From NCBI RefSeq assembly GCF_018474015.1, contig NZ_JAHCSG010000001.1, positions 868,001-932,000 on the forward strand: a stretch of 64,000 nt of DNA, written 5' to 3'. Both the position numbers and the translations under genes were made by a program. Shown piece by piece: positions 1-64,000 of this stretch. The DNA is from Williamsia sp. CHRR-6 (GTDB taxonomy: Bacteria > Actinomycetota > Actinomycetes > Mycobacteriales > Mycobacteriaceae). Each line of letters begins with the position of its first letter. The first letter of the stretch is position 1. Below the pieces are notes generated by a model, which worked only from the letters and a program-made list of their open reading frames with translations, had not been told where the DNA came from and ran no database searches.

Positions 1-22
1 GCCTCGCCGACGTCCCATTGGT

Positions 23-898
23 ATGACTTTCACACCACACGAGTTCTGGGGACCGAGCGCCCACCTGTTCCGGTCGAGCGAGCTGATCGAGCCGAACCAC
101 GGCCTCCGTCGGATCCATCGCGGCGTATTCGCGGACGCGACTGCGCACCTCGAGGCAGTGGATCTCATACGAGCCGCGGTCATGCGGGCCGGTCCGGGCG
201 CAGTGGTGGCCGGGACCAGCGCGGCCATCTTGCACGGCACGCATTACGTAGAGCAGACCGATGTCGAACTCCTTCGCGACCTCAAAGGCCAAGGGCGGAA
301 CTGTAATTCGGTCCGAATCATGCGCACCGACGGGCTCGCCCCCGAGGATGTCACCACCGCGCAGTCCATGGCGGTGACCAACCCGATCCGCACTGCATAT
401 GACCTGGGCCGACGCTTCCCGGACTGGCTGGCGCTGGCCCACCTCGACGAGCTGACCGCAGTGACCGGAATGGACCTCAAACTGCTGTGGGTCTATATCC
501 GAGATCATCCGCGATCACGCGGGATCTGCCAGGTCAGAGAGCTCATCAGGTGGATCGATCCGCTGGCCGAGTCTCCGGGTGAGAGCTGGCTGCGATACGT
601 GATGATCAAGGATTCACTGCCCCGACCCGAGTTGCAGATCGAGTTGCGCGACCGCACCGGGCGGGTGTTCGCCCGACTCGATCTCGGGTACCGCCGCTAC
701 AAGGTGGCCGTCGAGTACGACGGCGTCAACTACCACTCGACGACCGACCAAGTCGCATACGACGAGCAGCTGGACCGTGCCGCCGAGGCGCTCGGATGGA
801 TCGTCATCAGGGTGACCGGCGCCGAACTGGCCTCGGATCCGCATGCGGTGACCGCCCGGATTCGCCGCGCGCTGGAGGGCAGGGGGTGGAAACGGTGA
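23..898 (+). CDS. DUF559/AbiEi-like endonuclease-fold protein
   Basis: A 291-residue protein. The C-terminal part (about residues 215-285) resembles the DUF559/Vsr-like endonuclease fold: VAVEYDGVNYHSTTDQ, then a Y-D-x-x-L-D-R-A helix and the strand WIVIRVTG. The N-terminal half, with GTSAAILHG, resembles the winged-helix AbiEi-antitoxin-like region that often precedes this fold in actinobacteria. Nuclease activity has not been shown for most of these proteins, so the role is unknown. No toxin gene sits beside it. The ATG has no clear Shine-Dalgarno, and only 22 bases precede it in the window. A tandem repeat array begins about 8 bases after the stop codon. Confidence 0.75.
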   Translation: MTFTPHEFWGPSAHLFRSSELIEPNHGLRRIHRGVFADATAHLEAVDLIRAAVMRAGPGAVVAGTSAAILHGTHYVEQTDVELLRDLKGQGRNCNSVRIMRTDGLAPEDVTTAQSMAVTNPIRTAYDLGRRFPDWLALAHLDELTAVTGMDLKLLWVYIRDHPRSRGICQVRELIRWIDPLAESPGESWLRYVMIKDSLPRPELQIELRDRTGRVFARLDLGYRRYKVAVEYDGVNYHSTTDQVAYDEQLDRAAEALGWIVIRVTGAELASDPHAVTARIRRALEGRGWKR

Positions 899-905
899 TC
901 GGCGG

Positions 906-1013
906 GTCGACTTCCGCCCACTCGACACCGATTACCGCCCACCCGACACCGATTACCGCCCACCCGACGCCGGTTTCCGCCCACTCGACGCCGGTTTCCG
1001 CCCACTCGACGGG
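906..1013 (+). repeat. 21-bp tandem repeat array 1 (about 5 units)
   Basis: About five head-to-tail units of 21 bp lie between the 3' ends of two convergent genes. Two unit types occur: one with core GATTACCGCCCA and one with core GGTTTCCGCCCA, both joined by a CGAC spacer. The first unit is shortened. The same two unit types, read on the opposite strand, make up the array at 60626-60877. In both places the TTTCCGCCCA strand is the coding strand of the gene just upstream. There are no spacers, so this is not CRISPR. Function unknown. Confidence 0.9.
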
Positions 1014-1100
1014 TCAGGTGAGCCAGGTGGCCAGTCGGGCGATCATCGGATCCAGCTCGGCGTAGAGCCCGTCGAAATCGTGGGCCGGCCCCGATATGTC

Positions 1101-2615
1101 TCAGTAGGCACCGTGGCGACCAAGCACCGCGCGAGCGGTGCGCCACAGGATCATCGCATCGGACATGATCGACCAGTTCTCCACGTAGGTGAGGTCCAGG
1201 CGCACCGATTCCTCCCACGACAGGTCCGAGCGCCCCGACACCTGCCACAGACCAGTCATTCCGGGGCGCACCAACATCCGCCGCACGATGGGACCGTCGT
1301 AGGTCTCCACCTCGCAGGGCAGCGGCGGACGCGGGCCCACCAGACTCATCGACCCGCCGATCACGTTGAACAACTGCGGCAGCTCGTCGATGCTGTAGCG
1401 CCGGATGATGCGCCCCACCCGGGTGACCCGTGGGTCGTCGCGGATCTTGAACAGCGCGCCGGCCCCCTCGTTCACCTCGGCGAGGTCGGCCCGCATGGCG
1501 TCGGCGCCGGTCACCATCGACCGGAACTTCCACATGGCAAAGGCAATGTTGTTCACACCCACGCGCTCAGACTTGTAGAACACCGGCCCACGCGAGTCGA
1601 GTTTGATGGCCACCGCACACACCAACAGCAGCGGCGACACCGCGATCAACAGTGCCAGCGCGCCCACCCGGTCGACCGCCGCCTTGACGAACTTGTTGGC
1701 CCCGTTGTAAGTGGGTTTGTCGATGTGCAGCAGCGGCAAACCCGCGACCGGACGCATGTGCATGCGGGGGCCCGCCACGTCCACCACACCTGGCGCCACC
1801 AGCATGTCGACGTCGAGACCCTCTAGTTCCCAGGACAGTTCACGCATCGCCGAATGCCCCAGCGCTTCGGCTGAGGCGACGGCCACCACACCTGCCCCGG
1901 CCCGCGACACCACCTCGCGCACTTCACCGAAGTGCCCGAGTATCTCCACGACTCGATCGCCGACGGTCAACGGGCTCAACGGATCCGGATGGTCTGCGGG
2001 CACGCACACCCCGATCACCTCGTAACCCAGCCCCGGCATGCTGTGCAACCGATCGATCAGCGGCAGCGCCGAAAGGACCTCGCCGACCACCACCACCCGA
2101 TCGAGATCGAGGCGGCGCCCACGGCGACGGTTGAGGTGTCCGCGCCACAGCCAGTGCGAGGCGATCAGCCCCACCGTGCCCACCGGCAGCGCGATGGCGA
2201 TGTAGATGCGGGCGATCCCCAGGTCGAACAGCAGGTCGGCGATCGCCAGGGTGCCGAACACCCCGAAACATGCGGCCACGATGCGCGCGTATTCGGTGGG
2301 ACCGGAGGCGATGATCCGACGATCCGTGCACTGCCGGATACGCAGAGCTGCCACCCACGCCGCGATCAGAAGGAGACTGACCACCCACACCGGAACGTGT
2401 GAGCGGCCCAACCTCTCGTCGAAGGACACCGGCCCGTAACGCAGGAACTGAGCCCCCAGGACTGCAGCCACGATGACCACCACGTCGGTAGCCCAGACCG
2501 AGCGGATGTAGCGAGACACCCACGACTGCGGACTGCTGACCCGCGATTCGATGTCACGTGACCGCGACCGCCGTCGATCGTGAGGTCGCGTCTGCGTCAA
2601 CTCGTCATGGGTCAC
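1101..2615 (-). CDS. WcaJ-type polyprenyl-phosphate sugar-1-phosphate transferase (paralogue 1)
   Basis: This is an initiating glycosyltransferase of exopolysaccharide synthesis, expected to move a hexose-1-phosphate from a nucleotide sugar to undecaprenyl/decaprenyl phosphate at the inner membrane. It has N-terminal hydrophobic segments, a central Rossmann-like region and the C-terminal bacterial sugar transferase domain: KFRSMVTGAD, RRYSIDELPQLFNVIGG, SLVGPRPPLP, RPGMTGLWQVSGRSDLSW. GTG at 2615 is preferred because GAAGG lies 8 bases upstream; a GTG at 2630 sits almost on top of an AGGAGG and is less likely. It is a close paralogue of the gene at 25362-26876, and both end in Gly-Ala-Tyr. 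It is divergent from the DUF218 gene. Confidence 0.9.
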   Translation of the reverse strand: MTHDELTQTRPHDRRRSRSRDIESRVSSPQSWVSRYIRSVWATDVVVIVAAVLGAQFLRYGPVSFDERLGRSHVPVWVVSLLLIAAWVAALRIRQCTDRRIIASGPTEYARIVAACFGVFGTLAIADLLFDLGIARIYIAIALPVGTVGLIASHWLWRGHLNRRRGRRLDLDRVVVVGEVLSALPLIDRLHSMPGLGYEVIGVCVPADHPDPLSPLTVGDRVVEILGHFGEVREVVSRAGAGVVAVASAEALGHSAMRELSWELEGLDVDMLVAPGVVDVAGPRMHMRPVAGLPLLHIDKPTYNGANKFVKAAVDRVGALALLIAVSPLLLVCAVAIKLDSRGPVFYKSERVGVNNIAFAMWKFRSMVTGADAMRADLAEVNEGAGALFKIRDDPRVTRVGRIIRRYSIDELPQLFNVIGGSMSLVGPRPPLPCEVETYDGPIVRRMLVRPGMTGLWQVSGRSDLSWEESVRLDLTYVENWSIMSDAMILWRTARAVLGRHGAY

Positions 2616-2757
2616 CGTGCGAACCTTCACTCCTCCTGTACTGGCGTGAAATCTACTCCTCGACTGCCCGTGGCATGGCCGGGGTCGCACAGTCGGTCAC
2701 TGTGACGTGCGGCGGCCGACCACCACGGGCGAGAAACGATCGCTATCGTGAGTCCTC
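2616..2757. promoter_or_regulatory. Divergent intergenic region with a short dyad
   Basis: A 142-base region between the divergent sugar transferase and DUF218 genes. It should hold both promoters. The only symmetric element I see is GTCAC-T-GTGAC at 2696-2706, five-base arms around one base. That is short enough to be chance. Confidence 0.25.
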
Positions 2758-3300
2758 GTGATCGCAATCGCGAGGAGGCTGGTGCTCTGGGGCCTGCTCG
2801 TGGTGCTCCTCATCGGTGCGGCGGGCCTACCCGTCTACGTCTATCCGGTGGCCGCCGACAAACCACACCGCTCCGACGTGATCATGGTCCTCGGTGGGCG
2901 CCAGGACGGACGTGAGCGCTACGCGATCTCACTGGCCGAAAAAGGCCTCGCGCCTACGGTTCTCATCTCCAACCCGTACGGCACCGATGACGCCTACGCC
3001 AATTCCATTTGCGACGGCACGTATTCGGTGCGGGTGGTCTGTTTTGCCCCCTCGCCCACCACCACTCGCGGGGAGGCCCGTTACCTTCGCGCCCAGGCCG
3101 CCATCCACCACTGGCGATCGGCGATGGTGGTCACCTTCACCCCGCACGTCGCGCGCGCTGAATACATCGTCGGCCGCTGCTTCACCGGCGATCTGCGGGT
3201 GATCGACTATTCCCCGCATCTCTCGCCGTACTACTGGGGCTATATGTACCTCTACCAGACAGCGGGTTTCGTTCGGGCATTCGCACAGGATGGCTGCTGA
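2758..3300 (+). CDS. DUF218 (YdcF/SanA/ElyC-like) membrane-anchored protein
   Basis: A 180-residue protein with one N-terminal transmembrane segment (about residues 8-30, LVLWGLLVVLLIGAAGLPVY) and an extracytoplasmic DUF218 domain. Family features are SDVIMVLGGRQDGRERY, a central TTTRGEARYL segment and MVVTFTPHVARAEYI. DUF218 proteins are linked to cell-envelope and polyprenyl-carrier functions in other bacteria (ElyC, SanA), but the chemistry is not settled. At 180 aa it is a short, single-domain member. The GTG start at 2758 has only a weak ribosome binding site. Its place between a polyprenyl sugar transferase and a secreted lipase fits an envelope role. Confidence 0.75.
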   Translation: MIAIARRLVLWGLLVVLLIGAAGLPVYVYPVAADKPHRSDVIMVLGGRQDGRERYAISLAEKGLAPTVLISNPYGTDDAYANSICDGTYSVRVVCFAPSPTTTRGEARYLRAQAAIHHWRSAMVVTFTPHVARAEYIVGRCFTGDLRVIDYSPHLSPYYWGYMYLYQTAGFVRAFAQDGC

Positions 3301-3358
3301 CCCTCTCGCCCGTTTTGCCTTTGTTTGCCGGACATTATCCAAATCCGCGTGAACATTA

Positions 3359-3384
3359 TTGGGACACAACACTTTGCGTACACT
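3359..3384 (+). promoter_or_regulatory. Possible promoter of the secreted lipase gene
   Basis: An AT-richer stretch between 3300 and 3487 contains TACACT at 3379-3384, which resembles a -10 element. TTGGGA at 3359-3364 is an imperfect -35 with short (14-base) spacing. The same TACACT hexamer lies in the leader region of the gmd operon. Weak evidence. Confidence 0.22.
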
Positions 3385-3486
3385 GAGTGGCACCATCTGC
3401 CCGGCCAGAGCCACCTGGCCGCCTCGGAAAAGTCGTGGGACGCCGCAGATGGACATCAGTGCCACAGCCAGCATCAGGGGAAAATC

Positions 3487-4674
3487 GTGGTCATCACGAC
3501 GAAATGGCATCGCGGTCTCGTCACCGCCGTATCGATTGCAGTTGCCTGCGTATTCGTGCTCGGGACAGGTTCAGCTTCGGCCGTCTCCGACACGCCGCTG
3601 CCCGCCTCGACGCTGCCCACCCCAGTGGGCACCTCACCGGTGGCGCGTGGCGCCATCATCGGGCCCACCCAGGATCTGACGTGGATCGACAAGACCACTG
3701 TCTCGCTGGCGAAGTTCGCCTCGTACAGTTCGACCGATGCCACCCGCGGTTCCGCGGTGACGGTCACCGGTTCGTTCGTGATCCCGCAGGGCACGCCACC
3801 TCCGGGCGGATGGCCGGTGGTCGTTATCGCTCACCCCACCATCGGGCTGACCAACAATTGCGGCATCCCCAACCTGCCGGTGGCCGCCTACGTGGCCCTG
3901 CCCATCGTGACTCCGTTCACCTCGCTGGGGTACGCCGTGGCGATTCCCGACTATGAAGGACTGGGCCCCAACGGAACCCATCGTTATCTGGACCCACGTG
4001 CCGCGGCGTACAACGTGATCGATGCCGTCCGAGCGTTCGGCAAGCTCTCACCTGCGGTGTCGAAGCGATGGCTGGTCGTCGGAAACTCCCAGGGTGGCCA
4101 TGCGGCCTGGGCCGCAGACGAATACAACTCGCTCTATGGGCAGGGTCTTTCCATGGTCGCAGCGGTGGCGATCAACCCCGTGGCCAATGTAACCGCTTTC
4201 CCCGCACTGGCCGCGGCGGGTCGACTCTCGGCCAATCAACGTGCCCTCGCGACGGCTCTCGCGTATGCGGCAGTCCAGTCGTCGAACGGCACCTTGACTC
4301 TCAAGCAGCTCATTCCTGGCGTCACCCAGGATCAGATCACCTCGTTGATCGGCTGCGGACCTGATCGACCCGCCGTGGCGGCGAGCATCACCGCGGCACA
4401 GGTGACCCCGGCCGACTCCTCCGCGGTCACGTCGTATCAGGCGGCATTGAGTCGGCTGGCGCTGCCCCAGCGCCGTCTGTCCGTCCCGCTGCGGGTCATC
4501 CAGTCCGATCGTGACGACGTGATCCTGCCGTCCTGGAACACTTTTGCGATCCGAGCGGCGCGAGCCGCAGGCGGCTCGGTGTCCCAGCGGGTGCAGGTGG
4601 GCGGCGACCACCAGTACGCCAAGCTCGACGCAACCGACTTCGCCTGGATCGCAGGCGTTTTCGCCCAGCGCTAG
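3487..4674 (+). CDS. Secreted lipase-family alpha/beta hydrolase
   Basis: An exported serine hydrolase of the secretory lipase family (PF03583 type), 395 residues from the chosen start. GTG at 3487 is preferred because AGGGG ends 6 bases upstream and translation from it begins with a clean signal peptide: KWHRG, a hydrophobic core, then cleavage near GSASA|VSD. There is no lipobox Cys, so it is predicted to be released or only loosely attached. The nucleophile is Ser201 in GNSQGG, with candidate Asp343 (SDRDDVILP) and His375 (GGDHQYA). Three paralogues, all lipoproteins, lie at 32352-36188. The stop codon overlaps the convergent DUF4012 gene by 4 bases. Confidence 0.85.
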   Translation: MVITTKWHRGLVTAVSIAVACVFVLGTGSASAVSDTPLPASTLPTPVGTSPVARGAIIGPTQDLTWIDKTTVSLAKFASYSSTDATRGSAVTVTGSFVIPQGTPPPGGWPVVVIAHPTIGLTNNCGIPNLPVAAYVALPIVTPFTSLGYAVAIPDYEGLGPNGTHRYLDPRAAAYNVIDAVRAFGKLSPAVSKRWLVVGNSQGGHAAWAADEYNSLYGQGLSMVAAVAINPVANVTAFPALAAAGRLSANQRALATALAYAAVQSSNGTLTLKQLIPGVTQDQITSLIGCGPDRPAVAASITAAQVTPADSSAVTSYQAALSRLALPQRRLSVPLRVIQSDRDDVILPSWNTFAIRAARAAGGSVSQRVQVGGDHQYAKLDATDFAWIAGVFAQR

Positions 4675-6617
4675 CGGCAAGCAGGAAGGTCAACCTGCAC
4701 TGTCGGCTTGTCGACCAAGGGCTGCACCGGAACCAACGGTGCACCCTTGGCCGAGGTCGGCTCCAGCATCTTGATGACCACGGTGGATGTCTTGCCCGGC
4801 AGCGTGGTCACCTGTGCCGAGGCCCGGCGGTGGCCGCGTTCTTCGCCGACCAGATACAGCACGGGTTGACCGTTGAGGGTCATGTTGGCCACCTCCGACC
4901 CAGCAGTGGCCAGCAGGGTGACCTCGGACAGCATGGTGCCCTTGCGCAGCTTCAGTTGCGGGTTGCCCAAGCCGCCGATCACGTACTCGGGCAACGTCAG
5001 ATCGGTGACGGTGTTCTGCAGTGTCACCGTGATCGTGGTGATGCGGGTGGGGCCGGAGCCACATTCGGGTCCGGTGTAGGTGATGGAACGCCGAAGGTAG
5101 TAGTCGATCTTGTTGCCGGCGAGGTTGCCGATCAACACCTCGGCGTACGGACGGTTCGTCTCGGTCACCTCGTGCGCCAATCCCGCCTGCCGCAACACGT
5201 TCTGTTCGTCGGCACGGGCGCTGTAGACCATCAGTCGCCGTTCGAGCACCGCCCGACCCAGCGCTTCGAGCACCCCGGCGGTGTTGCCGCGCGCCGTCGA
5301 CACCTTGCTGATGGCTTGCGCGGCGATCTCCTGCAGAAAAGCCTTACGCGCCGGGTTGTCCCCACCGAACCGGCGATATGACGACGACAACGTCACCTCC
5401 ACCACGTTGGCCCCGGTGATCTGCTCGCCCGAGGGCAACACGATGGGGCCGGTCGCGGTGAGCAGATAGCTCAGCGCGATCGGGTCGGCGGCCACCGCAC
5501 CGTCGAGCCGCTGCCCGGATTGCTGCTGCCACATCGACATCCAGATCTGCGCCGCATACGGGAAGTTGCCGCTGATGTTGCTGTTGCGCGAATCGGTGTA
5601 GGGCCGGCTGGCCAGGTAGTTGGAGTCGAAATCGGCTCCGAGGTTGATCGGACGCGCCGGAGCCCGCAGCGTCGAGTTGGGTCCCAGCTTGTCGACGGTC
5701 ACCTTGCCGCCGCGGGCGCTGAACACCGCGTACGCCCCCAACAGTCCTCCGGTGCCGCGTGATTCGGCCGGGGTCTGGAACCCGAAGAAGTATCGGCGTG
5801 GCTCCTGCCTGCCCAACATCGGTGGCAGCAGGCGCGCGGCATAGTCGGTGCCGGCGACGAACCGGTTGAGCTTCACCAACTGCGTCACCAGTGCGTCGCG
5901 GGCGTTGGCGACTGTGCCCAACCACGATGGATCGATCCCGGACGCACGGGTCTGCAGACGCGCGGCGCTCGCCGCGATCGGGGCCAGCTCGGGTTGGGCC
6001 GCGGCCAACGCATCGACGTTGATGCCCTTGTCGCCGCTCCGCAACGTCTCGGGATTCAACGTGTCGGCCAACGCCGATGTGGGAGTGAGGACGTCGGTAG
6101 CCACGTCATCGACCACCCCGGCGATGGCACCGGCGGTGGCCAGCGGATCACCGAGGTAGGGCACCGCCGCGGCGGCCCGGAAAACCATGTCACGCGTGCG
6201 GGCGTGGGCTGTCCGCGCCGCCGAGGATGCCTGCGCAGCTTGCGCTTTGGCAACACCCACATCGCCGGCGAGGATGGCCTGGCGGGCTGCGTTGGCGTGG
6301 GTGCGAGCCGACTCGAGGTTCGTCTTCGCCGAATACGTCAGATAGCCCAGGTAGGCCCCGGCGATGAGCAGCAACCCGAGGACCACGGCGACACCGATGA
6401 GGACGGGGCGGCGACGTCGGCGCCGCATCGCGCCAGTCGCCGGCTGCCCGGCACCCACATCAAGGACGCCATCGTCGGATCGGGATCCATCGGAGCTGAG
6501 TTCACCAGGGCTGGCCTCTTCGGGGCTGGGTTCATCAGGGCTGGATTCTTCAGGGCTGGATTCTTCGGGGCTGGGTTCGTCGGGTCGGGATTCATCCGAG
6601 CCGTACTCGTCGGTCAT
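4671..6617 (-). CDS. DUF4012 membrane protein of polysaccharide loci
   Basis: A 648-residue DUF4012 protein. The N-terminus is a strongly acidic cytoplasmic tail made of imperfect five-residue repeats of the S-P-E-E-S/S-P-D-E-P type (about residues 8-40). A polybasic stop (MRRRRRRP) and one transmembrane helix (about residues 70-95) follow, then a long extracytoplasmic region with a helical Ala-rich part and the conserved FGFQTPAESRGTGG motif. DUF4012 proteins often sit in Gram-positive exopolysaccharide clusters; their molecular role is unknown. ATG at 6617 has GGGAG 5 bases upstream and is preferred over GTG at 6623. It follows the NRPS stop by about 27 bases on the same strand, so co-transcription is likely. 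Confidence 0.85.
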   Translation of the reverse strand: MTDEYGSDESRPDEPSPEESSPEESSPDEPSPEEASPGELSSDGSRSDDGVLDVGAGQPATGAMRRRRRRPVLIGVAVVLGLLLIAGAYLGYLTYSAKTNLESARTHANAARQAILAGDVGVAKAQAAQASSAARTAHARTRDMVFRAAAAVPYLGDPLATAGAIAGVVDDVATDVLTPTSALADTLNPETLRSGDKGINVDALAAAQPELAPIAASAARLQTRASGIDPSWLGTVANARDALVTQLVKLNRFVAGTDYAARLLPPMLGRQEPRRYFFGFQTPAESRGTGGLLGAYAVFSARGGKVTVDKLGPNSTLRAPARPINLGADFDSNYLASRPYTDSRNSNISGNFPYAAQIWMSMWQQQSGQRLDGAVAADPIALSYLLTATGPIVLPSGEQITGANVVEVTLSSSYRRFGGDNPARKAFLQEIAAQAISKVSTARGNTAGVLEALGRAVLERRLMVYSARADEQNVLRQAGLAHEVTETNRPYAEVLIGNLAGNKIDYYLRRSITYTGPECGSGPTRITTITVTLQNTVTDLTLPEYVIGGLGNPQLKLRKGTMLSEVTLLATAGSEVANMTLNGQPVLYLVGEERGHRRASAQVTTLPGKTSTVVIKMLEPTSAKGAPLVPVQPLVDKPTVQVDLPACR

Positions 6618-6644
6618 CGCCACTCCCTGTTGTTCGGCCTCATG

Positions 6645-9600
6645 TCACTGTTCAACCCCACCCAGCCCGCCCGGCCCACCTCCGGCCGAGAGATCCAGAG
6701 CGGCAAGCATCTCCCCGATCTTCTTCATCGCTTCCCACTCGCCCATCTCCGCGTGATCCACTCCGGACGACACCGCGATCATCGATCCGCCCACGTGCGC
6801 AGCCCAGCGCTGTGGGTTCGGATTATCCTGCGCCGCAACGTAAACCGTAGAGGTAGGGGTGGCCGACCCGGGGGTGTCCTGCCCGGCGGCCTGGATCAGC
6901 AGGTTGACTCGGCGTAGGTAGTCGGCATAGCGACGCGCGTCGAGCGCCTGCAGCAGGCTGGCCACCTCAGGTTCAATGCGGGCGGCGGTGCGGGTCGCGA
7001 TCTCGTCGGGATGCCGGGCGTCGAGCAGCACCAGCAGTTCCACCCGTTCGGCGAGACGCTGCAGCCGCTGCGCCATCGCGTGGGCGAGCTGTCCACCCAC
7101 CGACCAGCCCAACAGCCGGTACGGACCGTGCGGCTGACGCCGCCGCAGCGTGGCCAGATGCGCCTCGGCCAATGCACCGATGGTGGCGGGCATCGGGAGA
7201 TCGGGATCGACGAGTCCCGGAAGTTGAAGCCCCAGTATCGGTCCGGGCAGCGTCGAGACCAACGGGGCGTAGTTCCAGGCCAATCCGCCGCCAGAGTGCA
7301 CGCACCACAGCGCGCCGGGAGACACCGATTCGTCGACGGGCACCGCGCGGGGACCCGTCTTGGTCAGCTCAACCACCGCAGCCAGAGCGTCGGGGGCCTG
7401 ATCGCCGGCATCGATGGCGGCGGCCAGTGCGGCCGCGGTGGGGTGCACGAACACCGCGGCCACCGCCACGTGCGCCCCCAGGCGCTCCCGCAGCCCCACG
7501 GCCACCCGCGCAAGCTGCAGCGACGTGCCGCCGGCCGCGAAGAAGTCGTCGTGTACTCCGATATTACTGGCGTCCAACACCTCTCGGAACACGTCGAGTA
7601 CCGCGGCTTCGGTGGCCGTGACCGGCTGACCACCAGCCGGGCTCGACCAGTCCACCGCGGGCAATGCGGCCACGTCCAACTTGCCCACCGGGGTGCGCGG
7701 TAGCTGATCGATCTCGATCAGCCGGGCCGGCATCGACGTGGACGGCAGCAGTCGCGCGGCCGCTGAGCGCAGCCGGGCGAGGTCGCGTCCGTCGGTCGGC
7801 GCCACTACGTAGGAGACCAGCACCGCACCCAAGGGGCCGGCGCTCACCACGGTGGCAGCGTCACGAGCCCCCACCCGACGCAGCACGCTGTTCACCTCAC
7901 CGGGTTCCACCCGCACGCCGCGCACCGTGAGCTGTTCGTCCACGCGGCCACAGAACTCCAACCCACCGGTGGTGGTGCGCACCCGATCACCGGTGCGATA
8001 CATGCGACGACCACGTGGTCCGGCGACGAAACGTGTTGCTGTCAGCGCGGAATCACTGTAACCCTGCGCCAACGCCGGACCGTGCAGGTACAACTCGCCC
8101 ACCGTACCGTCGGGCACCGGCCGCAGATGCGTGTCCAGCACGCTCACCCCGACATCGGCGTACGGCGAGCCGATCAACACCGACCGCTCGGCCACCACCG
8201 GCCATCGGGTGGCGAAGATCGTCGCCTCGGTCGGTCCGTAGACGACAAACACCACCCGCCCAGAAGACCAGCGCTCCAACAGATCTCGCGACATCCGTTC
8301 ACCGCCCACCCACACTCGCCGCAGACGCGGCAACTTCGCGGGGTCCAGGCTCGACAGCACCGTGGGGGTGAGGAACATCGCGGTCACACCGAGTCGTGCC
8401 AACTCGGCCGTGCCCACGTCGCCGCCGACCAGGCCCGGTGCGATGACCGACAGCCGGGCTCCGGATCCGGTGGCCAGCAACACATCCAGGATGGCGGCAT
8501 CGAAACTGGTGGCCGACATCATGGCGACCCGGTCCAGCGGGGTGAGCGGGAACTCGTCGGGATCGGTGAACGTCGACAGACCTCGATGCGTCACCCACAC
8601 CGGGTTGGGCACCCCGGTGCTACCGGAGGTGAAGACGAGGTAGGCGGGCGCATCGACCCCGGTGTCCACCGGCGGCTGCGGGGTCACCGCATCCAGTGCA
8701 CCCGGATGCACCGGTATGTCCACGCTCACCCGCCCGGCCGCGAGGTCCCCCAACGGATCTCCGATCACCACCCGGGCGTCCACGGTCTCGAGCATCAGGG
8801 TGATCCGCTCAGGCGGATAGGCGGGATCGATTGGCGCATACACCGCGCCGATCCGCACCACAGCCCACAACGCCACCAGCGAGCGCACCGAGCGCGGCAA
8901 CAGCACCGCCACCGGCTGTCCCGCGCGAACACCGTGCGCACGTAGTTCGTTGGCGATCAGCCAAGACCAACGGTCGAGATCACGGTAGGTCAGGGTGAGG
9001 GTGCCGTCGTCCACGGCCACCGCAAACGGATGCTCGGCCACCGCCGCGGCCAGGATCGATCCGAAGCTGACCGGGGTGCGTTCTGGTTCGGCCAGCAACG
9101 ACAGCGACTGCAGGTCGGCCTCGTCGTCGGTGCGCAGGTCGATCGCGTCCACCGGCGCGGCCAGGCCCCGGTCGGTGATCTGGGTGAGCGCGCGGCGCCA
9201 CCGGTCGGCAAACACGGCCACCGTCGACCGGTCGAACAGCGACTCGGCGTAGCCGAACGCGACGGTCATCCGACCGTTGAGCGGGTCGACGGTCACCGTC
9301 ACCTGCAGGTCGAATTCTGATGCGGGACTGTAGATCTGCGAATCCGAGCTCTCGGCACCGGACTCAGCAGATCCCACGCCACCTGCCAGTTCCACTACCG
9401 ACAGCATCACCTGCACCAACGGATGGCGCCCGGCATCACGGGGAACGCCCAGCGCACCGACGATCTCGTCGAAGCCGATCAGCGCGGCATCGAGTGCGGC
9501 GGCATCGGTTTCACGCACCAGAGCCAGCAGCTCACCCACCCGCAGGCCTGGACGCAGCCGGGTACGCAAGGCGACGGTGGAGACGAACATGCCGACCATG

Positions 9601-10529
9601 TCGCGGGTCTCGGGTTGGCTGCGCATCGACACCGGGGTCCCCACCAGCACATCGTCGGTGCCCGCCCACACGCTCAGCGTCAACGCCAACGCGGCGTGCA
9701 GCACGTGGAAGTCGGTCACCCCCGCCGAGCGGGCGGTGTGGGCGATCATCGCCATGGTCGCCGAGTCCAGGTCGAGGGTCACCAGTGCGGTCTCCAACGA
9801 GCGCTCGGGCAGACGCACCGTGTCGGTGGGCAGCTCCAACACGCCGGGGTGACCCTCGAGAGTTCGCCGCCAGAAGTCGATCTCACGGTCGCGACGAGTC
9901 TGTCCCACTGAGCCCGAATGCTGCGAATCGGCGTCCGCGCCGGGTTCGGCGAGATCCCACTGGGCTGACTCCCACACCGCGAACTGCGGGTAACCCACGG
10001 CCAGGGGCGTCAGCCAGCGCCCGTTCAGCGCGGCGGTCAGGTCTGCGGTCAGCAACGGTACCGACTGGCCGTCCATCGAGATGTGGTGCACCACCACCAC
10101 CAGCACACGGTGCGGATCGGTGCCCACCACCGCGGCCCGAACACCGGGTGTGGTGGTGATGTCAAACGGTTGGCGCACCAACTGACGCACGGCCGCAACG
10201 GGATCCACGTCGGCGGCCACCTCGGTCACCTCCAGTTCCAGCCGACGCAGCACCTGTGCGCGCGGTCCGTCGGGGGTGTCGGGGTAGACGGTGCGCAACG
10301 GCGCGTGGCGATCAGCCACCGCGGCCACGGCCGCGCTGATCGTGGCCGGCGACACCCCGGCGGGTAGCGCCACCGCCACCGGGATCACGGCCGGCGCCAT
10401 CCGGGCGCCACCGACCTGTGCGCGTTCGGCATCGGCAGCGAGTCGGTCGACAAACCACATGCGACGCTGCGCAGACGTGAGCGGTAGCAGGGTGCCCGGC
10501 GGCGGCGCGGCGATGCTGCGCAGACCCAC
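6645..10529 (-). other. NRPS module 6: C-A-T plus thioesterase
   Basis: Residues about 4876-6169. C6 has HHISMDGQS (His5024). A5 has a deviant core 3: FTSGSTGVP is followed by Asn-Pro-Val-Trp where Lys-Gly is usual. The later Lys in PVGKLDVAAL is intact. The pocket reads D-A-L-F-W-G-V-I-F-K, unassigned. T6 carries Ser5878 in AGGTSL. The type I TE has Ser6018 in GWSVGG, LLDARHPDE as the Asp region and GVDHAEMGEW as the His region, so release by hydrolysis or cyclisation is expected. Confidence 0.85.
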
Positions 10530-13500
10530 TTCGGCTGCAGCCGTGGCCACCTCGTGGCGTACCGCACGGGCCAGACTGCGCGGGGTCGGGTGGTCGAACA
10601 CAGCGGACACGCGAATCGTGGTGTCCCAGCGGCGCGAAAGCACCGACACCACCTGCGTCGCCGCCAGCGACGATCCGCCGGCGGCGAAGAAGTCGTCGTC
10701 GGGACCGATCGCAGCGGGGTCCACCCCGAGTACGTCGGCGAACACCGCGGCCACCCCGTCGACCATCGCCGGATCCACACCGTCGGCACGCGCCATCGGG
10801 ATCTCCGAACCACTGATGCTCGCACCGCCCTCTCCGAGGGCATCGGGGTCTACCACCGCCGGGGCCGCCGCGCTGCGATACGGGAACGGCGCGTCGGGGT
10901 TGGTGGCCGCCGCACCCAGCAGAGCCATCAGCTCGTCGATGAAGTCCTCGGCGATGTCGGCCGGCACCGCTCCGGAGTGCACCAGCGTCAACGACAGCGG
11001 TCGACCCGGCATCTGACCGATCACCACTTCGAGATCGAACTTGGCGCCCAGCAACGCTTCTGGACCTATCACCGGCTCCACCGACACCCCGACCACGGTC
11101 GGCGGCATCACGTCTCCGGACAGAGCCGCGACCTCCTGGCGCACCAGCAGCACCGAGATCAGCGGGTCCTGGCGACCGCTGTGAGCGGGTTTCACCGCGC
11201 GGGCCACCACGTCGTAGGGCAGCTCATCGTGTGCCGATGCGGCCAGATCGGTGTCACGGACCCGCTTGACGGCGTCGCGGATCGATTCCCCGGACCGCGA
11301 GATGGTCCGTAGCGCAATGGTGTTGACGAACATGCCCACCACCGGCTCCCAGGCGGGATCGCTTCGACCGAGCACCGGTGCACCGATGACCAGATCGGGT
11401 CGGCCGGTACGGTTGGTCAGCAACCCGGCCAACGCGGCATGGGTCACGTGGAACAGCGACGCCGAGGTGTTGTCGGCCAACGCCTTGAGACCGGCCGCCA
11501 CCGACTCGTCGAGGGTGCGGACTGTGCGGCCACCTGGTCCGATGGCGGTCTGCGCTGGGGCCGTGCCGGGCAGTCGGACCGGGCTGCCCACGCCCGCCAG
11601 GGTGCTGGTCCAGAAGTCCAGGTGCCGTTGGTATTCGGAGAATGCATCCTCGGGGTCGCCGAGGCGCCGCAGTTGCCAGCGGGTGAAGTCGGCGTAGGTG
11701 AGGTCGGTGTCGCGGGGCCGATCGGTACCCCCGTGATAGCCGGCGGCCAGGTCGGCCAACAGCGTCCGCATCGACCAACCGTCCACGGCCACATGGTGGA
11801 TGGCCATCACCAGCACCCAGTGACGATCGGTGTCCCAGACCACGGTGCCCGCACCGGGGGCCTCACTGCCGATGTCCTCGCCACCGGCGTCGGTGCGCTG
11901 GCCACGCTCGGGCACCACCTGTAGCACCACCGCCCGGAATCCCGGCTCGGACACCAGGTCGAAAGGCGCGGTGATGATCTCGGCGACCGCGTTGGGCACC
12001 TCCGATTCGCTGACCGAGCGCACGGGTACCGCAACACGCTGCGCCGGGCGCACCACTTGCCGTGGGCCGTGCGGCGTCTCGGGGAACACGGTGCGCAACG
12101 TCTCGTGACGGACCGGCAGCTGCGCCACTGCACCGGCCAGCGCGGCCGGGTCCACATCACCGGCGACCTTCAACACCAACGGCACCGTGTACGCCGTGGA
12201 CATCGGGTTCATCCGATGCAGGATCCACAGTCTGCGTTGCGGATACGCCAACGGCAGGTCGGCTGGTGTCGGCATGTGGTCGGGCCGCAGGCGGGGCGCA
12301 GTGGCCAGGTCGCCCTGGAGCACCGCGGCCAACGCGCCCACCGTGCGGGCATCGAAGAGGTGGCCGACGGTGACCGCGCGACCGGTGCGATCGCGCAGCC
12401 GGGCGATCACGCGGGTGGCACTCAAGGAGGTACCGCCGAGGGCGAAGAAATCTGAGCCGGTGTCCAGGGTGGACGGCGAGATGCCGATGACCGTGGCGAA
12501 TTCGGCAGCCACCGCCCGTTCGTAGGGGGTGACCGGTGCCGTTCCGGCCGCCGCCCCCAGCCGGGTAGGGGTGGGCAACGCAGCCCGATCCACCTTTCCC
12601 CCGCCGGTGCGCGGCAAGTCGTCGAGCACGCTGAACACCGTCGGCAGCATCCGCCTGGGTAGCAGCGCGCTCAACTGTGCGGTGAGCACCTCGCTGGACA
12701 CCGACCGCGATCGGTGCGGGGTCACCGCCGCACCGGATGTATCAGGATCGGCTGAGACCTCCTCGCCCACAGGTCGATCCGCGTTGCTCGGCACCACCCA
12801 CGCCACCAGCACGTCGTCGCCGCGCGGGGTGGGATGCAGCCCGACTGCGGCGTCGGAGATCTGGGGCAGGGACGTGATGGCGGCCTCGAGTTCGGCCGGC
12901 TCCAACCGCACCCCACGTAGCGTCAGCTGAGAGTCGGTGCGGCCGTGAATCACCAGGTGGCCATCAGAACCTCTGCGGTGCACCACATCTCCGGTGCGAT
13001 ACATACGCTCCCCCGACCCGAAAGGGTCGGCCACGAACCGCGAGGCGGTGCGATCGGACAATCCCAGGTAGCCCCGGGCCACCGCGCGGCCCGCGATGTA
13101 CAACTCGCCCACGGTGTCATCGGCCACCGGACGCAGCCGCTCGTCGAGCACATACACCGACACCCCGTCGAACGCCGTGCCGATGCTCACCGGATGCGCA
13201 CCCACCGCCGTGTCCCCGGTGACCGCGACGGTGGTCTCGGTGGGCCCGTACAGGTTGACCATCCGACGACCTCGAGACCAGTTGCGCGCCAACGTCTCCG
13301 GCAGGGCCTCACCGCCCACCACCAGGCTGGTCACCGACGGCAGCGAACCGGTTTCCATGGTGGTCAGCACCGACGGGCTGGTGAACAGCACCGATACGGT
13401 GGCCCGCTCGATCAGCTCGACCAGTTCCTCGCCGCCGATCACCTCCGGCGGGCACACCACCACCGCAGCGCCGACGTGGAAGGCCGGCAGCAACTCGATG

Positions 13501-16500
13501 AGGTGGGCGTCGAAGGTGGTGGCGTAGTTGTGCAATACCACGCTGTTGGCGGTGATGCCGGTGGCGGCCACCGCAGCATCGATGAGACCAGACAGACCGG
13601 CGTGGGTCACCAGCACCCCCTTGGGTGCCCCGGTGGACCCGGATGTGTATGTGAGATAGGCCAGTTCGTCTTCTCGAGTGGGTGCGCGGGTCACCCCTAC
13701 GTCATCGGAGATGACGTCGGTCTCGATGGGCAGCCACCGACCGGGCAGATCTGCGGGCACCCCGGTCCGGTCGTAGATCCCCAGCACGGGGGCGGCGTCG
13801 GCGATGATCGCCTGTCGACGCGCCAGCGGATCACGCACGTCGAGGTGGACGAACGCGGCGCCTGCGGTGGCCACGGCCCACATGCCCAGGATCGACCACG
13901 GCGACCGCGACCCGTGCACGGCCACCACGTCGCCGCGGCGCACGCCGGCCGCGATCAGGTTGCGCGCCAACTGATGTGCCTGCGCCAACAGGTCCCGGTA
14001 GGTCAGGGTGTACCAGCCCGACACCCCGTCATCGTCAGCGTGGTGTCGACGCGGGGGCACCGCCACGGCCACCCGATCGGGGTGCTCGCGCACCGCGGCC
14101 TCCAACAGTTCACCGAGTCCGACCGGTGCCGGGTGCGCCGCGGCAGGCACCGGACGCGGCGCGGCGAGCAGCACCGCGACCGGCGCCTCGGGTGCGCTGG
14201 TCGCGGCAACAAGCAGCGTGGCCAGCTCGTCGAGCAGGCCTCGAGCGACCTCCGGTGACACCACGCTTCTGCGGTGGACCAGACCGATGGTCAACCCCGC
14301 CTGATCGTCGGATGAGCCGACGAAGAAGTCCAGTCCGAATCGCGCCTGTGGTCCGGGGAGCGCAGCGCGCAGCTCCTCGAGCTCGACACCCCACACGGCA
14401 CTGCCCCCGGGCCGGTGTTCCTGACTCAGGTCAGCCAGGAACACATCCCAGATCGACTGTCCCACTTCGACAGTGGCGGGATCCAGGTACCCGGTGACCG
14501 CACTCGACGACAGCTCGGCGTGGGCGAATGTCTCCAGGTCGTCTGCGGTCACCGCCGCCAGCACGTCGCCGAACCCACGCTCGAGGTCGATGCGGGTGCG
14601 CAGCGGCACCGTGTGGGCGAACATGCCCACCGTGCCCACCAGGGCCTCGTGCACGCGGCCCGAGGTGGCGGTCCCGATGACCAGATCGTCGGTGGCGCCC
14701 CGCCGGGCCAGCAGACTCGCCAGCGCGGCGTGCACGGTCATGAACAACGTCGAGTGGTGGGCGGTTGCGAAGTCGGACAGCTTGGCTCGGGTGTCGGCGG
14801 GCAAGTCGATCGAGACGAACTCGCTGTCGTCGATGTCGGTGCCGATGGTCACCGGCGACCGCCAGGTGACGCCGGGCAGACGCAGGGGCGGCACCGGCGT
14901 GGCGAATCGACCTGACCAGAACTCCCGCAGCTCCTCGGCGCGTACCCGCGTCAGTTCGGCCAGCCACTGTGTGTACGAGCCGAAGTCGAGCGGCGCTGGA
15001 CCCAGGGAGCCGGGGCCGGCGATCTCGGCGGCCAACTCGTGTTCGATGATGGCCAACGACCGACCGTCCACGGCGATGTGGTGCACCACCACACCCAGGA
15101 TCTGCAGATCAAAGCCATCGATGTCGAAAACGCCCATCCGCCAGGGAATCTCGGTGGGCAGGTGGAACGGGCGACCGATCATCGTCAACGCCTGCGCGAC
15201 ATCGGAGGCCTGACGCGGAATGAGGTCGACGGCCACGTCGTCGACCTCCCAGAGCAACTGATACGGCCCGTCGGCATCCTCGGGGTAGCTGGTACGCAAC
15301 GCGTCGTGACGCGCCATCACCGTGCGCACCGCCCGCTCCAACCGTTGGGCCACATCGTGGGTGGCGGGCAGCGGCACCGCCGCAGCCAGGTGATATCCCG
15401 TGTCGGTGGGATCGATGCGCCACAGCAGCCAGAACTCTCCCTGCTGCGGGGTGACCGGCAGCCGGTCTGGACGCGGGCGCGCCTGCAAGACCGGAAGCGC
15501 CTGTGCCGCACCGGGCTGCGCCTGATCGATCAGCCCGGCCAGCATGGCCACGGTGGGGTTGTCGAAGATGTCGCGCACGCTGATCACGGTGGCCCGCACC
15601 GACAGTGTCGAGGCCAACCGCGCCGCCGACAACGAGTTGCCGCCGACATCGAAGAAATTGGAGTCGGCACTCAACGCCGATGACTCCAGCCCCACCACTG
15701 CAGCGAAGGCGGCAGCCACAGTGCGCTCGGCCCCGATCATCGGTGGGCGTCCCCCACCCGATGAGGAGGCCAGCGCCAGCAGCGCATTGCTGTCCAGCTT
15801 GCCCGAGCTGGTCAGCGGCCATGCTCGCACCACGAACACCCCGGCAGGCACCAGATGGGCCGGCAGGGTGGCCGCACACAGCTCCCGCAGCCGACGGCCG
15901 TCCAGCGGTGTCGGAGTGGAATCGGTGGCGATGGACCCGGTGGGACCGGTCACGCTGTGGCCGATGACGAATGCCACCAGCACCTCGTCGCGGGGACGCG
16001 CACCCGGGCGCAACAGCACCCGCACATCGGCCACGCCGGGATCGGCACGCAACGCCGAGGCCACCTCACCCAACTCGATGCGGTAGCCGCGCAACTGGAT
16101 CTGCTGATCCACTCGGCCCAGGTACTGGAACACCTCAGCACTCAGGCGCCGGGCGTGATCGCCGGTGCGATACATCCGCCCGCCCGCCGGACCAAACGGT
16201 GCGGCCACGAACCGTTCCGAGGTCAGCGCGCTGGCGCCCAGGTAGCCATGTGCCACCTGCGGACCAAGCGCATACAGCTCGCCGCGTGCACCGACGGGTA
16301 CCGGGCGTAGCCGACGGTCCAACACCACCAGGCCCACCCCCGGCAGCGGCCGCCCCACGATGCTGCGCCGGTCGGCGGTGTCCACCTCGCCGTGGGTGAG
16401 GTGCACGGTGGTCTCGGTGATGCCGTACATGTTCAGCAGCGTGGCGCCACGCATCCGAACCTGGGCGGCCCGCAACGATTCCGGGGTCACGGCCTCGCCC

Positions 16501-19500
16501 CCGAACACCACTGTGCGCACCGCGGCGTACCGCGCCGGGGGCACCTCCAGGTCGGCCAGGCGGGCGAACGCGGTGGGCGTCTGGCTCAACACACTGACGC
16601 GCTCGCGCTCCAACAGGTCGAGCAACGACTGGGGATCCTGGGCGGCGTCGGAGTCGACGGTGACCACGCGACCACCGGACACCAACGCGCCGAACACCTC
16701 CCACACCGAGAAATCGAACGCCGGTGAGTGAAACCACGACCACACGTCCGAGCGGCCGGGGGAGACGACGGGCAGCGCGGCGTCGAGCATGGCGGTCAGG
16801 TTGCGGCGGCTGACCACCACGCCTTTGGGATCGCCGGTGGAGCCAGAGGTGTAGATGACATACGCCGGGGCACCACCGGCGATGGCACCCATGCGACCGC
16901 GACCCGATCCACGCCGGGCCGCCTGGATCACCAGATGCTCACGGCCACCGGCGATCTCCACGGTGTCCGTCGCGTAATCGGGCCCCTGTGCAGACTCGGT
17001 CTCGGTCTCGGTCTCGGGGTTCGGCGTCGCGGGAACCTGGGCGTCGACGGTGATGGTCACCACCGGGTCGGCGGCCGCCAGCAGGGTGGCCACCCTGTTC
17101 TCGGGGTAGACGACATCGATCGGGACGTACCCGGCACACGCGGTCATCACAGCCAGCAACGCCACCACGGTGCCCGTGGTGCGACCACCGATCACCGCGA
17201 CGAGGTCACCGACGCCCACCCCGTGCGCCTGCAGGCGGTCAGCCACTTCCCGCACCGCGCCCAGCAGTTCGCGGTAGCTCATCGTCGTCGCGCCGTCCAC
17301 CACGGCGATGCTGTGGGGCGCGCTCACCGCGTTCTGGGCGATGGCCGCGATCGGGTCGCCGATGGACGATCGCACACTCAACGCACCCGCAGCGATCGGC
17401 TGCGGATCGACCAGGCCGGGAATCGGTTGGTGCAGCGGCGATCCGGCCATCAAACCGATCGCCTCCACCAGTGCCTGCAGGATGCGTCCGGCCAACGCCA
17501 CATCCACCCGCCAGGTACCCACCACCAGCGTGATCGACAGTGCACCGCCCGACCCGGAGTCGGTCACGCTGAACTCCAGCGGCACCCGAGCGTGCGGAAC
17601 CAGCAGAGGGGTGACCGACCCGTTACGCCCGATCATCGATGCGGCCGCGTCGGTGGGAAATCCGAAGGCCAACAACACGTCCAGGTACGGATCGGTGTCG
17701 CTGGTGCGCGCGGGCGCCAGGGCCTCGACGAGGCCCTCATACGACAGCGTGCTGTGTGCCACCGCTTCGCTCAACGCGGTCACGCTGGCCCGCAAGGTCT
17801 GCGACAAGCTGGCGTTCGCGTCGATCCGGCTGCGCAACAACACAGTCCGGACGTACATGCCTACACCGCCGAGCTCGTCGGCGGTGTCGCGGCCGGCCGT
17901 CGGGGTGCCGATGACGATGTCGTCGCTGCCGGTGAACACGGCCAGCGTGTGCGCCAGCGCCACATGCACCACGTGGAAGACGGTGCTACCGGTTGCCGCA
18001 GCACAGCGGGACACGGCCTCCCGGGTGGCGGGGTCGATGGTGGCCTGCAGGTGATCAGCCGGTTCGGGATCGGAACGATCGGTCGGCGCCCACCCCGGGG
18101 TGGGCAGCGACAGGTGCAGCGGTGCATCGGCGAGAGCCTGTGTCCAGTAGGCGATGTCGTCGGTGTGATCGGCGGCCGCCAGTCGTTGCGCATGCCGGTG
18201 ATAGGGCACTGCTGCGGCCGCCCACCGCGGTGCCAGACCCGCCCGCCTCGCCTGCAGGGCGTGGTGGAAGTCGGCGGCCATCAGGTCCAGCGACCAGCCG
18301 TCGGCCACGATGTGATGGGCCACGAACACCGCGGCCGAGCGCACCCCGGCGGCGCCGTCGACTGTGAACAGCGTTGCCCGCCAACCCAGATCACGCTGCA
18401 GCTGGAACGGGACCACGGCGGCTTGGGCCGCCGCGCGACCCAGGCCCGCCGCACTGACCCGCCGCGGATCGGCGGTGGCGGCGATGATGCGGGTCCGGGC
18501 GTCGTCCACCCGCAGCACTCGTGCGATGGGCGCACCGGCTCGCTCCGAGACCACGGTTCGCAGGATCTCGTGGCGGGCCACCAGATCGCCGAGGGCGGCC
18601 ACCATCACATCGCGGTCCAGTTCCTCGTCCAACTCCACCAGCACAGGTAGGTGGTAGACGGTGGAGCGGGCATCGATGCGGTTGAGGATCCACAGCCCCT
18701 GCTGCTGCGGGCTGGGCACATAGTCCAGTGGCCCGTCGTCGCCGTGACCGGCGGTGTCCTCCCGATGCCCGGGCAGTCGCACCGCGGTCTCGGGCTCCGG
18801 TGTGGATTCACTTGTTTGCGAGGACGCTTCGGCCTCAAGGGCTGCGGCCAACGCGGCCAGCGACGGTGTGCCGACGATGGTGGCCACCTCCACCGGCCGG
18901 CCGGTGGCCTGCCCGATCACCACCGCCAGATGCATGTAGGTCAGCGAATGGGCACCCAGGTCGGCCAACGATCGCTGCGGATCGACCTCGGCCGGGTCGA
19001 TGCCGAGCACCGTGCCCACCGCCGCCAGCACCGCACCGGGCACCGGGGCGGCGGGGTCGAACACCACGGGGCTGGTGTGGGGGGCCGGTAGGGCGGCCAT
19101 GTCCACCTTGCCGCTGGCCGTCAGCGGCCAGGTGTCGACGTCGACGAAATGGGTGGGGATCGCGTAGGCGGGCAACGTCTGTCGCAACGCGGCCCGGGCC
19201 GCGGCAACATCGAAGGTGCCGTGACTGCTGACGTAGGCGACCAGTTCGGCGCCATCGAGGCGCTCGCCGGTGCGGGCGATCACCTGCGCGTCGGTGACCC
19301 GCGGGAGCGCGCGCACCGAAGCGGCCACGTCGCCGAGTTCCACCCGGTGGCCGCGGATCTGCACCTGCGTATCGGTGCGCCCGCCGTACTCGAGGTAGCC
19401 GTCGGCGGTGCGCCGCACCATATCTCCGGTGCGGTAGCGCCGCACACCCTGCGGTCCGGCCACGAAACGTTCGGCGGTCAGGTCGGTGCGGCCGTGATAC

Positions 19501-22500
19501 CCCAGCGCCAGATGCGGTCCGTGCAGGTACAACTCGCCCCAGGTGCCCACCGGGACGCTGCGCAACCGGTCGTCGAGGATCTCGGCCCGCATGCCGTCGA
19601 GCAACACGCCCGCGATCAGCGAACGGGGGTCGGCCGTGTTCACCTCGGCCGCGGTGGCGTGCACGGACACCTCGGTGATGCCGAACATGTTGTGCATCCG
19701 CACATAGGTGCCCAACACCGACGGGACCGCATCGAATCGGGCCGGCGCCAGTGCCTCGCCGCCGAAGACGAGGTGGCGCAACCATAATTGGCCCAGACCC
19801 GGCGTGTCTGCCTGGGCCACCAGCTGCGCGGCCAACGGACCGAACGCAGACGGCGTCTGGCTGAGCACGCTCACCCGGTCGGTGCGCAGCCGGTTGCTCA
19901 GGGCCGCAGGGTCGGTGAGGATCGGGTGCTCGATCAGGGCGACGGTGGCACCCACCCGCCAGGCCCCGAACACCTCGAACACCGCGAAGTCGAAGGCGAG
20001 TGAATGGGTGCAGGAGAAGACGTCGGAGGACTCCGAGCCCAGGTACACCGCGGTGGCGTCGAGCATCGAGACCACGCTGCGATGGCTGACCGCAACACCT
20101 TTGGGTCCTCCGGTGGAGCCGGAGGTGTAGATGACGTAGGCAGGCGCGTCGGCGGGTACCGGCACCGGGGTGAACAGCGGTGCCGACGGATCCAGCGGGG
20201 CGCCGCTGTCGCACATCACCTGCGGGTAGCCCACCGGGATGACCGCCGGTGTCTGCGGCGAGACCAGCACCGCCGACACCGCCGCCTCGGTGAGGACGGT
20301 CCCGATGCGCACCGCAGGCGCGGTCATGTCCACCGGGACGAAGGCCGCCCCAGCCATCAGCACCGCGAGCTGGGCCACCACCGCGTCCACACTGCGTGGA
20401 AGCGCCACGGCGACAGTGCTGTTGGGTTGCACCCCGGCGACCACCAGCCGCCCGGCCACGGTGCGCGCCACGGCGTCGAGTTCGGCATAGGTGTGCCGGC
20501 GGGGGGTGCCGTCGGCGCCCAGCCCGTGCACGGCCACCTGTTCAGGATGCACACCGACGCTGCCGGACACCACGTCGAGCAGGGTGCGCCCCGACCGGCC
20601 CGCCGGGGTGGGTGCAGTGAGCACCCCCACCCCAGCCACCAGCACCTCGACGGTTGCGGAGGTGTCGGCGACGGCCACGGCCAGCGCGTCGAGGTAGGTC
20701 TGTAGCAGCCAGGCCGCGGTGCCCACCGACACCGTCGACACCTGATGGGTGAGCGTGACGGCCAGGCTGTCGCCGGTGCGATCGATGTTCCACTGCAACG
20801 GAACCCGTGGATCGACGGCCGACTCCTCGGTCACCTCGATGGTCAACCCGTCGACGGCGAGCTGCCGGTGATCGGTCTCGCGGAAACTCAACAGCACATC
20901 GGTCAGCGGCGCCTCGTTCAGATCGCGATCCGGTTGCACCGCCCGCACCACCTCGGCGAACGGCAGGTCGCCGTGCAGCTGGGCTTGGCGTGCGGTCTGC
21001 GCGGCCGCGGCGGCGATGTCGGCGATGGTGTCGGTGGGCGCGATCACCGTGCGCAGCACCACCGGGTTGACGTACATGCCCACCGCCGGGCGGGCGTCCA
21101 GGCGGTCGCGGCCGGCGGCGGCAACCGCGATCCACACGTCGTCCACCCCGGTGTGGCGCGCCTCGACCACCGCCAACACCGCGTGCAGCAACCCGAAGGT
21201 GCTCACACCCAATCGTGCTGCGGTGGAATCGATCTGATCGGCCAGCTCCGGCGACAAGAGCGCGGCCTGGGTGCCTGCGGCGGCGGTGGGCACGTCATAC
21301 TCGCGGCGCACATCGGTCGGCCGCCGGGGCCGTGTCGTGCGGCCGGCGAGCTGAGTGCGCCAGTACTCACGCTGGACGCCGGCCTCGCTGTCCCGATCCT
21401 CGACATCACCGAGCCAGGCGGCGGTGACCAGGGTGGCGTCGGCGTACGGCAGCGCCGCCTGCGACCACTGCGGGACGTGGCCGTCGCGACGAGCCGTCCA
21501 CGCGGTGATGGCGTCTGCGGTCAGCACTGCAGCCGAGGCGTCGTCGACGAGGATGTGATGGGCGGCGACCACCACCTCGACCCCGCCGATCGAAGACTCA
21601 GAAGTTCTGTCGCGCAGCATGATGCGCAGTGGGATACCACCCACCGGGTCCACCACCGCAGCGCCGAGATCCGCCCCGGTCAGGTCAGTGTCGGTGACGA
21701 TGATCTGCGCGCACGCGGAGTCGACGTCGATCACGTCCTGCCACAGCTGCCCGGAGGTCTCGTCGATGCGCAGCACGGTCCGCAACACCTCATGGCGCGC
21801 CACCAGATCGGCGATCACCTGTGCCACCACAGCCACCGACAGGCCCACTGCGGTGAGAGAAATGCTGCCGCGCAACACATTCACCTGTGACTGTGGATCC
21901 AGCCGATGCTGAGCCACCAACGCCTGCTGCTGTGCTGAGGCCGGCGGGTGTTCGGGGCGGATCGGGGACAGAGGCGTCATCCCGGCGTGTGCCTGCACCG
22001 TGTCTGCCAGCTCACGCAGGGTGGTGGCGGTCAGCACGTCGCGAACGGAGATGAAAGCCCCTGTGCGCCGGGAGATCTCCGAGGCGATCTGCGCGGCGTT
22101 GAGCGAGCTGGCCCCCAGCTCCACGATGTCGGCGAGCATCGAAGGGCGTCGTACCCCGACCACCGAGGAGACCACGTCGGCGACCACGAGCGCGGCGGTG
22201 CCCGACGGGGCCTGATACGTCACCTGGGATTCGGCAAGCGGCAGCTGCGCCAGGGCGTCACGGTCGATTTTGCCGCTCACCGTCACCGGCATCGACTCGA
22301 TCACCACGATGCGCGCCGGCCACATCGCGGGCGGCAGGTGTTCGGCCAGGTGCCGTCGCACCGACGACCGCAGTGCCACTGCAGCGGTCACCTCAGCCGC
22401 CGCACCGACCGCCCCGCCGATGTCTCCAGCCCCGCCCATCACATCCGACCCGGACCCCACGACGTAGAGGATCAACGCGTCGTCGACCACCACGGCCGCG

Positions 22501-25154
22501 GCTGCGATCACGTCGGGATGCCCGGCCGCGGCGGCCTGCACCTCCGACAGCTCCACCCGCACCCCACGCACCTTCACCTGCGCGTCGGCCCGGCCGAGGT
22601 AGCGCAGTTGTGCTGCGGCCGGTTCACCGTCCCAGGCCACCAGGTCGCCGGTGCGGTACATGCGGGCACCGGCCACACCCCACGGGCACGGGACGAACCG
22701 GGTGGCCGTGGCGGCGGGGTCGTCGACGTAGCCCAGAGCCAGGGCGGCCCCGGCCAGATACAGTTCGCCCGCCACCCCCACGGGCACCGGTCGCAGTGCG
22801 TTGTCCAGCACATATGCGGCAAATCCGGTGATCGGCGTCCCGATCACCGACTCCACGGCCCCGGCCGGGACGGTGGCGTCGTCGGCTCCCACCCGGGCCG
22901 CGGTGGCCATGATGGTGGTCTCGGCGGGACCGTACAGATTGCGCAGGTCAACCCGCTGCCCCCAGCTGCGCGCGAGGTTCGCGGGCAGCGACTCACCCGC
23001 CGCCATCACGATGGTGAGTGTGCCACCGGTCAACGCGTCGGGGTTCATGGTGGCCAACACCGTCGGGGTGATCACCAGGTGGGTGATCGCGTTGCGCCGA
23101 GAGAACGCCACCAACGCGTCGCCGGTGGGCGTCTGCAACGGCGCAGGCACCAGCGTGGCGCCCAACGCCACCGCCAGCAGATGTTCGAAGTAGGCGGCGT
23201 CGAAGGTGGGTGCAGCCAACTGGGCCACCCGCGGGGCCCGCACCCCACCGCGCAGGCGCACCGCCATGTCGGCGGCCAACGCGGCCAGACCACGGTGGGT
23301 GACCGCGACACCCTTGGGAGCACCGGTGGTGCCGGAGGTGTACACCAGCCAGGCGGTGTCGTCGAGGGCGGGTCGCGCCCGGACCGCAGGCCCGGCGGGT
23401 GCCAGGTCCTCGGGCACCAGCCAGTGTTCATGGCCCACTGCGCGCCGCAGCGTGGTGCGTGCGGTGGTGATCACCAGGTCGGGGCGGGCGTCGGCGATGA
23501 TCGCCTCGATGCGGGCGGCAGGCTGGGCCGGATCGATCAGCAGGATGGCGGCACCGGTGTGGGCCACCGCCCACAGATACCGCGACTGCGACAGTCCGCG
23601 ACCGGCCACGATGGCCACCACCGTGCCGGCTCGGGCACCGCGCTGGGCCAGCCGAGCAGCCAGGTCGATGCTGTCGGCGGTCAGCTCCCGGTAGGTCCAG
23701 GCGCGCGCACCGGCGTCGGTCAACGCCACGGTGTCTGGAACGCGCGCGGTGGCCGCGGCCAACAGATCGGGCAGCACGCACGGACCCGGCGCCGGTGAAC
23801 CCACCCGGTTCAGCAGGGCCTCGGCTTCCCCAGGGGCAAACAGGTCGAGGTCGTCGACTGCGGTGTCGGGGGCCTGGGCCAAGGCGCGCGCCAGGGTGGC
23901 GATCAGTTCGATGATGCGCCGGTGGTGGGCGGCGGCCTCGGTGCGGGTGTAGCGGTGGGGGTTGGCGTCGATGTCGAGGTAGAGGGTGGGTTCGGCGCCG
24001 GTGTCGCCGTGATAGACGGTGATGGCGATGTCGTCCACCGGCCCGGTGGACAGCACTCGCACGGTGCCGACAGCCGCACCGAACTGCACGCTGGGAACCA
24101 CCAGCATCAGGTTCACCACCGGTCCGGCCACCACCGCGCCGGCCACCGGGATGCCCTGGGCGGCAGCATGATCGGCGCGGATGTCCTCGTAGCGGTAGCG
24201 CTGATGCCGCAGCGCCCCCATCAGCGAGGCCGAGGTGGCGGCCAACGCGTCAGACACCGTGGCCTCGGCGCTCAACGCGGTGCGGATGGGCACCACGTTG
24301 GACACCGGTAGCGGCGTGGTCCGCAGCGCGGCGGTGGTTCGCGCCGCCACCGGCAGCGCGATGGACACGTCGCGGCGACCGGTCATCCGCGCGAGGTAGA
24401 CGGCCACGGCTGTGCTGATGATGGCGGGAAGGCTGGTGCCTGCTGCCTTTTCAGCGGCGGTGAGGTCGGCCGTCTGAGCGGCGTCGATGGTGCCGGTGAG
24501 GTGGTGTGCGGTGGGTGCCGGTGGTCCCCATCGGCGCGACAGGCTGACCGTCTGCGCCAGGTCGTCGAGTGTGTCGGCCCAGTACTTGCGGTCGCGGCGA
24601 CGTCGCGGCGAGGTCAGGTAGTCGGTGTCGGCGGCCAACGCGCCGGCCAGATCGGCCGGCGGCGGGAAGTCGGGCTGGTCACCGGCCATCCGCTGGGTGT
24701 AGCACTGCGCCCATCTGTTCATGTAGTGCATGGCGGCACCACCGTCGATGGTCATGTGGTGCATGCAGAAGTAGAGGAAGTGCCGCTGGTCGGACAGTCG
24801 CAGGATGGCCACCGTGGCCAACCGGTCCGACAGCGGGTCACGCGGGCGTGACCAGTCCGCGGCCATCCAGTCCTGCGCCGCACGCAGCGGATCGGGCTCG
24901 TCGCCGAAGTCGATGGAGGTCAGGTCGTCGGACAGCGTCGGGTCGTAGACCATCACCACGTCGCCGTCGACGCGTTCGAACCGCAGGAACATCGCCGCCA
25001 TCCGACGGACGAACACCCGACCCACCTCCAGCGACACCTCGAGGTCGAACGGACCGACGAGGTCGAGGTAGTGGGCGATGTTGAGTGGGTTCTTGGGCAG
25101 CGTCTCCTGGACATGCAGGAGCGCCTGCTGAGCGCAGGTCAGACGTTGGCGCAA
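6645..25154 (-). CDS. Six-module non-ribosomal peptide synthetase with terminal thioesterase
   Basis: A 6169-residue cytoplasmic assembly line. Domain order read from core motifs: C1 (His133) A1 T1 (Ser1017) / C2 (His1200) A2 T2 (Ser2070) / C3 (His2281) A3 T3 (Ser3174) / C4 (His3359) A4 T4 (Ser4243) / C5 (His4454) T5 (Ser4829) / C6 (His5024) A5 T6 (Ser5878) TE (Ser6018). Module 5 has no A domain. I see no E, methylation or reductase domain, and no MbtH-like gene in the window. The N-terminal C domain suggests an acyl or other carboxylate starter. The frame opens only at 25208 and has no ATG or GTG upstream of C1. Either TTG at 25154 or CTG at 25166 starts translation; the CTG has GGAGGGG exactly 6 bases upstream. 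A sugar transferase precedes it and DUF4012 follows. Confidence 0.95.
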   Translation of the reverse strand: MRQRLTCAQQALLHVQETLPKNPLNIAHYLDLVGPFDLEVSLEVGRVFVRRMAAMFLRFERVDGDVVMVYDPTLSDDLTSIDFGDEPDPLRAAQDWMAADWSRPRDPLSDRLATVAILRLSDQRHFLYFCMHHMTIDGGAAMHYMNRWAQCYTQRMAGDQPDFPPPADLAGALAADTDYLTSPRRRRDRKYWADTLDDLAQTVSLSRRWGPPAPTAHHLTGTIDAAQTADLTAAEKAAGTSLPAIISTAVAVYLARMTGRRDVSIALPVAARTTAALRTTPLPVSNVVPIRTALSAEATVSDALAATSASLMGALRHQRYRYEDIRADHAAAQGIPVAGAVVAGPVVNLMLVVPSVQFGAAVGTVRVLSTGPVDDIAITVYHGDTGAEPTLYLDIDANPHRYTRTEAAAHHRRIIELIATLARALAQAPDTAVDDLDLFAPGEAEALLNRVGSPAPGPCVLPDLLAAATARVPDTVALTDAGARAWTYRELTADSIDLAARLAQRGARAGTVVAIVAGRGLSQSRYLWAVAHTGAAILLIDPAQPAARIEAIIADARPDLVITTARTTLRRAVGHEHWLVPEDLAPAGPAVRARPALDDTAWLVYTSGTTGAPKGVAVTHRGLAALAADMAVRLRGGVRAPRVAQLAAPTFDAAYFEHLLAVALGATLVPAPLQTPTGDALVAFSRRNAITHLVITPTVLATMNPDALTGGTLTIVMAAGESLPANLARSWGQRVDLRNLYGPAETTIMATAARVGADDATVPAGAVESVIGTPITGFAAYVLDNALRPVPVGVAGELYLAGAALALGYVDDPAATATRFVPCPWGVAGARMYRTGDLVAWDGEPAAAQLRYLGRADAQVKVRGVRVELSEVQAAAAGHPDVIAAAAVVVDDALILYVVGSGSDVMGGAGDIGGAVGAAAEVTAAVALRSSVRRHLAEHLPPAMWPARIVVIESMPVTVSGKIDRDALAQLPLAESQVTYQAPSGTAALVVADVVSSVVGVRRPSMLADIVELGASSLNAAQIASEISRRTGAFISVRDVLTATTLRELADTVQAHAGMTPLSPIRPEHPPASAQQQALVAQHRLDPQSQVNVLRGSISLTAVGLSVAVVAQVIADLVARHEVLRTVLRIDETSGQLWQDVIDVDSACAQIIVTDTDLTGADLGAAVVDPVGGIPLRIMLRDRTSESSIGGVEVVVAAHHILVDDASAAVLTADAITAWTARRDGHVPQWSQAALPYADATLVTAAWLGDVEDRDSEAGVQREYWRTQLAGRTTRPRRPTDVRREYDVPTAAAGTQAALLSPELADQIDSTAARLGVSTFGLLHAVLAVVEARHTGVDDVWIAVAAAGRDRLDARPAVGMYVNPVVLRTVIAPTDTIADIAAAAAQTARQAQLHGDLPFAEVVRAVQPDRDLNEAPLTDVLLSFRETDHRQLAVDGLTIEVTEESAVDPRVPLQWNIDRTGDSLAVTLTHQVSTVSVGTAAWLLQTYLDALAVAVADTSATVEVLVAGVGVLTAPTPAGRSGRTLLDVVSGSVGVHPEQVAVHGLGADGTPRRHTYAELDAVARTVAGRLVVAGVQPNSTVAVALPRSVDAVVAQLAVLMAGAAFVPVDMTAPAVRIGTVLTEAAVSAVLVSPQTPAVIPVGYPQVMCDSGAPLDPSAPLFTPVPVPADAPAYVIYTSGSTGGPKGVAVSHRSVVSMLDATAVYLGSESSDVFSCTHSLAFDFAVFEVFGAWRVGATVALIEHPILTDPAALSNRLRTDRVSVLSQTPSAFGPLAAQLVAQADTPGLGQLWLRHLVFGGEALAPARFDAVPSVLGTYVRMHNMFGITEVSVHATAAEVNTADPRSLIAGVLLDGMRAEILDDRLRSVPVGTWGELYLHGPHLALGYHGRTDLTAERFVAGPQGVRRYRTGDMVRRTADGYLEYGGRTDTQVQIRGHRVELGDVAASVRALPRVTDAQVIARTGERLDGAELVAYVSSHGTFDVAAARAALRQTLPAYAIPTHFVDVDTWPLTASGKVDMAALPAPHTSPVVFDPAAPVPGAVLAAVGTVLGIDPAEVDPQRSLADLGAHSLTYMHLAVVIGQATGRPVEVATIVGTPSLAALAAALEAEASSQTSESTPEPETAVRLPGHREDTAGHGDDGPLDYVPSPQQQGLWILNRIDARSTVYHLPVLVELDEELDRDVMVAALGDLVARHEILRTVVSERAGAPIARVLRVDDARTRIIAATADPRRVSAAGLGRAAAQAAVVPFQLQRDLGWRATLFTVDGAAGVRSAAVFVAHHIVADGWSLDLMAADFHHALQARRAGLAPRWAAAAVPYHRHAQRLAAADHTDDIAYWTQALADAPLHLSLPTPGWAPTDRSDPEPADHLQATIDPATREAVSRCAAATGSTVFHVVHVALAHTLAVFTGSDDIVIGTPTAGRDTADELGGVGMYVRTVLLRSRIDANASLSQTLRASVTALSEAVAHSTLSYEGLVEALAPARTSDTDPYLDVLLAFGFPTDAAASMIGRNGSVTPLLVPHARVPLEFSVTDSGSGGALSITLVVGTWRVDVALAGRILQALVEAIGLMAGSPLHQPIPGLVDPQPIAAGALSVRSSIGDPIAAIAQNAVSAPHSIAVVDGATTMSYRELLGAVREVADRLQAHGVGVGDLVAVIGGRTTGTVVALLAVMTACAGYVPIDVVYPENRVATLLAAADPVVTITVDAQVPATPNPETETETESAQGPDYATDTVEIAGGREHLVIQAARRGSGRGRMGAIAGGAPAYVIYTSGSTGDPKGVVVSRRNLTAMLDAALPVVSPGRSDVWSWFHSPAFDFSVWEVFGALVSGGRVVTVDSDAAQDPQSLLDLLERERVSVLSQTPTAFARLADLEVPPARYAAVRTVVFGGEAVTPESLRAAQVRMRGATLLNMYGITETTVHLTHGEVDTADRRSIVGRPLPGVGLVVLDRRLRPVPVGARGELYALGPQVAHGYLGASALTSERFVAAPFGPAGGRMYRTGDHARRLSAEVFQYLGRVDQQIQLRGYRIELGEVASALRADPGVADVRVLLRPGARPRDEVLVAFVIGHSVTGPTGSIATDSTPTPLDGRRLRELCAATLPAHLVPAGVFVVRAWPLTSSGKLDSNALLALASSSGGGRPPMIGAERTVAAAFAAVVGLESSALSADSNFFDVGGNSLSAARLASTLSVRATVISVRDIFDNPTVAMLAGLIDQAQPGAAQALPVLQARPRPDRLPVTPQQGEFWLLWRIDPTDTGYHLAAAVPLPATHDVAQRLERAVRTVMARHDALRTSYPEDADGPYQLLWEVDDVAVDLIPRQASDVAQALTMIGRPFHLPTEIPWRMGVFDIDGFDLQILGVVVHHIAVDGRSLAIIEHELAAEIAGPGSLGPAPLDFGSYTQWLAELTRVRAEELREFWSGRFATPVPPLRLPGVTWRSPVTIGTDIDDSEFVSIDLPADTRAKLSDFATAHHSTLFMTVHAALASLLARRGATDDLVIGTATSGRVHEALVGTVGMFAHTVPLRTRIDLERGFGDVLAAVTADDLETFAHAELSSSAVTGYLDPATVEVGQSIWDVFLADLSQEHRPGGSAVWGVELEELRAALPGPQARFGLDFFVGSSDDQAGLTIGLVHRRSVVSPEVARGLLDELATLLVAATSAPEAPVAVLLAAPRPVPAAAHPAPVGLGELLEAAVREHPDRVAVAVPPRRHHADDDGVSGWYTLTYRDLLAQAHQLARNLIAAGVRRGDVVAVHGSRSPWSILGMWAVATAGAAFVHLDVRDPLARRQAIIADAAPVLGIYDRTGVPADLPGRWLPIETDVISDDVGVTRAPTREDELAYLTYTSGSTGAPKGVLVTHAGLSGLIDAAVAATGITANSVVLHNYATTFDAHLIELLPAFHVGAAVVVCPPEVIGGEELVELIERATVSVLFTSPSVLTTMETGSLPSVTSLVVGGEALPETLARNWSRGRRMVNLYGPTETTVAVTGDTAVGAHPVSIGTAFDGVSVYVLDERLRPVADDTVGELYIAGRAVARGYLGLSDRTASRFVADPFGSGERMYRTGDVVHRRGSDGHLVIHGRTDSQLTLRGVRLEPAELEAAITSLPQISDAAVGLHPTPRGDDVLVAWVVPSNADRPVGEEVSADPDTSGAAVTPHRSRSVSSEVLTAQLSALLPRRMLPTVFSVLDDLPRTGGGKVDRAALPTPTRLGAAAGTAPVTPYERAVAAEFATVIGISPSTLDTGSDFFALGGTSLSATRVIARLRDRTGRAVTVGHLFDARTVGALAAVLQGDLATAPRLRPDHMPTPADLPLAYPQRRLWILHRMNPMSTAYTVPLVLKVAGDVDPAALAGAVAQLPVRHETLRTVFPETPHGPRQVVRPAQRVAVPVRSVSESEVPNAVAEIITAPFDLVSEPGFRAVVLQVVPERGQRTDAGGEDIGSEAPGAGTVVWDTDRHWVLVMAIHHVAVDGWSMRTLLADLAAGYHGGTDRPRDTDLTYADFTRWQLRRLGDPEDAFSEYQRHLDFWTSTLAGVGSPVRLPGTAPAQTAIGPGGRTVRTLDESVAAGLKALADNTSASLFHVTHAALAGLLTNRTGRPDLVIGAPVLGRSDPAWEPVVGMFVNTIALRTISRSGESIRDAVKRVRDTDLAASAHDELPYDVVARAVKPAHSGRQDPLISVLLVRQEVAALSGDVMPPTVVGVSVEPVIGPEALLGAKFDLEVVIGQMPGRPLSLTLVHSGAVPADIAEDFIDELMALLGAAATNPDAPFPYRSAAAPAVVDPDALGEGGASISGSEIPMARADGVDPAMVDGVAAVFADVLGVDPAAIGPDDDFFAAGGSSLAATQVVSVLSRRWDTTIRVSAVFDHPTPRSLARAVRHEVATAAAEVGLRSIAAPPPGTLLPLTSAQRRMWFVDRLAADAERAQVGGARMAPAVIPVAVALPAGVSPATISAAVAAVADRHAPLRTVYPDTPDGPRAQVLRRLELEVTEVAADVDPVAAVRQLVRQPFDITTTPGVRAAVVGTDPHRVLVVVVHHISMDGQSVPLLTADLTAALNGRWLTPLAVGYPQFAVWESAQWDLAEPGADADSQHSGSVGQTRRDREIDFWRRTLEGHPGVLELPTDTVRLPERSLETALVTLDLDSATMAMIAHTARSAGVTDFHVLHAALALTLSVWAGTDDVLVGTPVSMRSQPETRDMVGMFVSTVALRTRLRPGLRVGELLALVRETDAAALDAALIGFDEIVGALGVPRDAGRHPLVQVMLSVVELAGGVGSAESGAESSDSQIYSPASEFDLQVTVTVDPLNGRMTVAFGYAESLFDRSTVAVFADRWRRALTQITDRGLAAPVDAIDLRTDDEADLQSLSLLAEPERTPVSFGSILAAAVAEHPFAVAVDDGTLTLTYRDLDRWSWLIANELRAHGVRAGQPVAVLLPRSVRSLVALWAVVRIGAVYAPIDPAYPPERITLMLETVDARVVIGDPLGDLAAGRVSVDIPVHPGALDAVTPQPPVDTGVDAPAYLVFTSGSTGVPNPVWVTHRGLSTFTDPDEFPLTPLDRVAMMSATSFDAAILDVLLATGSGARLSVIAPGLVGGDVGTAELARLGVTAMFLTPTVLSSLDPAKLPRLRRVWVGGERMSRDLLERWSSGRVVFVVYGPTEATIFATRWPVVAERSVLIGSPYADVGVSVLDTHLRPVPDGTVGELYLHGPALAQGYSDSALTATRFVAGPRGRRMYRTGDRVRTTTGGLEFCGRVDEQLTVRGVRVEPGEVNSVLRRVGARDAATVVSAGPLGAVLVSYVVAPTDGRDLARLRSAAARLLPSTSMPARLIEIDQLPRTPVGKLDVAALPAVDWSSPAGGQPVTATEAAVLDVFREVLDASNIGVHDDFFAAGGTSLQLARVAVGLRERLGAHVAVAAVFVHPTAAALAAAIDAGDQAPDALAAVVELTKTGPRAVPVDESVSPGALWCVHSGGGLAWNYAPLVSTLPGPILGLQLPGLVDPDLPMPATIGALAEAHLATLRRRQPHGPYRLLGWSVGGQLAHAMAQRLQRLAERVELLVLLDARHPDEIATRTAARIEPEVASLLQALDARRYADYLRRVNLLIQAAGQDTPGSATPTSTVYVAAQDNPNPQRWAAHVGGSMIAVSSGVDHAEMGEWEAMKKIGEMLAALDLSAGGGPGGLGGVEQ
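10530..12299 (-). other. NRPS module 5: C-T only, no adenylation domain
   Basis: Residues about 4286-4875. C5 has an intact HHVAVDGWS (His4454) and ends near residue 4750. The T domain (AGGSSLAATQ, Ser4829) follows after a short linker. The space between them, under 60 residues, cannot hold an A domain of about 500 residues, and no A-domain motif is present. Both remaining domains keep their catalytic residues, so the module is either loaded in trans or used as a pass-through. Confidence 0.88.
12300..15509 (-). other. NRPS module 4: C-A-T
   Basis: Residues about 3216-4285. C4 has HHIAVDGRS (His3359). A4 has YTSGSTGAPKG at residue 3836 and Lys in GGGKVDRAAL. The pocket reads D-A-I-F-V-G-L-V-A-K, which looks hydrophobic but matches no code I can name. 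T4 carries Ser4243 in LGGTSL. Confidence 0.8.
15510..18824 (-). other. NRPS module 3: C-A-T, Thr-like A domain
   Basis: Residues about 2111-3215. C3 has the standard HHIVADGWS (His2281). A3 has YTSGSTGDPKG at residue 2768 and a pocket reading D-F-W-S-V-G-M-V-H-K, eight of ten identical to the Thr code. The stretch between core motifs A2 and A3 carries an insertion-like acidic ETETETE run encoded by a 6-bp microsatellite near 16986-17020. T3 carries Ser3174 in VGGNSL. Confidence 0.8.
18825..21974 (-). other. NRPS module 2: C-A-T, Thr-like A domain
   Basis: Residues about 1061-2110. C2 reads HHILVDDA: the usual HHxxxDG has Asp in place of the last Gly. A2 has YTSGSTGGPKG at residue 1676. Aligned by eye to GrsA the pocket is D-F-F-S-V-G-M-V-H-K, seven of ten identical to the textbook Thr code DFWNIGMVHK. 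T2 carries Ser2070 in LGAHSL. Thr is an inference. Confidence 0.75.
21975..25154 (-). other. NRPS module 1: starter C-A-T
   Basis: Residues about 1-1060. C1 has HHMTIDGG (catalytic His133). Because it opens the protein with no upstream carrier, it should condense a donor supplied in trans, typically a fatty acyl-CoA or acyl-ACP in lipopeptide systems. A1 has YTSGTTGAPKG at residue 605 and Lys in VSGKIDRDAL. By eye the ten-residue pocket reads D-A-F-V-M-A-L-I-M-K, which I cannot assign beyond 'probably hydrophobic'. T1 carries Ser1017 in LGASSL. Confidence 0.8.
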
Positions 25155-25254
25155 CTCATGTGACAGGTCAATCCCCTCCGACTCAATGCCCTGAGCCGAC
25201 CCCGCGCGTCACGTGCGGCCGCGATCGGGGTTCACGCCTGCTCGGTGGCCTTCT

Positions 25255-25286
25255 TTCTTCGGCCGCAGCCGAAGAATCCCATCTTC
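25255..25286 (-). promoter_or_regulatory. Competing hairpins in the NRPS leader
   Basis: Within the 207 bases between the sugar transferase stop and the NRPS start lies a perfect 9-bp stem: TTCTTCGGC (25255-25263) pairs with GCCGAAGAA (25268-25276) around a 4-base loop. GAAGA (25271-25275) can instead pair with TCTTC (25282-25286). The two structures exclude each other, as in an attenuator. No U-tract follows on the minus strand, so a simple intrinsic terminator is unlikely. Confidence 0.4.
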
Positions 25287-25361
25287 CCTGATAAAGAAGT
25301 GCCGTAGCCGCGCGGGCAGCGGACGGAGTGTGCCACAGCGGCGGGCTCGACTGGTCGACCT

Positions 25362-26876
25362 TCAGTAGGCGCCGGACCGCACGAAAACCGCCCGCACCGT
25401 GCGCCACAGGATCTGGACGTCGGTCGCGATGGACCAGTTCTCTACGTACCTCAGGTCGAGGCGCACCGATTCCTCCCACGACAGGTCGGACCGACCGGAG
25501 ACCTGCCACAGCCCGGTGATGCCGGGCTTGACCAACATGCGGCGCATCACCGGACCTTCGTAGCGCGCCACCTCGGCGGGCAGGGGCGGGCGGGGCCCCA
25601 CCAGGCTCATCGATCCGCCCAGCACGTTGAACAGCTGCGGTAGTTCGTCCAGGCTGTAACGCCTGATGAACCTGCCGACCCGCGTGACTCGTGGGTCGTC
25701 ACGGATCTTGAACAACAGTCCCGACCCCTCATTCAGCACTGACAGCTCGGCCAATCGGGCGTCGGCATCGACCACCATCGATCGGAACTTCCACATCCGA
25801 AACGGCACGTTGTTGATGCCCATCCGGTCCGCCTTGTAGAAGACCGGACCCTGGGAGTCGAGCTTCACCGCGATGGCACAGGCCAGCAGGACCGGCCACA
25901 TCGCCAGGAGCAGGGCCAGCGCACCCACCCTGTCGACAAGGCTCTTCAGGATGCGATTGGCCCCGCTGTAGGTGGGCTTGTCGATGTGCAGCATCGGTAA
26001 GCCGGCCACCGGTCGCACCAACATCCGCGGACCAGCTACGTCGATGACGCCCGGGTCCACCAGCATGTCCACCCCCAGGCCCTCGAGTTCCCAGGACAGT
26101 TCACGCATCGCTGAGTGGCCCAGGACTTCGGCAGAGGTGACGGCCACGGTCGTGGCACCGACTTGCTGCACGGCGATGGCAGCCGCACTGAAGTCGCCCA
26201 GGATCGGGATGGGCCGCTTCTCGATGGTGATCGACGCGGCGGTGCGGGAGTCGACGGTGGGCAGGCATACGCCCACCACTTCGTAACCCAGTCGCGGGTT
26301 GCGTTCGAGGTGGCTCAGCATCGGTCGCGCCGAGCGCTCGTTGCCGACCACCAGTACGCGACTCATGCAGCGCAGATTCGCCCGTTCACGACGAAGATAA
26401 AGGCGCCACGCAAGGTGTGAGGACATCAAGAGGAGTGTTCCCAGAGGTAGTGCGAGAGCTATGAATCCGCGTGCCACATTCAGTGCGAACAACAGATCGA
26501 TGATGGCCATCAACCCGAAAACCATGAGGCTGGCCGTTGCCACTCGGCTCAGCTCGGCAGTCCCCGATCCGATGATCCGGACATCGCATACGCGCGTCAC
26601 GTGCAAGACCATGATCCACAGGGCGGCCAGCACCGCGGACACCAAGATCGCAGGGGCCTGCACCGAAGCGACCCCTACCTCGAAGTCGAAGCCGAACCGC
26701 GCGAACTCGGCCGCGAGCACCACTGCGATCACGACGATCGCGTCCGACCAGATCAGGCGGCGCCGGTAGCCAATCACCCAGTGCGGCTGTGGCTCTCGCA
26801 TTGGACATGCGGGCCGCGGCAGAGCCGCCGTCCCTGCAGACCTCTCGTTCGGAGACTGCGCAGCAGCCAACGACAT
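25362..26876 (-). CDS. WcaJ-type polyprenyl-phosphate sugar-1-phosphate transferase (paralogue 2)
   Basis: A second initiating transferase, 504 residues from the chosen ATG. ATG at 26876 has a G-run (GGGGGG) 5 bases upstream and is preferred over 26894. It has four or five N-terminal membrane segments, a central region with RVLVVGNERSARP, and the C-terminal sugar transferase domain: KFRSMVVDAD, RRYSLDELPQLFNVLGG, SLVGPRPPLP, KPGITGLWQVSGRSDLSW. The C-terminal halves of this gene and of 1101-2615 are near-identical over long stretches at protein level and visibly similar in DNA, in the same orientation, about 24 kb apart. It lies upstream of the NRPS on the same strand and may share its transcript. 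Confidence 0.9.
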   Translation of the reverse strand: MSLAAAQSPNERSAGTAALPRPACPMREPQPHWVIGYRRRLIWSDAIVVIAVVLAAEFARFGFDFEVGVASVQAPAILVSAVLAALWIMVLHVTRVCDVRIIGSGTAELSRVATASLMVFGLMAIIDLLFALNVARGFIALALPLGTLLLMSSHLAWRLYLRRERANLRCMSRVLVVGNERSARPMLSHLERNPRLGYEVVGVCLPTVDSRTAASITIEKRPIPILGDFSAAAIAVQQVGATTVAVTSAEVLGHSAMRELSWELEGLGVDMLVDPGVIDVAGPRMLVRPVAGLPMLHIDKPTYSGANRILKSLVDRVGALALLLAMWPVLLACAIAVKLDSQGPVFYKADRMGINNVPFRMWKFRSMVVDADARLAELSVLNEGSGLLFKIRDDPRVTRVGRFIRRYSLDELPQLFNVLGGSMSLVGPRPPLPAEVARYEGPVMRRMLVKPGITGLWQVSGRSDLSWEESVRLDLRYVENWSIATDVQILWRTVRAVFVRSGAY

Positions 26877-27205
26877 GTGAACCCCCCAGTTCAATGATCA
26901 CTACCCGGTCGACCGCGATCGACGCGCGGCGTGCCGCGCCTCAGCCACACTGACTCTCGCGGGAAAACCCGAGCTGTGCCGCCCCGTACGAGCAGAGTCC
27001 AGCGTGCCGAAGCCGCTTTCGCATGTTCGCCTACCTAAACGTATGGCTGTGGTTGTCGAACTGCAACTCATGAGAATTCGACCACATTGCGTAGTGGACG
27101 AGAGCGCGCAGTCCGCAGAAAGGTCTCTCGAGGATCAGGAATCTGACGAGGGGCACTTTTCTGAGCAGATCACGGGCCCTACGCCCGGGTGACGTCCGAG
27201 GTCGC
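26877..27205. other. Intergenic region, nothing recognised
   Basis: A 329-base region upstream of sugar transferase paralogue 2 and downstream of the thioesterase. It presumably contains the transferase promoter. A 62-codon frame at 27004-27192 has no recognisable features, and I do not call it a gene. I found no convincing hairpin, repeat or RNA. Confidence 0.5.
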
Positions 27206-27865
27206 CTACGGCTGACCGGGTTTTAATATCACAAATAATGCATCCGCTTCAGCGCACAATTGCTCGCCGGCGCGCATCTTCGCCTCCACGAACACCTTTC
27301 GCCCATCGACGCGTGTGACAGATGTCTCCACCGTGTGTTCGATGTGAAGCTGGGTGATGGAGCGGTAGTTGACGTTCAGGTAGGCGGTTCGGGTGATCTT
27401 GCGTGTGGCCAGGGCCGAGGTCATGCCCAGCAGGTCGTCGAAGACGGTGCCGATGTAGCCGCCGTGGGCAGCGTTGTTGCCGCCCAGGTGAAACCGGCGA
27501 AACGTGACGCGCGCGGTGATCCCGGTGGCATCGGCGCGGTCCATGACCATGGGTGGCAGCATCACGTTGCCGCGCGCAGTCAGGTCGATACGCCGGCCCG
27601 ACGGTGAACTCCATTCGTCGGTTTCGGCCGTGGCGAGCTGCGCGTTCACTGCTGTCAGCTGGTCGATGAGCCCGTCCACCAGCTCTGGTGTGGGGTCGGC
27701 GGCCCGCGCCAGGTCCATCAACACGCGAAACTGTTCCACCAGCTCGCCGTAGCGTGGGCCTCCGCGTTCGGTGTTGAAGCCGAAGTCGTCGCGGAATCCG
27801 CCGACGTGCGGGTTGGCCGGTGAACTGTCGTCTGTCGATGTGGCTGCGGGGCCGTCGGTTGTCAT
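27206..27865 (-). CDS. PaaI-type hotdog acyl-CoA thioesterase
   Basis: A 219-residue protein with a C-terminal hotdog fold. The signature GGNNAAHGGYIGTVFDDLLGM holds the HGG turn and the acidic residue used by PaaI/4HBT-type thioesterases, and YLNVNYRS is the following strand. The first 100 residues are family-specific and helical. The gene is divergent from menB with about 60 bases between start codons. Hotdog thioesterases (MenI in Escherichia coli) release 1,4-dihydroxy-2-naphthoate from its CoA ester, the step after MenB, so that is the leading guess from context. A general acyl-CoA thioesterase is equally possible on sequence alone. Confidence 0.8.
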   Translation of the reverse strand: MTTDGPAATSTDDSSPANPHVGGFRDDFGFNTERGGPRYGELVEQFRVLMDLARAADPTPELVDGLIDQLTAVNAQLATAETDEWSSPSGRRIDLTARGNVMLPPMVMDRADATGITARVTFRRFHLGGNNAAHGGYIGTVFDDLLGMTSALATRKITRTAYLNVNYRSITQLHIEHTVETSVTRVDGRKVFVEAKMRAGEQLCAEADALFVILKPGQP

Positions 27866-27925
27866 CCGCTCAGGCTAGCGACCCGGCGATGAAAGCCCTC
27901 GTGAGCAGCGCATTACGCTGCGGGC

Positions 27926-28861
27926 ATGACTGATCACGCTGCGCAGCCGTTCAATCCGCAGAACTGGGACATGGTCGCGAGTTTCGAGGATCTGACCGAC
28001 ATCACCTACCACCGGCACAACGGCACCGGACGCGAGAACGGGATCGTACGAATCGCTTTCAACCGACCCGAGGTGCGTAACGCGTTTCGCCCGCACACCG
28101 TGGACGAGCTGTATCGCACGCTGGATCATGCGCGACGCTCCCCCGACATCGGCACGGTGTTGCTGACCGGCAACGGCCCCAGCCCCAAAGACGGCGGGTG
28201 GGCGTTCTGCAGTGGCGGCGACCAACGGATCCGCGGGCGCTCGGGCTACCAATACGCCGACGGTGAGTCGACAGAGACAGTCGATGCTGCGCGAGTGGCC
28301 GCCGAAGGTGGACGGCTGCACATCCTGGAGGTGCAGCGGTTGATCCGCACCATGCCCAAGGTGGTGATCGCGGTGGTGAACGGCTGGGCGGCTGGGGGTG
28401 GGCACTCGCTGCATGTGGTCTGTGACCTGACCATCGCCTCGCGCCAACATGCGCGGTTCAAGCAGACCGATGCCGACGTGGGCAGCTTCGACGCCGGCTA
28501 CGGCAGCGCCTACCTGGCCAAGCAGGTGGGCCAGAAGTTTGCCCGCGAGATCTTCTTCCTCGGCCGGGCATACGATGCCGAAACGATGCAGCGTATGGGG
28601 GCTGTGAACGAGGTGGCCGACCACTCTGACCTAGAGGATGTGGCCATCGAGTGGGGCCGTGTGATCAACGCAAAGTCACCCACCGCTCAGCGGATGCTGA
28701 AGTTTGCGTTCAATCTGACCGACGACGGACTGATGGGCCAGCAGGTGTTCGCCGGGGAGGCGACCCGGCTGGCGTACATGACTGACGAGGCAGTTGAGGG
28801 GCGGGATGCATTTCTTGAGAAGCGGGAACCCGACTGGGATCGGTTTCCCTATTTCTACTGA
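27926..28861 (+). CDS. menB: 1,4-dihydroxy-2-naphthoyl-CoA synthase MenB
   Basis: A crotonase-fold enzyme of menaquinone synthesis that closes the second ring of o-succinylbenzoyl-CoA to give DHNA-CoA. The 311 residues are the length usual in actinobacteria. Diagnostic segments are ITYHRH near the start, FNRPEVRNAFRPHTVDEL, the oxyanion-hole segment FCSGGDQRIRGRSGY, NGWAAGGGHSLHVVCDLT and DVGSFDAGYGSAYLAKQVG. These place it with MenB rather than with general enoyl-CoA hydratases. menE (52318) and menA (56536) are in the same orientation but more than 20 kb away. In Mycobacterium tuberculosis the equivalent genes are close together, which suggests that the intervening block was inserted. Confidence 0.95.
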   Translation: MTDHAAQPFNPQNWDMVASFEDLTDITYHRHNGTGRENGIVRIAFNRPEVRNAFRPHTVDELYRTLDHARRSPDIGTVLLTGNGPSPKDGGWAFCSGGDQRIRGRSGYQYADGESTETVDAARVAAEGGRLHILEVQRLIRTMPKVVIAVVNGWAAGGGHSLHVVCDLTIASRQHARFKQTDADVGSFDAGYGSAYLAKQVGQKFAREIFFLGRAYDAETMQRMGAVNEVADHSDLEDVAIEWGRVINAKSPTAQRMLKFAFNLTDDGLMGQQVFAGEATRLAYMTDEAVEGRDAFLEKREPDWDRFPYFY

Positions 28862-28885
28862 CATGACGACCTGCGCGGAAACGCC

Positions 28886-30439
28886 TCACGACCTGGTCAC
28901 CTTCGTTCCCGCCGAGCGCGTCCACACGATCTGACCACGCTCGAATCGGCACGCAGCCACACCTCCATCCTCACTCTGCTGCTGATCGCCTACGGGAAAT
29001 CCCAAACTAGGAGACCACGCCGCCAGGATCGCACCGTAAATGGCGTACGCGGGCTGCCCTGGGCGAGCAAAGATCCTGAACCCGCCCGGCACCGCGCAGT
29101 CCACGATCCCCCGGGCGAACCGCGACGACGCCGCTACACGAAACCGTCGTGCCACTTCGGCAACTGCGGTGTCGACCACCACGAACCGCGTGCCGACCCG
29201 AAACACGGTGCCCCTCTCGTGTTCGTAGGCCAACCCGGCACCCTGTCGGCGTACCGGGGCCACCGGGGCGCCGATGCCGAGATCACCCCTGTCACGAAAC
29301 AGCGCAAACTCTGGACGCATCGCCCCCGGAGAGGCGACGAGTCCGGCGACTGCCTCGACCGCAGGCTTGGGAGCGAACGCGAAGGTGGCGACACCGTAGT
29401 TGTGTTCCGGGTCCGGGGAGTTCGCCTGATCGTCGCGGATCCCGTAGACGAACATCGGGCCGGCGTACGACACCTCCGTCCACTGCCTCGCGGTCGCCAC
29501 GATCAGATCGGCCTGGCGCTGCGGCGTTATTGCATCCACCGTTGGCGCCCCGTATTCGGTCAGCCACACCTTCTTTTCGCCGTCGCCGTGAGCCGCCATG
29601 AGTGCGTGGATCGCGATCAACTGCCGACATGGCGACTGGTCGTACAACCCACCGGTCGCAAGGTCAGCCCCGAAGTCGTACGGGTGGAACGACATCGCGT
29701 CGAGATGCCCTGCCACTCCGGCCGCGTACATCTGCGCCACGAACTCAACGGCGGCCACTCCGATCGAGTTGGTTCCGGTCAACGGACCCAAGGCTCCAAC
29801 GACCACCGGCATCTCGGGCGCGCCCGATTTGACCCTGCGGTATGCCGACACCACCATCGCGGTATAGGCCCCTGCGTTGGGCTCAGGCCGGAAAAAGAGT
29901 GTGCCGTTGGGTTCGTTCCAGATCTCCAGCGCAGCCAGTCGGCCGCGGTAACGCGCTGCGACGGCACCGCAGAATTTCCCGAACTCTTCAGGATCGGCAG
30001 GCTGAGTTTGGGCCACACCGCTCCCGCCCAGAGCAGCCCACTGGGGAGTCCCGACTACCGAACACAAGACCGAAAGATTCCGGCGTCTGGCGTCGTCGAT
30101 CACTTGATCTACGAAATTCCATTCAAAACGTCCACGGACCGGCTCGACGAACTGCCATGGAATATCAAAGCGGACTATTCGAACACTCGTGTTGGACACG
30201 ATGTCGAACATCGCCGCCCGTGTCACAGGATCGGCGTAGACCAAGGCCGAACCGCCGGCCAGGCCCAACATCGGGAGGGAACCACGGCGGGGTTCCGTGA
30301 CATCAGCCCGCCGTGGCGCCGATCCAGTGGTGGACCCCGACCGATTCGACGTGGTCGCACAGCCAGCGGAAAGCAGGAGCGCCGAGCTCAACGCTCCGTG
30401 AAGGAGCTGGCGCCTACCGAATGGCTCTCGTCCGATCAC
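28886..30439 (-). CDS. Lipoprotein glycoside hydrolase (GH39/GH5-like) with C-terminal LGFP repeat
   Basis: An exported glycosidase of 517 residues. GTG at 30439 is chosen because GGAGG lies 6 bases upstream. The N-terminus has a twin-arginine-like GRRQLL, a hydrophobic stretch and the lipobox LLSAGC, so it should be a membrane-anchored lipoprotein. The TIM-barrel domain has the acid/base Glu in EIWNEPNG and a likely nucleophile Glu in VWLTEYGAP, typical of clan GH-A (GH5/GH39, the group that includes PslG). After residue 450 comes one LGFP repeat (IYGAILAAWSPSLGFPVGD, then CRFERGQIVWT), a module found in cell-wall proteins of Mycobacteriales. At the edge of the polysaccharide locus it probably trims that polymer. 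Confidence 0.8.
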   Translation of the reverse strand: MIGREPFGRRQLLHGALSSALLLSAGCATTSNRSGSTTGSAPRRADVTEPRRGSLPMLGLAGGSALVYADPVTRAAMFDIVSNTSVRIVRFDIPWQFVEPVRGRFEWNFVDQVIDDARRRNLSVLCSVVGTPQWAALGGSGVAQTQPADPEEFGKFCGAVAARYRGRLAALEIWNEPNGTLFFRPEPNAGAYTAMVVSAYRRVKSGAPEMPVVVGALGPLTGTNSIGVAAVEFVAQMYAAGVAGHLDAMSFHPYDFGADLATGGLYDQSPCRQLIAIHALMAAHGDGEKKVWLTEYGAPTVDAITPQRQADLIVATARQWTEVSYAGPMFVYGIRDDQANSPDPEHNYGVATFAFAPKPAVEAVAGLVASPGAMRPEFALFRDRGDLGIGAPVAPVRRQGAGLAYEHERGTVFRVGTRFVVVDTAVAEVARRFRVAASSRFARGIVDCAVPGGFRIFARPGQPAYAIYGAILAAWSPSLGFPVGDQQQSEDGGVAACRFERGQIVWTRSAGTKVTRS

Positions 30440-30725
30440 CGACGTCCTCCCCGCTCGGCAGCGCCGCCCACCTGTGATTCGACGCGCTGTACGGACAGTC
30501 TCATCGTACGGCGACACGAGATGGACTGCCCGCCAGGAAAATCGGAAACAGTCCGCAAACGTTACACGTGATCTTGATCTCTAAATTTCGCTAGACGTGA
30601 ACCGAGCGACCGTTTATTCTGGAATCGCTGCGCTGATCAATCAGCATCGGGTTTTCTCCGTTGCCGTTCGCACAGTGGACCGTACAGATATTCGGTATTC
30701 GACCGAACCGCAAGCAGGAATCATC
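30440..30725. promoter_or_regulatory. AT-richer divergent promoter region
   Basis: A 286-base region between the divergent glycoside hydrolase and glycosyltransferase genes. It contains the AT-richest stretch nearby (about 30565-30625, with CTCTAAATTTCG and GTTTATTCTGG), consistent with promoters for both sides. I cannot place a convincing -35/-10 pair. Confidence 0.3.
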
Positions 30726-31763
30726 ATGCGCATCTTGCACATTTCAGAGGCTTTCGGCGGCGGCCTGCGAACCGCGATTGTCAACTACGCAACCGCCACT
30801 CCCGAGCACGACCACCACATCTTCGCCCGCGCGCGAGACGGACACGAAACGCTTCAGGTTCCCGAACTCGCCAGGTACGAGCAACACACGGGCTCGCTCG
30901 TGGCCTTCGCGGCCCGGGCACGGCAGATGGCAGCATCTGGGCGCTACGACATCGTGCATCTACATTCCAGCTATGCGGGCGCACTGCGGTTGGTGATGCC
31001 CAAGAACATCGCGGTCGTCTACTCGCCGCACTGCTACGCGATGGAGATGGGTCTCACGCGCACCCGCCGGCTGGCCTACTGGGCGGTGGAGAAATCCATG
31101 GCGCAACGTCGGCAGTTGTTGATCTCGGTCAGTCCTCACGAGACAGCCATCGGAGCACGACTGAGAATGACCATGCCTATTCGCTTCGTGCCCAATGCGG
31201 CCGCCGAGCACTCACATGTGGCTCCGCGAACCGCAGGTCAGCCCCTCAGAAACAGGCCGACGCGACCCACTGTCGTCACCGTGGGGCGAATCTCGGCGCA
31301 GAAGGATCCGCACTTCATGGCTGCAGTGGCCAGACTGCTACGTGACGTATGCGACGTGGTGTGGATCGGCGACGGCGATGAGGGCCGCACCGAACTCATG
31401 ACGGCCGGAGTCACGGTGACCGGGTGGGTGGCGGCAGATCAAGCGCGCACCCTGATCCGCCGCGCCGACCTCTACGTCCACACCGCGGCCTGGGAGGGCG
31501 GGCCGCTCGCGACCATCGAGGCCGCCGACGCCGGATGCCCGGTCATCTCCCGCGACATCCCGAGCATGCGTTCACTGGGATATCCCCTCGGGGGATCGAC
31601 GCCAGACGACATGGCCGACGCGGTGCGCGCGTTCTTCAGCGACCCGGGCTACCGGCAGCACGTCGAGATCGTGACCAAAGAACTCTCCGCAGCGTTCTCC
31701 TTCGAGCGGATGACCGCTGAACTTGCAGATGCGTACCAGTTCGCGGTGCGCCAACTGACCTGA
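30726..31763 (+). CDS. GT4-family glycosyltransferase
   Basis: A cytoplasmic GT-B glycosyltransferase of 345 residues. ATG at 30726 follows AGCAGGA and gives the standard N-terminus MRILHISEAFGGGLRTA; a GTG 129 bases upstream would add an unrelated leader. The C-terminal nucleotide-sugar domain has VVTVGRISAQKDPHFMAAV, a central GWVAADQARTLI and the acidic WEGGPLATIEAADAGCPVI motif (the E-x7-E signature of GT4). It should add one sugar to the lipid-linked repeat unit. It heads a short plus-strand pair with the next gene, 28 bases downstream. Confidence 0.85.
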   Translation: MRILHISEAFGGGLRTAIVNYATATPEHDHHIFARARDGHETLQVPELARYEQHTGSLVAFAARARQMAASGRYDIVHLHSSYAGALRLVMPKNIAVVYSPHCYAMEMGLTRTRRLAYWAVEKSMAQRRQLLISVSPHETAIGARLRMTMPIRFVPNAAAEHSHVAPRTAGQPLRNRPTRPTVVTVGRISAQKDPHFMAAVARLLRDVCDVVWIGDGDEGRTELMTAGVTVTGWVAADQARTLIRRADLYVHTAAWEGGPLATIEAADAGCPVISRDIPSMRSLGYPLGGSTPDDMADAVRAFFSDPGYRQHVEIVTKELSAAFSFERMTAELADAYQFAVRQLT

Positions 31764-31791
31764 TCACAATCCGAACTGAGAGAATTCGTAC

Positions 31792-32367
31792 GTGACTCCA
31801 TCCCAGCCTCCGCCGCCTCCGCCGACCCGTGTTCCGGAAACCAGCACGGTCTCGCCCACCTCAGCCAAGGAGCAACTGGTGGAACGGCTGTACAACATTG
31901 TCGGCCGGCGACTGCCCTCCCATCGGATACGAGCAACATGGTTGCGATTCGCGGGCGCGGCAATCGGAGATGGAACCGTCATCGGCCTCGGAACCCGAGT
32001 TCATGGCCCATCGCACCTGTCGATCGGGCCACACTGCAGCATCGGAGATCACTGCCTGCTCGATGCTCGTGGGGGAATCACCATCGAGCACGACACCGTC
32101 TTCGATCACGACGTGCAGTTGATCGCCGGTCACCACGACGTGCACTCGTCCGACTTCGGAAACGTGTTCATGTCGATCGAGATCGGGCATCACGCGTGGG
32201 TGGCGTGTCGCGTGCTGGTCACTGGCGGCGTACGCATAGGTGATGGCGCGGTTGTCGAGCCGTGCTCGATGGTGCGCTCAGATATCGCCGCCATGGCCAT
32301 CGCGTCTGGCATTCCCGCCACCGCCACGGCTACGCGCACATCCCCGCTGTCCTACCGTCCGGTCTGA
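31792..32367 (+). CDS. Left-handed beta-helix O-acyltransferase (WcaF/NodL-like), copy 1
   Basis: A 191-residue hexapeptide-repeat transferase. After a Pro-rich start (PPPPPPTR) comes a helical segment (ERLYNIVGRRLPSHRI), then repeats such as IGDGTVIGLGTRV, LSIGPHCSIGDHCLL and VRIGDGAVVEPCSMV. The active-site region is HHDVHSSDF with the later HHAWVA. Such enzymes use acetyl- or acyl-CoA to acylate a sugar hydroxyl. It is a paralogue of 39936-40520, which has the same domain order. Its last 16 bases overlap the convergent lipase gene. Confidence 0.85.
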   Translation: MTPSQPPPPPPTRVPETSTVSPTSAKEQLVERLYNIVGRRLPSHRIRATWLRFAGAAIGDGTVIGLGTRVHGPSHLSIGPHCSIGDHCLLDARGGITIEHDTVFDHDVQLIAGHHDVHSSDFGNVFMSIEIGHHAWVACRVLVTGGVRIGDGAVVEPCSMVRSDIAAMAIASGIPATATATRTSPLSYRPV

Positions 32368-33587
32368 CTCGGCGCGCTGCCCGGGCAGTTGTTGGGCGCC
32401 GGACGACCGGCCAGCCGCTGCCCGAGCCATTCCACAGCGCTACTGGAATCCACGGTTTCATGCCCTTTGTTGGGCTGAAACTGAGAAGTCACCACCGATC
32501 CGAGCGCGCAGCTCGAAGCGATGGCATCCCGTGTCCACTCAGGACGAATGTAGGAGTCGCGTCCCCCGTACAGGACCAGCAGAGGCGCGGAGGTACGCCT
32601 TTGCGGTAGGGCCCACCGCTGCAGGATCGTTCGAAGTCGTTGCGCGGCAGAAGCAGTTGCGGGACGAAGATCCGATGCCTGCAGTTTGGCCAGCACGTCC
32701 GCGCGCTTCTTCGCCCGAGGGCCTGCACACACCGACAACGTCTCCCAGTTCTCTGCAGCCGCACCGCGCCGGTATGCCTCGAGGTCGAAGTCCGGATAGG
32801 TCTTGCCCAGCGAGTACAGCACCCAGATGTAGGCCGCCTGTTGGTCGCGGGTCAACGTGCCCGCTTGCGCCAACTGCACCAGCCCGGACATGTCTGCGGC
32901 CGGGACCAAACTCACCGCGCCCTGCAACGCGAGTTCCGGAGCGTAGGTCCCGGCCTGTTCAGCCGCAGCCCAGGTGGCACCACCACCTTGCGAGCCTCCG
33001 AAGGCCACCCATTTCGGACCGGCCACTCCCCCGGCCACTCGCCTTGCCGCGCGAACTGCGTCGATGACGTTCAACCCGGCGGTCTTCGCGTTCAGGTAGG
33101 GGTGCACACCGGGCGCGCCGAGCCCCTGATAGTCCGAGACCGTGACGACGAAACCCAGTTTCAGATAGGCGACGATGAGTGCGGCCTGACCGCCGATTGT
33201 CGGTGTGAGCGAAGGCGCGCACTCGGTTCGAACCCCACTGGTGCCGTGGGCAAGCGACATCACGAATCGACCACCGGTCGGAGGCGGTCCCGACGGCACG
33301 AAGACCGCGCCCGACACCGTCGTGGCCCGACCATCGAGACCCGATGTCGAACGGTAGACAACACGGACCGCCCGCGCCCCCGCTGCGGCTACAGATCCGT
33401 CGATTCCGGGCATCGTCTGCGCCTGCACCAACGTCCCGGGACCCGAACCCGAGAAGTCGGCATCAGTCACCGCGCGGGGCGCTTCACCTCGCTGCTGGTT
33501 GTCAGAGTTGCAGGCAGTCAGCGTCAGGACTGCAGTGATGACCACTACGCACAGGCGCTGCCAGGTTGTGCCCGCCGCTATCGGCAT
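32352..33587 (-). CDS. Lipoprotein lipase-family hydrolase 1
   Basis: A 411-residue secretory-lipase-family serine hydrolase exported as a lipoprotein (MPIAAGTTWQRL, hydrophobic core, lipobox LTAC). ATG at 33587 has AAGGAG 8 bases upstream and lies 4 bases after the stop of the upstream paralogue. The nucleophile is Ser199 in GGSQGG, Asp is in YGGRDSYI and His376 is in NKGHETV, so the triad looks complete. It is the last gene of a minus-strand operon Wzz - lipase 3 - lipase 2 - lipase 1. The likely substrate is an acyl ester on the envelope or on the locus's polysaccharide; this is inferred from position only. Confidence 0.85.
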   Translation of the reverse strand: MPIAAGTTWQRLCVVVITAVLTLTACNSDNQQRGEAPRAVTDADFSGSGPGTLVQAQTMPGIDGSVAAAGARAVRVVYRSTSGLDGRATTVSGAVFVPSGPPPTGGRFVMSLAHGTSGVRTECAPSLTPTIGGQAALIVAYLKLGFVVTVSDYQGLGAPGVHPYLNAKTAGLNVIDAVRAARRVAGGVAGPKWVAFGGSQGGGATWAAAEQAGTYAPELALQGAVSLVPAADMSGLVQLAQAGTLTRDQQAAYIWVLYSLGKTYPDFDLEAYRRGAAAENWETLSVCAGPRAKKRADVLAKLQASDLRPATASAAQRLRTILQRWALPQRRTSAPLLVLYGGRDSYIRPEWTRDAIASSCALGSVVTSQFQPNKGHETVDSSSAVEWLGQRLAGRPAPNNCPGSAPSQTGR

Positions 33588-33591
33588 GTGA

Positions 33592-34908
33592 TCAGCTCCT
33601 TGGGGGCAGTCGGTCGCACATGGTGACGGCGCGGCGGCCTTCAAACATCCCGCGTACCCACGGTAACGCTGCTGTCGCCTGGATGTCGCCGTGGCCTTCA
33701 CCGAGCCGAAGTTGCCACTCGATTGTGTCTCCCAGCGCACAGCCCTGACGCAGCGCCGTCTCCACCCACTGCTGATCCACCAGCTTGTCGGCTGAGCCGT
33801 ACACCACGAACATGGGTGCCGCCATCTTCACCTTCGGCACCGAGAAGTCATCCAGCCACGTCTTCATCTGTCTGGCCTCAGCGTCGCTCGACGGGACCAA
33901 GTCAGCGGGTTTGGCTTTGTCCAATATCGACAATGCTTCGTTCACTCGCGGGCCAACGCAGAGCCGCAGCAGCTCACGGTTGCGTAGATAGGACCCCCGC
34001 AAGTAGTCACTCAGCTCGATCTCGGGATGCGTCGTCAGCTTCATCGACGTGACCGCCAGAAAGTACAGGTGGCGTTGATCTTTGGTCAGGGTGTCCATCA
34101 TCGCCTTCTCGGGAAGCAACGAAGTGTTGACCACCGGCACCCACGCCGCCGCTCCCACCAACTTCAGACCCGATCCGTAGCTCGCCGCTTGTTCGTTGGC
34201 GGCCCAGGTCGCCAGACCACCCAGCGACCCACCGAAGGCAGCCCATTTCGTCGACAGGTCCGGTCGCAAGGACCGCGCAGCCCGCACCCCGTCGATCACG
34301 TTGCGCCCCAGCACCGGCGCGTTGAGGAACGCGTGAACCTGAGTTGGCACTCCACCTAGTCCGGCGTAATCCGAGGCGACCACAGCGAACCGATTCATCA
34401 GCAGCGCTGCGATCGGGATCACCTGGTTCAGCAGACCGTCATACAGCGACGGCCCACAGTCGTAGTTGGTACCGGTGTTGCCGTGGTTGAAGGCCACGAC
34501 CGGCCAACCACCCTCGGGCGCAGGACCGTTGGGAATCGCAACGACACCGGTGACCGGTGTCGGCCGCCCCGTATCGTCCTGCGAAACGTACCGGATGCGG
34601 TAAGCAGTGGCGTCGGCGTCAGTGATCCGACGATCGATGGTGGAGAACACTGATGCAGACAACAGCGAGCCCATACGGTTCGGCGAACCCAACTTCGGGT
34701 AACCGGGGGGTAGAAAATTCGACGTCGACGGCGCAGCAGCTCCCGGCGTTGGCAACTCGATCGACGTATTGGGTCGGTAGTCGCGAGCAGGGGCCGAACA
34801 CCCTGTCGCCGCAGCGACAATCGCGCACAGCCCTACGAGCAACAGCCGTCGACCACCACCGCGCCGGAGTCCACCACCGCGAGCGCGCTCCAGCGGCACG
34901 GTACTCAC
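33592..34908 (-). CDS. Lipoprotein lipase-family hydrolase 2
   Basis: A 438-residue paralogue of the flanking hydrolases. GTG at 34908 overlaps the upstream stop as GTGA, implying translational coupling; a longer upstream start would run 60 bases into the previous gene. The signal peptide ends in the lipobox AATGC. The catalytic residues are present: Ser228 in GGSLGG, Asp in YGSADKLV and His406 in GEGHGDI. It is predicted to act on the outer face of the membrane. It shares the disulphide-like Cys pattern (NYDCGPS and a later RQGCALG) with its neighbours. Confidence 0.85.
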   Translation of the reverse strand: MSTVPLERARGGGLRRGGGRRLLLVGLCAIVAAATGCSAPARDYRPNTSIELPTPGAAAPSTSNFLPPGYPKLGSPNRMGSLLSASVFSTIDRRITDADATAYRIRYVSQDDTGRPTPVTGVVAIPNGPAPEGGWPVVAFNHGNTGTNYDCGPSLYDGLLNQVIPIAALLMNRFAVVASDYAGLGGVPTQVHAFLNAPVLGRNVIDGVRAARSLRPDLSTKWAAFGGSLGGLATWAANEQAASYGSGLKLVGAAAWVPVVNTSLLPEKAMMDTLTKDQRHLYFLAVTSMKLTTHPEIELSDYLRGSYLRNRELLRLCVGPRVNEALSILDKAKPADLVPSSDAEARQMKTWLDDFSVPKVKMAAPMFVVYGSADKLVDQQWVETALRQGCALGDTIEWQLRLGEGHGDIQATAALPWVRGMFEGRRAVTMCDRLPPRS

Positions 34909-36188
34909 GGCTGCGTGCGACAGTCGTTGTCGGACGGCTTCACGCCGGCAAATCGATTCCGTATCCATGCAAAAGCAGACTCTTCCTCAGCGCCGTTCTC
35001 GGCTCGGCCCGTGCGCCGGATGATCTCGATCTCCGAGCCCAGCTTGCACGATTCAGTGATGGCGGCGTTCATGGCGCTCTCAGGGCTGAGCGGATCGTCA
35101 GTCGGCACCGTGACCTGTACCGGGCCCGACGTCACCCGGGTTGGCAACGCGTAGTCGGACAGCCAGGCGCGGACCCTGTCGGCTGCCTGCCGCGAGGCGG
35201 GAACCCAGGCTGATCGGCTGGTCCGGTCCAGCAGGGCCGCAGCTTGAGCCACTGCGGGCCCCTTGCAGGCGGTTATCTTGGCCCCGTTGGCGACCACATC
35301 AGACGGCATGTAGTCCGTCAGCACGATGTCGGGGTGCGCGCCCCTGCGAAAACTCAGCAGCTGTTGTACGTACAGATCCCGCTGCGGGTCGGTCAGGGTT
35401 TTCTGCGCGGCACGGTCCACCAGGGATGACATGTCCAACGTCGGAGCGAGCGCGACCGATCCCACGAAGTTCAGGCCCGCGCCGTAGGTCGATGCCAACT
35501 CGTTGGCCGCCCAGGCAGCCGCACCGCCCTGCGACGCCCCGATGGCCGCCCATTGTGAGGACACCAACGGGCTGACTTTCGTGGCTGCGCGGACGGAGTC
35601 GATCATGTTCAGGCCGAAGGTCTGCGCGTCGAAGACGCCGAACACCCCGGGGCCGCCCAGACCCTCGTAGTCGGTAATGACCAACGCGTAGCCATTGCGT
35701 ACGAACTCACTGATGGCATCGCCATAGTTCAGCAGGTCGGGGAACTGCGATGGCCCACACCCTGGTGCTGAACCGGTGTTTCCGTGTCCGTAGGCCACCA
35801 CCGGCCACCCGTTGGCCGGCGGTTTGCCCACCGGCACCCAGACCATCCCTCCTACCACGGTGGTGCGGCCGGTCCTGGCGGAGGTGGATCGATAACTGAT
35901 CCTGACACCTGCGGCGCCGGTCGCGGCCACCCGCGGATCGGCTGCGCGAATGGGACGAGCGCTGACCAAGCTGCCAGGGCGGTCACCCGAGATGTTCGGA
36001 AGGATGACCGACGGCAGCGACGTCGCGGCAACGTCACCACCTATCGTTGGTAGCCCGCTGATCTCGCGCGGCGAGTAGTTCTGCGTCGGCTGCGAACAAC
36101 CGGCGGTGACCAGTGCAACCGCCGCCGCCGCGGCGCATGCACGTCGAACACGGGCCCACTCAACACTGGACACTGACGAAAGCCACAT
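34905..36188 (-). CDS. Lipoprotein lipase-like protein 3, catalytic His missing
   Basis: A 427-residue member of the same family. ATG at 36188, 14 bases after the Wzz stop, is the most economical start, although its ribosome binding site is weak. The lipobox is VTAGC. The nucleophile Ser219 (GASQGG) and the Asp region (PTDDPLS) are present. In an ungapped alignment between the conserved Cys and Trp, the position of the catalytic His in lipase 2 is Glu397 here, and no His occurs in the last 50 residues. Either the protein is inactive (a binding or decoy role) or it uses another residue. It is the first lipase of the operon, directly behind Wzz. Confidence 0.85.
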   Translation of the reverse strand: MWLSSVSSVEWARVRRACAAAAAVALVTAGCSQPTQNYSPREISGLPTIGGDVAATSLPSVILPNISGDRPGSLVSARPIRAADPRVAATGAAGVRISYRSTSARTGRTTVVGGMVWVPVGKPPANGWPVVAYGHGNTGSAPGCGPSQFPDLLNYGDAISEFVRNGYALVITDYEGLGGPGVFGVFDAQTFGLNMIDSVRAATKVSPLVSSQWAAIGASQGGAAAWAANELASTYGAGLNFVGSVALAPTLDMSSLVDRAAQKTLTDPQRDLYVQQLLSFRRGAHPDIVLTDYMPSDVVANGAKITACKGPAVAQAAALLDRTSRSAWVPASRQAADRVRAWLSDYALPTRVTSGPVQVTVPTDDPLSPESAMNAAITESCKLGSEIEIIRRTGRAENGAEEESAFAWIRNRFAGVKPSDNDCRTQP

Positions 36189-36201
36189 AGCTGCAGTCCG
36201 G

Positions 36202-37527
36202 TCAGACAGCCAGGATTCGACGCCGAACATCGGCGAGGAGGACTCCGACAACCGTTGCACCGGCTGCGCGGAGCCGGGTGGCAGCAATGTCGATGTGGGG
36301 TCGGCGGGTATCGCCGAACCTGGCCACAAGCACCACGCCGTCGACCGATTGGCCGATCATGGCGGCTTCGGCACCAGCGAGCACGGGAGCTGACGAAACC
36401 AGCACGTATTCGAACTCCGCCAGCATCTGCTTGATGAAGTCCGTGAAGCCGCTGTCGCCGAACGGATCGTCGATCCCGGCACGTCCCGCCGGCGCGAGGG
36501 ACAGGTTGGGAACAGTCGTGCTCTGCACGACAGACTCAGCGCGGGCCTCGCCGACGAGGACATCAGCCAGGCCCGGTGAGTCGGCGTCGAGACCGAATTG
36601 TGGTCCGAGGTCGCGGTTGTCGAAGTCCGCCTCGACAAGCAGCACGGTGTGCCGCGCGTCGGCAAGTGCGACAGCAACGTTGGCAACCAGCGAGGACGCC
36701 ACCCGCCGAACCTTTCCGCCCGCATCGTCACGAACCGCGGCGAAGGCGAAACTGCGTGCCGACGACGACCGCGCGTAGGCGAAAAGCGTCGTTCGGAACT
36801 GACGGACGGCAATCGCGAAGCCCTCGTGCAAGCGATAGGCGACGTCGGAGCCCTTCGCCGCTGCGCGTGGCACCTGCCCGAGAGTCAGCGGAAGCGTCCT
36901 GTCGAGGTCGGCCAACCCCCGCACGCGTCGGTCGGTCTTGTCCCGAACTATCGCCAGCGCCAGGCCAACCAGGAGCCCGCCGGCTGTGCCCAGTGCCAGG
37001 AGCATCGTCCAGTTGGGGGACACGGCCGCGCTCGGGCGGTCAGCCAGGTCGACGATGGTGGCCGCGGCCGCGGGCAGTCCACCCCGAGATGACGTCTCGA
37101 GCTGGGCGATGACCTGCGCGGTCTGAGCGGCGACGGTGTTGGCAAGATCCTTGGCGAGGTCCCGGTTTGCGTTCCGGGCTGTGATCTTGAGCAGAACGGA
37201 CTCCGGAACCGGTTTGGCGGTGATGCTCGCCGACAGCGCGTCTGGCGACATCGAGATCCCCAGCTGCTTGATGGTCCGCATCGCGACATCGCGCCCGGTC
37301 GCCACCGTGGCGTAGGAGGTCACTCGATCCTTGGCGAACAGGTTGCCCTGATAAGCCTCGGTGACCGACGCGCCACCGGTGGTGTTGACGAAGAGTGTGG
37401 CGCTGGCTTCGTACTGCGGCTGCTGGGTGAGAGCAAACCCTGCCGCCGCTCCGGCTCCGACCACCGCGAGTACCAACGGGATCACCCAGCGTCTCCGCCA
37501 GATCGCGATGTACTCCCTGAACTCCAT
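36202..37527 (-). CDS. Wzz chain-length determinant with degenerate BY-kinase domain
   Basis: A 441-residue polysaccharide copolymerase. Residues 1-190 form the Wzz domain: MEFREYIAIWRRRW, first transmembrane helix at about 15-33, an extracytoplasmic helical region, then a second helix near LLALGTAGGLLVGLALAIV. The C-terminal ATPase-like domain aligns with bacterial tyrosine kinases but is damaged at every nucleotide motif. The P-loop position reads RDDAGGKVRR instead of GxGKST, Walker A' reads VLLVEADFDN (Glu for Asp), and Walker B reads YVLVSSAPV (Ser for Asp). There is no C-terminal Tyr cluster. It should set polymer length but probably not through autophosphorylation. It is divergent from gmd. 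Confidence 0.85.
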   Translation of the reverse strand: MEFREYIAIWRRRWVIPLVLAVVGAGAAAGFALTQQPQYEASATLFVNTTGGASVTEAYQGNLFAKDRVTSYATVATGRDVAMRTIKQLGISMSPDALSASITAKPVPESVLLKITARNANRDLAKDLANTVAAQTAQVIAQLETSSRGGLPAAAATIVDLADRPSAAVSPNWTMLLALGTAGGLLVGLALAIVRDKTDRRVRGLADLDRTLPLTLGQVPRAAAKGSDVAYRLHEGFAIAVRQFRTTLFAYARSSSARSFAFAAVRDDAGGKVRRVASSLVANVAVALADARHTVLLVEADFDNRDLGPQFGLDADSPGLADVLVGEARAESVVQSTTVPNLSLAPAGRAGIDDPFGDSGFTDFIKQMLAEFEYVLVSSAPVLAGAEAAMIGQSVDGVVLVARFGDTRRPHIDIAATRLRAAGATVVGVLLADVRRRILAV

Positions 37528-37936
37528 CCGAGCCTCCAGTTCTAACCGTGTCCCGTGGCCCGCTCGACCAGCCGGCTGAAGGCCTGCCCCTCGGGCCGGT
37601 TGAACTGAAAACCAAACGCAGCCGCTACGTCCACGAGATTAGCGACCCGCCGAAGTCAGGCACCCCGCATTTCAGGGCTGTCGGCGTGATCATAAACGAT
37701 CACCGGCGGACCTGTGCGGCCCGAACGAGTCCTCCCGGCAAGAGGCGCGTGGGATTCTTGTCACAGCGAGATGACCGGTTACGGACAGCTAAACCCTCGC
37801 TAGCCACCTACACTAACCCGAGCTAGAGTCAGTTGCACAGGTCGTGGCTCCGGGGGGAGCCCTCCTCTCGCAGAGCTCGACTCTCTGGGTAATCCCGCGC
37901 AGCGCGGGCCACGACAACCCGAAAAGGACAGCGCCC
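37528..37936. promoter_or_regulatory. Divergent control region of the polysaccharide operons
   Basis: A 409-base region between wzz (minus) and gmd (plus), with no gene. It must hold the promoters of both operons. TACACT at 37809-37814 is a possible -10 for the gmd side, without a good -35. The last 100 bases form the structured leader described separately. An AAAGGA ribosome binding site precedes the gmd ATG. Confidence 0.45.
37841..37915 (+). ncRNA. Predicted structured leader RNA upstream of gmd
   Basis: A 75-base segment closes on itself. GTCGTGG (37841-37847) is exactly complementary to CCACGAC (37909-37915). Inside, CTCC (37848-37851) can pair with GGAG (37856-37859), CTCT with AGAG near 37866-37876, and CCCGCGC (37894-37900) with GCGCGGG (37902-37908), which abuts the closing stem. 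This gives a multi-branched, cloverleaf-like fold ending 21 bases before the gmd ATG. It lacks the T-loop TTC and a plausible anticodon arm, so I do not call it a tRNA. It matches no riboswitch class I recognise. Prediction by eye only. Confidence 0.4.
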
Positions 37937-38932
37937 ATGAAGACTGCGCTCATCACCGGAATCACTGGCCAAGACGGTCTTTACCTCTCCGAGTTACTGC
38001 ACGATAAGGGATATAAGGTTTTCGGTCTTGTACAGGGACAAAACAACCCCAAGGGAGAAAGCCTGGCGCGCACTCACCCTTTCGTCGAAATCCTCAGCGG
38101 TAACCTTCTAGATCTGTCGAGCCTGATGCGCGCCGTCGCCGATTCCGAGCCCGATGAGGTCTACAACCTCGGCGCAGTGTCGTTTGTCGCGTATTCATGG
38201 CAAAACGCACGTCTGACAAGCGACGTGACCGGCGCAGGCGTGCTCAACATGCTGGAGGCCGTGCGCTTCTACCGCGACCGCTCCGGGAAGGATGTTCGCT
38301 TCTACCAGGCGTCCAGCTCGGAGATGTTCGGCAAGGTCCAGCAGGTGCCCCAGTGCGAGTCCACTTTGCTGTGGCCCCGATCGCCTTACGGCGTGGCCAA
38401 GGTGTACGGGCACTACATGACCATCAACTACCGCGAGTCCTACGACATGCACGCCAGCTCGGGAATCTTGTTCAACCACGAGTCACCGCGCCGCGGCCCC
38501 GAGTTCGTCACCCGCAAGGTGAGTCAGGCCGTCGCGCGGATACATCTAGGACTGCAGTCCGGCATCACGCTGGGCAACCTTGACGCCAAGCGTGACTGGG
38601 GTTTCGCAGGCGACTACGTGCGCGCGATGTGGTTGATGCTCCAGCAGGACACCGCCGACGACTACGTCATCGCCACCGGTGAGACTCATTCGATCAAAGA
38701 GCTCCTTGACGTGGCCTTCGACGAGGTCGGTGTCTCCGATTGGGAGCGATACGTGAGCACTGATCCGCGGTTCATGCGCCCGGCCGAGGTGGACCTGCTG
38801 ATCGGAGACGCCACCAAGGCCCGCAAGGTACTGGGGTGGGAACCTGAGGTCGACTTCGATTCATTGATTCGGATGATGGTGCGCCACGACCTCGACGTGC
38901 AGACCGCAGCAGCGGCGGCCACGAACCCATGA
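37937..38932 (+). CDS. gmd: GDP-mannose 4,6-dehydratase
   Basis: An extended short-chain dehydrogenase, 331 residues, converting GDP-D-mannose to GDP-4-keto-6-deoxy-D-mannose, the precursor of GDP-rhamnose, GDP-fucose or related 6-deoxysugars. ATG at 37937 follows AAAGGA. It has the NAD(P) motif ITGITGQDGLYLSELL, ASSSEMFG for the catalytic Ser/Thr-Glu region, SPYGVAKVYGHYM for the Tyr-x3-Lys pair, FNHESPRRGPEFVTRK and KRDWGFAGDYV, all characteristic of GMD. It opens a plus-strand operon of eight genes, mostly joined by stop/start overlaps, and overlaps the next gene by ATGA. Confidence 0.93.
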   Translation: MKTALITGITGQDGLYLSELLHDKGYKVFGLVQGQNNPKGESLARTHPFVEILSGNLLDLSSLMRAVADSEPDEVYNLGAVSFVAYSWQNARLTSDVTGAGVLNMLEAVRFYRDRSGKDVRFYQASSSEMFGKVQQVPQCESTLLWPRSPYGVAKVYGHYMTINYRESYDMHASSGILFNHESPRRGPEFVTRKVSQAVARIHLGLQSGITLGNLDAKRDWGFAGDYVRAMWLMLQQDTADDYVIATGETHSIKELLDVAFDEVGVSDWERYVSTDPRFMRPAEVDLLIGDATKARKVLGWEPEVDFDSLIRMMVRHDLDVQTAAAAATNP

Positions 38933-39936
38933 CCACGGGCCACGGGCCAGCGCTGATCACCGGCGGCGCCGGCCAGGACGGAACGCTGCTCTTGGCGCAA
39001 CTCGTCGCCAGCGGTCAGCCGTGTGTGGCCACCATTGCTCCCGGCACACCGGCCGAATCCCTCACCCGCAGCCCGTTGGTCACCTGGGTCACCGTGGACC
39101 TCACAGATACCGAAGCCTGCGCGCAACTCGTCGCGCAGCACCGCCCGTCACGAATCTTTCACCTCGCCGCCTTGTCCTCGGTGGGGCAATCATGGTCCGA
39201 TCCGGTCGAGACCACGCGCGTCAACGCATTGGCCACCGTGGCACTCCTGCAGTCGGCTGCCACCTATTCAGCACAGGCCGACCCGATCCGGGTGGTCGTG
39301 GCCTCCAGCGCAGAGATCTTCGCAGGCACCGATCGGGTACCACAGAATGAGCAGACCCCGCTGTGTCCCACCAACCCCTACGGTGCGACGAAGGTGTTCA
39401 CCCACACGATGACGCAGGCGCTTCGTGCGTCCGGCCTGTGGGCCAGCAACGCCATCCTCTACAACCACGAATCTCCGTTGCGTCCCAAAGCCTTCGTGAC
39501 CCGCACCATCAGTTCCGGGGTTGCGGCCATCGCAGCGGGCGTCAGCGATCACCTTGCACTCCGGTCCCTGGGTTCGCGTCGGGATTGGGGCTGGGCCCCC
39601 GACTACGTCGACGCACTCGTTCGGATCGCCGACCACGATCGGCCGGATGACTTCGTGATCGCCACCGGCGTCTCGCACTCGGTCGGCGACTTCGTCGCTG
39701 CCGCTTTCGAGGTCATCGGGATCACCGACCCGACGCCGTACCTTTCTGTGGGCGATCAGATGGCCCGACCGACCGATGCTGCAGAACTCGTCGGTGACGC
39801 CAGCAAAGCCGAGCGTGAACTGCGCTGGACTCCGACCGCATCGTTCACCGACATCGTCAAGGCAATGGTCGAGCACGACATCGCCGAGATACGACACAAG
39901 TCCACCAGCCACGCAGACCACGAGGTGACGCCCTGA
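38929..39936 (+). CDS. GDP-mannose 4,6-dehydratase-like sugar-nucleotide enzyme
   Basis: A 335-residue paralogue of the preceding enzyme, more divergent. It keeps ITGGAGQDGTLLLAQL for NAD(P) binding, ASSAEIFAG, NPYGATKVF (Tyr-x3-Lys), YNHESPLRPKAFVTRTI and RRDWGWAPDYV. These GMD-type signatures differ from those of the GDP-4-keto-6-deoxymannose reductase (RMD) that would normally follow gmd. It may therefore be a second dehydratase, or a reductase/epimerase recruited from GMD ancestry. It overlaps gmd by four bases and the next gene by one (TGATG), so the three are translationally coupled. Confidence 0.8.
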   Translation: MTTGHGPALITGGAGQDGTLLLAQLVASGQPCVATIAPGTPAESLTRSPLVTWVTVDLTDTEACAQLVAQHRPSRIFHLAALSSVGQSWSDPVETTRVNALATVALLQSAATYSAQADPIRVVVASSAEIFAGTDRVPQNEQTPLCPTNPYGATKVFTHTMTQALRASGLWASNAILYNHESPLRPKAFVTRTISSGVAAIAAGVSDHLALRSLGSRRDWGWAPDYVDALVRIADHDRPDDFVIATGVSHSVGDFVAAAFEVIGITDPTPYLSVGDQMARPTDAAELVGDASKAERELRWTPTASFTDIVKAMVEHDIAEIRHKSTSHADHEVTP

Positions 39937-40520
39937 TGACTCGACCAGAAGCTCACTCACACAACGACATCGCCGACACCGGAGCCGTACCGACGTCACG
40001 GTCGGATCAGTTCGCCGAACGAATCTACAACTTCCTCATCACCCACATCCCGTTTCATGCCGTGCGTCAAAACTTTCTACGGCTCTTTGGGATGAAAATC
40101 GGCCGCGAGACGTCAATCATGATGGGCACCCGAGTCTTTGGCCTGCGAGGAATCACGATCGGCAACAACTGCTCGATCGGATTCAACGTTCTACTCGACG
40201 GGCGGGGACGGATCAGGATCGACGACGACGTGGTCATAGCCTCCGACGTACACATCATCACCGGCAAGCACCTGGTCCACAGCCCGGATTTCGGTATCGA
40301 GCTGCGTCCGGTCACAGTTGGTCACCATGCGTGGCTGGCCAGCCGCAGCACCATCCTGCAGGGTGTCACCATCGGCGTCGGCGCGGTGGTGGCGGCATGT
40401 TCGATGGTGACCACCGACGTCGACGAGATGGCGATTGTCGGCGGACTGCCGGCCAAGCCGCTCGGTGTTCGCAAGTCCACTCTTGAATACCATCCGTTCT
40501 TCCGACCGCTGCTGTACTGA
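39936..40520 (+). CDS. Left-handed beta-helix O-acyltransferase, copy 2
   Basis: A 194-residue hexapeptide transferase, paralogous to 31792-32367. It has an N-terminal helix (ERIYNFLITHIPFHAVRQNF), then repeats including MKIGRETSIMMGTRV, ITIGNNCSIGFNVLLDG and VTIGVGAVVAACSMV. Active-site His residues lie in GKHLVHSPDF and GHHAWLA. It is predicted to O-acetylate (or acylate) a sugar of the repeat unit in the cytoplasm. The ATG overlaps the upstream stop as TGATG. An 81-base gap follows before the next gene. Confidence 0.85.
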   Translation: MTRPEAHSHNDIADTGAVPTSRSDQFAERIYNFLITHIPFHAVRQNFLRLFGMKIGRETSIMMGTRVFGLRGITIGNNCSIGFNVLLDGRGRIRIDDDVVIASDVHIITGKHLVHSPDFGIELRPVTVGHHAWLASRSTILQGVTIGVGAVVAACSMVTTDVDEMAIVGGLPAKPLGVRKSTLEYHPFFRPLLY

Positions 40521-40601
40521 TCGCCTCGCCGGCGCAACCATGGAGCAGGAGCAACCCTCACCGACCGCATCCGACACGCCTCGAGGACAGGAGCACACGA
40601 C

Positions 40602-41693
40602 ATGACCGAACTGAGGTCCACCACGGTGGTGTACGTCGCACCGGCCGCGGGCCGCAGCGGAGTCGGCGACTACGCCGACGACGTGGTCGAGGCGATCAGG
40701 CCGCATGTGGCCGGGGTGCGCGAATACCGGATTACCAGTGATGGTTCCGAAACCGTACGCACCGTCATGGCCGATGTGCGCGCCATACGGCAACTGGTGA
40801 CCGACGCGTCGAACAGCGGGCCCGTGGTCGTGCACTTCGAGCAGAGTGCCGGATCACTGGCCGCCTTCTGGGGGTCGTTCCTGCCACGACACGTCCCGGT
40901 GACCGCCACCGTTCACGACGCCCCACAGCCGGTGTGGTGGCCGTGGCGTACGCGTCTGCTGATGCGGTACCGCCTGCTACATCACCTGATGCATTACCCG
41001 TTTCGGGTTGTCACCAACTTCCTGCAACGTAAGTCCACCGACGGCCGGATTGTGTTCGCCCTCACGGGAATAGGGGCCCAGAACCTGGGCGCGCGGCACC
41101 CAGGCACCGATGCGCGCGCGACTCGGATCCACATCCCCAAGCGGCGCGAACTTATTGACATCACCGAGCGTCCGGTGGCGGTCGGCATGTTTGGCCACGT
41201 CTACAAGGGCAAGGGATTCGACTTGCTCGGCGGCTTACGCGAGCGACTCCCCGCACACATCGGAATCGTTGCGGCCGGACGTGGAACCGAGCAGCTCGAT
41301 CCCGTCAACGGTGTCACCGTTCTCGGTGAGGTGAATGACGAGGACGAGGACAAGTTCTTCGAATCCATTCGCCTGCTGGTCGTTCCGTACTCCAAGAACA
41401 ATCGCTACGGCAAGGCGTGGATTGCCTCGAGTGCTGTATCGCGGTCCTTCGCCTACCGCACACCGATCGTGTGCATCCTCGACGGTGCGCTCGGCGAAGT
41501 GGTGGCAGAGGGTGGTGCAGTCGGAGTCGAGGGCGGACTGGACGCGCTTGCACGCCGGATCGCACAGGTGGTTGAAGACACCGAGACGCTGCGCGGACTC
41601 GGCGCAGCCGTGGACGATCTACGGACCGCTCGGACCACCGAACGCTGCGTGGCACCACTTCTCGACGCCTGGGCGGAGTTGGCGGCCCGCTGA
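40602..41693 (+). CDS. GT-B glycosyltransferase
   Basis: A 363-residue protein with a GT4/GT1-like architecture. It starts VVYVAPAAGRSGVGDYADDVVEAI, a glycine-rich acceptor-domain motif of GT-B enzymes. The middle includes VTATVHDAPQPVWWPWRTR. The C-terminal domain begins VAVGMFGHVYKGKGFDLLGGL and has AGRGTEQL, GEVNDEDEDKFF and LLVVPYSKNNRYGKAW. The classic E-x7-E motif is not obvious, so the exact family is uncertain. It should add a sugar to the lipid-linked repeat. It ends in a TGATG overlap with the flippase gene. Confidence 0.75.
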   Translation: MTELRSTTVVYVAPAAGRSGVGDYADDVVEAIRPHVAGVREYRITSDGSETVRTVMADVRAIRQLVTDASNSGPVVVHFEQSAGSLAAFWGSFLPRHVPVTATVHDAPQPVWWPWRTRLLMRYRLLHHLMHYPFRVVTNFLQRKSTDGRIVFALTGIGAQNLGARHPGTDARATRIHIPKRRELIDITERPVAVGMFGHVYKGKGFDLLGGLRERLPAHIGIVAAGRGTEQLDPVNGVTVLGEVNDEDEDKFFESIRLLVVPYSKNNRYGKAWIASSAVSRSFAYRTPIVCILDGALGEVVAEGGAVGVEGGLDALARRIAQVVEDTETLRGLGAAVDDLRTARTTERCVAPLLDAWAELAAR

Positions 41694-42922
41694 TGAAACT
41701 GCCCAGCCCATCGTCGAACCTGATGCGAACAGCCGTCGCCTCGGCCTGGAGTTACAGCGGTCGGGTGGTGGGACTGGGCTGGACGATCGCGCTCATCCAC
41801 ACCCTGGGATTCGGCGACTACGGCCTGTATTCCATTGCGGTGGCAGCTGGCTCGATCATCAACGCAGGGATCGACAACGCGTTCTTCGTACGATCCCTAC
41901 GCCTCGACGAGGCACGCTACCAACGCGAGCGGGCCGCCCGCGTCCTCTTCGGCAGCACCGTGGCGATTGCAGGCATCATCACGTTCACAATGTCGTTCGT
42001 AGCGGGGTACGCGCTCATCCTGGCCGCCGGCGAACTCCTGTTCAACTGCTACAAGAGTCAACAGATGCGGCGTAGCCGACCAGACCTCACCATGCGATAC
42101 GAGACGCTGAGGCAGGTCACCAGCATCGGCCTCGGTATCGCCTACCTCTACAGCGTCAACAGTCCCAGCCTTCAGTGGGCCGCGACTCTGTATCTTCTTC
42201 CTTACCTTGTCATCTGGGCGCGTTGCCTCTGGTTTGTCCCCGGCCATCGACCGGCCTTCCCCGGTCGGGCGAAAGAGTTCGGCCTGCTGTCAACTGAGGC
42301 CTTCGCTGTTGCGCTCTACTCCCAGGGCGCCCTGCTGGTGATCGGCGCGGTCGCTGACAGCACGGTGGCCGGCTACTACTCGGTAGCCCAGGTCACCGCG
42401 ATGGCGATCGCAATGATCGGCCAGAACTTTGCCGCGACCTACATCGATTCGCTGCGTGCCGGAGCCGGCCGCGTCGAGAGTGGCCCGTCGCGCGCGGCTG
42501 TCCTCAGGGTCGCATCCTTCACCGGAGCCACGATGGCCGTCATCGCGGTCGGGATCCTGATGTTCGGTGGACCCACGGTCGGGATGATCGCAATCATCAT
42601 GTCTGGCTTCGTGTTCCTGCGGACGATCACGTTTGTGTACACCATGATCCTGTCGCTCCAGCACCGGGACGCTCTGCGGGTGCGCACCACCGTCACCATC
42701 TCGATAGTCCTGATGGCCTTGCTGGTGCCGCTGGTGCATGCGTGCGGCGGCTGGGGGGCTGCGATTGCGGCCGTCTTCTGCGAGCTGGCTCTGGTTTCCG
42801 TCTACCACCGGGCTCTGTACTCGCATTCTGCCCGCCCCGCCGGTGCCACGGAGAGCGCTGCGACCGCAGGCTCACCGCCCACCGCACGCCCCGATGTCAA
42901 TGAGGAGGTTGTTCGCGGATGA
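41693..42922 (+). CDS. Wzx-type polysaccharide flippase
   Basis: A 409-residue integral membrane protein with about 12 hydrophobic segments and the MATE/MVF-superfamily layout: SAWSYSGRVVGLGWTIALI near the N-terminus, GFGDYGLYSIAVAAGSIINAGIDN as helix 2 and loop, VAGYYSVAQVTAMAIAMIG at mid-protein and a hydrophobic C-terminal half. It should move the polyprenyl-linked repeat unit to the outer face. The last 50 residues are polar (SATAGSPPTARPDVNEE) and overlap the next gene by ATGA. It is flanked by glycosyltransferases and Wzy, as in other Wzx/Wzy loci. Confidence 0.88.
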   Translation: MKLPSPSSNLMRTAVASAWSYSGRVVGLGWTIALIHTLGFGDYGLYSIAVAAGSIINAGIDNAFFVRSLRLDEARYQRERAARVLFGSTVAIAGIITFTMSFVAGYALILAAGELLFNCYKSQQMRRSRPDLTMRYETLRQVTSIGLGIAYLYSVNSPSLQWAATLYLLPYLVIWARCLWFVPGHRPAFPGRAKEFGLLSTEAFAVALYSQGALLVIGAVADSTVAGYYSVAQVTAMAIAMIGQNFAATYIDSLRAGAGRVESGPSRAAVLRVASFTGATMAVIAVGILMFGGPTVGMIAIIMSGFVFLRTITFVYTMILSLQHRDALRVRTTVTISIVLMALLVPLVHACGGWGAAIAAVFCELALVSVYHRALYSHSARPAGATESAATAGSPPTARPDVNEEVVRG

Positions 42923-44019
42923 AGGCGACGTTCCTGCTGAGCAAGGACCCCAGCTTCGAGTCGACCGGCGACATGACCATGGCATCGCTGGTCATGTCAC
43001 TGGCTTCCCAGGCGATGAGCGTCAACGTGATCTGTTTGTCCGGCCGTCCCCACTCCCGAGAGGACGGACATGTGCGGGTGGCCAAACCGGCTCCCAAACC
43101 CACCAGCCTGGTGATCAACAGCGTGCGACGGCGACAGAGCCTGGTCCACACCCGATTTGCGCTACCTGAGCTGACGCGCGCACTCGACGCCTGCGACACC
43201 GACATGGTTGTCGCGGACCACAGCTACATGGCAGAGGCCGTGATGGCCTCGCGCCGATATCGGCCATCAGAGGTGTTGGCGGTCAACACTGTGGTGCCAG
43301 AAGCTCTGGTGTGGAAGGCAACTCGAGGGGTTGTCGGCCGCCTAGACGCACGACGGATAGTGCGCGACGAGATCAAGATCGCTCGTAACGCCCGCACCCT
43401 GGCAACCTACGACCGCAGCGAGACCGAGTTCTACCAATCGCTGGGAATCCGCCGCTCCCATTGGTTGGATCTGACGTTGCCACCACGTGCCCAGATCCCG
43501 GTTTCCGACACCGACCGGCGTTTAGTGTTCGTCGGAGACCGTCGTTGGGGGCCCAACCAGGAGGCTTTCGAGCTCATCCTACGTTGGTGGCCGCAGATCA
43601 GCGCTGGTATCGCGGGCGCAGAACTGTTCATCGTGGGCGCCGCTGATCCGGCCGCACCCACCCCCTCACTCCCAGACGGCGTGACCGATGTCGGGTTCGT
43701 CGATGACCTCGACGGATTCTTGGCCACCTGCCGCGCGCTGCTCGCGCCGATCCAGACCGGCGGAGGCGTTCGGGTGAAGATCCTCGACGCGGCCAGCCGC
43801 GGCCTTCCCGTCGTGGGGACCACTGCGGCTGTCGGCTCGCTGAGCGAGGTACTGGGTGTGCACGTCTTCGACGACAAAGATCGATTCATCGCGCAGGCGC
43901 GGCAATACTTGGCGAACAAGGCGGACGCCACCTCCGCAGGCGATGCGCTTTACGAGCGCAACCACAGTCGATGGACCGATGAGGTTCCACACCGGTCGGT
44001 GGCAAGATGGCTGACCTAG
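42919..44019 (+). CDS. Glycosyltransferase (GT4/GT1 type)
   Basis: A 366-residue cytoplasmic GT-B protein. The C-terminal half carries RRLVFVGDRRWGPNQEAFELIL at the start of the donor domain, GVTDVGFVDDLDGFLATCRALLAPIQTG, then GGGVRVKILDAASRGLPVVGT, the family signature around the diphosphate-binding loop. The N-terminal half (LSKDPSFESTGDMTMASLVMSL) binds the acceptor. The ATG overlaps the flippase stop, and the 3' end overlaps the polymerase gene by 13 bases, so expression is tightly coupled to both. It is the third glycosyltransferase of the locus besides the initiating enzymes, suggesting a repeat unit of about four sugars. Confidence 0.83.
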   Translation: MKATFLLSKDPSFESTGDMTMASLVMSLASQAMSVNVICLSGRPHSREDGHVRVAKPAPKPTSLVINSVRRRQSLVHTRFALPELTRALDACDTDMVVADHSYMAEAVMASRRYRPSEVLAVNTVVPEALVWKATRGVVGRLDARRIVRDEIKIARNARTLATYDRSETEFYQSLGIRRSHWLDLTLPPRAQIPVSDTDRRLVFVGDRRWGPNQEAFELILRWWPQISAGIAGAELFIVGAADPAAPTPSLPDGVTDVGFVDDLDGFLATCRALLAPIQTGGGVRVKILDAASRGLPVVGTTAAVGSLSEVLGVHVFDDKDRFIAQARQYLANKADATSAGDALYERNHSRWTDEVPHRSVARWLT

Positions 44020-45527
44020 GGACGCGCGAGCCGAGTCCGATTCGCTTCGTCATCGCGGGGGTCGGAGCGGTCGCGCTGACGGTCGGGGTGGGGGCGCTGG
44101 CGGCTTCGCCCACACCCAAAGTTCAGGTCCTCGGTATCGCGGTTCCGCTGCTCCTACTCGGCGCGGTGGTCGCCGTCGCCAATCCGCGCGCGGTGTACGG
44201 ATCGCTGGCCTTCATCCTGGGTGCCGCCCCGCTTGCCATCGTTCCCGGGATCGCACTGCCCGCATTCCTACTCCTGACCTTGGCCACGTGGGTCACGGTC
44301 CTCATCCACCGACTCGAACAGACGCGCGTTCGAGCCATCGAGGTGACGGTTGTGGGTTTCGTCGCGGTGTCCGCCATCTCAGCAGTCGTCACAACTCAAG
44401 GTAGCGCCTACATCAGCGAATTCATCAAGTGGGCGATCGCCACATCACTGGTTTTCGCACTACTTCGACTCGACCGCACAACGTTACGATTTTTCGGCCG
44501 AACGTACGTCTACGGCGCCGCCGTCGGAGCCACCTTTGCCCTGGGGATGTTCGCGTTCGACAAAGCGGGAACGATCATCAATCGGCTGTCGATCATCGGC
44601 TACGGCCAGACCGGAACCATCGGGACACACCTGCGCTTCTACAAAACCGACGATGTCAGCGTGGTTCGCTTGACCGGGACGTACGTCGACCCCAACGCGG
44701 CCGGAATCTTCCTCTTCGTAGGCTTGGTCCTCGCCGTCGCGCTCCTACGCGGATGGAGCCGCGTGCTCTTGGGCGGGATCATCATGATCGCACTGGTGGT
44801 GACCCTGAGCCGATCGGCCATCTTCTCCGTCGTCGTCGCCCTCATCGTGTTCTTCCTCTTCCAACGCATGCGTGGCGGCCTACGTCTCGGCATTCTGGCG
44901 GTGGGGATCGGTGCTGTTGCCACCGCGCTTGCTGTGCCATCGATCAACCGTCGCATCTTCGACTCCTTCGGCTCGCAGGACAAGGGTTCCCGTGACCGGG
45001 CCGACGCACTCGACAACTTCATCCCGTCGATGAGCGGACATTGGTGGTGGGGACGCGGTTGGGGCGCACCGGAGTTCACCGATGAGGTGATCGGCTACAA
45101 GACCAACTACGTCGCGAACACGCCACTACTCACCACCTACCGTGGCGGAATCCTGGTCGGCATCGCGTTCATCGTCGTGTTGCTGGTGACCATCGTTGTC
45201 GCGTCGCGGAGCATGCGTGAAAATCGCTGGGAACGCGGCGTTCTCGTGGCCGGCTTCATCGGCTTCTCGGTGGTTGCGCTGCAGCTGGACTTCCCCGTCG
45301 TCACTCAGGCACCGATGACATTGGTGTTCAGCGTATTCATCGCGATGGTCGCGGCCAACCCCGTCGAACGTTTCGCCGGCGCGGGCAAACACCGCGCGCA
45401 GACCGACGACGAGCCCACTCCACGTGCCCTCGGCCGCAGTACGCCACCGACCCGCATCCGATCAGGCATTCCCCGAAGCGTCTCCACCAATTCTCCAGCA
45501 CTCCGTGAGGTAGCCAGTCATGTCTGA
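44007..45527 (+). CDS. Wzy-type O-antigen/exopolysaccharide polymerase
   Basis: A 506-residue membrane protein with about 11-12 predicted helices and one large extracytoplasmic loop in the second half (about residues 320-380, containing GSQDKGSRDRADALDN and WWWGRGWGAPEF). This layout, and RLTGTYVDPNAAGIFLFVGLVL in the middle, fits the O-antigen ligase/polymerase (Wzy_C) family. The C-terminal 60 residues are polar and probably disordered. It would join flipped repeat units at the outer face, with Wzz setting length. It overlaps both neighbours. Confidence 0.85.
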   Translation: MADLGTREPSPIRFVIAGVGAVALTVGVGALAASPTPKVQVLGIAVPLLLLGAVVAVANPRAVYGSLAFILGAAPLAIVPGIALPAFLLLTLATWVTVLIHRLEQTRVRAIEVTVVGFVAVSAISAVVTTQGSAYISEFIKWAIATSLVFALLRLDRTTLRFFGRTYVYGAAVGATFALGMFAFDKAGTIINRLSIIGYGQTGTIGTHLRFYKTDDVSVVRLTGTYVDPNAAGIFLFVGLVLAVALLRGWSRVLLGGIIMIALVVTLSRSAIFSVVVALIVFFLFQRMRGGLRLGILAVGIGAVATALAVPSINRRIFDSFGSQDKGSRDRADALDNFIPSMSGHWWWGRGWGAPEFTDEVIGYKTNYVANTPLLTTYRGGILVGIAFIVVLLVTIVVASRSMRENRWERGVLVAGFIGFSVVALQLDFPVVTQAPMTLVFSVFIAMVAANPVERFAGAGKHRAQTDDEPTPRALGRSTPPTRIRSGIPRSVSTNSPALREVASHV

Positions 45528-46791
45528 CCAACACACGCCGCCCGTTGCCACGACATCGGCGACCTCTGCCCCGACCCGACAGTTCCTTGCCGGCCTGGAA
45601 GGCCCCCGTGGCGTAGCCATGCTGTGCGTCATCTTGGTGCATGTCACCGTGCACTTCACGCCGAGCGTGTTGGCCGCAACCCGCCTGGACTTCCTCGGGC
45701 AGGCGCTGACCTTCTTCTTCGCTCTGTCCGGATTCCTGCTCTTCATCCCGATCGTGTCAAAGTTCGCCAGCGGCGGCGCCCGTCCCGACACCGGCCTGTA
45801 CCTGGCCAACCGGGTGAGGCGGGTTTTCCCCGCCTACCTGACGATCTTCCTGATCGCGAACTTCGTGTTGCAGGCCGTTTACGTCACCAACCCGATCACC
45901 GTGTCCTGGTCGCGCACCGACGTCGGGACCGGGATGATCACCGACCCGCTGAAACTGCTCGCGTCGCTGACCCTCACCCAGTCCCTCTTTCCCGATACGT
46001 TGCAGACCGGGCTCAACCCAGCATGGTCGTTGACCACCGAGTTCGGTTTCTACCTGCTGCTACCGGTCTTGGGCGCAGGCCTGTTCGCGCTGCGCCGACG
46101 TGGGCATACTCGCGTGTGGTGGGCGCTGGTGCCTGCGGGGGTACTCCTGGTGACCGGCCTGATCGGAAACGCGGTGGTCGCCATGGTCCAGCAGGCCAAC
46201 CCACAGTATTCCGGCCTTACCGCGTACTGGGGCCCCAACTGGGTTGCTGTGTTGTCGCGCAGCATTTTTCCCCTCGCCGACACTTTCGGCTACGGAATGG
46301 TTGCCGCAGTCGTGTTCGTCGCCATCGGGCGCGGCGCCTTCGCATCGGTATCGACCGCGCGACTGCAGCTCACCTTCGGCGCGCTGACGGTCGCGGGAAC
46401 AGTCGCTTCCCTGGGACTTTTCGTCACGTCACCGCGCTACCTGGCAACAGTTTTCGCCTTCGCGTCGGCAAACCTCATCTTGTTCATCGTGACTCCGAAC
46501 GCGCGCGGCGAACGTTCAGCGGTGGCACGAGTCACCGACTGGGCCCCCTTGCGTTACTTGGGCATGATCTCGCTGTCTGGCTACCTGTGGCACTATCCGG
46601 TTCTCATCCTGCTGGGTCGGGCAGACATCTCTTTGCCCGACAACATCATCGGAACCGCCATTTCCTTCGCGATCGTCACGTCTGCTTCGGTACTGCTCGC
46701 ATCGATCACCTACCGATATGTGGAAAAGCCCGGTATGAAGCTCGGTGTCGCCACCCGTGCGAGGAAGAAGCGGGAACCGGCGACGGCCTGA
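45520..46791 (+). CDS. OafA-type membrane O-acyltransferase (Acyltransferase-3)
   Basis: A 423-residue protein with about 10 transmembrane helices. It begins with the family hallmark FLAGLEGPRGVAMLCVILVH, an R-x10-H type active-site arrangement with the conserved Arg near the membrane and His in ILVHVTVHF. Later segments include YLANRVRRVFPAYLTIFLI, NPAWSLTTEFGFYLLLPVLG and ISLSGYLWHYPVLILLG. Such enzymes acetylate or acylate extracytoplasmic sugars. It is the third acyltransferase of the locus and the last gene of the gmd operon, overlapping wzy by 8 bases. Confidence 0.9.
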   Translation: MSDQHTPPVATTSATSAPTRQFLAGLEGPRGVAMLCVILVHVTVHFTPSVLAATRLDFLGQALTFFFALSGFLLFIPIVSKFASGGARPDTGLYLANRVRRVFPAYLTIFLIANFVLQAVYVTNPITVSWSRTDVGTGMITDPLKLLASLTLTQSLFPDTLQTGLNPAWSLTTEFGFYLLLPVLGAGLFALRRRGHTRVWWALVPAGVLLVTGLIGNAVVAMVQQANPQYSGLTAYWGPNWVAVLSRSIFPLADTFGYGMVAAVVFVAIGRGAFASVSTARLQLTFGALTVAGTVASLGLFVTSPRYLATVFAFASANLILFIVTPNARGERSAVARVTDWAPLRYLGMISLSGYLWHYPVLILLGRADISLPDNIIGTAISFAIVTSASVLLASITYRYVEKPGMKLGVATRARKKREPATA

Positions 46792-47001
46792 GGGAGATGT
46801 CCCCTGCGGAGGGAGTCTGACGGCTCCGGGCCCTGTCCTCCCATCGCCGCGGCCTGCGTAGCCACGGTTTGCATCACGTTCGCCACCCCCCAGTGCCGCC
46901 GCCGAACTGACCGGCATCACGGCAGTGAAGGCCGCGCGCTTCGACTGATGCTTAGAAGCTCCGAATCACTTGTGGCACAACAAGGTCGAGAGGACAACCC
47001 G

Positions 47002-47322
47002 ATGAGTCGACAGATCAGGATCGTTCTCGAACTCGTGCTGCTGGTCGGTGGGGTGATCGCCTACGTGCTCAGTGGCCAGGTGCTGATCCTCGTGGCTGTG
47101 GCGGCGTTCCTGGTGGTGTCCCGGTTGTCGACGTTTCGCTCGATGCTCGGCGACACCACCAGGGTCGCCGAACTGCGTGCCGACCGCATCAGCCCGGACG
47201 GCTCGCGTACGCCACTCCTCGATGTCGGGGACCTCGACACCAGTGAGATCAAGCGGTATCGAAAGGAGTATCCCGGCGCGAGCATCTCGGATGCGATCGT
47301 CGCCCTGAACGCACGCGACTGA
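47002..47322 (+). CDS. Small membrane protein of unknown function
   Basis: A 106-residue protein with two adjacent hydrophobic segments near the N-terminus (IVLELVLLVGGVIAYVL and VLILVAVAAFLVVS), then a soluble basic/acidic tail ending GASISDAIVALNARD. ATG at 47002 is chosen because GAGAGGA lies about 8 bases upstream; an earlier ATG at 46948 would add 18 polar residues before the membrane segments. I do not recognise the family. It stands alone on the plus strand, 210 bases after the acyltransferase, and converges with the esterase gene. Confidence 0.6.
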   Translation: MSRQIRIVLELVLLVGGVIAYVLSGQVLILVAVAAFLVVSRLSTFRSMLGDTTRVAELRADRISPDGSRTPLLDVGDLDTSEIKRYRKEYPGASISDAIVALNARD

Positions 47323-47435
47323 CCGACCGCGACCAATGATGCCGGCGGCATCGGCACCCCACTCGACCCGAGCGTTCATCGCTCTCGTGTGGAGGAACAC
47401 GAACATCATGACCTGGCCACTGACGCCGCGTGAGG

Positions 47436-48320
47436 TCAGTCGGTCATCTCTTGGAACTTCTCGAACATCCGCGCCCCGATGATTCGACCGGCGCCGGCGT
47501 TGAGGTGGGGATCGTGGGCACCATTCGACATGCCGTCCGGTGACTCGACGAACCCCACGTTGGGGTGGCGGTTGGGTGAATCGCGATGCACCGCATCAAT
47601 TCCGACCAGCTTCGGCGATCCGCGCCGGATCAGCTCTGGATTGAGTGCGCCCACGATGAACGGCACCGGCCCGTAGCGCACCCGCAGCGACGCGATCAGC
47701 AGATCCAGTTGCGCCTGATATTCCTCCGGCGGGGTCAACGGGCCATCGGACTCACCCTGATGCCACAGGATGGCCGACAGTGGTTCGCCGGTGAACTTCA
47801 GAGCAGAGTCGATCTGGGCCACGGCGTAGCGGAACAGGTTGACCCGCACCGACGTGTTCTCCGGGTTCCACGAGTACCCGTTCTTCGGGTAGAACGACGT
47901 GTCGCCGCGCGCAGTGGGCACCAGCAGCACTGGATCGCCGGTCGCCTCGGCCAGCCGCGACCCGAATTCGGTGGCGAAACCCACTCCGCTGGTGGGCACT
48001 TCGTGCAGCAGCGGGTCACGCGCCTGCAACACCCGACGCCCGCGGTACCGACCACAGCCGGGCCACTGGTGCACCCGCGGGTTGGGTGGCGGCGGACTCA
48101 CCCCCGGCTCCTCGATCCCGGCCCCGGCCGCATTCGACTGCCCCAGGATGGCCACCACCTGATAGGGCTGGTCGAACGGCTCGGCAGGCACCCCGGTGGC
48201 GATCAGCTTCTTGACCGTGGTCTTGGCGCGCTGCAACAACTGCAGCTTCAGTGGGAAATCGCCGTGGACCTTGCGGTCCTCCTCGTAGGAGCGCAGTACC
48301 GGATCGAACGGAGATGGCAT
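47436..48320 (-). CDS. SASA-type carbohydrate acetylesterase
   Basis: A 294-residue SGNH-like hydrolase of the sialate O-acetylesterase (SASA, CE6-like) family. The nucleophile block is VVAILGQSNAAGAG (Ser in GQSN), the oxyanion Asn region is around VPTARGDT, and the C-terminal part has ILWHQGESDG, the family motif. No signal peptide is visible, so it may be cytoplasmic or exported by another route. It would remove O-acetyl groups from sugars, which is consistent with its place beside three sugar acyltransferases. Its start is 55 bases downstream of the LLM oxidoreductase stop on the same strand. Confidence 0.82.
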   Translation of the reverse strand: MPSPFDPVLRSYEEDRKVHGDFPLKLQLLQRAKTTVKKLIATGVPAEPFDQPYQVVAILGQSNAAGAGIEEPGVSPPPPNPRVHQWPGCGRYRGRRVLQARDPLLHEVPTSGVGFATEFGSRLAEATGDPVLLVPTARGDTSFYPKNGYSWNPENTSVRVNLFRYAVAQIDSALKFTGEPLSAILWHQGESDGPLTPPEEYQAQLDLLIASLRVRYGPVPFIVGALNPELIRRGSPKLVGIDAVHRDSPNRHPNVGFVESPDGMSNGAHDPHLNAGAGRIIGARMFEKFQEMTD

Positions 48321-48375
48321 GAGGTGGTCTTTTCCGTGTCAGGGGCGCGGCCGAGCGGGCAGTGCAGAGGGCAGG

Positions 48376-49428
48376 TCAGGCAATCATCTCCTTGAGGAGC
48401 CCGATCTGCTTGACGTTGCCCTCGTGGTCGGGTGCCATCGGGCTGGCCAGCACCATCGTCACCCCGCCATCAGAAAAGGCCTGCACCCGATCCTTCACCT
48501 CGGCCGGGGTCCCGATCAGCGAGATCTGACGCACCAGGTCGTCAGGCACGGCCGCAGCCGCCTCCACCTTCTTGCCGTCGAGATAGAGGTCTTGGATGGT
48601 CTTGGCCTCATCGACGTAGCCGTAGCGCACCGCCAGGTCGTTGTAGAAGTTCTTGCCGCGCGCACCCATTCCTCCCACGTACAGGGCGACGTTGTGCGAC
48701 ACCGCAACTCGCGCATTGGCCAGCGCGGCCTCGTCCTCGGAGATGAGCAGCGCCGTGGTCACCGAGATCTGCAGCGGACCCAACTCGGGGTCGCGCTTGG
48801 CGGTGCCGGCGCGCAACGACTCACCGAAGGCCGCATCGACGTGGTCGGGGTGGAAGAAGATCGGCTGCCACTCCTCGAACTTCTCCGCCGCCAGCGCCAC
48901 GTTCTTGGGGCCGATGGCCGCCAACGCCATCGGGATACGTTGACGCACGGGATGATTGATCAGCTTGAGGGCCTTGCCCAGCCCGGTGCCGCCGTCCTCT
49001 TTGGTCAGGGGCAGCTTGTAGTACTTGCCGTCGTAGTTCAGCGGCTCGCGACGCCATACCATGCGGCAGATGTCGGCGTACTCACGCGCCCGGCCCAGCG
49101 GAGCGTCGTACTTCACGCCGTGGAAACCCTCGATGACCTGTGGACCGGAGGCTCCGATTCCCAGCACCATCCGCCCGCCCGAGATGTAGTCGAGTCCGGC
49201 GGCGGTCATCGCGACGTTGGTGGGGGTGCGTGAGAACATCGGCAGGATGCCGGTGGCCAGCTCCAGCCGCGAGGACTTGGCGGCGATGTAGCCCAGCTGG
49301 CTCACCGCGTCGAAGCTGTAGGCCTCGGGCACCGCGACGCGGTCCAGGCCGGCCGCCTCGAACTGCAGCAGGTTGTCGATCGTCTCGCTGAAATCGCCTG
49401 CGTAGTTGATCCCCATACCGATCTTCAC
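48376..49428 (-). CDS. LLM-class (F420-dependent type) oxidoreductase
   Basis: A 350-residue luciferase-like monooxygenase-family TIM barrel. It starts at GTG with MKIGMGINYAGDF; family features include GLDRVAVPEAYSFDAVSQLGYI, RLELATGILPMFSRTP, GRMVLGIGASGPQVIEGFHG and the C-terminal GTPAEVKDRVQAFSDGGVTMV. In Mycobacteriales most such proteins use F420 rather than FMN, but cofactor and substrate cannot be read from the sequence. The gene is divergent from the VOC protein, with a 16-bp palindrome in the shared region. Confidence 0.85.
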   Translation of the reverse strand: MKIGMGINYAGDFSETIDNLLQFEAAGLDRVAVPEAYSFDAVSQLGYIAAKSSRLELATGILPMFSRTPTNVAMTAAGLDYISGGRMVLGIGASGPQVIEGFHGVKYDAPLGRAREYADICRMVWRREPLNYDGKYYKLPLTKEDGGTGLGKALKLINHPVRQRIPMALAAIGPKNVALAAEKFEEWQPIFFHPDHVDAAFGESLRAGTAKRDPELGPLQISVTTALLISEDEAALANARVAVSHNVALYVGGMGARGKNFYNDLAVRYGYVDEAKTIQDLYLDGKKVEAAAAVPDDLVRQISLIGTPAEVKDRVQAFSDGGVTMVLASPMAPDHEGNVKQIGLLKEMIA

Positions 49429-49502
49429 AGTCGCTACCGCCCTTTCGTCGACGTCACCGTCGATCTTGCCTCAGACCGCTGTGGCCCAGCTCTCAGGGTC
49501 AG

Positions 49503-49518
49503 CATAACTGGGGTTATG
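49503..49518. promoter_or_regulatory. Palindromic operator candidate
   Basis: CATAAC-TGGG-GTTATG, six-base perfect arms around four bases, lies in the 132-base region between the divergent LLM oxidoreductase and VOC genes. Position and symmetry suit a repressor dimer. No regulator gene is adjacent. Confidence 0.35.
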
Positions 49519-49560
49519 GCAGTGATATGTGGGTTTCGGAGCCAACCACCCTGGTAGACC

Positions 49561-49956
49561 GTGCACATGGAGATCCTCAGCGCACGAGTGTTGCTGCGAC
49601 CCCGCGACCCAGCAGCGACCCTGGCGTTTTACCGCGACCAGTTGGACCTGGCCATCGCCCGCGAATACCCCGGCGGCGTGGTGTTCTTCGCTGGATCCAC
49701 GCTGATCGAGGTGGCCGCGCACCTGGCCGCCGACACCGCTGTGGAACCCACCACCGCGCTGTGGCTACAGGTGCGCGACGCCGACGCCACCGAAGCCGAC
49801 CTACGGGCCGCAGCGGTGCCGATCACGCGGTCGGCTCGCACCGAACCGTGGGGTCTGCGTGAGCTGCACGCCACCGACCCCGACGGGCGCACCCTGATCT
49901 TCGTCGAGATCCCCGCCGACCATCCGTTACGCGTGGACCAACGACCAGCCCCCTGA
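49561..49956 (+). CDS. VOC/glyoxalase-fold protein
   Basis: A 131-residue vicinal-oxygen-chelate protein with two beta-alpha-beta-beta-beta units: ILSARVLLRPRDPAATLAFYRDQL at the N-terminus and WGLRELHATDPDGRTLIFVE at the C-terminus. A candidate metal ligand is Glu in IFVEIP; a full ligand set is not obvious. GTG at 49561 or ATG at 49567 could start it. It occupies the position of Rv0546c in the Mycobacterium tuberculosis men region and is followed by the phosphate transporter in the same order. Substrate unknown. Confidence 0.8.
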   Translation: MHMEILSARVLLRPRDPAATLAFYRDQLDLAIAREYPGGVVFFAGSTLIEVAAHLAADTAVEPTTALWLQVRDADATEADLRAAAVPITRSARTEPWGLRELHATDPDGRTLIFVEIPADHPLRVDQRPAP

Positions 49957-50072
49957 ACACTGACGGTCGGTTGAACACTTCATCTACTCAAGGTGAACTG
50001 CCAGGTCAGCCGCTTTCCGGGCGCTGTGTGATCCTTGGACACGGCCACCGCCACAGGATCACACTGACCGCC

Positions 50073-51302
50073 ATGAGTGCAGAAACACTGATCCTGGTGC
50101 TCCTGGTCGTCACCGCCCTGGGATTCGACTTCACCAACGGCTTCCACGACACCGGCAACGCGATGGCGACCTCGATCGCCACCGGGGCGCTCCAGCCCAA
50201 GACCGCGGTCACCATCGCCGCGCTCCTCAACCTCGTCGGGGCATTTCTCTCGGTGCAGGTGGCTGCGACCATCACCAAGGACGTGCTCAAGATCCAGCAG
50301 ACCAAGGGACCTGGTGCCGGCGAGCTGGTCAGCGGCCTGGACGGGCAGAAGGCACTGATCATCATCTTCGCCGGGCTCATCGGCGGCATCCTGTGGAACC
50401 TGTTGACCTGGCTGCTCGGCCTACCCTCGAGCAGCTCGCATGCACTGTTCGGCGGACTGATCGGGTCGGGGTTGGCCGCCATCGGCACCTCCGGCGTCAA
50501 CTGGCACGGCATCACCCAGAAGATCATCATCCCAGCGTTGCTGGCCCCGGTGATCGCGCTGGTGGTGGCGGCACTGGGCACCTGGCTGATCTACGCGATC
50601 TCCGCCAAGATCGCAGAGTCGGTCAAAGACAGCGGTTTTCGCGCCGGACAGATCGCCACCGCCTCGCTGGTATCGCTGGCCCACGGCACCGGCGACGCCC
50701 AGAAGACCATGGGTGTCATCGCGTTGGCGCTCATCGCCACCGGACACCTGTCGGCATCCACGGTCAGCGACGGACTGCCCGTCTGGGTGATCCTCTCCTG
50801 CGCCATCGCGATCGCTCTGGGCACCTACCTGGGTGGCTGGCGCATCATCCGCACGCTGGGCAAAGGCCTGGTGGAGATCAAGGCACCACAGGGCATGGCG
50901 GCCGAAGCATCCTCTGCGGCAATCATTCTCACCTCCAGCGCCGCCGGTATGGCGCTGTCGACCACACACGTCGCCACCGGTTCCATCCTGGGCTCGGGTG
51001 TGGGCAAACCGGGTGCGGCCGTGCGCTGGGGCGTGGCCGGACGCATGGTGGTGGCCTGGGTGACCACACTGCCGCTGGCGGGCCTGGTCGGTGCGGCCAC
51101 CTACTACATCGCCCACCTCATCGGCGGGTCGGCGGGAGCCATCGTCATCTTCGCCATCCTGGTGGCGCTGTCGGGCTACATGTATTGGCGCGCACAGCAG
51201 CAGAAGGTGGACCACACCAACGTCAACGCCGACTGGGACGACGAGTCGAACTCGGTGCTGCCCGCCGAGGTGGCCGGTCGATCCACCGTCGCATCCCGCT
51301 GA
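50073..51302 (+). CDS. pitA: PiT-family inorganic phosphate transporter
   Basis: A 409-residue integral membrane symporter. The family's duplicated signature is clear: GFDFTNGFHDTGNAMATSIA at the N-terminus and SLAHGTGDAQKTMGVIALAL in the second half, with about 10 transmembrane helices. ATG at 50073 is the first start that gives the correct N-terminus directly before helix 1; upstream in-frame codons add unrelated sequence. It takes up metal-phosphate with protons. It corresponds in context to Rv0545c of M. tuberculosis. A small membrane-protein gene follows after 35 bases. Confidence 0.92.
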   Translation: MSAETLILVLLVVTALGFDFTNGFHDTGNAMATSIATGALQPKTAVTIAALLNLVGAFLSVQVAATITKDVLKIQQTKGPGAGELVSGLDGQKALIIIFAGLIGGILWNLLTWLLGLPSSSSHALFGGLIGSGLAAIGTSGVNWHGITQKIIIPALLAPVIALVVAALGTWLIYAISAKIAESVKDSGFRAGQIATASLVSLAHGTGDAQKTMGVIALALIATGHLSASTVSDGLPVWVILSCAIAIALGTYLGGWRIIRTLGKGLVEIKAPQGMAAEASSAAIILTSSAAGMALSTTHVATGSILGSGVGKPGAAVRWGVAGRMVVAWVTTLPLAGLVGAATYYIAHLIGGSAGAIVIFAILVALSGYMYWRAQQQKVDHTNVNADWDDESNSVLPAEVAGRSTVASR

Positions 51303-51337
51303 GCAACGCCTACTCTCACAGACTGACAAGGATTCTC

Positions 51338-51622
51338 ATGGACACCCTCGAATCGATCGTCAAGGTCCTGGTGGTGGGGCTGGCGCTGGGCGCTGGACTA
51401 CCGGCCGTGTTCGCCATCGGACTTCGCCTCTACGCCAACGGCTCGGGCGCCACCGACGCCGACGGCACCACGCATGCACCCAATCCGGCGCTGCGCGCAC
51501 TCGGAGTGGCGCTGTTCGTCCTCATCTCCGCGGTGATCGTCGTCGGCATCCTGTGGATTGCCCGCACCTCGATCAACTACCACTTCGGCGTGAACCTGTT
51601 CCCGTTCGCACCGGTGAAATGA
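51338..51622 (+). CDS. Small two-helix membrane protein (Rv0544c position)
   Basis: A 94-residue protein with two hydrophobic segments (VLVVGLALGAGLPAVFAIGL and ALGVALFVLISAVIVVGILW) joined by a polar Asp/Ala-rich loop. The ATG at 51338 lies 35 bases after the Pit stop, and the next gene starts about 10 bases after its stop, so it sits inside the pit-DUF3349-menE operon. It is in the same position as Rv0544c. Function unknown; association with the transporter is only a contextual guess. Confidence 0.75.
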   Translation: MDTLESIVKVLVVGLALGAGLPAVFAIGLRLYANGSGATDADGTTHAPNPALRALGVALFVLISAVIVVGILWIARTSINYHFGVNLFPFAPVK

Positions 51623-51631
51623 GAGATGCAC

Positions 51632-51937
51632 ATGGCTGACACCAACACTTTCGACGCCATCCTGAACTGGCTACGCAAGGGCTATCCCGAAGGGGTGCCG
51701 CCCACGGACTACTTTCCACTGCTGGCTCTGTTGAAGCGCTCGCTGGACGAAGAACAGATCACACGCGCCATCCTGATCATGTTCAAAGAACACGGCACCG
51801 ACGATCCGGTCACCGAGGAACAGATCCGCGGTGCTATCGCATCGGTGATCGAGAAAGAACCCAACCCCGAGGAAATCCACCAGGTGGCCTCCCGCCTGGC
51901 GTCGGTCGGATGGCCGCTGGCGTCTCCTACGCCGTAG
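51632..51937 (+). CDS. DUF3349 protein, copy 1 (Rv0543c-like)
   Basis: A 101-residue helical protein of the DUF3349 family, also known from Mycobacterium (Rv0543c). Signature segments are LNWLRKGYPEGVPPTDYFPLLALL and SVIEKEPNPEEIHQVASRLASVGWP. ATG at 51632 is preferred over 51626 because GAGAG lies 6 bases upstream of it. The family is almost restricted to Mycobacteriales and has no assigned function. The same family is repeated in the next gene. Confidence 0.85.
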   Translation: MADTNTFDAILNWLRKGYPEGVPPTDYFPLLALLKRSLDEEQITRAILIMFKEHGTDDPVTEEQIRGAIASVIEKEPNPEEIHQVASRLASVGWPLASPTP

Positions 51938-51991
51938 CTCCACCGACCGCACGGTGTGTGAAGATCGGATCACATACCGCAAGGAGGCCAG

Positions 51992-52321
51992 GTGGATCGC
52001 CCGACGATGCTGCGTTCGATCATCACCTGGCTGCGTGCGGGAGACCCGCATGGTGGTCTGCGGGGCTACCACATCCCACTGCTGCCACTGCTGCCACTGC
52101 TGGGTCGACGGCTGACCGACGACGAGGTGCGTGACGTCGCCGCAACCGTCATCGACCAGACCGAACAACCGCCGACATCACGGGTGGACATCGCGGTGCA
52201 GATCAGTCAGATCACCGAGAAGATGCCGTCGCAGGAGGACACCGAGCGGGTGCACTCGGTTCTGGCTGCGGCCGGTTGGGATCTCGACGAGCCGGGTCCG
52301 CCCGGTGGGGCCTCATCGTGA
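51992..52321 (+). CDS. DUF3349 protein, copy 2
   Basis: A 109-residue second DUF3349 member: SIITWLRAGDPHGGLRGYHIPLLPLL, then DVAATVIDQTEQPPTSRVDIAVQI and VHSVLAAAGWDLDEPG. It starts at GTG with AAGGAGG 4 bases upstream. Its stop overlaps the menE start as GTGA, so it is translationally coupled to menE. It differs from copy 1 in the loop after the first helix (PHGGLRGYHIP against PEGVPPTDYFP), suggesting two diverged subunits, perhaps of a heteromer; that is speculation. Confidence 0.82.
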   Translation: MDRPTMLRSIITWLRAGDPHGGLRGYHIPLLPLLPLLGRRLTDDEVRDVAATVIDQTEQPPTSRVDIAVQISQITEKMPSQEDTERVHSVLAAAGWDLDEPGPPGGASS

Positions 52322-53478
52322 AAACGCTTGAGCTGCTGCCCATCGGGACCGGACCGGCCGCGTTGACCGCGCTGGACACCCTGGCGCAGGTGCTGGACGG
52401 ATCGGTGGCGGTGGTGCCTGCACCCGCCGACGACCCCGTCGAGACCCACCGGCTGACGTCAGCTCTGGGCGTGGGTGAACCGATCGACAACGCAGTGAGC
52501 CTGGTGGTGTCCACCTCGGGGAGCACCGGAATTCCCAAGGGCGCCATGCACACCCCGTCATCACTGGCCGCATCGGCTGCGGCCACCGAGGCGCGGCTGG
52601 GTGGCCCCGGTGGGTGGTTGCTGGCCCTACCCACTCACCACATCGCCGGGCTGCAGGTGTTGCTGCGCAGCATCCGATCCGGTCATCCTCCGGTAGCCAT
52701 CGACGTGGCCCATGGCTTCGACCCGGGCGATCTGATCGCGGGTCTCGACGCCCTGGACGCACCGCGCCGCTACACCTCGTTGGTTCCGACGCAGCTGGTG
52801 AAAGTGCTCGACCACCCCGGCGCGGTGGGCGCACTGCGCGAGATCGATGCGGTGCTCGTGGGCGGTGCAGCCACGCCGGTTCCTCTGCTGCACAGGGCAA
52901 TCGAGGCCGGGATCCCGGTGGTGCGCACCTACGGGATGAGCGAGACCGGTGGCGGATGCGTGTATGACGGGGTCCCGCTCGATGGTGTCGAGGTCAGCAT
53001 CGTCGATCCGACCCTGGACGGAGTGGGCCGGGTGATCATCCGCGGACCGGTGGTGGCACAGGGCTATCGAGGTCTCGACCACCCGGCGTTCGCGGTGACG
53101 GGCGAGTTCGGCACCGACGACCTCGGACGCCTCGACAACGGTGTGCTCAGCGTGGTCGGGCGCGCTGACGAGGCGATCAGCAGCGGCGGGTTGACCGTCG
53201 TACCGCAGGTGGTGGAAGCGGCGATCCTCACCGATCCCACGGTGGCCGAATGCGCGGTGATCGGTCTGCCCGATGAGCGCCTAGGTGAGCGGGTGGTGGC
53301 CGTCGTCGTGGCCGCCGTCGGTGCCCACATCTCCCCAGATCGCCTGCGGGAAAACGTGACTGAGCGTCTGGGCCGGTTCGCGGCGCCACGTGAGGTTATC
53401 GAGGTGGACGCCATGCCGTTACGTGGTCCGGGCAAGATCGACCGACGCGCGTTACGCGCCCGCTACGCGTCGGGGTGA
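52318..53478 (+). CDS. menE: o-succinylbenzoate-CoA ligase MenE
   Basis: An acyl-adenylate-forming enzyme of 386 residues that activates o-succinylbenzoate to its CoA ester, the substrate of MenB. GTG at 52318 overlaps the upstream stop. It has the P-loop STSGSTGIPKGAMHTP, ALPTHHIAGLQVLLRS, the adenine-binding RTYGMSETGGGCVYDG, the hinge region LGRLDNGVLSVVGRADEAI, and the catalytic Lys in GPGKIDRRALR. The short N-terminal domain, compared with general acyl-CoA synthetases, is typical of mycobacterial MenE. Confidence 0.92.
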   Translation: MKTLELLPIGTGPAALTALDTLAQVLDGSVAVVPAPADDPVETHRLTSALGVGEPIDNAVSLVVSTSGSTGIPKGAMHTPSSLAASAAATEARLGGPGGWLLALPTHHIAGLQVLLRSIRSGHPPVAIDVAHGFDPGDLIAGLDALDAPRRYTSLVPTQLVKVLDHPGAVGALREIDAVLVGGAATPVPLLHRAIEAGIPVVRTYGMSETGGGCVYDGVPLDGVEVSIVDPTLDGVGRVIIRGPVVAQGYRGLDHPAFAVTGEFGTDDLGRLDNGVLSVVGRADEAISSGGLTVVPQVVEAAILTDPTVAECAVIGLPDERLGERVVAVVVAAVGAHISPDRLRENVTERLGRFAAPREVIEVDAMPLRGPGKIDRRALRARYASG

Positions 53479-53521
53479 GTGGACAGCCACTGACGGAGCT
53501 GATCACCCACCCCAACGGCCG

Positions 53522-53983
53522 TCAGCGGAAGGACCAGTCCACCCCGTAGTAGGTGTAGTTGCGGTCGGCTCCGTAGACCGTCATGGCGATCTGCGTGCTA
53601 CCTGAGCTGAGGAAGAAGCACTTCACATACCGAGTGGCGTGGCTGGGGCAACCGCCGTTGCTGCCCACCTGATCGAAGATGTAAAACACCTCTTTGGGCT
53701 GCGGGGCATACGTCGAGTCGAACTGGTTGCTGGAGTAAGAGTTCGAGCAGTCGATGTCGCTGCCGACCACACCGAACTTGTAGTTCTTCCACGCGGCACA
53801 GTTCGCGAACCGAAGCATGAGCTGCTCGAGAGTGGAGTCCGCCGGCGACTGGTTGAACTGGGAACGTGCGCTCCCGACCGCAGGGCCGGTGTTCTCATCC
53901 ACCGCCTGCGCAGGCGCATGCAACGCCAGTCCCAAGGTGCACGCGATGATTCCGACCAACAGCGATCGCAGTCTGATTGACAT
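53522..53983 (-). CDS. Small secreted protein of unknown function
   Basis: A 153-residue protein with a classical signal peptide (MSIRLRSLLVGIIACTLGLA, cleavage near APAQA|VDE). The mature part has four Cys (FANCAAW, DIDCSNS, GGCPSHA and KCFF), enough for two disulphides, and ends in an aromatic-rich strand-like segment (DRNYTYYGVDWSFR). I recognise no family. It is convergent with menE and faces its own 155-base upstream region. Tyr/Ser/Asn-rich composition suits an exported surface or soluble protein. Confidence 0.65.
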   Translation of the reverse strand: MSIRLRSLLVGIIACTLGLALHAPAQAVDENTGPAVGSARSQFNQSPADSTLEQLMLRFANCAAWKNYKFGVVGSDIDCSNSYSSNQFDSTYAPQPKEVFYIFDQVGSNGGCPSHATRYVKCFFLSSGSTQIAMTVYGADRNYTYYGVDWSFR

Positions 53984-54138
53984 GTCATCCCCCTGAATCG
54001 TGATGTGGCCGAACGCTTTGCTCGGCTGTCGTCACGGTAGCCCGAGGATTGAGCTGTGGCGAGCGTCACATTGTCCGCATAGCGTTCAAACCGGACGAAT
54101 TGAAGCGGTCCGCCCCAACGCTTTCCACCACATGCTGC

Positions 54139-54786
54139 TCACCACCGGTCGATGTGCAAGACGTCGTCGAGGGGTGCACGCGGGGCGGGTTTGAACGTCT
54201 CGCCGGTGTAGTACGCGGTGGGAATCAACGCGCCCTGCAGGAAATCGTCTGGGATACCCAAGATCTCGGCCACCTCGGCGTCGCGCATCAGGTGCAGGGT
54301 GGTCCAGGCGGTTCCCAGTCCCCGCGCCCGCGCGGCCAACATGTAGCTCCACACCGCCGGGAACAACGATCCCCACACGGCGGCTTGGCCGGCCAGATTC
54401 ATCTCCCGGCCCCCGCGGATACAGGGAATCAGCAACACCGGCACCTTGCCCATGTTCTCCCCGAGGTATTCCACACTCGTACCGATTCTTTTTTGTACTT
54501 TCGAACGGTCCGGATCGTCGACGAATTGTTTGGTGACCGAGATACGCGAGTCGAGATAGGCCTGCGTTTGTTCTCGATAGATGTCGCCGATGCGGCGACG
54601 CTGCTGTGGATCGGTCACCACAATCCACTGCCAGCCCTGCATGTTCGATCCCGACGGCGCCTGCAGCGCGATCTCCAGGCATTCGCGAATCACCGCCATC
54701 GGGACCGGCGTGTCCAGGTCCAGGCGCTTTCGCACGGTGCGGGTGGTGGTCAGCAGTTCATCGGGGGTGAGATCGAGGGTTGCCAT
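54139..54786 (-). CDS. Nitroreductase-family FMN oxidoreductase
   Basis: A 215-residue nitroreductase. It has the FMN-binding TVRKRLDLDTPVP and IALQAPSGSNMQGWQWIVV near the N-terminus, then AVWGSLFPAVWSYMLAARARGLGTAWTTLHL, the dimer-interface and flavin region, and ILGIPDDFLQGALIPTAYY. ATG at 54786 gives the standard start; ATG at 54795 adds three residues. These enzymes reduce nitro, quinone or enone substrates with NAD(P)H, and the substrate is unknown here. It is divergent from the response regulator. Confidence 0.87.
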   Translation of the reverse strand: MATLDLTPDELLTTTRTVRKRLDLDTPVPMAVIRECLEIALQAPSGSNMQGWQWIVVTDPQQRRRIGDIYREQTQAYLDSRISVTKQFVDDPDRSKVQKRIGTSVEYLGENMGKVPVLLIPCIRGGREMNLAGQAAVWGSLFPAVWSYMLAARARGLGTAWTTLHLMRDAEVAEILGIPDDFLQGALIPTAYYTGETFKPAPRAPLDDVLHIDRW

Positions 54787-54963
54787 GGGACCCATGGTGC
54801 CAGGCGAGGTGGGTGAACACATCAGACAGCGCGGGGCCATCGATTGTCGTCCGATCAGATGACTTATCGTCCTATCCCGGGTCGTGATTGGTTGCCGATC
54901 ACTGATCCGGGGTATGAATCTGGGTGGGCAGCATTGCCATTCGCTCGACGGAAGGGGACGCAG

Positions 54964-55716
54964 GTGGTGCCGACAGCACAATCCCACGCACCCTTTCGCA
55001 TCGGCGTCGTCGACGATCACGAGATATCGATCATTGGATTGAAATCGATTCTCGACACCACCGACGATGTGGTGTTCGCCGGCGGTGCACCGACGGTCGC
55101 CATGTTCTTGGACACCACGCATGATTTGGACCTGGTGTTGCTGGACCTCAGGCTCGGTGACGGGACGTCACCGGGAGAGAACGTCGAGCGCCTGCGGGCA
55201 CACGGCCTCGAGTCCCTGATCTACAACGGCGCCGAAGAGCCCTTCCTGGTGCGGTCTGCGGCCGCCGCAGGGGTGCTGGGAGTGATCCGCAAGTCGACCC
55301 GAACCACCGTGCTGCTGGACGCGATCCGAGCGGCCGCCCGCAGCGAGCAGGTGCCCACCATGGACTGGGCCGCAGCCATCGACGCCGACAGCGAGTTCGT
55401 CAGCGTGGTCCTCAGCCCCCGCCAACGGGAGGTGTTGGAGCTGTATGCCGCCGGTGAGCCCGCGGCGCGGGTGGCAACCCTCACCGGTCTGGCCAGCGAT
55501 ACCGTGAACATCTTCCTCGCCCGCATCCGCCAGAAGTACGCCTCCGTCGGTCGCCCCGCCCCCACCAAGACCGACCTGTACAAGCGCGCCCTGGAAGACG
55601 GCATCCTGCCGTTCCCGACGCGACCGCGCGACGCAGTCATCGAAGCGGTCGATGCGCGCACCGGGACCACACCGGACGAGCCCAGCCCGAATTCGCGCGG
55701 CGATCGCCGACGGTGA
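54964..55716 (+). CDS. NarL/FixJ-type response regulator
   Basis: A 250-residue regulator with a receiver domain (Asp17, Asp18, phospho-acceptor Asp61 in LVLLDLRLGDG, and the Lys of VIRKSTR) and a LuxR-type HTH (LSPRQREVLELYAAGEPAARV, ending ASVGRPAPTKTDLYKRAL). GTG at 54964 is chosen for GGAAGGGG 6 bases upstream; an ATG at 54844 would add 40 unrelated residues. The phosphorylation residues are intact, but the sensor gene directly downstream is damaged, so it may be an orphan or take its signal from elsewhere. The final 35 residues are a disordered acidic/basic tail. Confidence 0.85.
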   Translation: MVPTAQSHAPFRIGVVDDHEISIIGLKSILDTTDDVVFAGGAPTVAMFLDTTHDLDLVLLDLRLGDGTSPGENVERLRAHGLESLIYNGAEEPFLVRSAAAAGVLGVIRKSTRTTVLLDAIRAAARSEQVPTMDWAAAIDADSEFVSVVLSPRQREVLELYAAGEPAARVATLTGLASDTVNIFLARIRQKYASVGRPAPTKTDLYKRALEDGILPFPTRPRDAVIEAVDARTGTTPDEPSPNSRGDRRR

Positions 55717-56521
55717 TGCGTTGGGGTCACGCGGCGGCCACCGGCGACCTTCCAGCCCCGGCGATCCGTTGCCGTTGCGCTGGACGATCCCGATCTGCCT
55801 GACGCCTGCGCTGCTGGGCTGGGTGTCCTTGCAGGGCGGCCCCATGGTCGTCGAGCTCAGCGAGGGCTGGGGCCGAAGTATCGGGGTGCCATTGCTGTGC
55901 TTCATGTGCGTGCTCGGCCGTACCCGCTACGCATGGCCGGGTTTCCTTGCCGTGGTCGCGGTGTTCGCCATCCACTACGCCCACTCCATCGGGCCGCTGG
56001 CCGGTGCAGCCCGCTGCCTCACCGACGGTGCGGTGCTGGCCATCGCGACCGTATTCGCTGTGACCATCCGGCCCACCGCCCAGACGATCTTCGCGTTGCG
56101 GGCAGCAGGCGCCCGGCGTGCGGCTGAGGTGGCCGCGCGTGAAGCCACCGCGATCGAACGGGATTCCCAACTGTCCGAACTCGACACCCTGGCGCGACCG
56201 CTGTTGGCGCGCATCGCGTCCGGGGCCGCTCTGAGCGCCGCCGAACGTCTGCAATGTGAACTGCTCGACGCCGAACTGCGCGATCGGCTGCGCGCCCCCG
56301 GTTTGCACAGTGCCGCGGTGGCCGCCGCAGCCGCCCGCGCCCGCGCGCGTGGTGTCGGCCGGGCGACCGGCACCCACCAAGGCATCGCTGCTCGCCCGCG
56401 CCCTGCAAGACGGACACGTCGATCTCGACGAACTCTGACACCGGGCCCGCGGTGGTGGGCGACCTGCGTCCCGAGCGGGCAGCTGCATCCGGGGCGGCTG
56501 CGGACCCGCCCGGATTCGTAG
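55652..56521 (+). CDS. Membrane sensor-like protein, C-terminally truncated and frame-disrupted
   Basis: The frame encodes about four membrane segments ([17 protein letters not shown] through [13 protein letters not shown]), a helical linker ([19 protein letters not shown]), then [26 protein letters not shown] and LRAPGL...ARARARGV. This is the coupling region seen in actinobacterial NarL-type sensor kinases, just before their ATPase part. No HATPase motif (N, G1 or G2 box) follows. After codon 56354 the frame turns into low-complexity Arg/Pro/Thr sequence, while another frame resumes with a LuxR-type C-terminus. The gene therefore looks like a deletion product. The start is uncertain (ATG 55652 or TTG 55721). 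Confidence 0.6.
56346..56438 (+). pseudogene. Remnant of a LuxR-type regulator C-terminus
   Basis: In a different frame from the sensor-like gene, these bases encode [20 protein letters not shown] and a short acidic end before TGA. They match the last helix of the intact regulator at 54964-55716 (SVGRPAPTKTDLYKRALEDG). No receiver domain or start codon belongs to it. It probably marks a deletion that joined the middle of a sensor gene to the end of a second regulator gene. Confidence 0.65.
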
Positions 56522-56535
56522 GCAAGTATTGCCAC

Positions 56536-57405
56536 ATGGCAACACCGCGACAGTGGCTTGACGGGGCGCGCCCCCGCACATTTCCCAACGCGATCGCACC
56601 GGTGATCGCCGGGACCGGGGCCGCCGGCTGGTTGGGCGCGGCGGACTGGTGGAAGGCTGTCGCAGCCATGGTCGTAGCCCTGGCCCTGGTGATCGGCGTC
56701 AACTACGCCAACGACTATTCCGACGGCATCCGCGGCACCGACGATGCGCGGGTGGGGCCGATGCGGCTGGTCGGGTCGAGAGCGGCGGCACCGAACGCGG
56801 TACGGGCGGCGGCATTTCTGTCCTTCGCCGTGGCGGGGATCGCGGGTGTGGTGCTGGCCGCGACCACCGCGTGGTGGCTGGTGCTGATCGGCGTGGCCTG
56901 TGTGGCCGGCGCATGGTTCTACACCGGCGGGAAAACCCCCTATGGCTACCTCGGCTTCGGTGAGGTGGCGGTGTTCGTGTTCTTCGGCCTGGTGGCGGTA
57001 CTGGGCACCCAGTTCGTACAGGCGCAGCGGATCGACTGGGTGGGCGCGGTATGCGCTGTGGCGATCGGCTGCTATTCGTCAGCGGTGTTGGTGGCCAACA
57101 ACCTTCGCGACATCGCCTCCGACACCGACGCAGGCAAGATCACCCTGGCGGTGCGGTTGGGTGATGCACGCACCCGCCACCTGCATCTGGGCCTGGTGGC
57201 GCTGCCGTCGGTGCTGTCGCTGGTGCTGGTGGCCGCCACCCCGTGGGCCCTTGTGGGACTGGTGGCGATACCGCTGTCCTACCGCGCCAACGCCCCCGTA
57301 CGCGCGGGAGCGTTGGGGCCGGCGTTGATCCCGGCGCTGGCGGCAACAGGATTGGCGATGATCGCCTGGGCCGGCGGAACCGCGGTCGGGCTGTTTCTCG
57401 CCTGA
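56536..57405 (+). CDS. menA: 1,4-dihydroxy-2-naphthoate polyprenyltransferase MenA
   Basis: An integral membrane UbiA-family prenyltransferase, 289 residues, joining DHNA to a polyprenyl diphosphate to give demethylmenaquinone. ATG at 56536 gives [20 protein letters not shown], the expected N-terminus. The first Asp-rich motif is [17 protein letters not shown] and the second is [20 protein letters not shown], with about eight or nine helices. It is the third menaquinone gene in this window. menC, menD, menF and the methyltransferase are not seen and must lie elsewhere. Confidence 0.93.
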
Positions 57406-57442
57406 CCGCACCTGCCACGGCCTGCCCACCCGCCCGGTCGGG

Positions 57443-58138
57443 TCAGGTCGGCTTGGCTCGATACGCGGTCCGCAGATGATCGAGGTAGCTCTGCGGGTCG
57501 GGCCACCGGCCGTCTTGTGCACCAGGGCGATGCAGTGTGAGCTGCCCGTCGGGCTGAACCCGGACGGTGGTGGTCGAGCGTCGGTTCACATCCGTCACCT
57601 GCGCGCCGGCCCCGCAATCGTGGATGCACACGCTCTCGCCGAACATCGAACGGGCCGAACCCATATCGACGGCAGCGGCAGATCCCGTGCGGTTGGCGCT
57701 GCTCACATAGACGACCCGATGACCGTCGAGCACTGCCGACGTGCCCGGCCACCGCGACCCGAACAGCAGCACCCAACCGTCTCGGTGCGCAGGAGCCATC
57801 CACTGTGGGATGGCGGCACCGGGGCGCACGGGCAGCAACACCGTCGCCCGCTCCTCCACCAGCAGGTGGTCGACCAATGGTCGGTCCACAACCGCGCAGA
57901 GGTCGATCACCGCGTCGACTGTCTCAGCGGTGTGCACCCACAAGGCAACCGACTGCTCGAGTGGGCGCCCCTTCGCCGAGTTCACCACGCGCGGATCGGT
58001 GGCGGCCACCACCCACGCCAGGGGCGCGGGATTGCCAAGGACCACCGCAGACCCAGCAGCGAGCTCGCTGCGCGCCGTCATCAGATCGCTGCTCACTGCC
58101 GCGGGGGCAGCGCTCACCGGGACCGGGAAGGTGTTCAC
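57443..58138 (-). CDS. YrdC/Sua5-like domain protein
   Basis: A 231-residue single-domain protein resembling the Sua5/YrdC/YciO fold that makes carbamoyl- or threonylcarbamoyl-adenylate. Recognisable parts are LAAGSAVVLGNPAPLAWVVA, NSAKGRPLEQSVALWV (the KGRP loop) and VYVSSANRTGSAA, equivalent to the SAN-x-SG motif. A few conserved positions differ from true Sua5, so tRNA modification is not assured. Its ATG overlaps the upstream lyase-like gene's stop as ATGA, so the two proteins are made together and probably share a pathway. The 3' end converges with menA. Confidence 0.65.
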   Translation of the reverse strand: MNTFPVPVSAAPAAVSSDLMTARSELAAGSAVVLGNPAPLAWVVAATDPRVVNSAKGRPLEQSVALWVHTAETVDAVIDLCAVVDRPLVDHLLVEERATVLLPVRPGAAIPQWMAPAHRDGWVLLFGSRWPGTSAVLDGHRVVYVSSANRTGSAAAVDMGSARSMFGESVCIHDCGAGAQVTDVNRRSTTTVRVQPDGQLTLHRPGAQDGRWPDPQSYLDHLRTAYRAKPT

Positions 58139-59373
58139 ACCGCCACCGCCGACATCACACCGGCAAGGTAGTCGGCAAATTCATCCCGAGAAACCACAGC
58201 GTGGTTGGCGGCGAAAGCCGATTCCTTCACCCACTCCATCGCCGCCCGCGCCTGTGCGCGATCGAGGCGGTATCCGAGTTGCCCAGCGACTGCGTCGATC
58301 ACACGCAAACTGGCCAGATGCGTCAGCACGATCGTCGGCTCGATACCGAGGTCGGCCTCAGGATCGAAGGGCGCAAAAAGCTGGGGGTCGACGAACGGCG
58401 TGCCGGTGGAGATGGTCCCCACCCCAGTTCCGACGATCGGTGTCGTCACTGTCAATGGCGTTCCGGTCTCCCGTGACACCGCACGCGCCAGTCGGGGCAG
58501 GAAGCTCAGATCGACTGGGCCCCACCACAGGTCATCACCGGCACCCAAGAGCGCAGCTGCCCGAGTCCGGTCGTGCGCCAGCAGAAACATCAACTGCTCG
58601 GTGTGCACCAGCCCGGAACGTTCAGCCAAACCGAGGATGGATGAGGACACCACCCGGGTTCCCGTCCGCAGCGCCTCGAGGGTGTTGCTCAGACCAAGAC
58701 CGAGATCGTTGTGCAGGTGCGAGCCCACGACCACCGAGTCGTCGGCAGCCGCCTGTACCCCGGCGAACATGGCGGCAGCGTCGGCAGGCAGTTGGGCTCC
58801 CACCGTGTCAGCCAACAGAACCGCTCCGGCCCCAGCGGCTGTCATCCACGACGCCGCCGCGCCCATGAGGCCGTAGTCGGCGCGTGAGGCATCGGCCATG
58901 CAGATATCCACGGCCACATCGGCATTGCGCGCTTTCGCCGCATAGATCAGATCGCGCGCGGAGGCCAGCACTGACTCGGCTCGCTGGTGGGTCATGCATT
59001 GCGCCATCGCGTCTGATGCCGGAACCACCACCATCACGCGCGAATCAGGTGCTCCCGCAACGGAATCAACAGCCTGCAGTACGTCACCTTCAGTGCTGCG
59101 ACACACGGCGGCAACGCTGACCGAGTCAGATGCTTCGTCCGCCACGGCGCGGACTGCGGCGAACTCTGCCGCACAGATCGCCGGAAAACCCGCAGCGAAC
59201 ACGACGTGGCGAGCACCGTTCGCACCGAACATCGCACCCATCTCGCACGCCAGCTGCACTCGAAATGCACTGCTCATGAGCGTCTTAGCTTGCGCACCGT
59301 CGCGAGCGGACTCTTCCCAGATCACCACCCGGCCCGATCGTGCCGACTCTCTGATCAGGTCGTGTGATGCCAT
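58135..59373 (-). CDS. DRE-TIM metallolyase-like enzyme (isopropylmalate/homocitrate synthase or HMG-CoA lyase family)
   Basis: A 412-residue TIM-barrel enzyme of the HMGL-like family. The catalytic DRE-type motif is EESARDGAQAKT (Arg24-Asp25), the metal-binding H-x-H is in VVGSHLHNDLGLGLSNTLEA, and TVGAQLPADAAAMF is the strand preceding it. ATG at 59373 has a textbook AGGAGG 4 bases upstream. These enzymes make or break carbon-carbon bonds next to a carboxylate or CoA ester with a divalent metal. It lacks the C-terminal allosteric domain of LeuA. No leucine, lysine or HMG-CoA genes are nearby; its only partner is the coupled YrdC-like gene. Confidence 0.75.
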   Translation of the reverse strand: MASHDLIRESARSGRVVIWEESARDGAQAKTLMSSAFRVQLACEMGAMFGANGARHVVFAAGFPAICAAEFAAVRAVADEASDSVSVAAVCRSTEGDVLQAVDSVAGAPDSRVMVVVPASDAMAQCMTHQRAESVLASARDLIYAAKARNADVAVDICMADASRADYGLMGAAASWMTAAGAGAVLLADTVGAQLPADAAAMFAGVQAAADDSVVVGSHLHNDLGLGLSNTLEALRTGTRVVSSSILGLAERSGLVHTEQLMFLLAHDRTRAAALLGAGDDLWWGPVDLSFLPRLARAVSRETGTPLTVTTPIVGTGVGTISTGTPFVDPQLFAPFDPEADLGIEPTIVLTHLASLRVIDAVAGQLGYRLDRAQARAAMEWVKESAFAANHAVVSRDEFADYLAGVMSAVAV

Positions 59374-59461
59374 GGTGCCTCCTGTGGACACCCCGCGCCC
59401 CACGGACCCAGGGTGCGTCGTCGCCGACAACTCCGATCGGAGAAGTCGGCAAAAGCATATC

Positions 59462-59474
59462 AACCAATTTAGTT
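59462..59474. promoter_or_regulatory. Operator-like dyad in an AT-rich promoter region
   Basis: AACCAATTTAGTT is a near-palindrome (two mismatched pairs) in the AT-richest stretch of this region (about 59452-59492), 88 bases upstream of the DRE-TIM gene start on the minus strand. Its form resembles binding sites of TetR-type repressors. No such regulator is encoded next to it in the window. Confidence 0.35.
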
Positions 59475-59557
59475 TACGAAGATATATTTCCCCGGCCGAG
59501 GCCCACCTCAGTCGGAGGACTGGACGCCCGAGTCATGACGGTGCGCGAACCACGGCA

Positions 59558-60331
59558 TCAGATCCGCGCGGTCATCATCTCTCGCAACGACGCGACGGTC
59601 GTCACCGATTCGATCAACGAGATCGTCTGTGCGTCACCGGCGTCGAGGATGCCCATCAGAATACCTTCCGACGTCAGGTCGGAACCGCCGGCGGTGCGCG
59701 CCGAGGCGACCGCAGCTGACAACGCCGCTCGCGCCGAACCGGAGAACCGGGGTCGACCCCACGGTCCGCCGCGCCCGCGTGGGCCGCGACGCCCACGCCC
59801 CGGCTCCCACGGACCAATCTGTCGAGGGTGATCATGGCCATCGCCCCACGAGCCGCGCGCGTGCGGTCCACCTCGTCCGTCATGACGACGAGGTCCACCC
59901 CGTCCCCCGTGGCGGTGCGGACCGCCTCGGTGGTTGTCACCAGAGCCGGATCCGCCTGCGGGACCACGTGATCCACGCTCGCCCCACCCGGCGATCAGGT
60001 CGGCTCCAAAGTTCTTCTTGATCGCTGCGACCACCGCATCGAGGTCGATGCCGATCGATCGCAGCGCGTCCCGATCCTCCTGCACCCGAGAATCATCGTC
60101 AGGATCTAGGTCGTAATCGTCGGTGGCAGAATGGATCTCACGCACTTTCTCACGAGAATTGTTCAGCGTGAAGCCTTCTGCGGTCAGCAACTCGAACAGC
60201 GGGCTACGCGCATTGCACAGCATGCCGAGGATCAGGTGGTCGGGGCCGAGGTGGGTGTGCCCAAGGTCTGCAGCCTCCTCCATGGCGAAGCCCAGGGTGT
60301 GTCGGGCTTCGCGTGTCAGGTGTTCGAACAT
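59558..60331 (-). CDS. Double Clp-N domain protein with Arg/Gly/His-rich linker
   Basis: A 257-residue protein. Residues 1-75 are a ClpN repeat domain (MFEHLTREARHTLGFAMEEA, HLGPDHLILGML), and the last 60 residues are a second, weaker one (FSGSARAALSAAVASARTAG, LTSEGILMGIL). Between them, about residues 115-195, lies a low-complexity linker of RGG, HRHGG and GRGGPHARG blocks. There is no AAA+ ATPase, so it is a stand-alone adaptor-like protein, not a Clp unfoldase. ATG at 60331 directly follows the HTH gene's stop. It probably binds a Clp chaperone, protease or regulator; the linker could contact nucleic acid or metal. Confidence 0.78.
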   Translation of the reverse strand: MFEHLTREARHTLGFAMEEAADLGHTHLGPDHLILGMLCNARSPLFELLTAEGFTLNNSREKVREIHSATDDYDLDPDDDSRVQEDRDALRSIGIDLDAVVAAIKKNFGADLIAGWGERGSRGPAGGSGSGDNHRGGPHRHGGRGGPRRHDGRGGPHARGSWGDGHDHPRQIGPWEPGRGRRGPRGRGGPWGRPRFSGSARAALSAAVASARTAGGSDLTSEGILMGILDAGDAQTISLIESVTTVASLREMMTARI

Positions 60332-60332
60332 G

Positions 60333-60557
60333 TCAGGTCTCTTTTCTTTGGTGTGAGTGCTTCTGGTGCACGGCCTGCCGACTGATCTGCAACACGTCTG
60401 CGATCGCCTGCCAGCTCCAGCCCTGCTCACGCGCATTGGCCACCTGAACCGATTCGAGGCGGTCGGCCAGGGTGCGCAGAGCGCGGACGGCAGCCAATCC
60501 ACGGGCGGGATCGGTGCTCGCGGCAGCAGCGGTGATGTCGGTCGGCTCGTCGTGCAT
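60333..60557 (-). CDS. Small helix-turn-helix regulator paired with the Clp-N gene
   Basis: A 74-residue protein. The first half is an Ala-rich helix (LAAVRALRTLADRLESVQVA), the second a clear HTH (GWSWQAIADVLQISRQAVHQKH). It stops one base before the Clp-N gene starts, so the two are co-translated. HTH plus Clp-N pairs of this kind are common in actinobacteria and usually treated as a regulator with its partner. It likely acts on its own promoter; the AT-rich bases at 60580-60605 upstream are where it would bind. Confidence 0.75.
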   Translation of the reverse strand: MHDEPTDITAAAASTDPARGLAAVRALRTLADRLESVQVANAREQGWSWQAIADVLQISRQAVHQKHSHQRKET

Positions 60558-60625
60558 CGTGTCAGGTTATGTTGACGAAGCACTGCTGTCAATATTTATT
60601 GACAGCGCACCCGGGGCGATTACCC

Positions 60626-60877
60626 GTCGGTTGGGCGGAAACCCGCGTCGGTTGGGCGGAAACCCGCGTCGGTTGGACGGTAGTCCCCGTCCACTGAGCG
60701 GAAACCCGCGTCGGTTGGGCGGTAGTCCCCGTCCACTGAGCGGAAACCCGCGTCGGTTGGGCGGTAGTCCCCGTCCACTGAGCGGAAACCCGCGTCGGTT
60801 GGGCGGTAGTCCCCGTCCACTGGGCGGAAACCCGCGTCGGTTGGGCGGTAGTCCCCGTCCATTGGGCGAAAAGCTCA
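60626..60877 (-). repeat. 21-bp tandem repeat array 2 (12 units)
   Basis: Eleven full units and one degenerate unit of 21 bp, phased from 60626. On the plus strand each begins GTCGGTTGG or GTCCACTG, continues (A/G)GCGG, and ends AAACCCGC or TAGTCCCC. After two identical units the types alternate with a 42-bp super-period. On the minus strand the cores TTTCCGCCCA and ACTACCGCCCA are those of array 1 at 906-1013. All three minus-strand frames are open because 21 is divisible by three. GCGG-GTTT-CCGC in many units can form a 4-bp hairpin. It lies 3' of the permease gene and upstream of the HTH gene. Confidence 0.93.
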
Positions 60878-60940
60878 CTTCGGCACGGTCGACGCCCCAC
60901 TTCGGCACGGTCGACGCCTCACTTCGGCACGGTCGACGGG
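60875..60940. repeat. 22-bp direct repeat, three units
   Basis: Three copies with core CACTTCGGCACGGTCGACG directly abut the 21-bp array on the permease side. They differ by one to three bases and each contains the GTCGAC palindrome. The period is not a multiple of three. The sequence is distinct from the 21-bp units. The permease stop codon is 11 bases away. Confidence 0.88.
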
Positions 60941-60950
60941 GGTGGCCGGG

Positions 60951-63473
60951 TCACTCCTCGAGGATGGACTCGCTGATGTTCATCCGCGCGGCTCGGGCCG
61001 CGGGCAGAAACGATCCGGCGAAGCACAACAGGAACGCGGCCACCACGTACAGCGCGGTGGACAGCTGCGGCCGATAGGTGATGTTGACCGCCGTGGTCAC
61101 CTCCAGCACCTGATTGCTGATGAAGTGCAGTAGCTCGCCGCTGCCCACCCCCAGCACCGATCCCACTCCGGCGATGGCGGCCGCCTCGGCCAACACCATG
61201 CGGGAGATGAATTGTCGCGATGCGCCCATGGCACGCAGCACCCCGAGCTCGCGGCGGCGTTCGACCACCGACAACAGCAGGGTGTTGAGCAACGCCACCG
61301 CGGCGACACCGGCGACGATCCACTGGATGGCGATGGTGAACGATCCGAGCTGCTGCACCTGCGCGCGAGTGGTGCTCACCGTCTCGGCGCCGCGGAAGAC
61401 GAAGATGCGGTCGGTGTGTCGCAGCGCGGCCGCCTTCACCGCCGCGCGCACCGCCGCCTGGTCTGCACCCGGCGCATAGGTGATCTGGAGGAAAGAATCA
61501 CCCGGTCGGGAAAACCACTGTGACAGCAGGGTGTTGGAGATGGCGCCGGTTCCCGAGTCGAGGGCCACGTAGTCGACCGCCTGCAGGATCGTGGCCCTCT
61601 GGTATCCGGTGGGGGTGGTGAAGGTGACGGTGTCGCCCACACCTTTGCCCAGGGTGCGCCCGAGCACTTTGGAGATGATGATGCCCTTGCCGTCGAGCAC
61701 CTGACGCAACACTGCGGGGTCGGCACGTTTGACGAACGGCGCCTGCACGCCAGGGGTCAAGCCCTGCATCAGGATTCGCTTGCCCTCGTAGTTCAGGTAG
61801 GCCCACTGGCCTCCGACCACCCGACCCACACCGGGCACCGCGGCGACCGCCCGTTTGACGGCCGGATCGAGGATGGGACCGGCCGGGACCTGGGTGACCG
61901 GCTGCGAGCTGACATAGACGTCGGGGTCGCCGAGCCCGTCGAGGGCGTCGGAGACCGAGCCGATGAGGTTGCTCATCGCCCCCGAGGTGCCGATGCCCAC
62001 CGACACCGCCACCGACACCGTCATCAGGGTCGCCCACGTGCGGCGGGGCGAGCGCTCGGTGGTGACCGAGGCCAACCGACCCGGTCCGCTGAACTGTCGG
62101 GCGAGCCAGGTGGTGGCCGCAACAAGGATGGGTGAGAGCGCGAAGAACACCAGCAGCGAACCGATGGCGACGGCCACCGCGGCGAGGAACACCACCCGAC
62201 CGGTCACGGTGAACGCGACCACGAACCCGCCGATCACCGCGAGTACCCCGACCAGCAGCGCCGCGTACTCCAGCCAGCCGGCACGCCGGTCCCGGGTCAC
62301 CATCTCCCCCGGCACCATCGCCTCGATGGGCGAGAGCGAGAACACCGACCGCGCGGCGAGCAGACTGGCCGCCACACACGCGGCCACACACAGTCCCACC
62401 GCGACCGGCACCACGTACAGCGGCAACGAGTAGGTGACCGTGGCACCCACCTGCCCGGTGGTGTCCTGCGGCAACGTCTTGATCACCGCCCACCCTGCCA
62501 GCGCCCCCAGCGGCACCCCCAGCAGGCCGCCGACCACCCCGAACAGCGCCGACTCGGCGATGAGGTCGCGCACCAACGGCAACCGGCGACCACCGATCGC
62601 CCGGATCATCGCCATGGTCTTGCGCCGCGAGGCCACCGTCATGTTCATCGTGTTGAACACCAGGAAGGTGGCGATGACCAGCGAGATCATCGACACCAGC
62701 AGGGTGGAGTCGCGGGTGACGGTGCTGGCGTCCTCTACCTGTGTGGCACGGAACGCCGGGTCGTTGACCCCGGCGCGACCGGCCACCACCTTCTCCAAGG
62801 CGATGCGTAGCTGCGCTTTGGACACCCCGTCGGCCTTGCGGATCAGGATGGAGTCGAGCCGCCCCTGCATGCCGGTGATCTTCTGCGCCAGCGGCAGCAG
62901 CGCCGCCACGAATCGGCCGTTGTTGATCGGGTTGGCGCTCGACGACTTGACCACCTGAGCCACGGTGACCGTCACCCCGCCCAGGGTGATCTGCTGTCCC
63001 ACCGCGTATCCCAGTCCGTCACCGACGGCCACGCTGGTCGCCGGATCGGCATCGGGGACCTGCGTCGGGCCCCCGGTGGCCGAGCCCAGGGCACCGCTCA
63101 CCGCGCCGCCGAGACTCAAGATGGAGATGTCGGAGCCGAGGACGGTGACGGCTTTTCCGTCGACGAAGATCGGTCGCTGGATGAGCGGGGCCACCACCCG
63201 CGCCTGCGGCACCTGATCGCGGATCGCCGGTTCGAGGGATGCGTCCAGGCCGCTGTCGCCCACTGCGGTGACGTCGAAATCAGCTGAGCCGGAGACGGTT
63301 TGGCTCAGCTTACGCACCGAGTCGGTGACCGAGCCGTAGGCGCTGAGGACGGCGACGAGCAGCACCGAGGACACCGTGATGACCAACAGCGAGGTGATGA
63401 CGCGCAGCTTGTGGCTGCGCAGGTCACGCAGGTTGAGCACCGCGATCCGACTCAGCGCCACCCACGGCGCCAT
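60951..63473 (-). CDS. MacB/FtsX-type ABC transporter permease
   Basis: An 840-residue permease with two FtsX-like units. The first helix is at about residues 20-45 ([20 protein letters not shown]), followed by a MacB-type extracytoplasmic region. A membrane block at about 270-400 includes [20 protein letters not shown], the FtsX coupling motif. A second extracytoplasmic region precedes the C-terminal block with [20 protein letters not shown]. Such proteins do not pump in the usual way; they drive export or surface release of peptides, lipoproteins or lipids by mechanotransmission. The start overlaps the ATPase stop by one base (TGATG). Substrate unknown. Confidence 0.9.
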
Positions 63474-64000
63474 CAGGCGATACGCCCGTCTCGCACGGTG
63501 ATGGTGCGGTCGGCGTACTGCGCGGCCGAGGTGTCGTGGGTGACCATCAGCACCAGCCGGGTGGCATCGTCGTGGGCCACGTCGCGAAGCAGTTCGAGGA
63601 TCGCCGCACCGGTGGCGGAGTCGAGGTTGCCGGTGGGCTCATCGGCCAACACGATCCGCGGATCCATCACCAACGACCGCGCCACCGCCACCCGCTGCAT
63701 CTGCCCACCAGACAGTTCCGAGGGCCGATGGTCGGCGCGATTGCCCAGCCCCACGCGCTCCAACAACGCCAGCGCATCGGATCGGGAACCGCGCAGCGAC
63801 TGACCGTCCAACAATCGCGGAAGGGCGACGTTCTCCCATGCCGACATGGTGGGCACCAGGTTGAAGAACTGGAAGATGAACCCGATCTTGCGCCTGCGGA
63901 ACTCGGACTGCTCATCGTCGGACATGGCGCCGAGGTCGGCGCCGTCGACCACGATGCGTCCCGAGTCGGCGACATCGAGCGCCCCGATCACGTGCAGCAG
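63473..64000 (-). CDS. ABC transporter ATP-binding protein (LolD/MacB type), N-terminus outside window
   Basis: The frame stays open to base 64000, and the last codons read LLHVIGALD, so the Walker A loop lies beyond the window. Visible motifs are the Q-loop [12 protein letters not shown], the signature [15 protein letters not shown], Walker [13 protein letters not shown] and the H-loop MVTHD. The [17 protein letters not shown] segment is typical of the LolD/MacB/FtsE subgroup that works with FtsX-type permeases, matching its overlapping partner. A start within the window would give a truncated, non-functional protein. Confidence 0.92.

Follow-up and report, generated by a model that had tools for sequence, protein, structure and literature searches.

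A penultimate condensation-carrier module without an adenylation domain in a Williamsia peptide synthetase, probably loaded from within the same polypeptide

Introduction

Modules that consist of a condensation (C) and a carrier (T) domain without an adenylation (A) domain have been described in several non-ribosomal peptide synthetases (NRPSs), and the descriptions differ in where the loader of the carrier is found. In the mannopeptimycin synthetase, C-A-T-E-C-A-T-C-T-E, the second A domain is said, in the part of PMC8949500 that deals with it, to serve both T domains that follow. For capreomycin, the corresponding passages of PMC12400406 report by mass spectrometry that CmnA-A1 loads CmnI; CmnI, like its viomycin counterpart VioI, is an A-less module whose amino acid is supplied by the A domain of a different module, and it is described there as a separate protein that is loaded in trans. 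A different solution is found in the last module of syringomycin SyrE (as outlined in PMC8949500) and in the third module of himastatin HmtL and the first of WS9326A WS19 (as outlined in PMC9943842), which are A-less and are said to be served by a stand-alone A-T protein of the cluster together with a shuttle or type II thioesterase. Modules without A in the fungal siderophore synthetases SidC, SidD and Nps6 are listed in PMC12400406 as relying on upstream A domains.

Here, we have analysed a stretch of 64,000 nucleotides (the window) from Williamsia sp. CHRR-6 (RefSeq assembly GCF_018474015.1, contig NZ_JAHCSG010000001.1, positions 868,001 to 932,000; contig 1 in a genome of 4.0 Mb), which encodes an NRPS whose fifth module is of this A-less kind. 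Like the mannopeptimycin synthetase as it is described, this NRPS has a complete C-A-T module followed directly, on one polypeptide, by a C-T module without A. Unlike it, the window NRPS yielded no E domain in our search, continues after the A-less module with C-A-T and a thioesterase (TE) and lies among polysaccharide genes. As far as the published descriptions go, module 5 shares with SyrE, HmtL and WS19 its place inside a large NRPS and differs from them in that no A-T gene was found nearby; it shares with CmnI and VioI the missing A domain and differs in being no separate protein. The siderophore synthetases, which are fungal, resemble what we propose here in that upstream A domains serve their A-less modules.

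Results

Module 5 consists of a C and a T domain

A single frame stays open over the whole gene of 6169 codons (Table 1). Domains are numbered below by module, so that the last A domain is A6, and core motifs of A domains are called motif A3, motif A5 and so on. In residues 1-4285, Pfam finds C, A and T domains four times each; residues 4286-4875 (module 5, window positions 10530-12299) have only C and T, and C-A-T-TE follows; the totals for the whole NRPS are 4+1 AMP-binding, 4+2 Condensation (C5 being matched in two stretches), 4+2 PP-binding and one Thioesterase match. The NCBIfam A-domain model TIGR01733 recognizes five A domains in the gene and none at 876990-880843 of contig 1, the stretch of module 5. 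With profiles built from the NRPS's own domains, C5 ends at residue 4758 and T5 starts at residue 4797, which leaves a linker of 38 residues, as against 509-560 residues in the five C-to-T regions of this NRPS that bear an A domain. An earlier sequence-only reading had described module 5 as a C and a carrier domain separated by fewer than 60 residues without an A core motif, with Ser4829 as the intact carrier serine, and our results agree on each of these points. The intact HHVAVDG motif that it reported is present as well, with the correction that the motif starts at residue 4453 and His4454 is its second histidine. A hidden A domain, which would have overturned that reading, was found neither by profile search in module 5 nor as a motif in its linker, and a decayed one is rejected too, A motifs being absent from 21/21 linkers of the synthetases described below.

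Table 1. Features of the synthetase, its neighbours and two proteins with A and T domains encoded elsewhere in the genome (window positions unless another contig is named).
Feature	Position	Strand	Basis
DUF4012 protein, directly downstream of NRPS, 21-base gap	4671..6623	-	
NRPS gene, 6169 aa, C-A-T x4, C-T, C-A-T-TE	6645..25154	-	ORF, Pfam, own-domain profiles
Thioesterase domain (Pfam-matched part)	6960..7310	-	Pfam
T6	7392..7613	-	own-domain profile
A6, last A domain	7620..9062	-	own-domain profile
C6	9141..10490	-	own-domain profile
T5, carrier domain, residues 4797-4871	10542..10766	-	Pfam, own-domain profile
Phosphopantetheine serine Ser4829 of T5	10668..10670	-	motif read-out
38-residue linker at the place of the missing A domain, no A core motif	10767..10880	-	profile boundaries
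C5, condensation domain of A-less module, residues 4299-4758	10881..12260	-	Pfam, own-domain profile
HHVAVDG active-site motif of C5, residues 4453-4459	11778..11798	-	motif read-out
T4, residues 4211-4285	12300..12524	-	own-domain profile
A4, residues 3677-4208, proposed loader of T4 and T5	12531..14126	-	own-domain profile, motif read-out
C4	14172..15464	-	own-domain profile
T3	15510..15731	-	own-domain profile
A3	15735..17354	-	own-domain profile, motif read-out
C3	17412..18713	-	own-domain profile
T2	18819..19034	-	own-domain profile
A2	19038..20582	-	own-domain profile
C2, HHILVDD instead of HHxxxDG	20643..21953	-	own-domain profile
T1	21978..22187	-	own-domain profile
A1	22188..23774	-	own-domain profile
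C1, N-terminal condensation domain	23847..25151	-	own-domain profile
Polyprenyl sugar-phosphate transferase (Bac_transf), directly upstream of NRPS	25362..26894	-	
L101, A-T protein with hexapeptide-repeat-like tail	own genome, contig 3:259717-262548		domain reading
L103, single-module A-T-TE protein, 921-aa frame, weaker A match	own genome, contig 5:15717-18479		

The second C domain of many relatives carries HHxxxDD, HHxxxDE or HHxxxDA. To read the A-domain codes, we placed the columns by the motifs of the NRPS's own domains, and the code of A3 is one which we take to be threonine-like. This is the one substrate that we suggest from the codes, and the code columns of dead A domains carry no meaning.

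The same junction in relatives

A search of named genomes found relatives of the NRPS in Williamsia and Gordonia. Six of the best seven read C-A-T, C-T, C-A-T, the seventh, on a short contig, reads A-T-C-T-C-A, and the seven aligned C-T proteins, at 39-55% identity to the window's, are all without an A domain. When the C-T region was used as query against 401 genomes of the bacterial family, 71 had a match at E 1e-60, many of them through C domains of other NRPSs. All of the best 30 family loci (window included, the other 29 lying outside its genome) have T directly after C, with gaps of 20-105 residues; the sole match among these best 30 made by C alone, in G281 (L145), is also A-less. We then have 21 synthetases read whole, the window's and 20 from 18 genomes, which belong to three genera (four of genus g1 with the window, four of g11 and 13 of g9, Gordonia). 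In 21/21 the A-less module is the penultimate one, and its C-to-T junction has 20-58 residues and no A core motif. As the 20 were picked among matches of the C-T query, this count is biased toward lines without A, a bias that the 30/30 locus count lessens and does not abolish; domain calls in the relatives come from profiles of the window's own domains, which were checked with Pfam on the window.

The A-less junction is no assembly error. A misassembly, which the earlier reading had named as what would refute it, or a loss of about 1.5 kb that this strain suffered recently has a negligible probability, the same junction being present in 29 family loci beyond the window's genome and in the named Williamsia and Gordonia contigs.

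In two genomes, a pair of related A-less synthetases is separated by about 32 kb (G343 contig 47, L173 and L174; G329 contig 1, L175 and L176), and the A-domain codes of these paired synthetases differ. Repeated C-T units without A domains (C-T-C-T-C-A) are seen on a Streptantibioticus silvisoli contig (L010).

Conservation and origin of module 5

C5 has an intact HHxxxDG and T5 an intact GG[TS]SL with the carrier serine in 21/21 lines, and the inactive C or T domain that would be expected of a skipped module is absent from module 5. C5 is the most conserved C domain of the NRPS line: its mean ortholog identity is 0.496, vs 0.424 for the last C (one misassigned G395 row included) and 0.445, 0.423 and 0.450 at three further C places; the value of 0.315 at the remaining C place comes from a mixture of non-orthologous domains, since lines of different length contribute either their first or their second C there. 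For T5 the mean is 0.511, with 0.392-0.544 at the other T places (the mixed place gives the lowest value; the calculation excludes three T rows in which the motif finder failed and the first G395 frame). In five pairs, dN/dS is 0.14-0.30 for C5, like its neighbours, and 0.14-0.28 for T5. These ratios and identities indicate that module 5 is under purifying selection, and it is best explained as a functional elongation module that lacks its own loader.

In the C-domain trees, C5 of all lines forms one clade (12/12 rows, support 100), and it therefore predates the divergence of the three genera. A recent duplication of a neighbouring module is rejected as its source, the C5 clade being separate with that support. 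A grouping of C5 with C3 is rejected; those with C4 (AU p 0.375) and with C6 (AU p 0.346) are neither supported nor rejected. Against 28 C domains of other NRPSs, C2 to C6 group together (support 90), and the eight of these 28 that come from C-T modules of other loci do not group with C5, so we discarded them as sister A-less modules in other bacteria. When C domains of the DUF4012-adjoining NRPSs of other genera (see below) were added, C6 joined theirs (support 98) and C5 joined none.

Gene neighbourhood

The NRPS gene lies between a DUF4012 gene and a sugar-phosphate transferase gene (Table 1), and genes for Wzz, a GDP-mannose dehydratase-like protein, a glycosyltransferase, Wzy and an acyltransferase lie within 22 kb. 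Four ORFs around the polysaccharide genes have LIP-type secretory lipase domains (3325-4674, 32352-33740, 33592-34968 and 34905-36329). DUF4012 adjoins the NRPS in 15/21 lines, and for the other six (G359, G395, G343b, G329a, G391 and G219) one flank or both lay outside the sequence retrieved. DUF4012 itself is found in 85/201 genomes of the bacterial family (E 1e-60), and it has been noted in an exopolysaccharide (EPS) locus of Bifidobacterium longum, according to the portions of PMC5412050 and PMC6744442 that mention it.

In other genera, about 20 kb 5' of DUF4012 were read in 18 genomes. A multi-module NRPS begins right beside DUF4012, with opposite transcription, in nine of them; in one more, G026, NRPS domains share the strand of DUF4012, and the remaining eight have no C domain in these 20 kb, G001 showing an A-like match only. 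The first C domain of the nine NRPSs groups with the window's C1 (support 100), so they and the window's look like one family. In all 43 modules seen in these nine, from five other genera, the A region has 459-624 residues; here the presence of A is judged by the length of the region, one synthetase runs off its stretch and a few modules are without a recognized motif. Comparison with orthologous NRPSs, a check that the earlier reading had proposed, thus finds the Gordonia-Williamsia lines A-less and nine relatives from other genera with an A region throughout, and for this reason the A-less module is so far a feature of the Gordonia-Williamsia branch. Three genomes of the window's genus without such an NRPS by the C-T query (G018, G062 and G107) have a DUF4012 that is more divergent, at 34-36% identity, and the 20 kb read around it show no NRPS domain.

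Across the window (4671-46791) and loci L163-L202 and L242-L259, at least eight genus codes (g1, g6, g9, g10, g11, g23, g27 and g28) have an NRPS of this family adjoining DUF4012, and other surface-polysaccharide genes are near the pair in g1, g9 and g11. Such a setting suggests that the peptide is linked to surface polysaccharide. Our searches of a single literature collection brought up no account of this NRPS family, nor of any NRPS adjoining DUF4012.

A domains that have died in relatives

The A domain of the first module is dead or mostly deleted in 7/13 Gordonia lines, in which the C and T motifs are retained (loci L166, L167, L168, L169, L170, L171 and L182). In five of these (G309, G363, G359, G395 and G117) it is near full length, the A10 lysine is replaced by Asn, and no motif A3 or A5 was found in it; in G304 and G219 the distance from C to T is down to 186 and 178 residues, and the lysine is replaced by Val or Gln. 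The last A domain is dead in 1/21 lines: in G387 (L172) it is a remnant of 256 residues from C to T that has YRTGG, Thr for the lysine, and neither the A7 Asp nor the A10 Lys, while its C and T motifs are retained and C5-T5 is intact. Motifs A3, A5 and A7 and the A10 lysine are present in every line only at the places of the A3 and A4 domains, which for A4 means 21/21 (the A8 motif pattern was excluded, having missed many intact domains). In G395 (L170), the synthetase is split by a frame break, real or a sequencing error, that falls within its A domain at the place of A3. As they are dead in some relatives whose C5 and T5 are intact, the first and the last A domain are not the general loader of T5, and reuse of the last A domain, which the earlier reading had offered under the name A5, likewise cannot be general.

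Likeness between T5 and the other carriers

T5 and T4 have the highest mean identity of the 15 within-line T pairs (0.452). Four residues after the serine there is Thr in 19/21 T5 and 15/21 T4 and Ala in 19/20 T3, and six residues after it Val in 21/21 T5 and 18/21 T4 and Leu in 18/20 T3; at the T1 place, 6/13 carriers likewise have Thr at +4, a point against the A4 reading, and +6 is mostly Ile. T4 is the closest T to T5 in 15/21 lines (one of them a tie), namely in 13/13 Gordonia, 2/4 g11 and 0/4 g1 lines. Taken alone, the window counts against A4, as T4 (0.41) is slightly less similar to its T5 than T6 (0.45) and T3 (0.43) are. The likeness of T5 and T4 may reflect descent or contacts with C domains rather than a shared loader.

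A domains elsewhere in the genome

The genome has 20 A domains above the TIGR01733 cut-off, 19 of them in four C-bearing NRPS genes (9, 4, 1 and 5; the nine belong to the large NRPS at contig 1:669724-702063 and the five to the NRPS studied here). The 20th, at contig 3:259903, lies in a 1312-aa frame in which no C domain was found and is that of L101. In the window no A domain was found outside the NRPS except a MenE-type ligase (52276-53478), rejected as a loader of T5 on its NCBIfam name, o-succinylbenzoate--CoA ligase; nor did the 20 stretches that flank the gene in 11 relatives yield any, and in the window and these 20 flanks no stand-alone A or A-T gene of the kind that serves trans-loaded clusters was found. 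These searches speak against a trans-acting A domain encoded in the cluster. The earlier reading had also suggested looking through the genome for a stand-alone A domain with an orphan MbtH; two proteins with A and T domains, L101 and L103, exist, and both MbtH genes of the genome adjoin other NRPS genes.

Discussion

Our results point to module 5 being loaded within the same polypeptide, most likely by A4, in a line that would make a hexapeptide with five A domains; we consider this reading probable, though well short of certain. A4 is the chain neighbour of T5. It would load T4 and T5, immediately downstream, with the same amino acid, C5 would link the aminoacyl group of T5 to the tetrapeptide carried by T4, C6 would pass the pentapeptide to T6, and the TE would release a hexapeptide with identical residues 4 and 5. 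From the comparisons above we infer that loading is in cis, that A4 rather than A3 is the loader and what the product is, and a hexapeptide follows if the reuse of A4 is right. The sequence-only reading had listed trans-loading, double use of an A domain and module skipping; the list was sound, and it can now be narrowed, with skipping unlikely, reuse of the last A domain not general and reuse of A4 best supported.

Charging of T5 in trans, with the A domain supplied by a separate gene as it is for syringomycin, himastatin or WS9326A, is unlikely but deserves attention, as it has precedents (in the parts of PMC8949500 and PMC9943842 that treat them) and as the genome holds L101 and L103 outside the big NRPSs. 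L101-like proteins occur in the window's genome and in 15/15 searched relatives that carry the NRPS; however, they are equally conserved in the three genomes of the same genus that have no such NRPS by the C-T query (19/19 genomes searched, with 72-81% identity in all 18 relatives) and are therefore not tied to the NRPS. L103-like proteins are patchy among relatives and missing at E 1e-60 from 5 of 16 NRPS-carrying genomes, window included in the 16, namely 4/4 g11 genomes and G387, all with the A-less NRPS, and we reject L103 as a general loader of T5. Nor was a loader gene found near the NRPS. If the loader is instead sought within the polypeptide, the place of A3, with its threonine-like code, is the only other one at which the motifs are intact in every line (the G395 gene being split across it). 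We give A3 little chance of charging T5, as it sits one module further from T5 than A4 does, T3 is unlike T5 at the helix-II positions +4 and +6, and the code at the A3 place is altered in the G329 and G343 lines.

Module skipping is known in other assembly lines, and the missing A domain would also fit a module 5 that is skipped, or that merely relays the chain, in a line making a pentapeptide. We hold this to be very improbable, since the catalytic residues of C5 and T5 are retained in 21/21 lines and since C5, the most strongly conserved of the C domains, and its carrier appear to be under purifying selection. Loading by A4 is the reading that we retain, and module 5 is likely a further example of the known principle of a shared loader, by analogy most like that of mannopeptimycin.

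The fixed loss in module 5, the repeated death of the first A domain in Gordonia and the death of the last one in G387 lead us to a wider and tentative suggestion, doubtful as it is at present: in this family, spread over several genera, one or two central A domains might charge several carriers, the others being dispensable, and the products might be acylated peptides with repeated residues that are built into surface polysaccharide.

In conclusion, predicting the length of the peptide from the number of A domains would be off by one residue here and by two in some Gordonia relatives. The relatives represent natural knock-outs, in which different A domains are dead and the C and T domains survive, and they make the sharing of A domains among the carriers of one protein directly testable. 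Finally, the recurrent setting beside DUF4012 and polysaccharide genes suggests that the product of this family may have a role at the cell surface, rather than being a diffusible antibiotic or siderophore.
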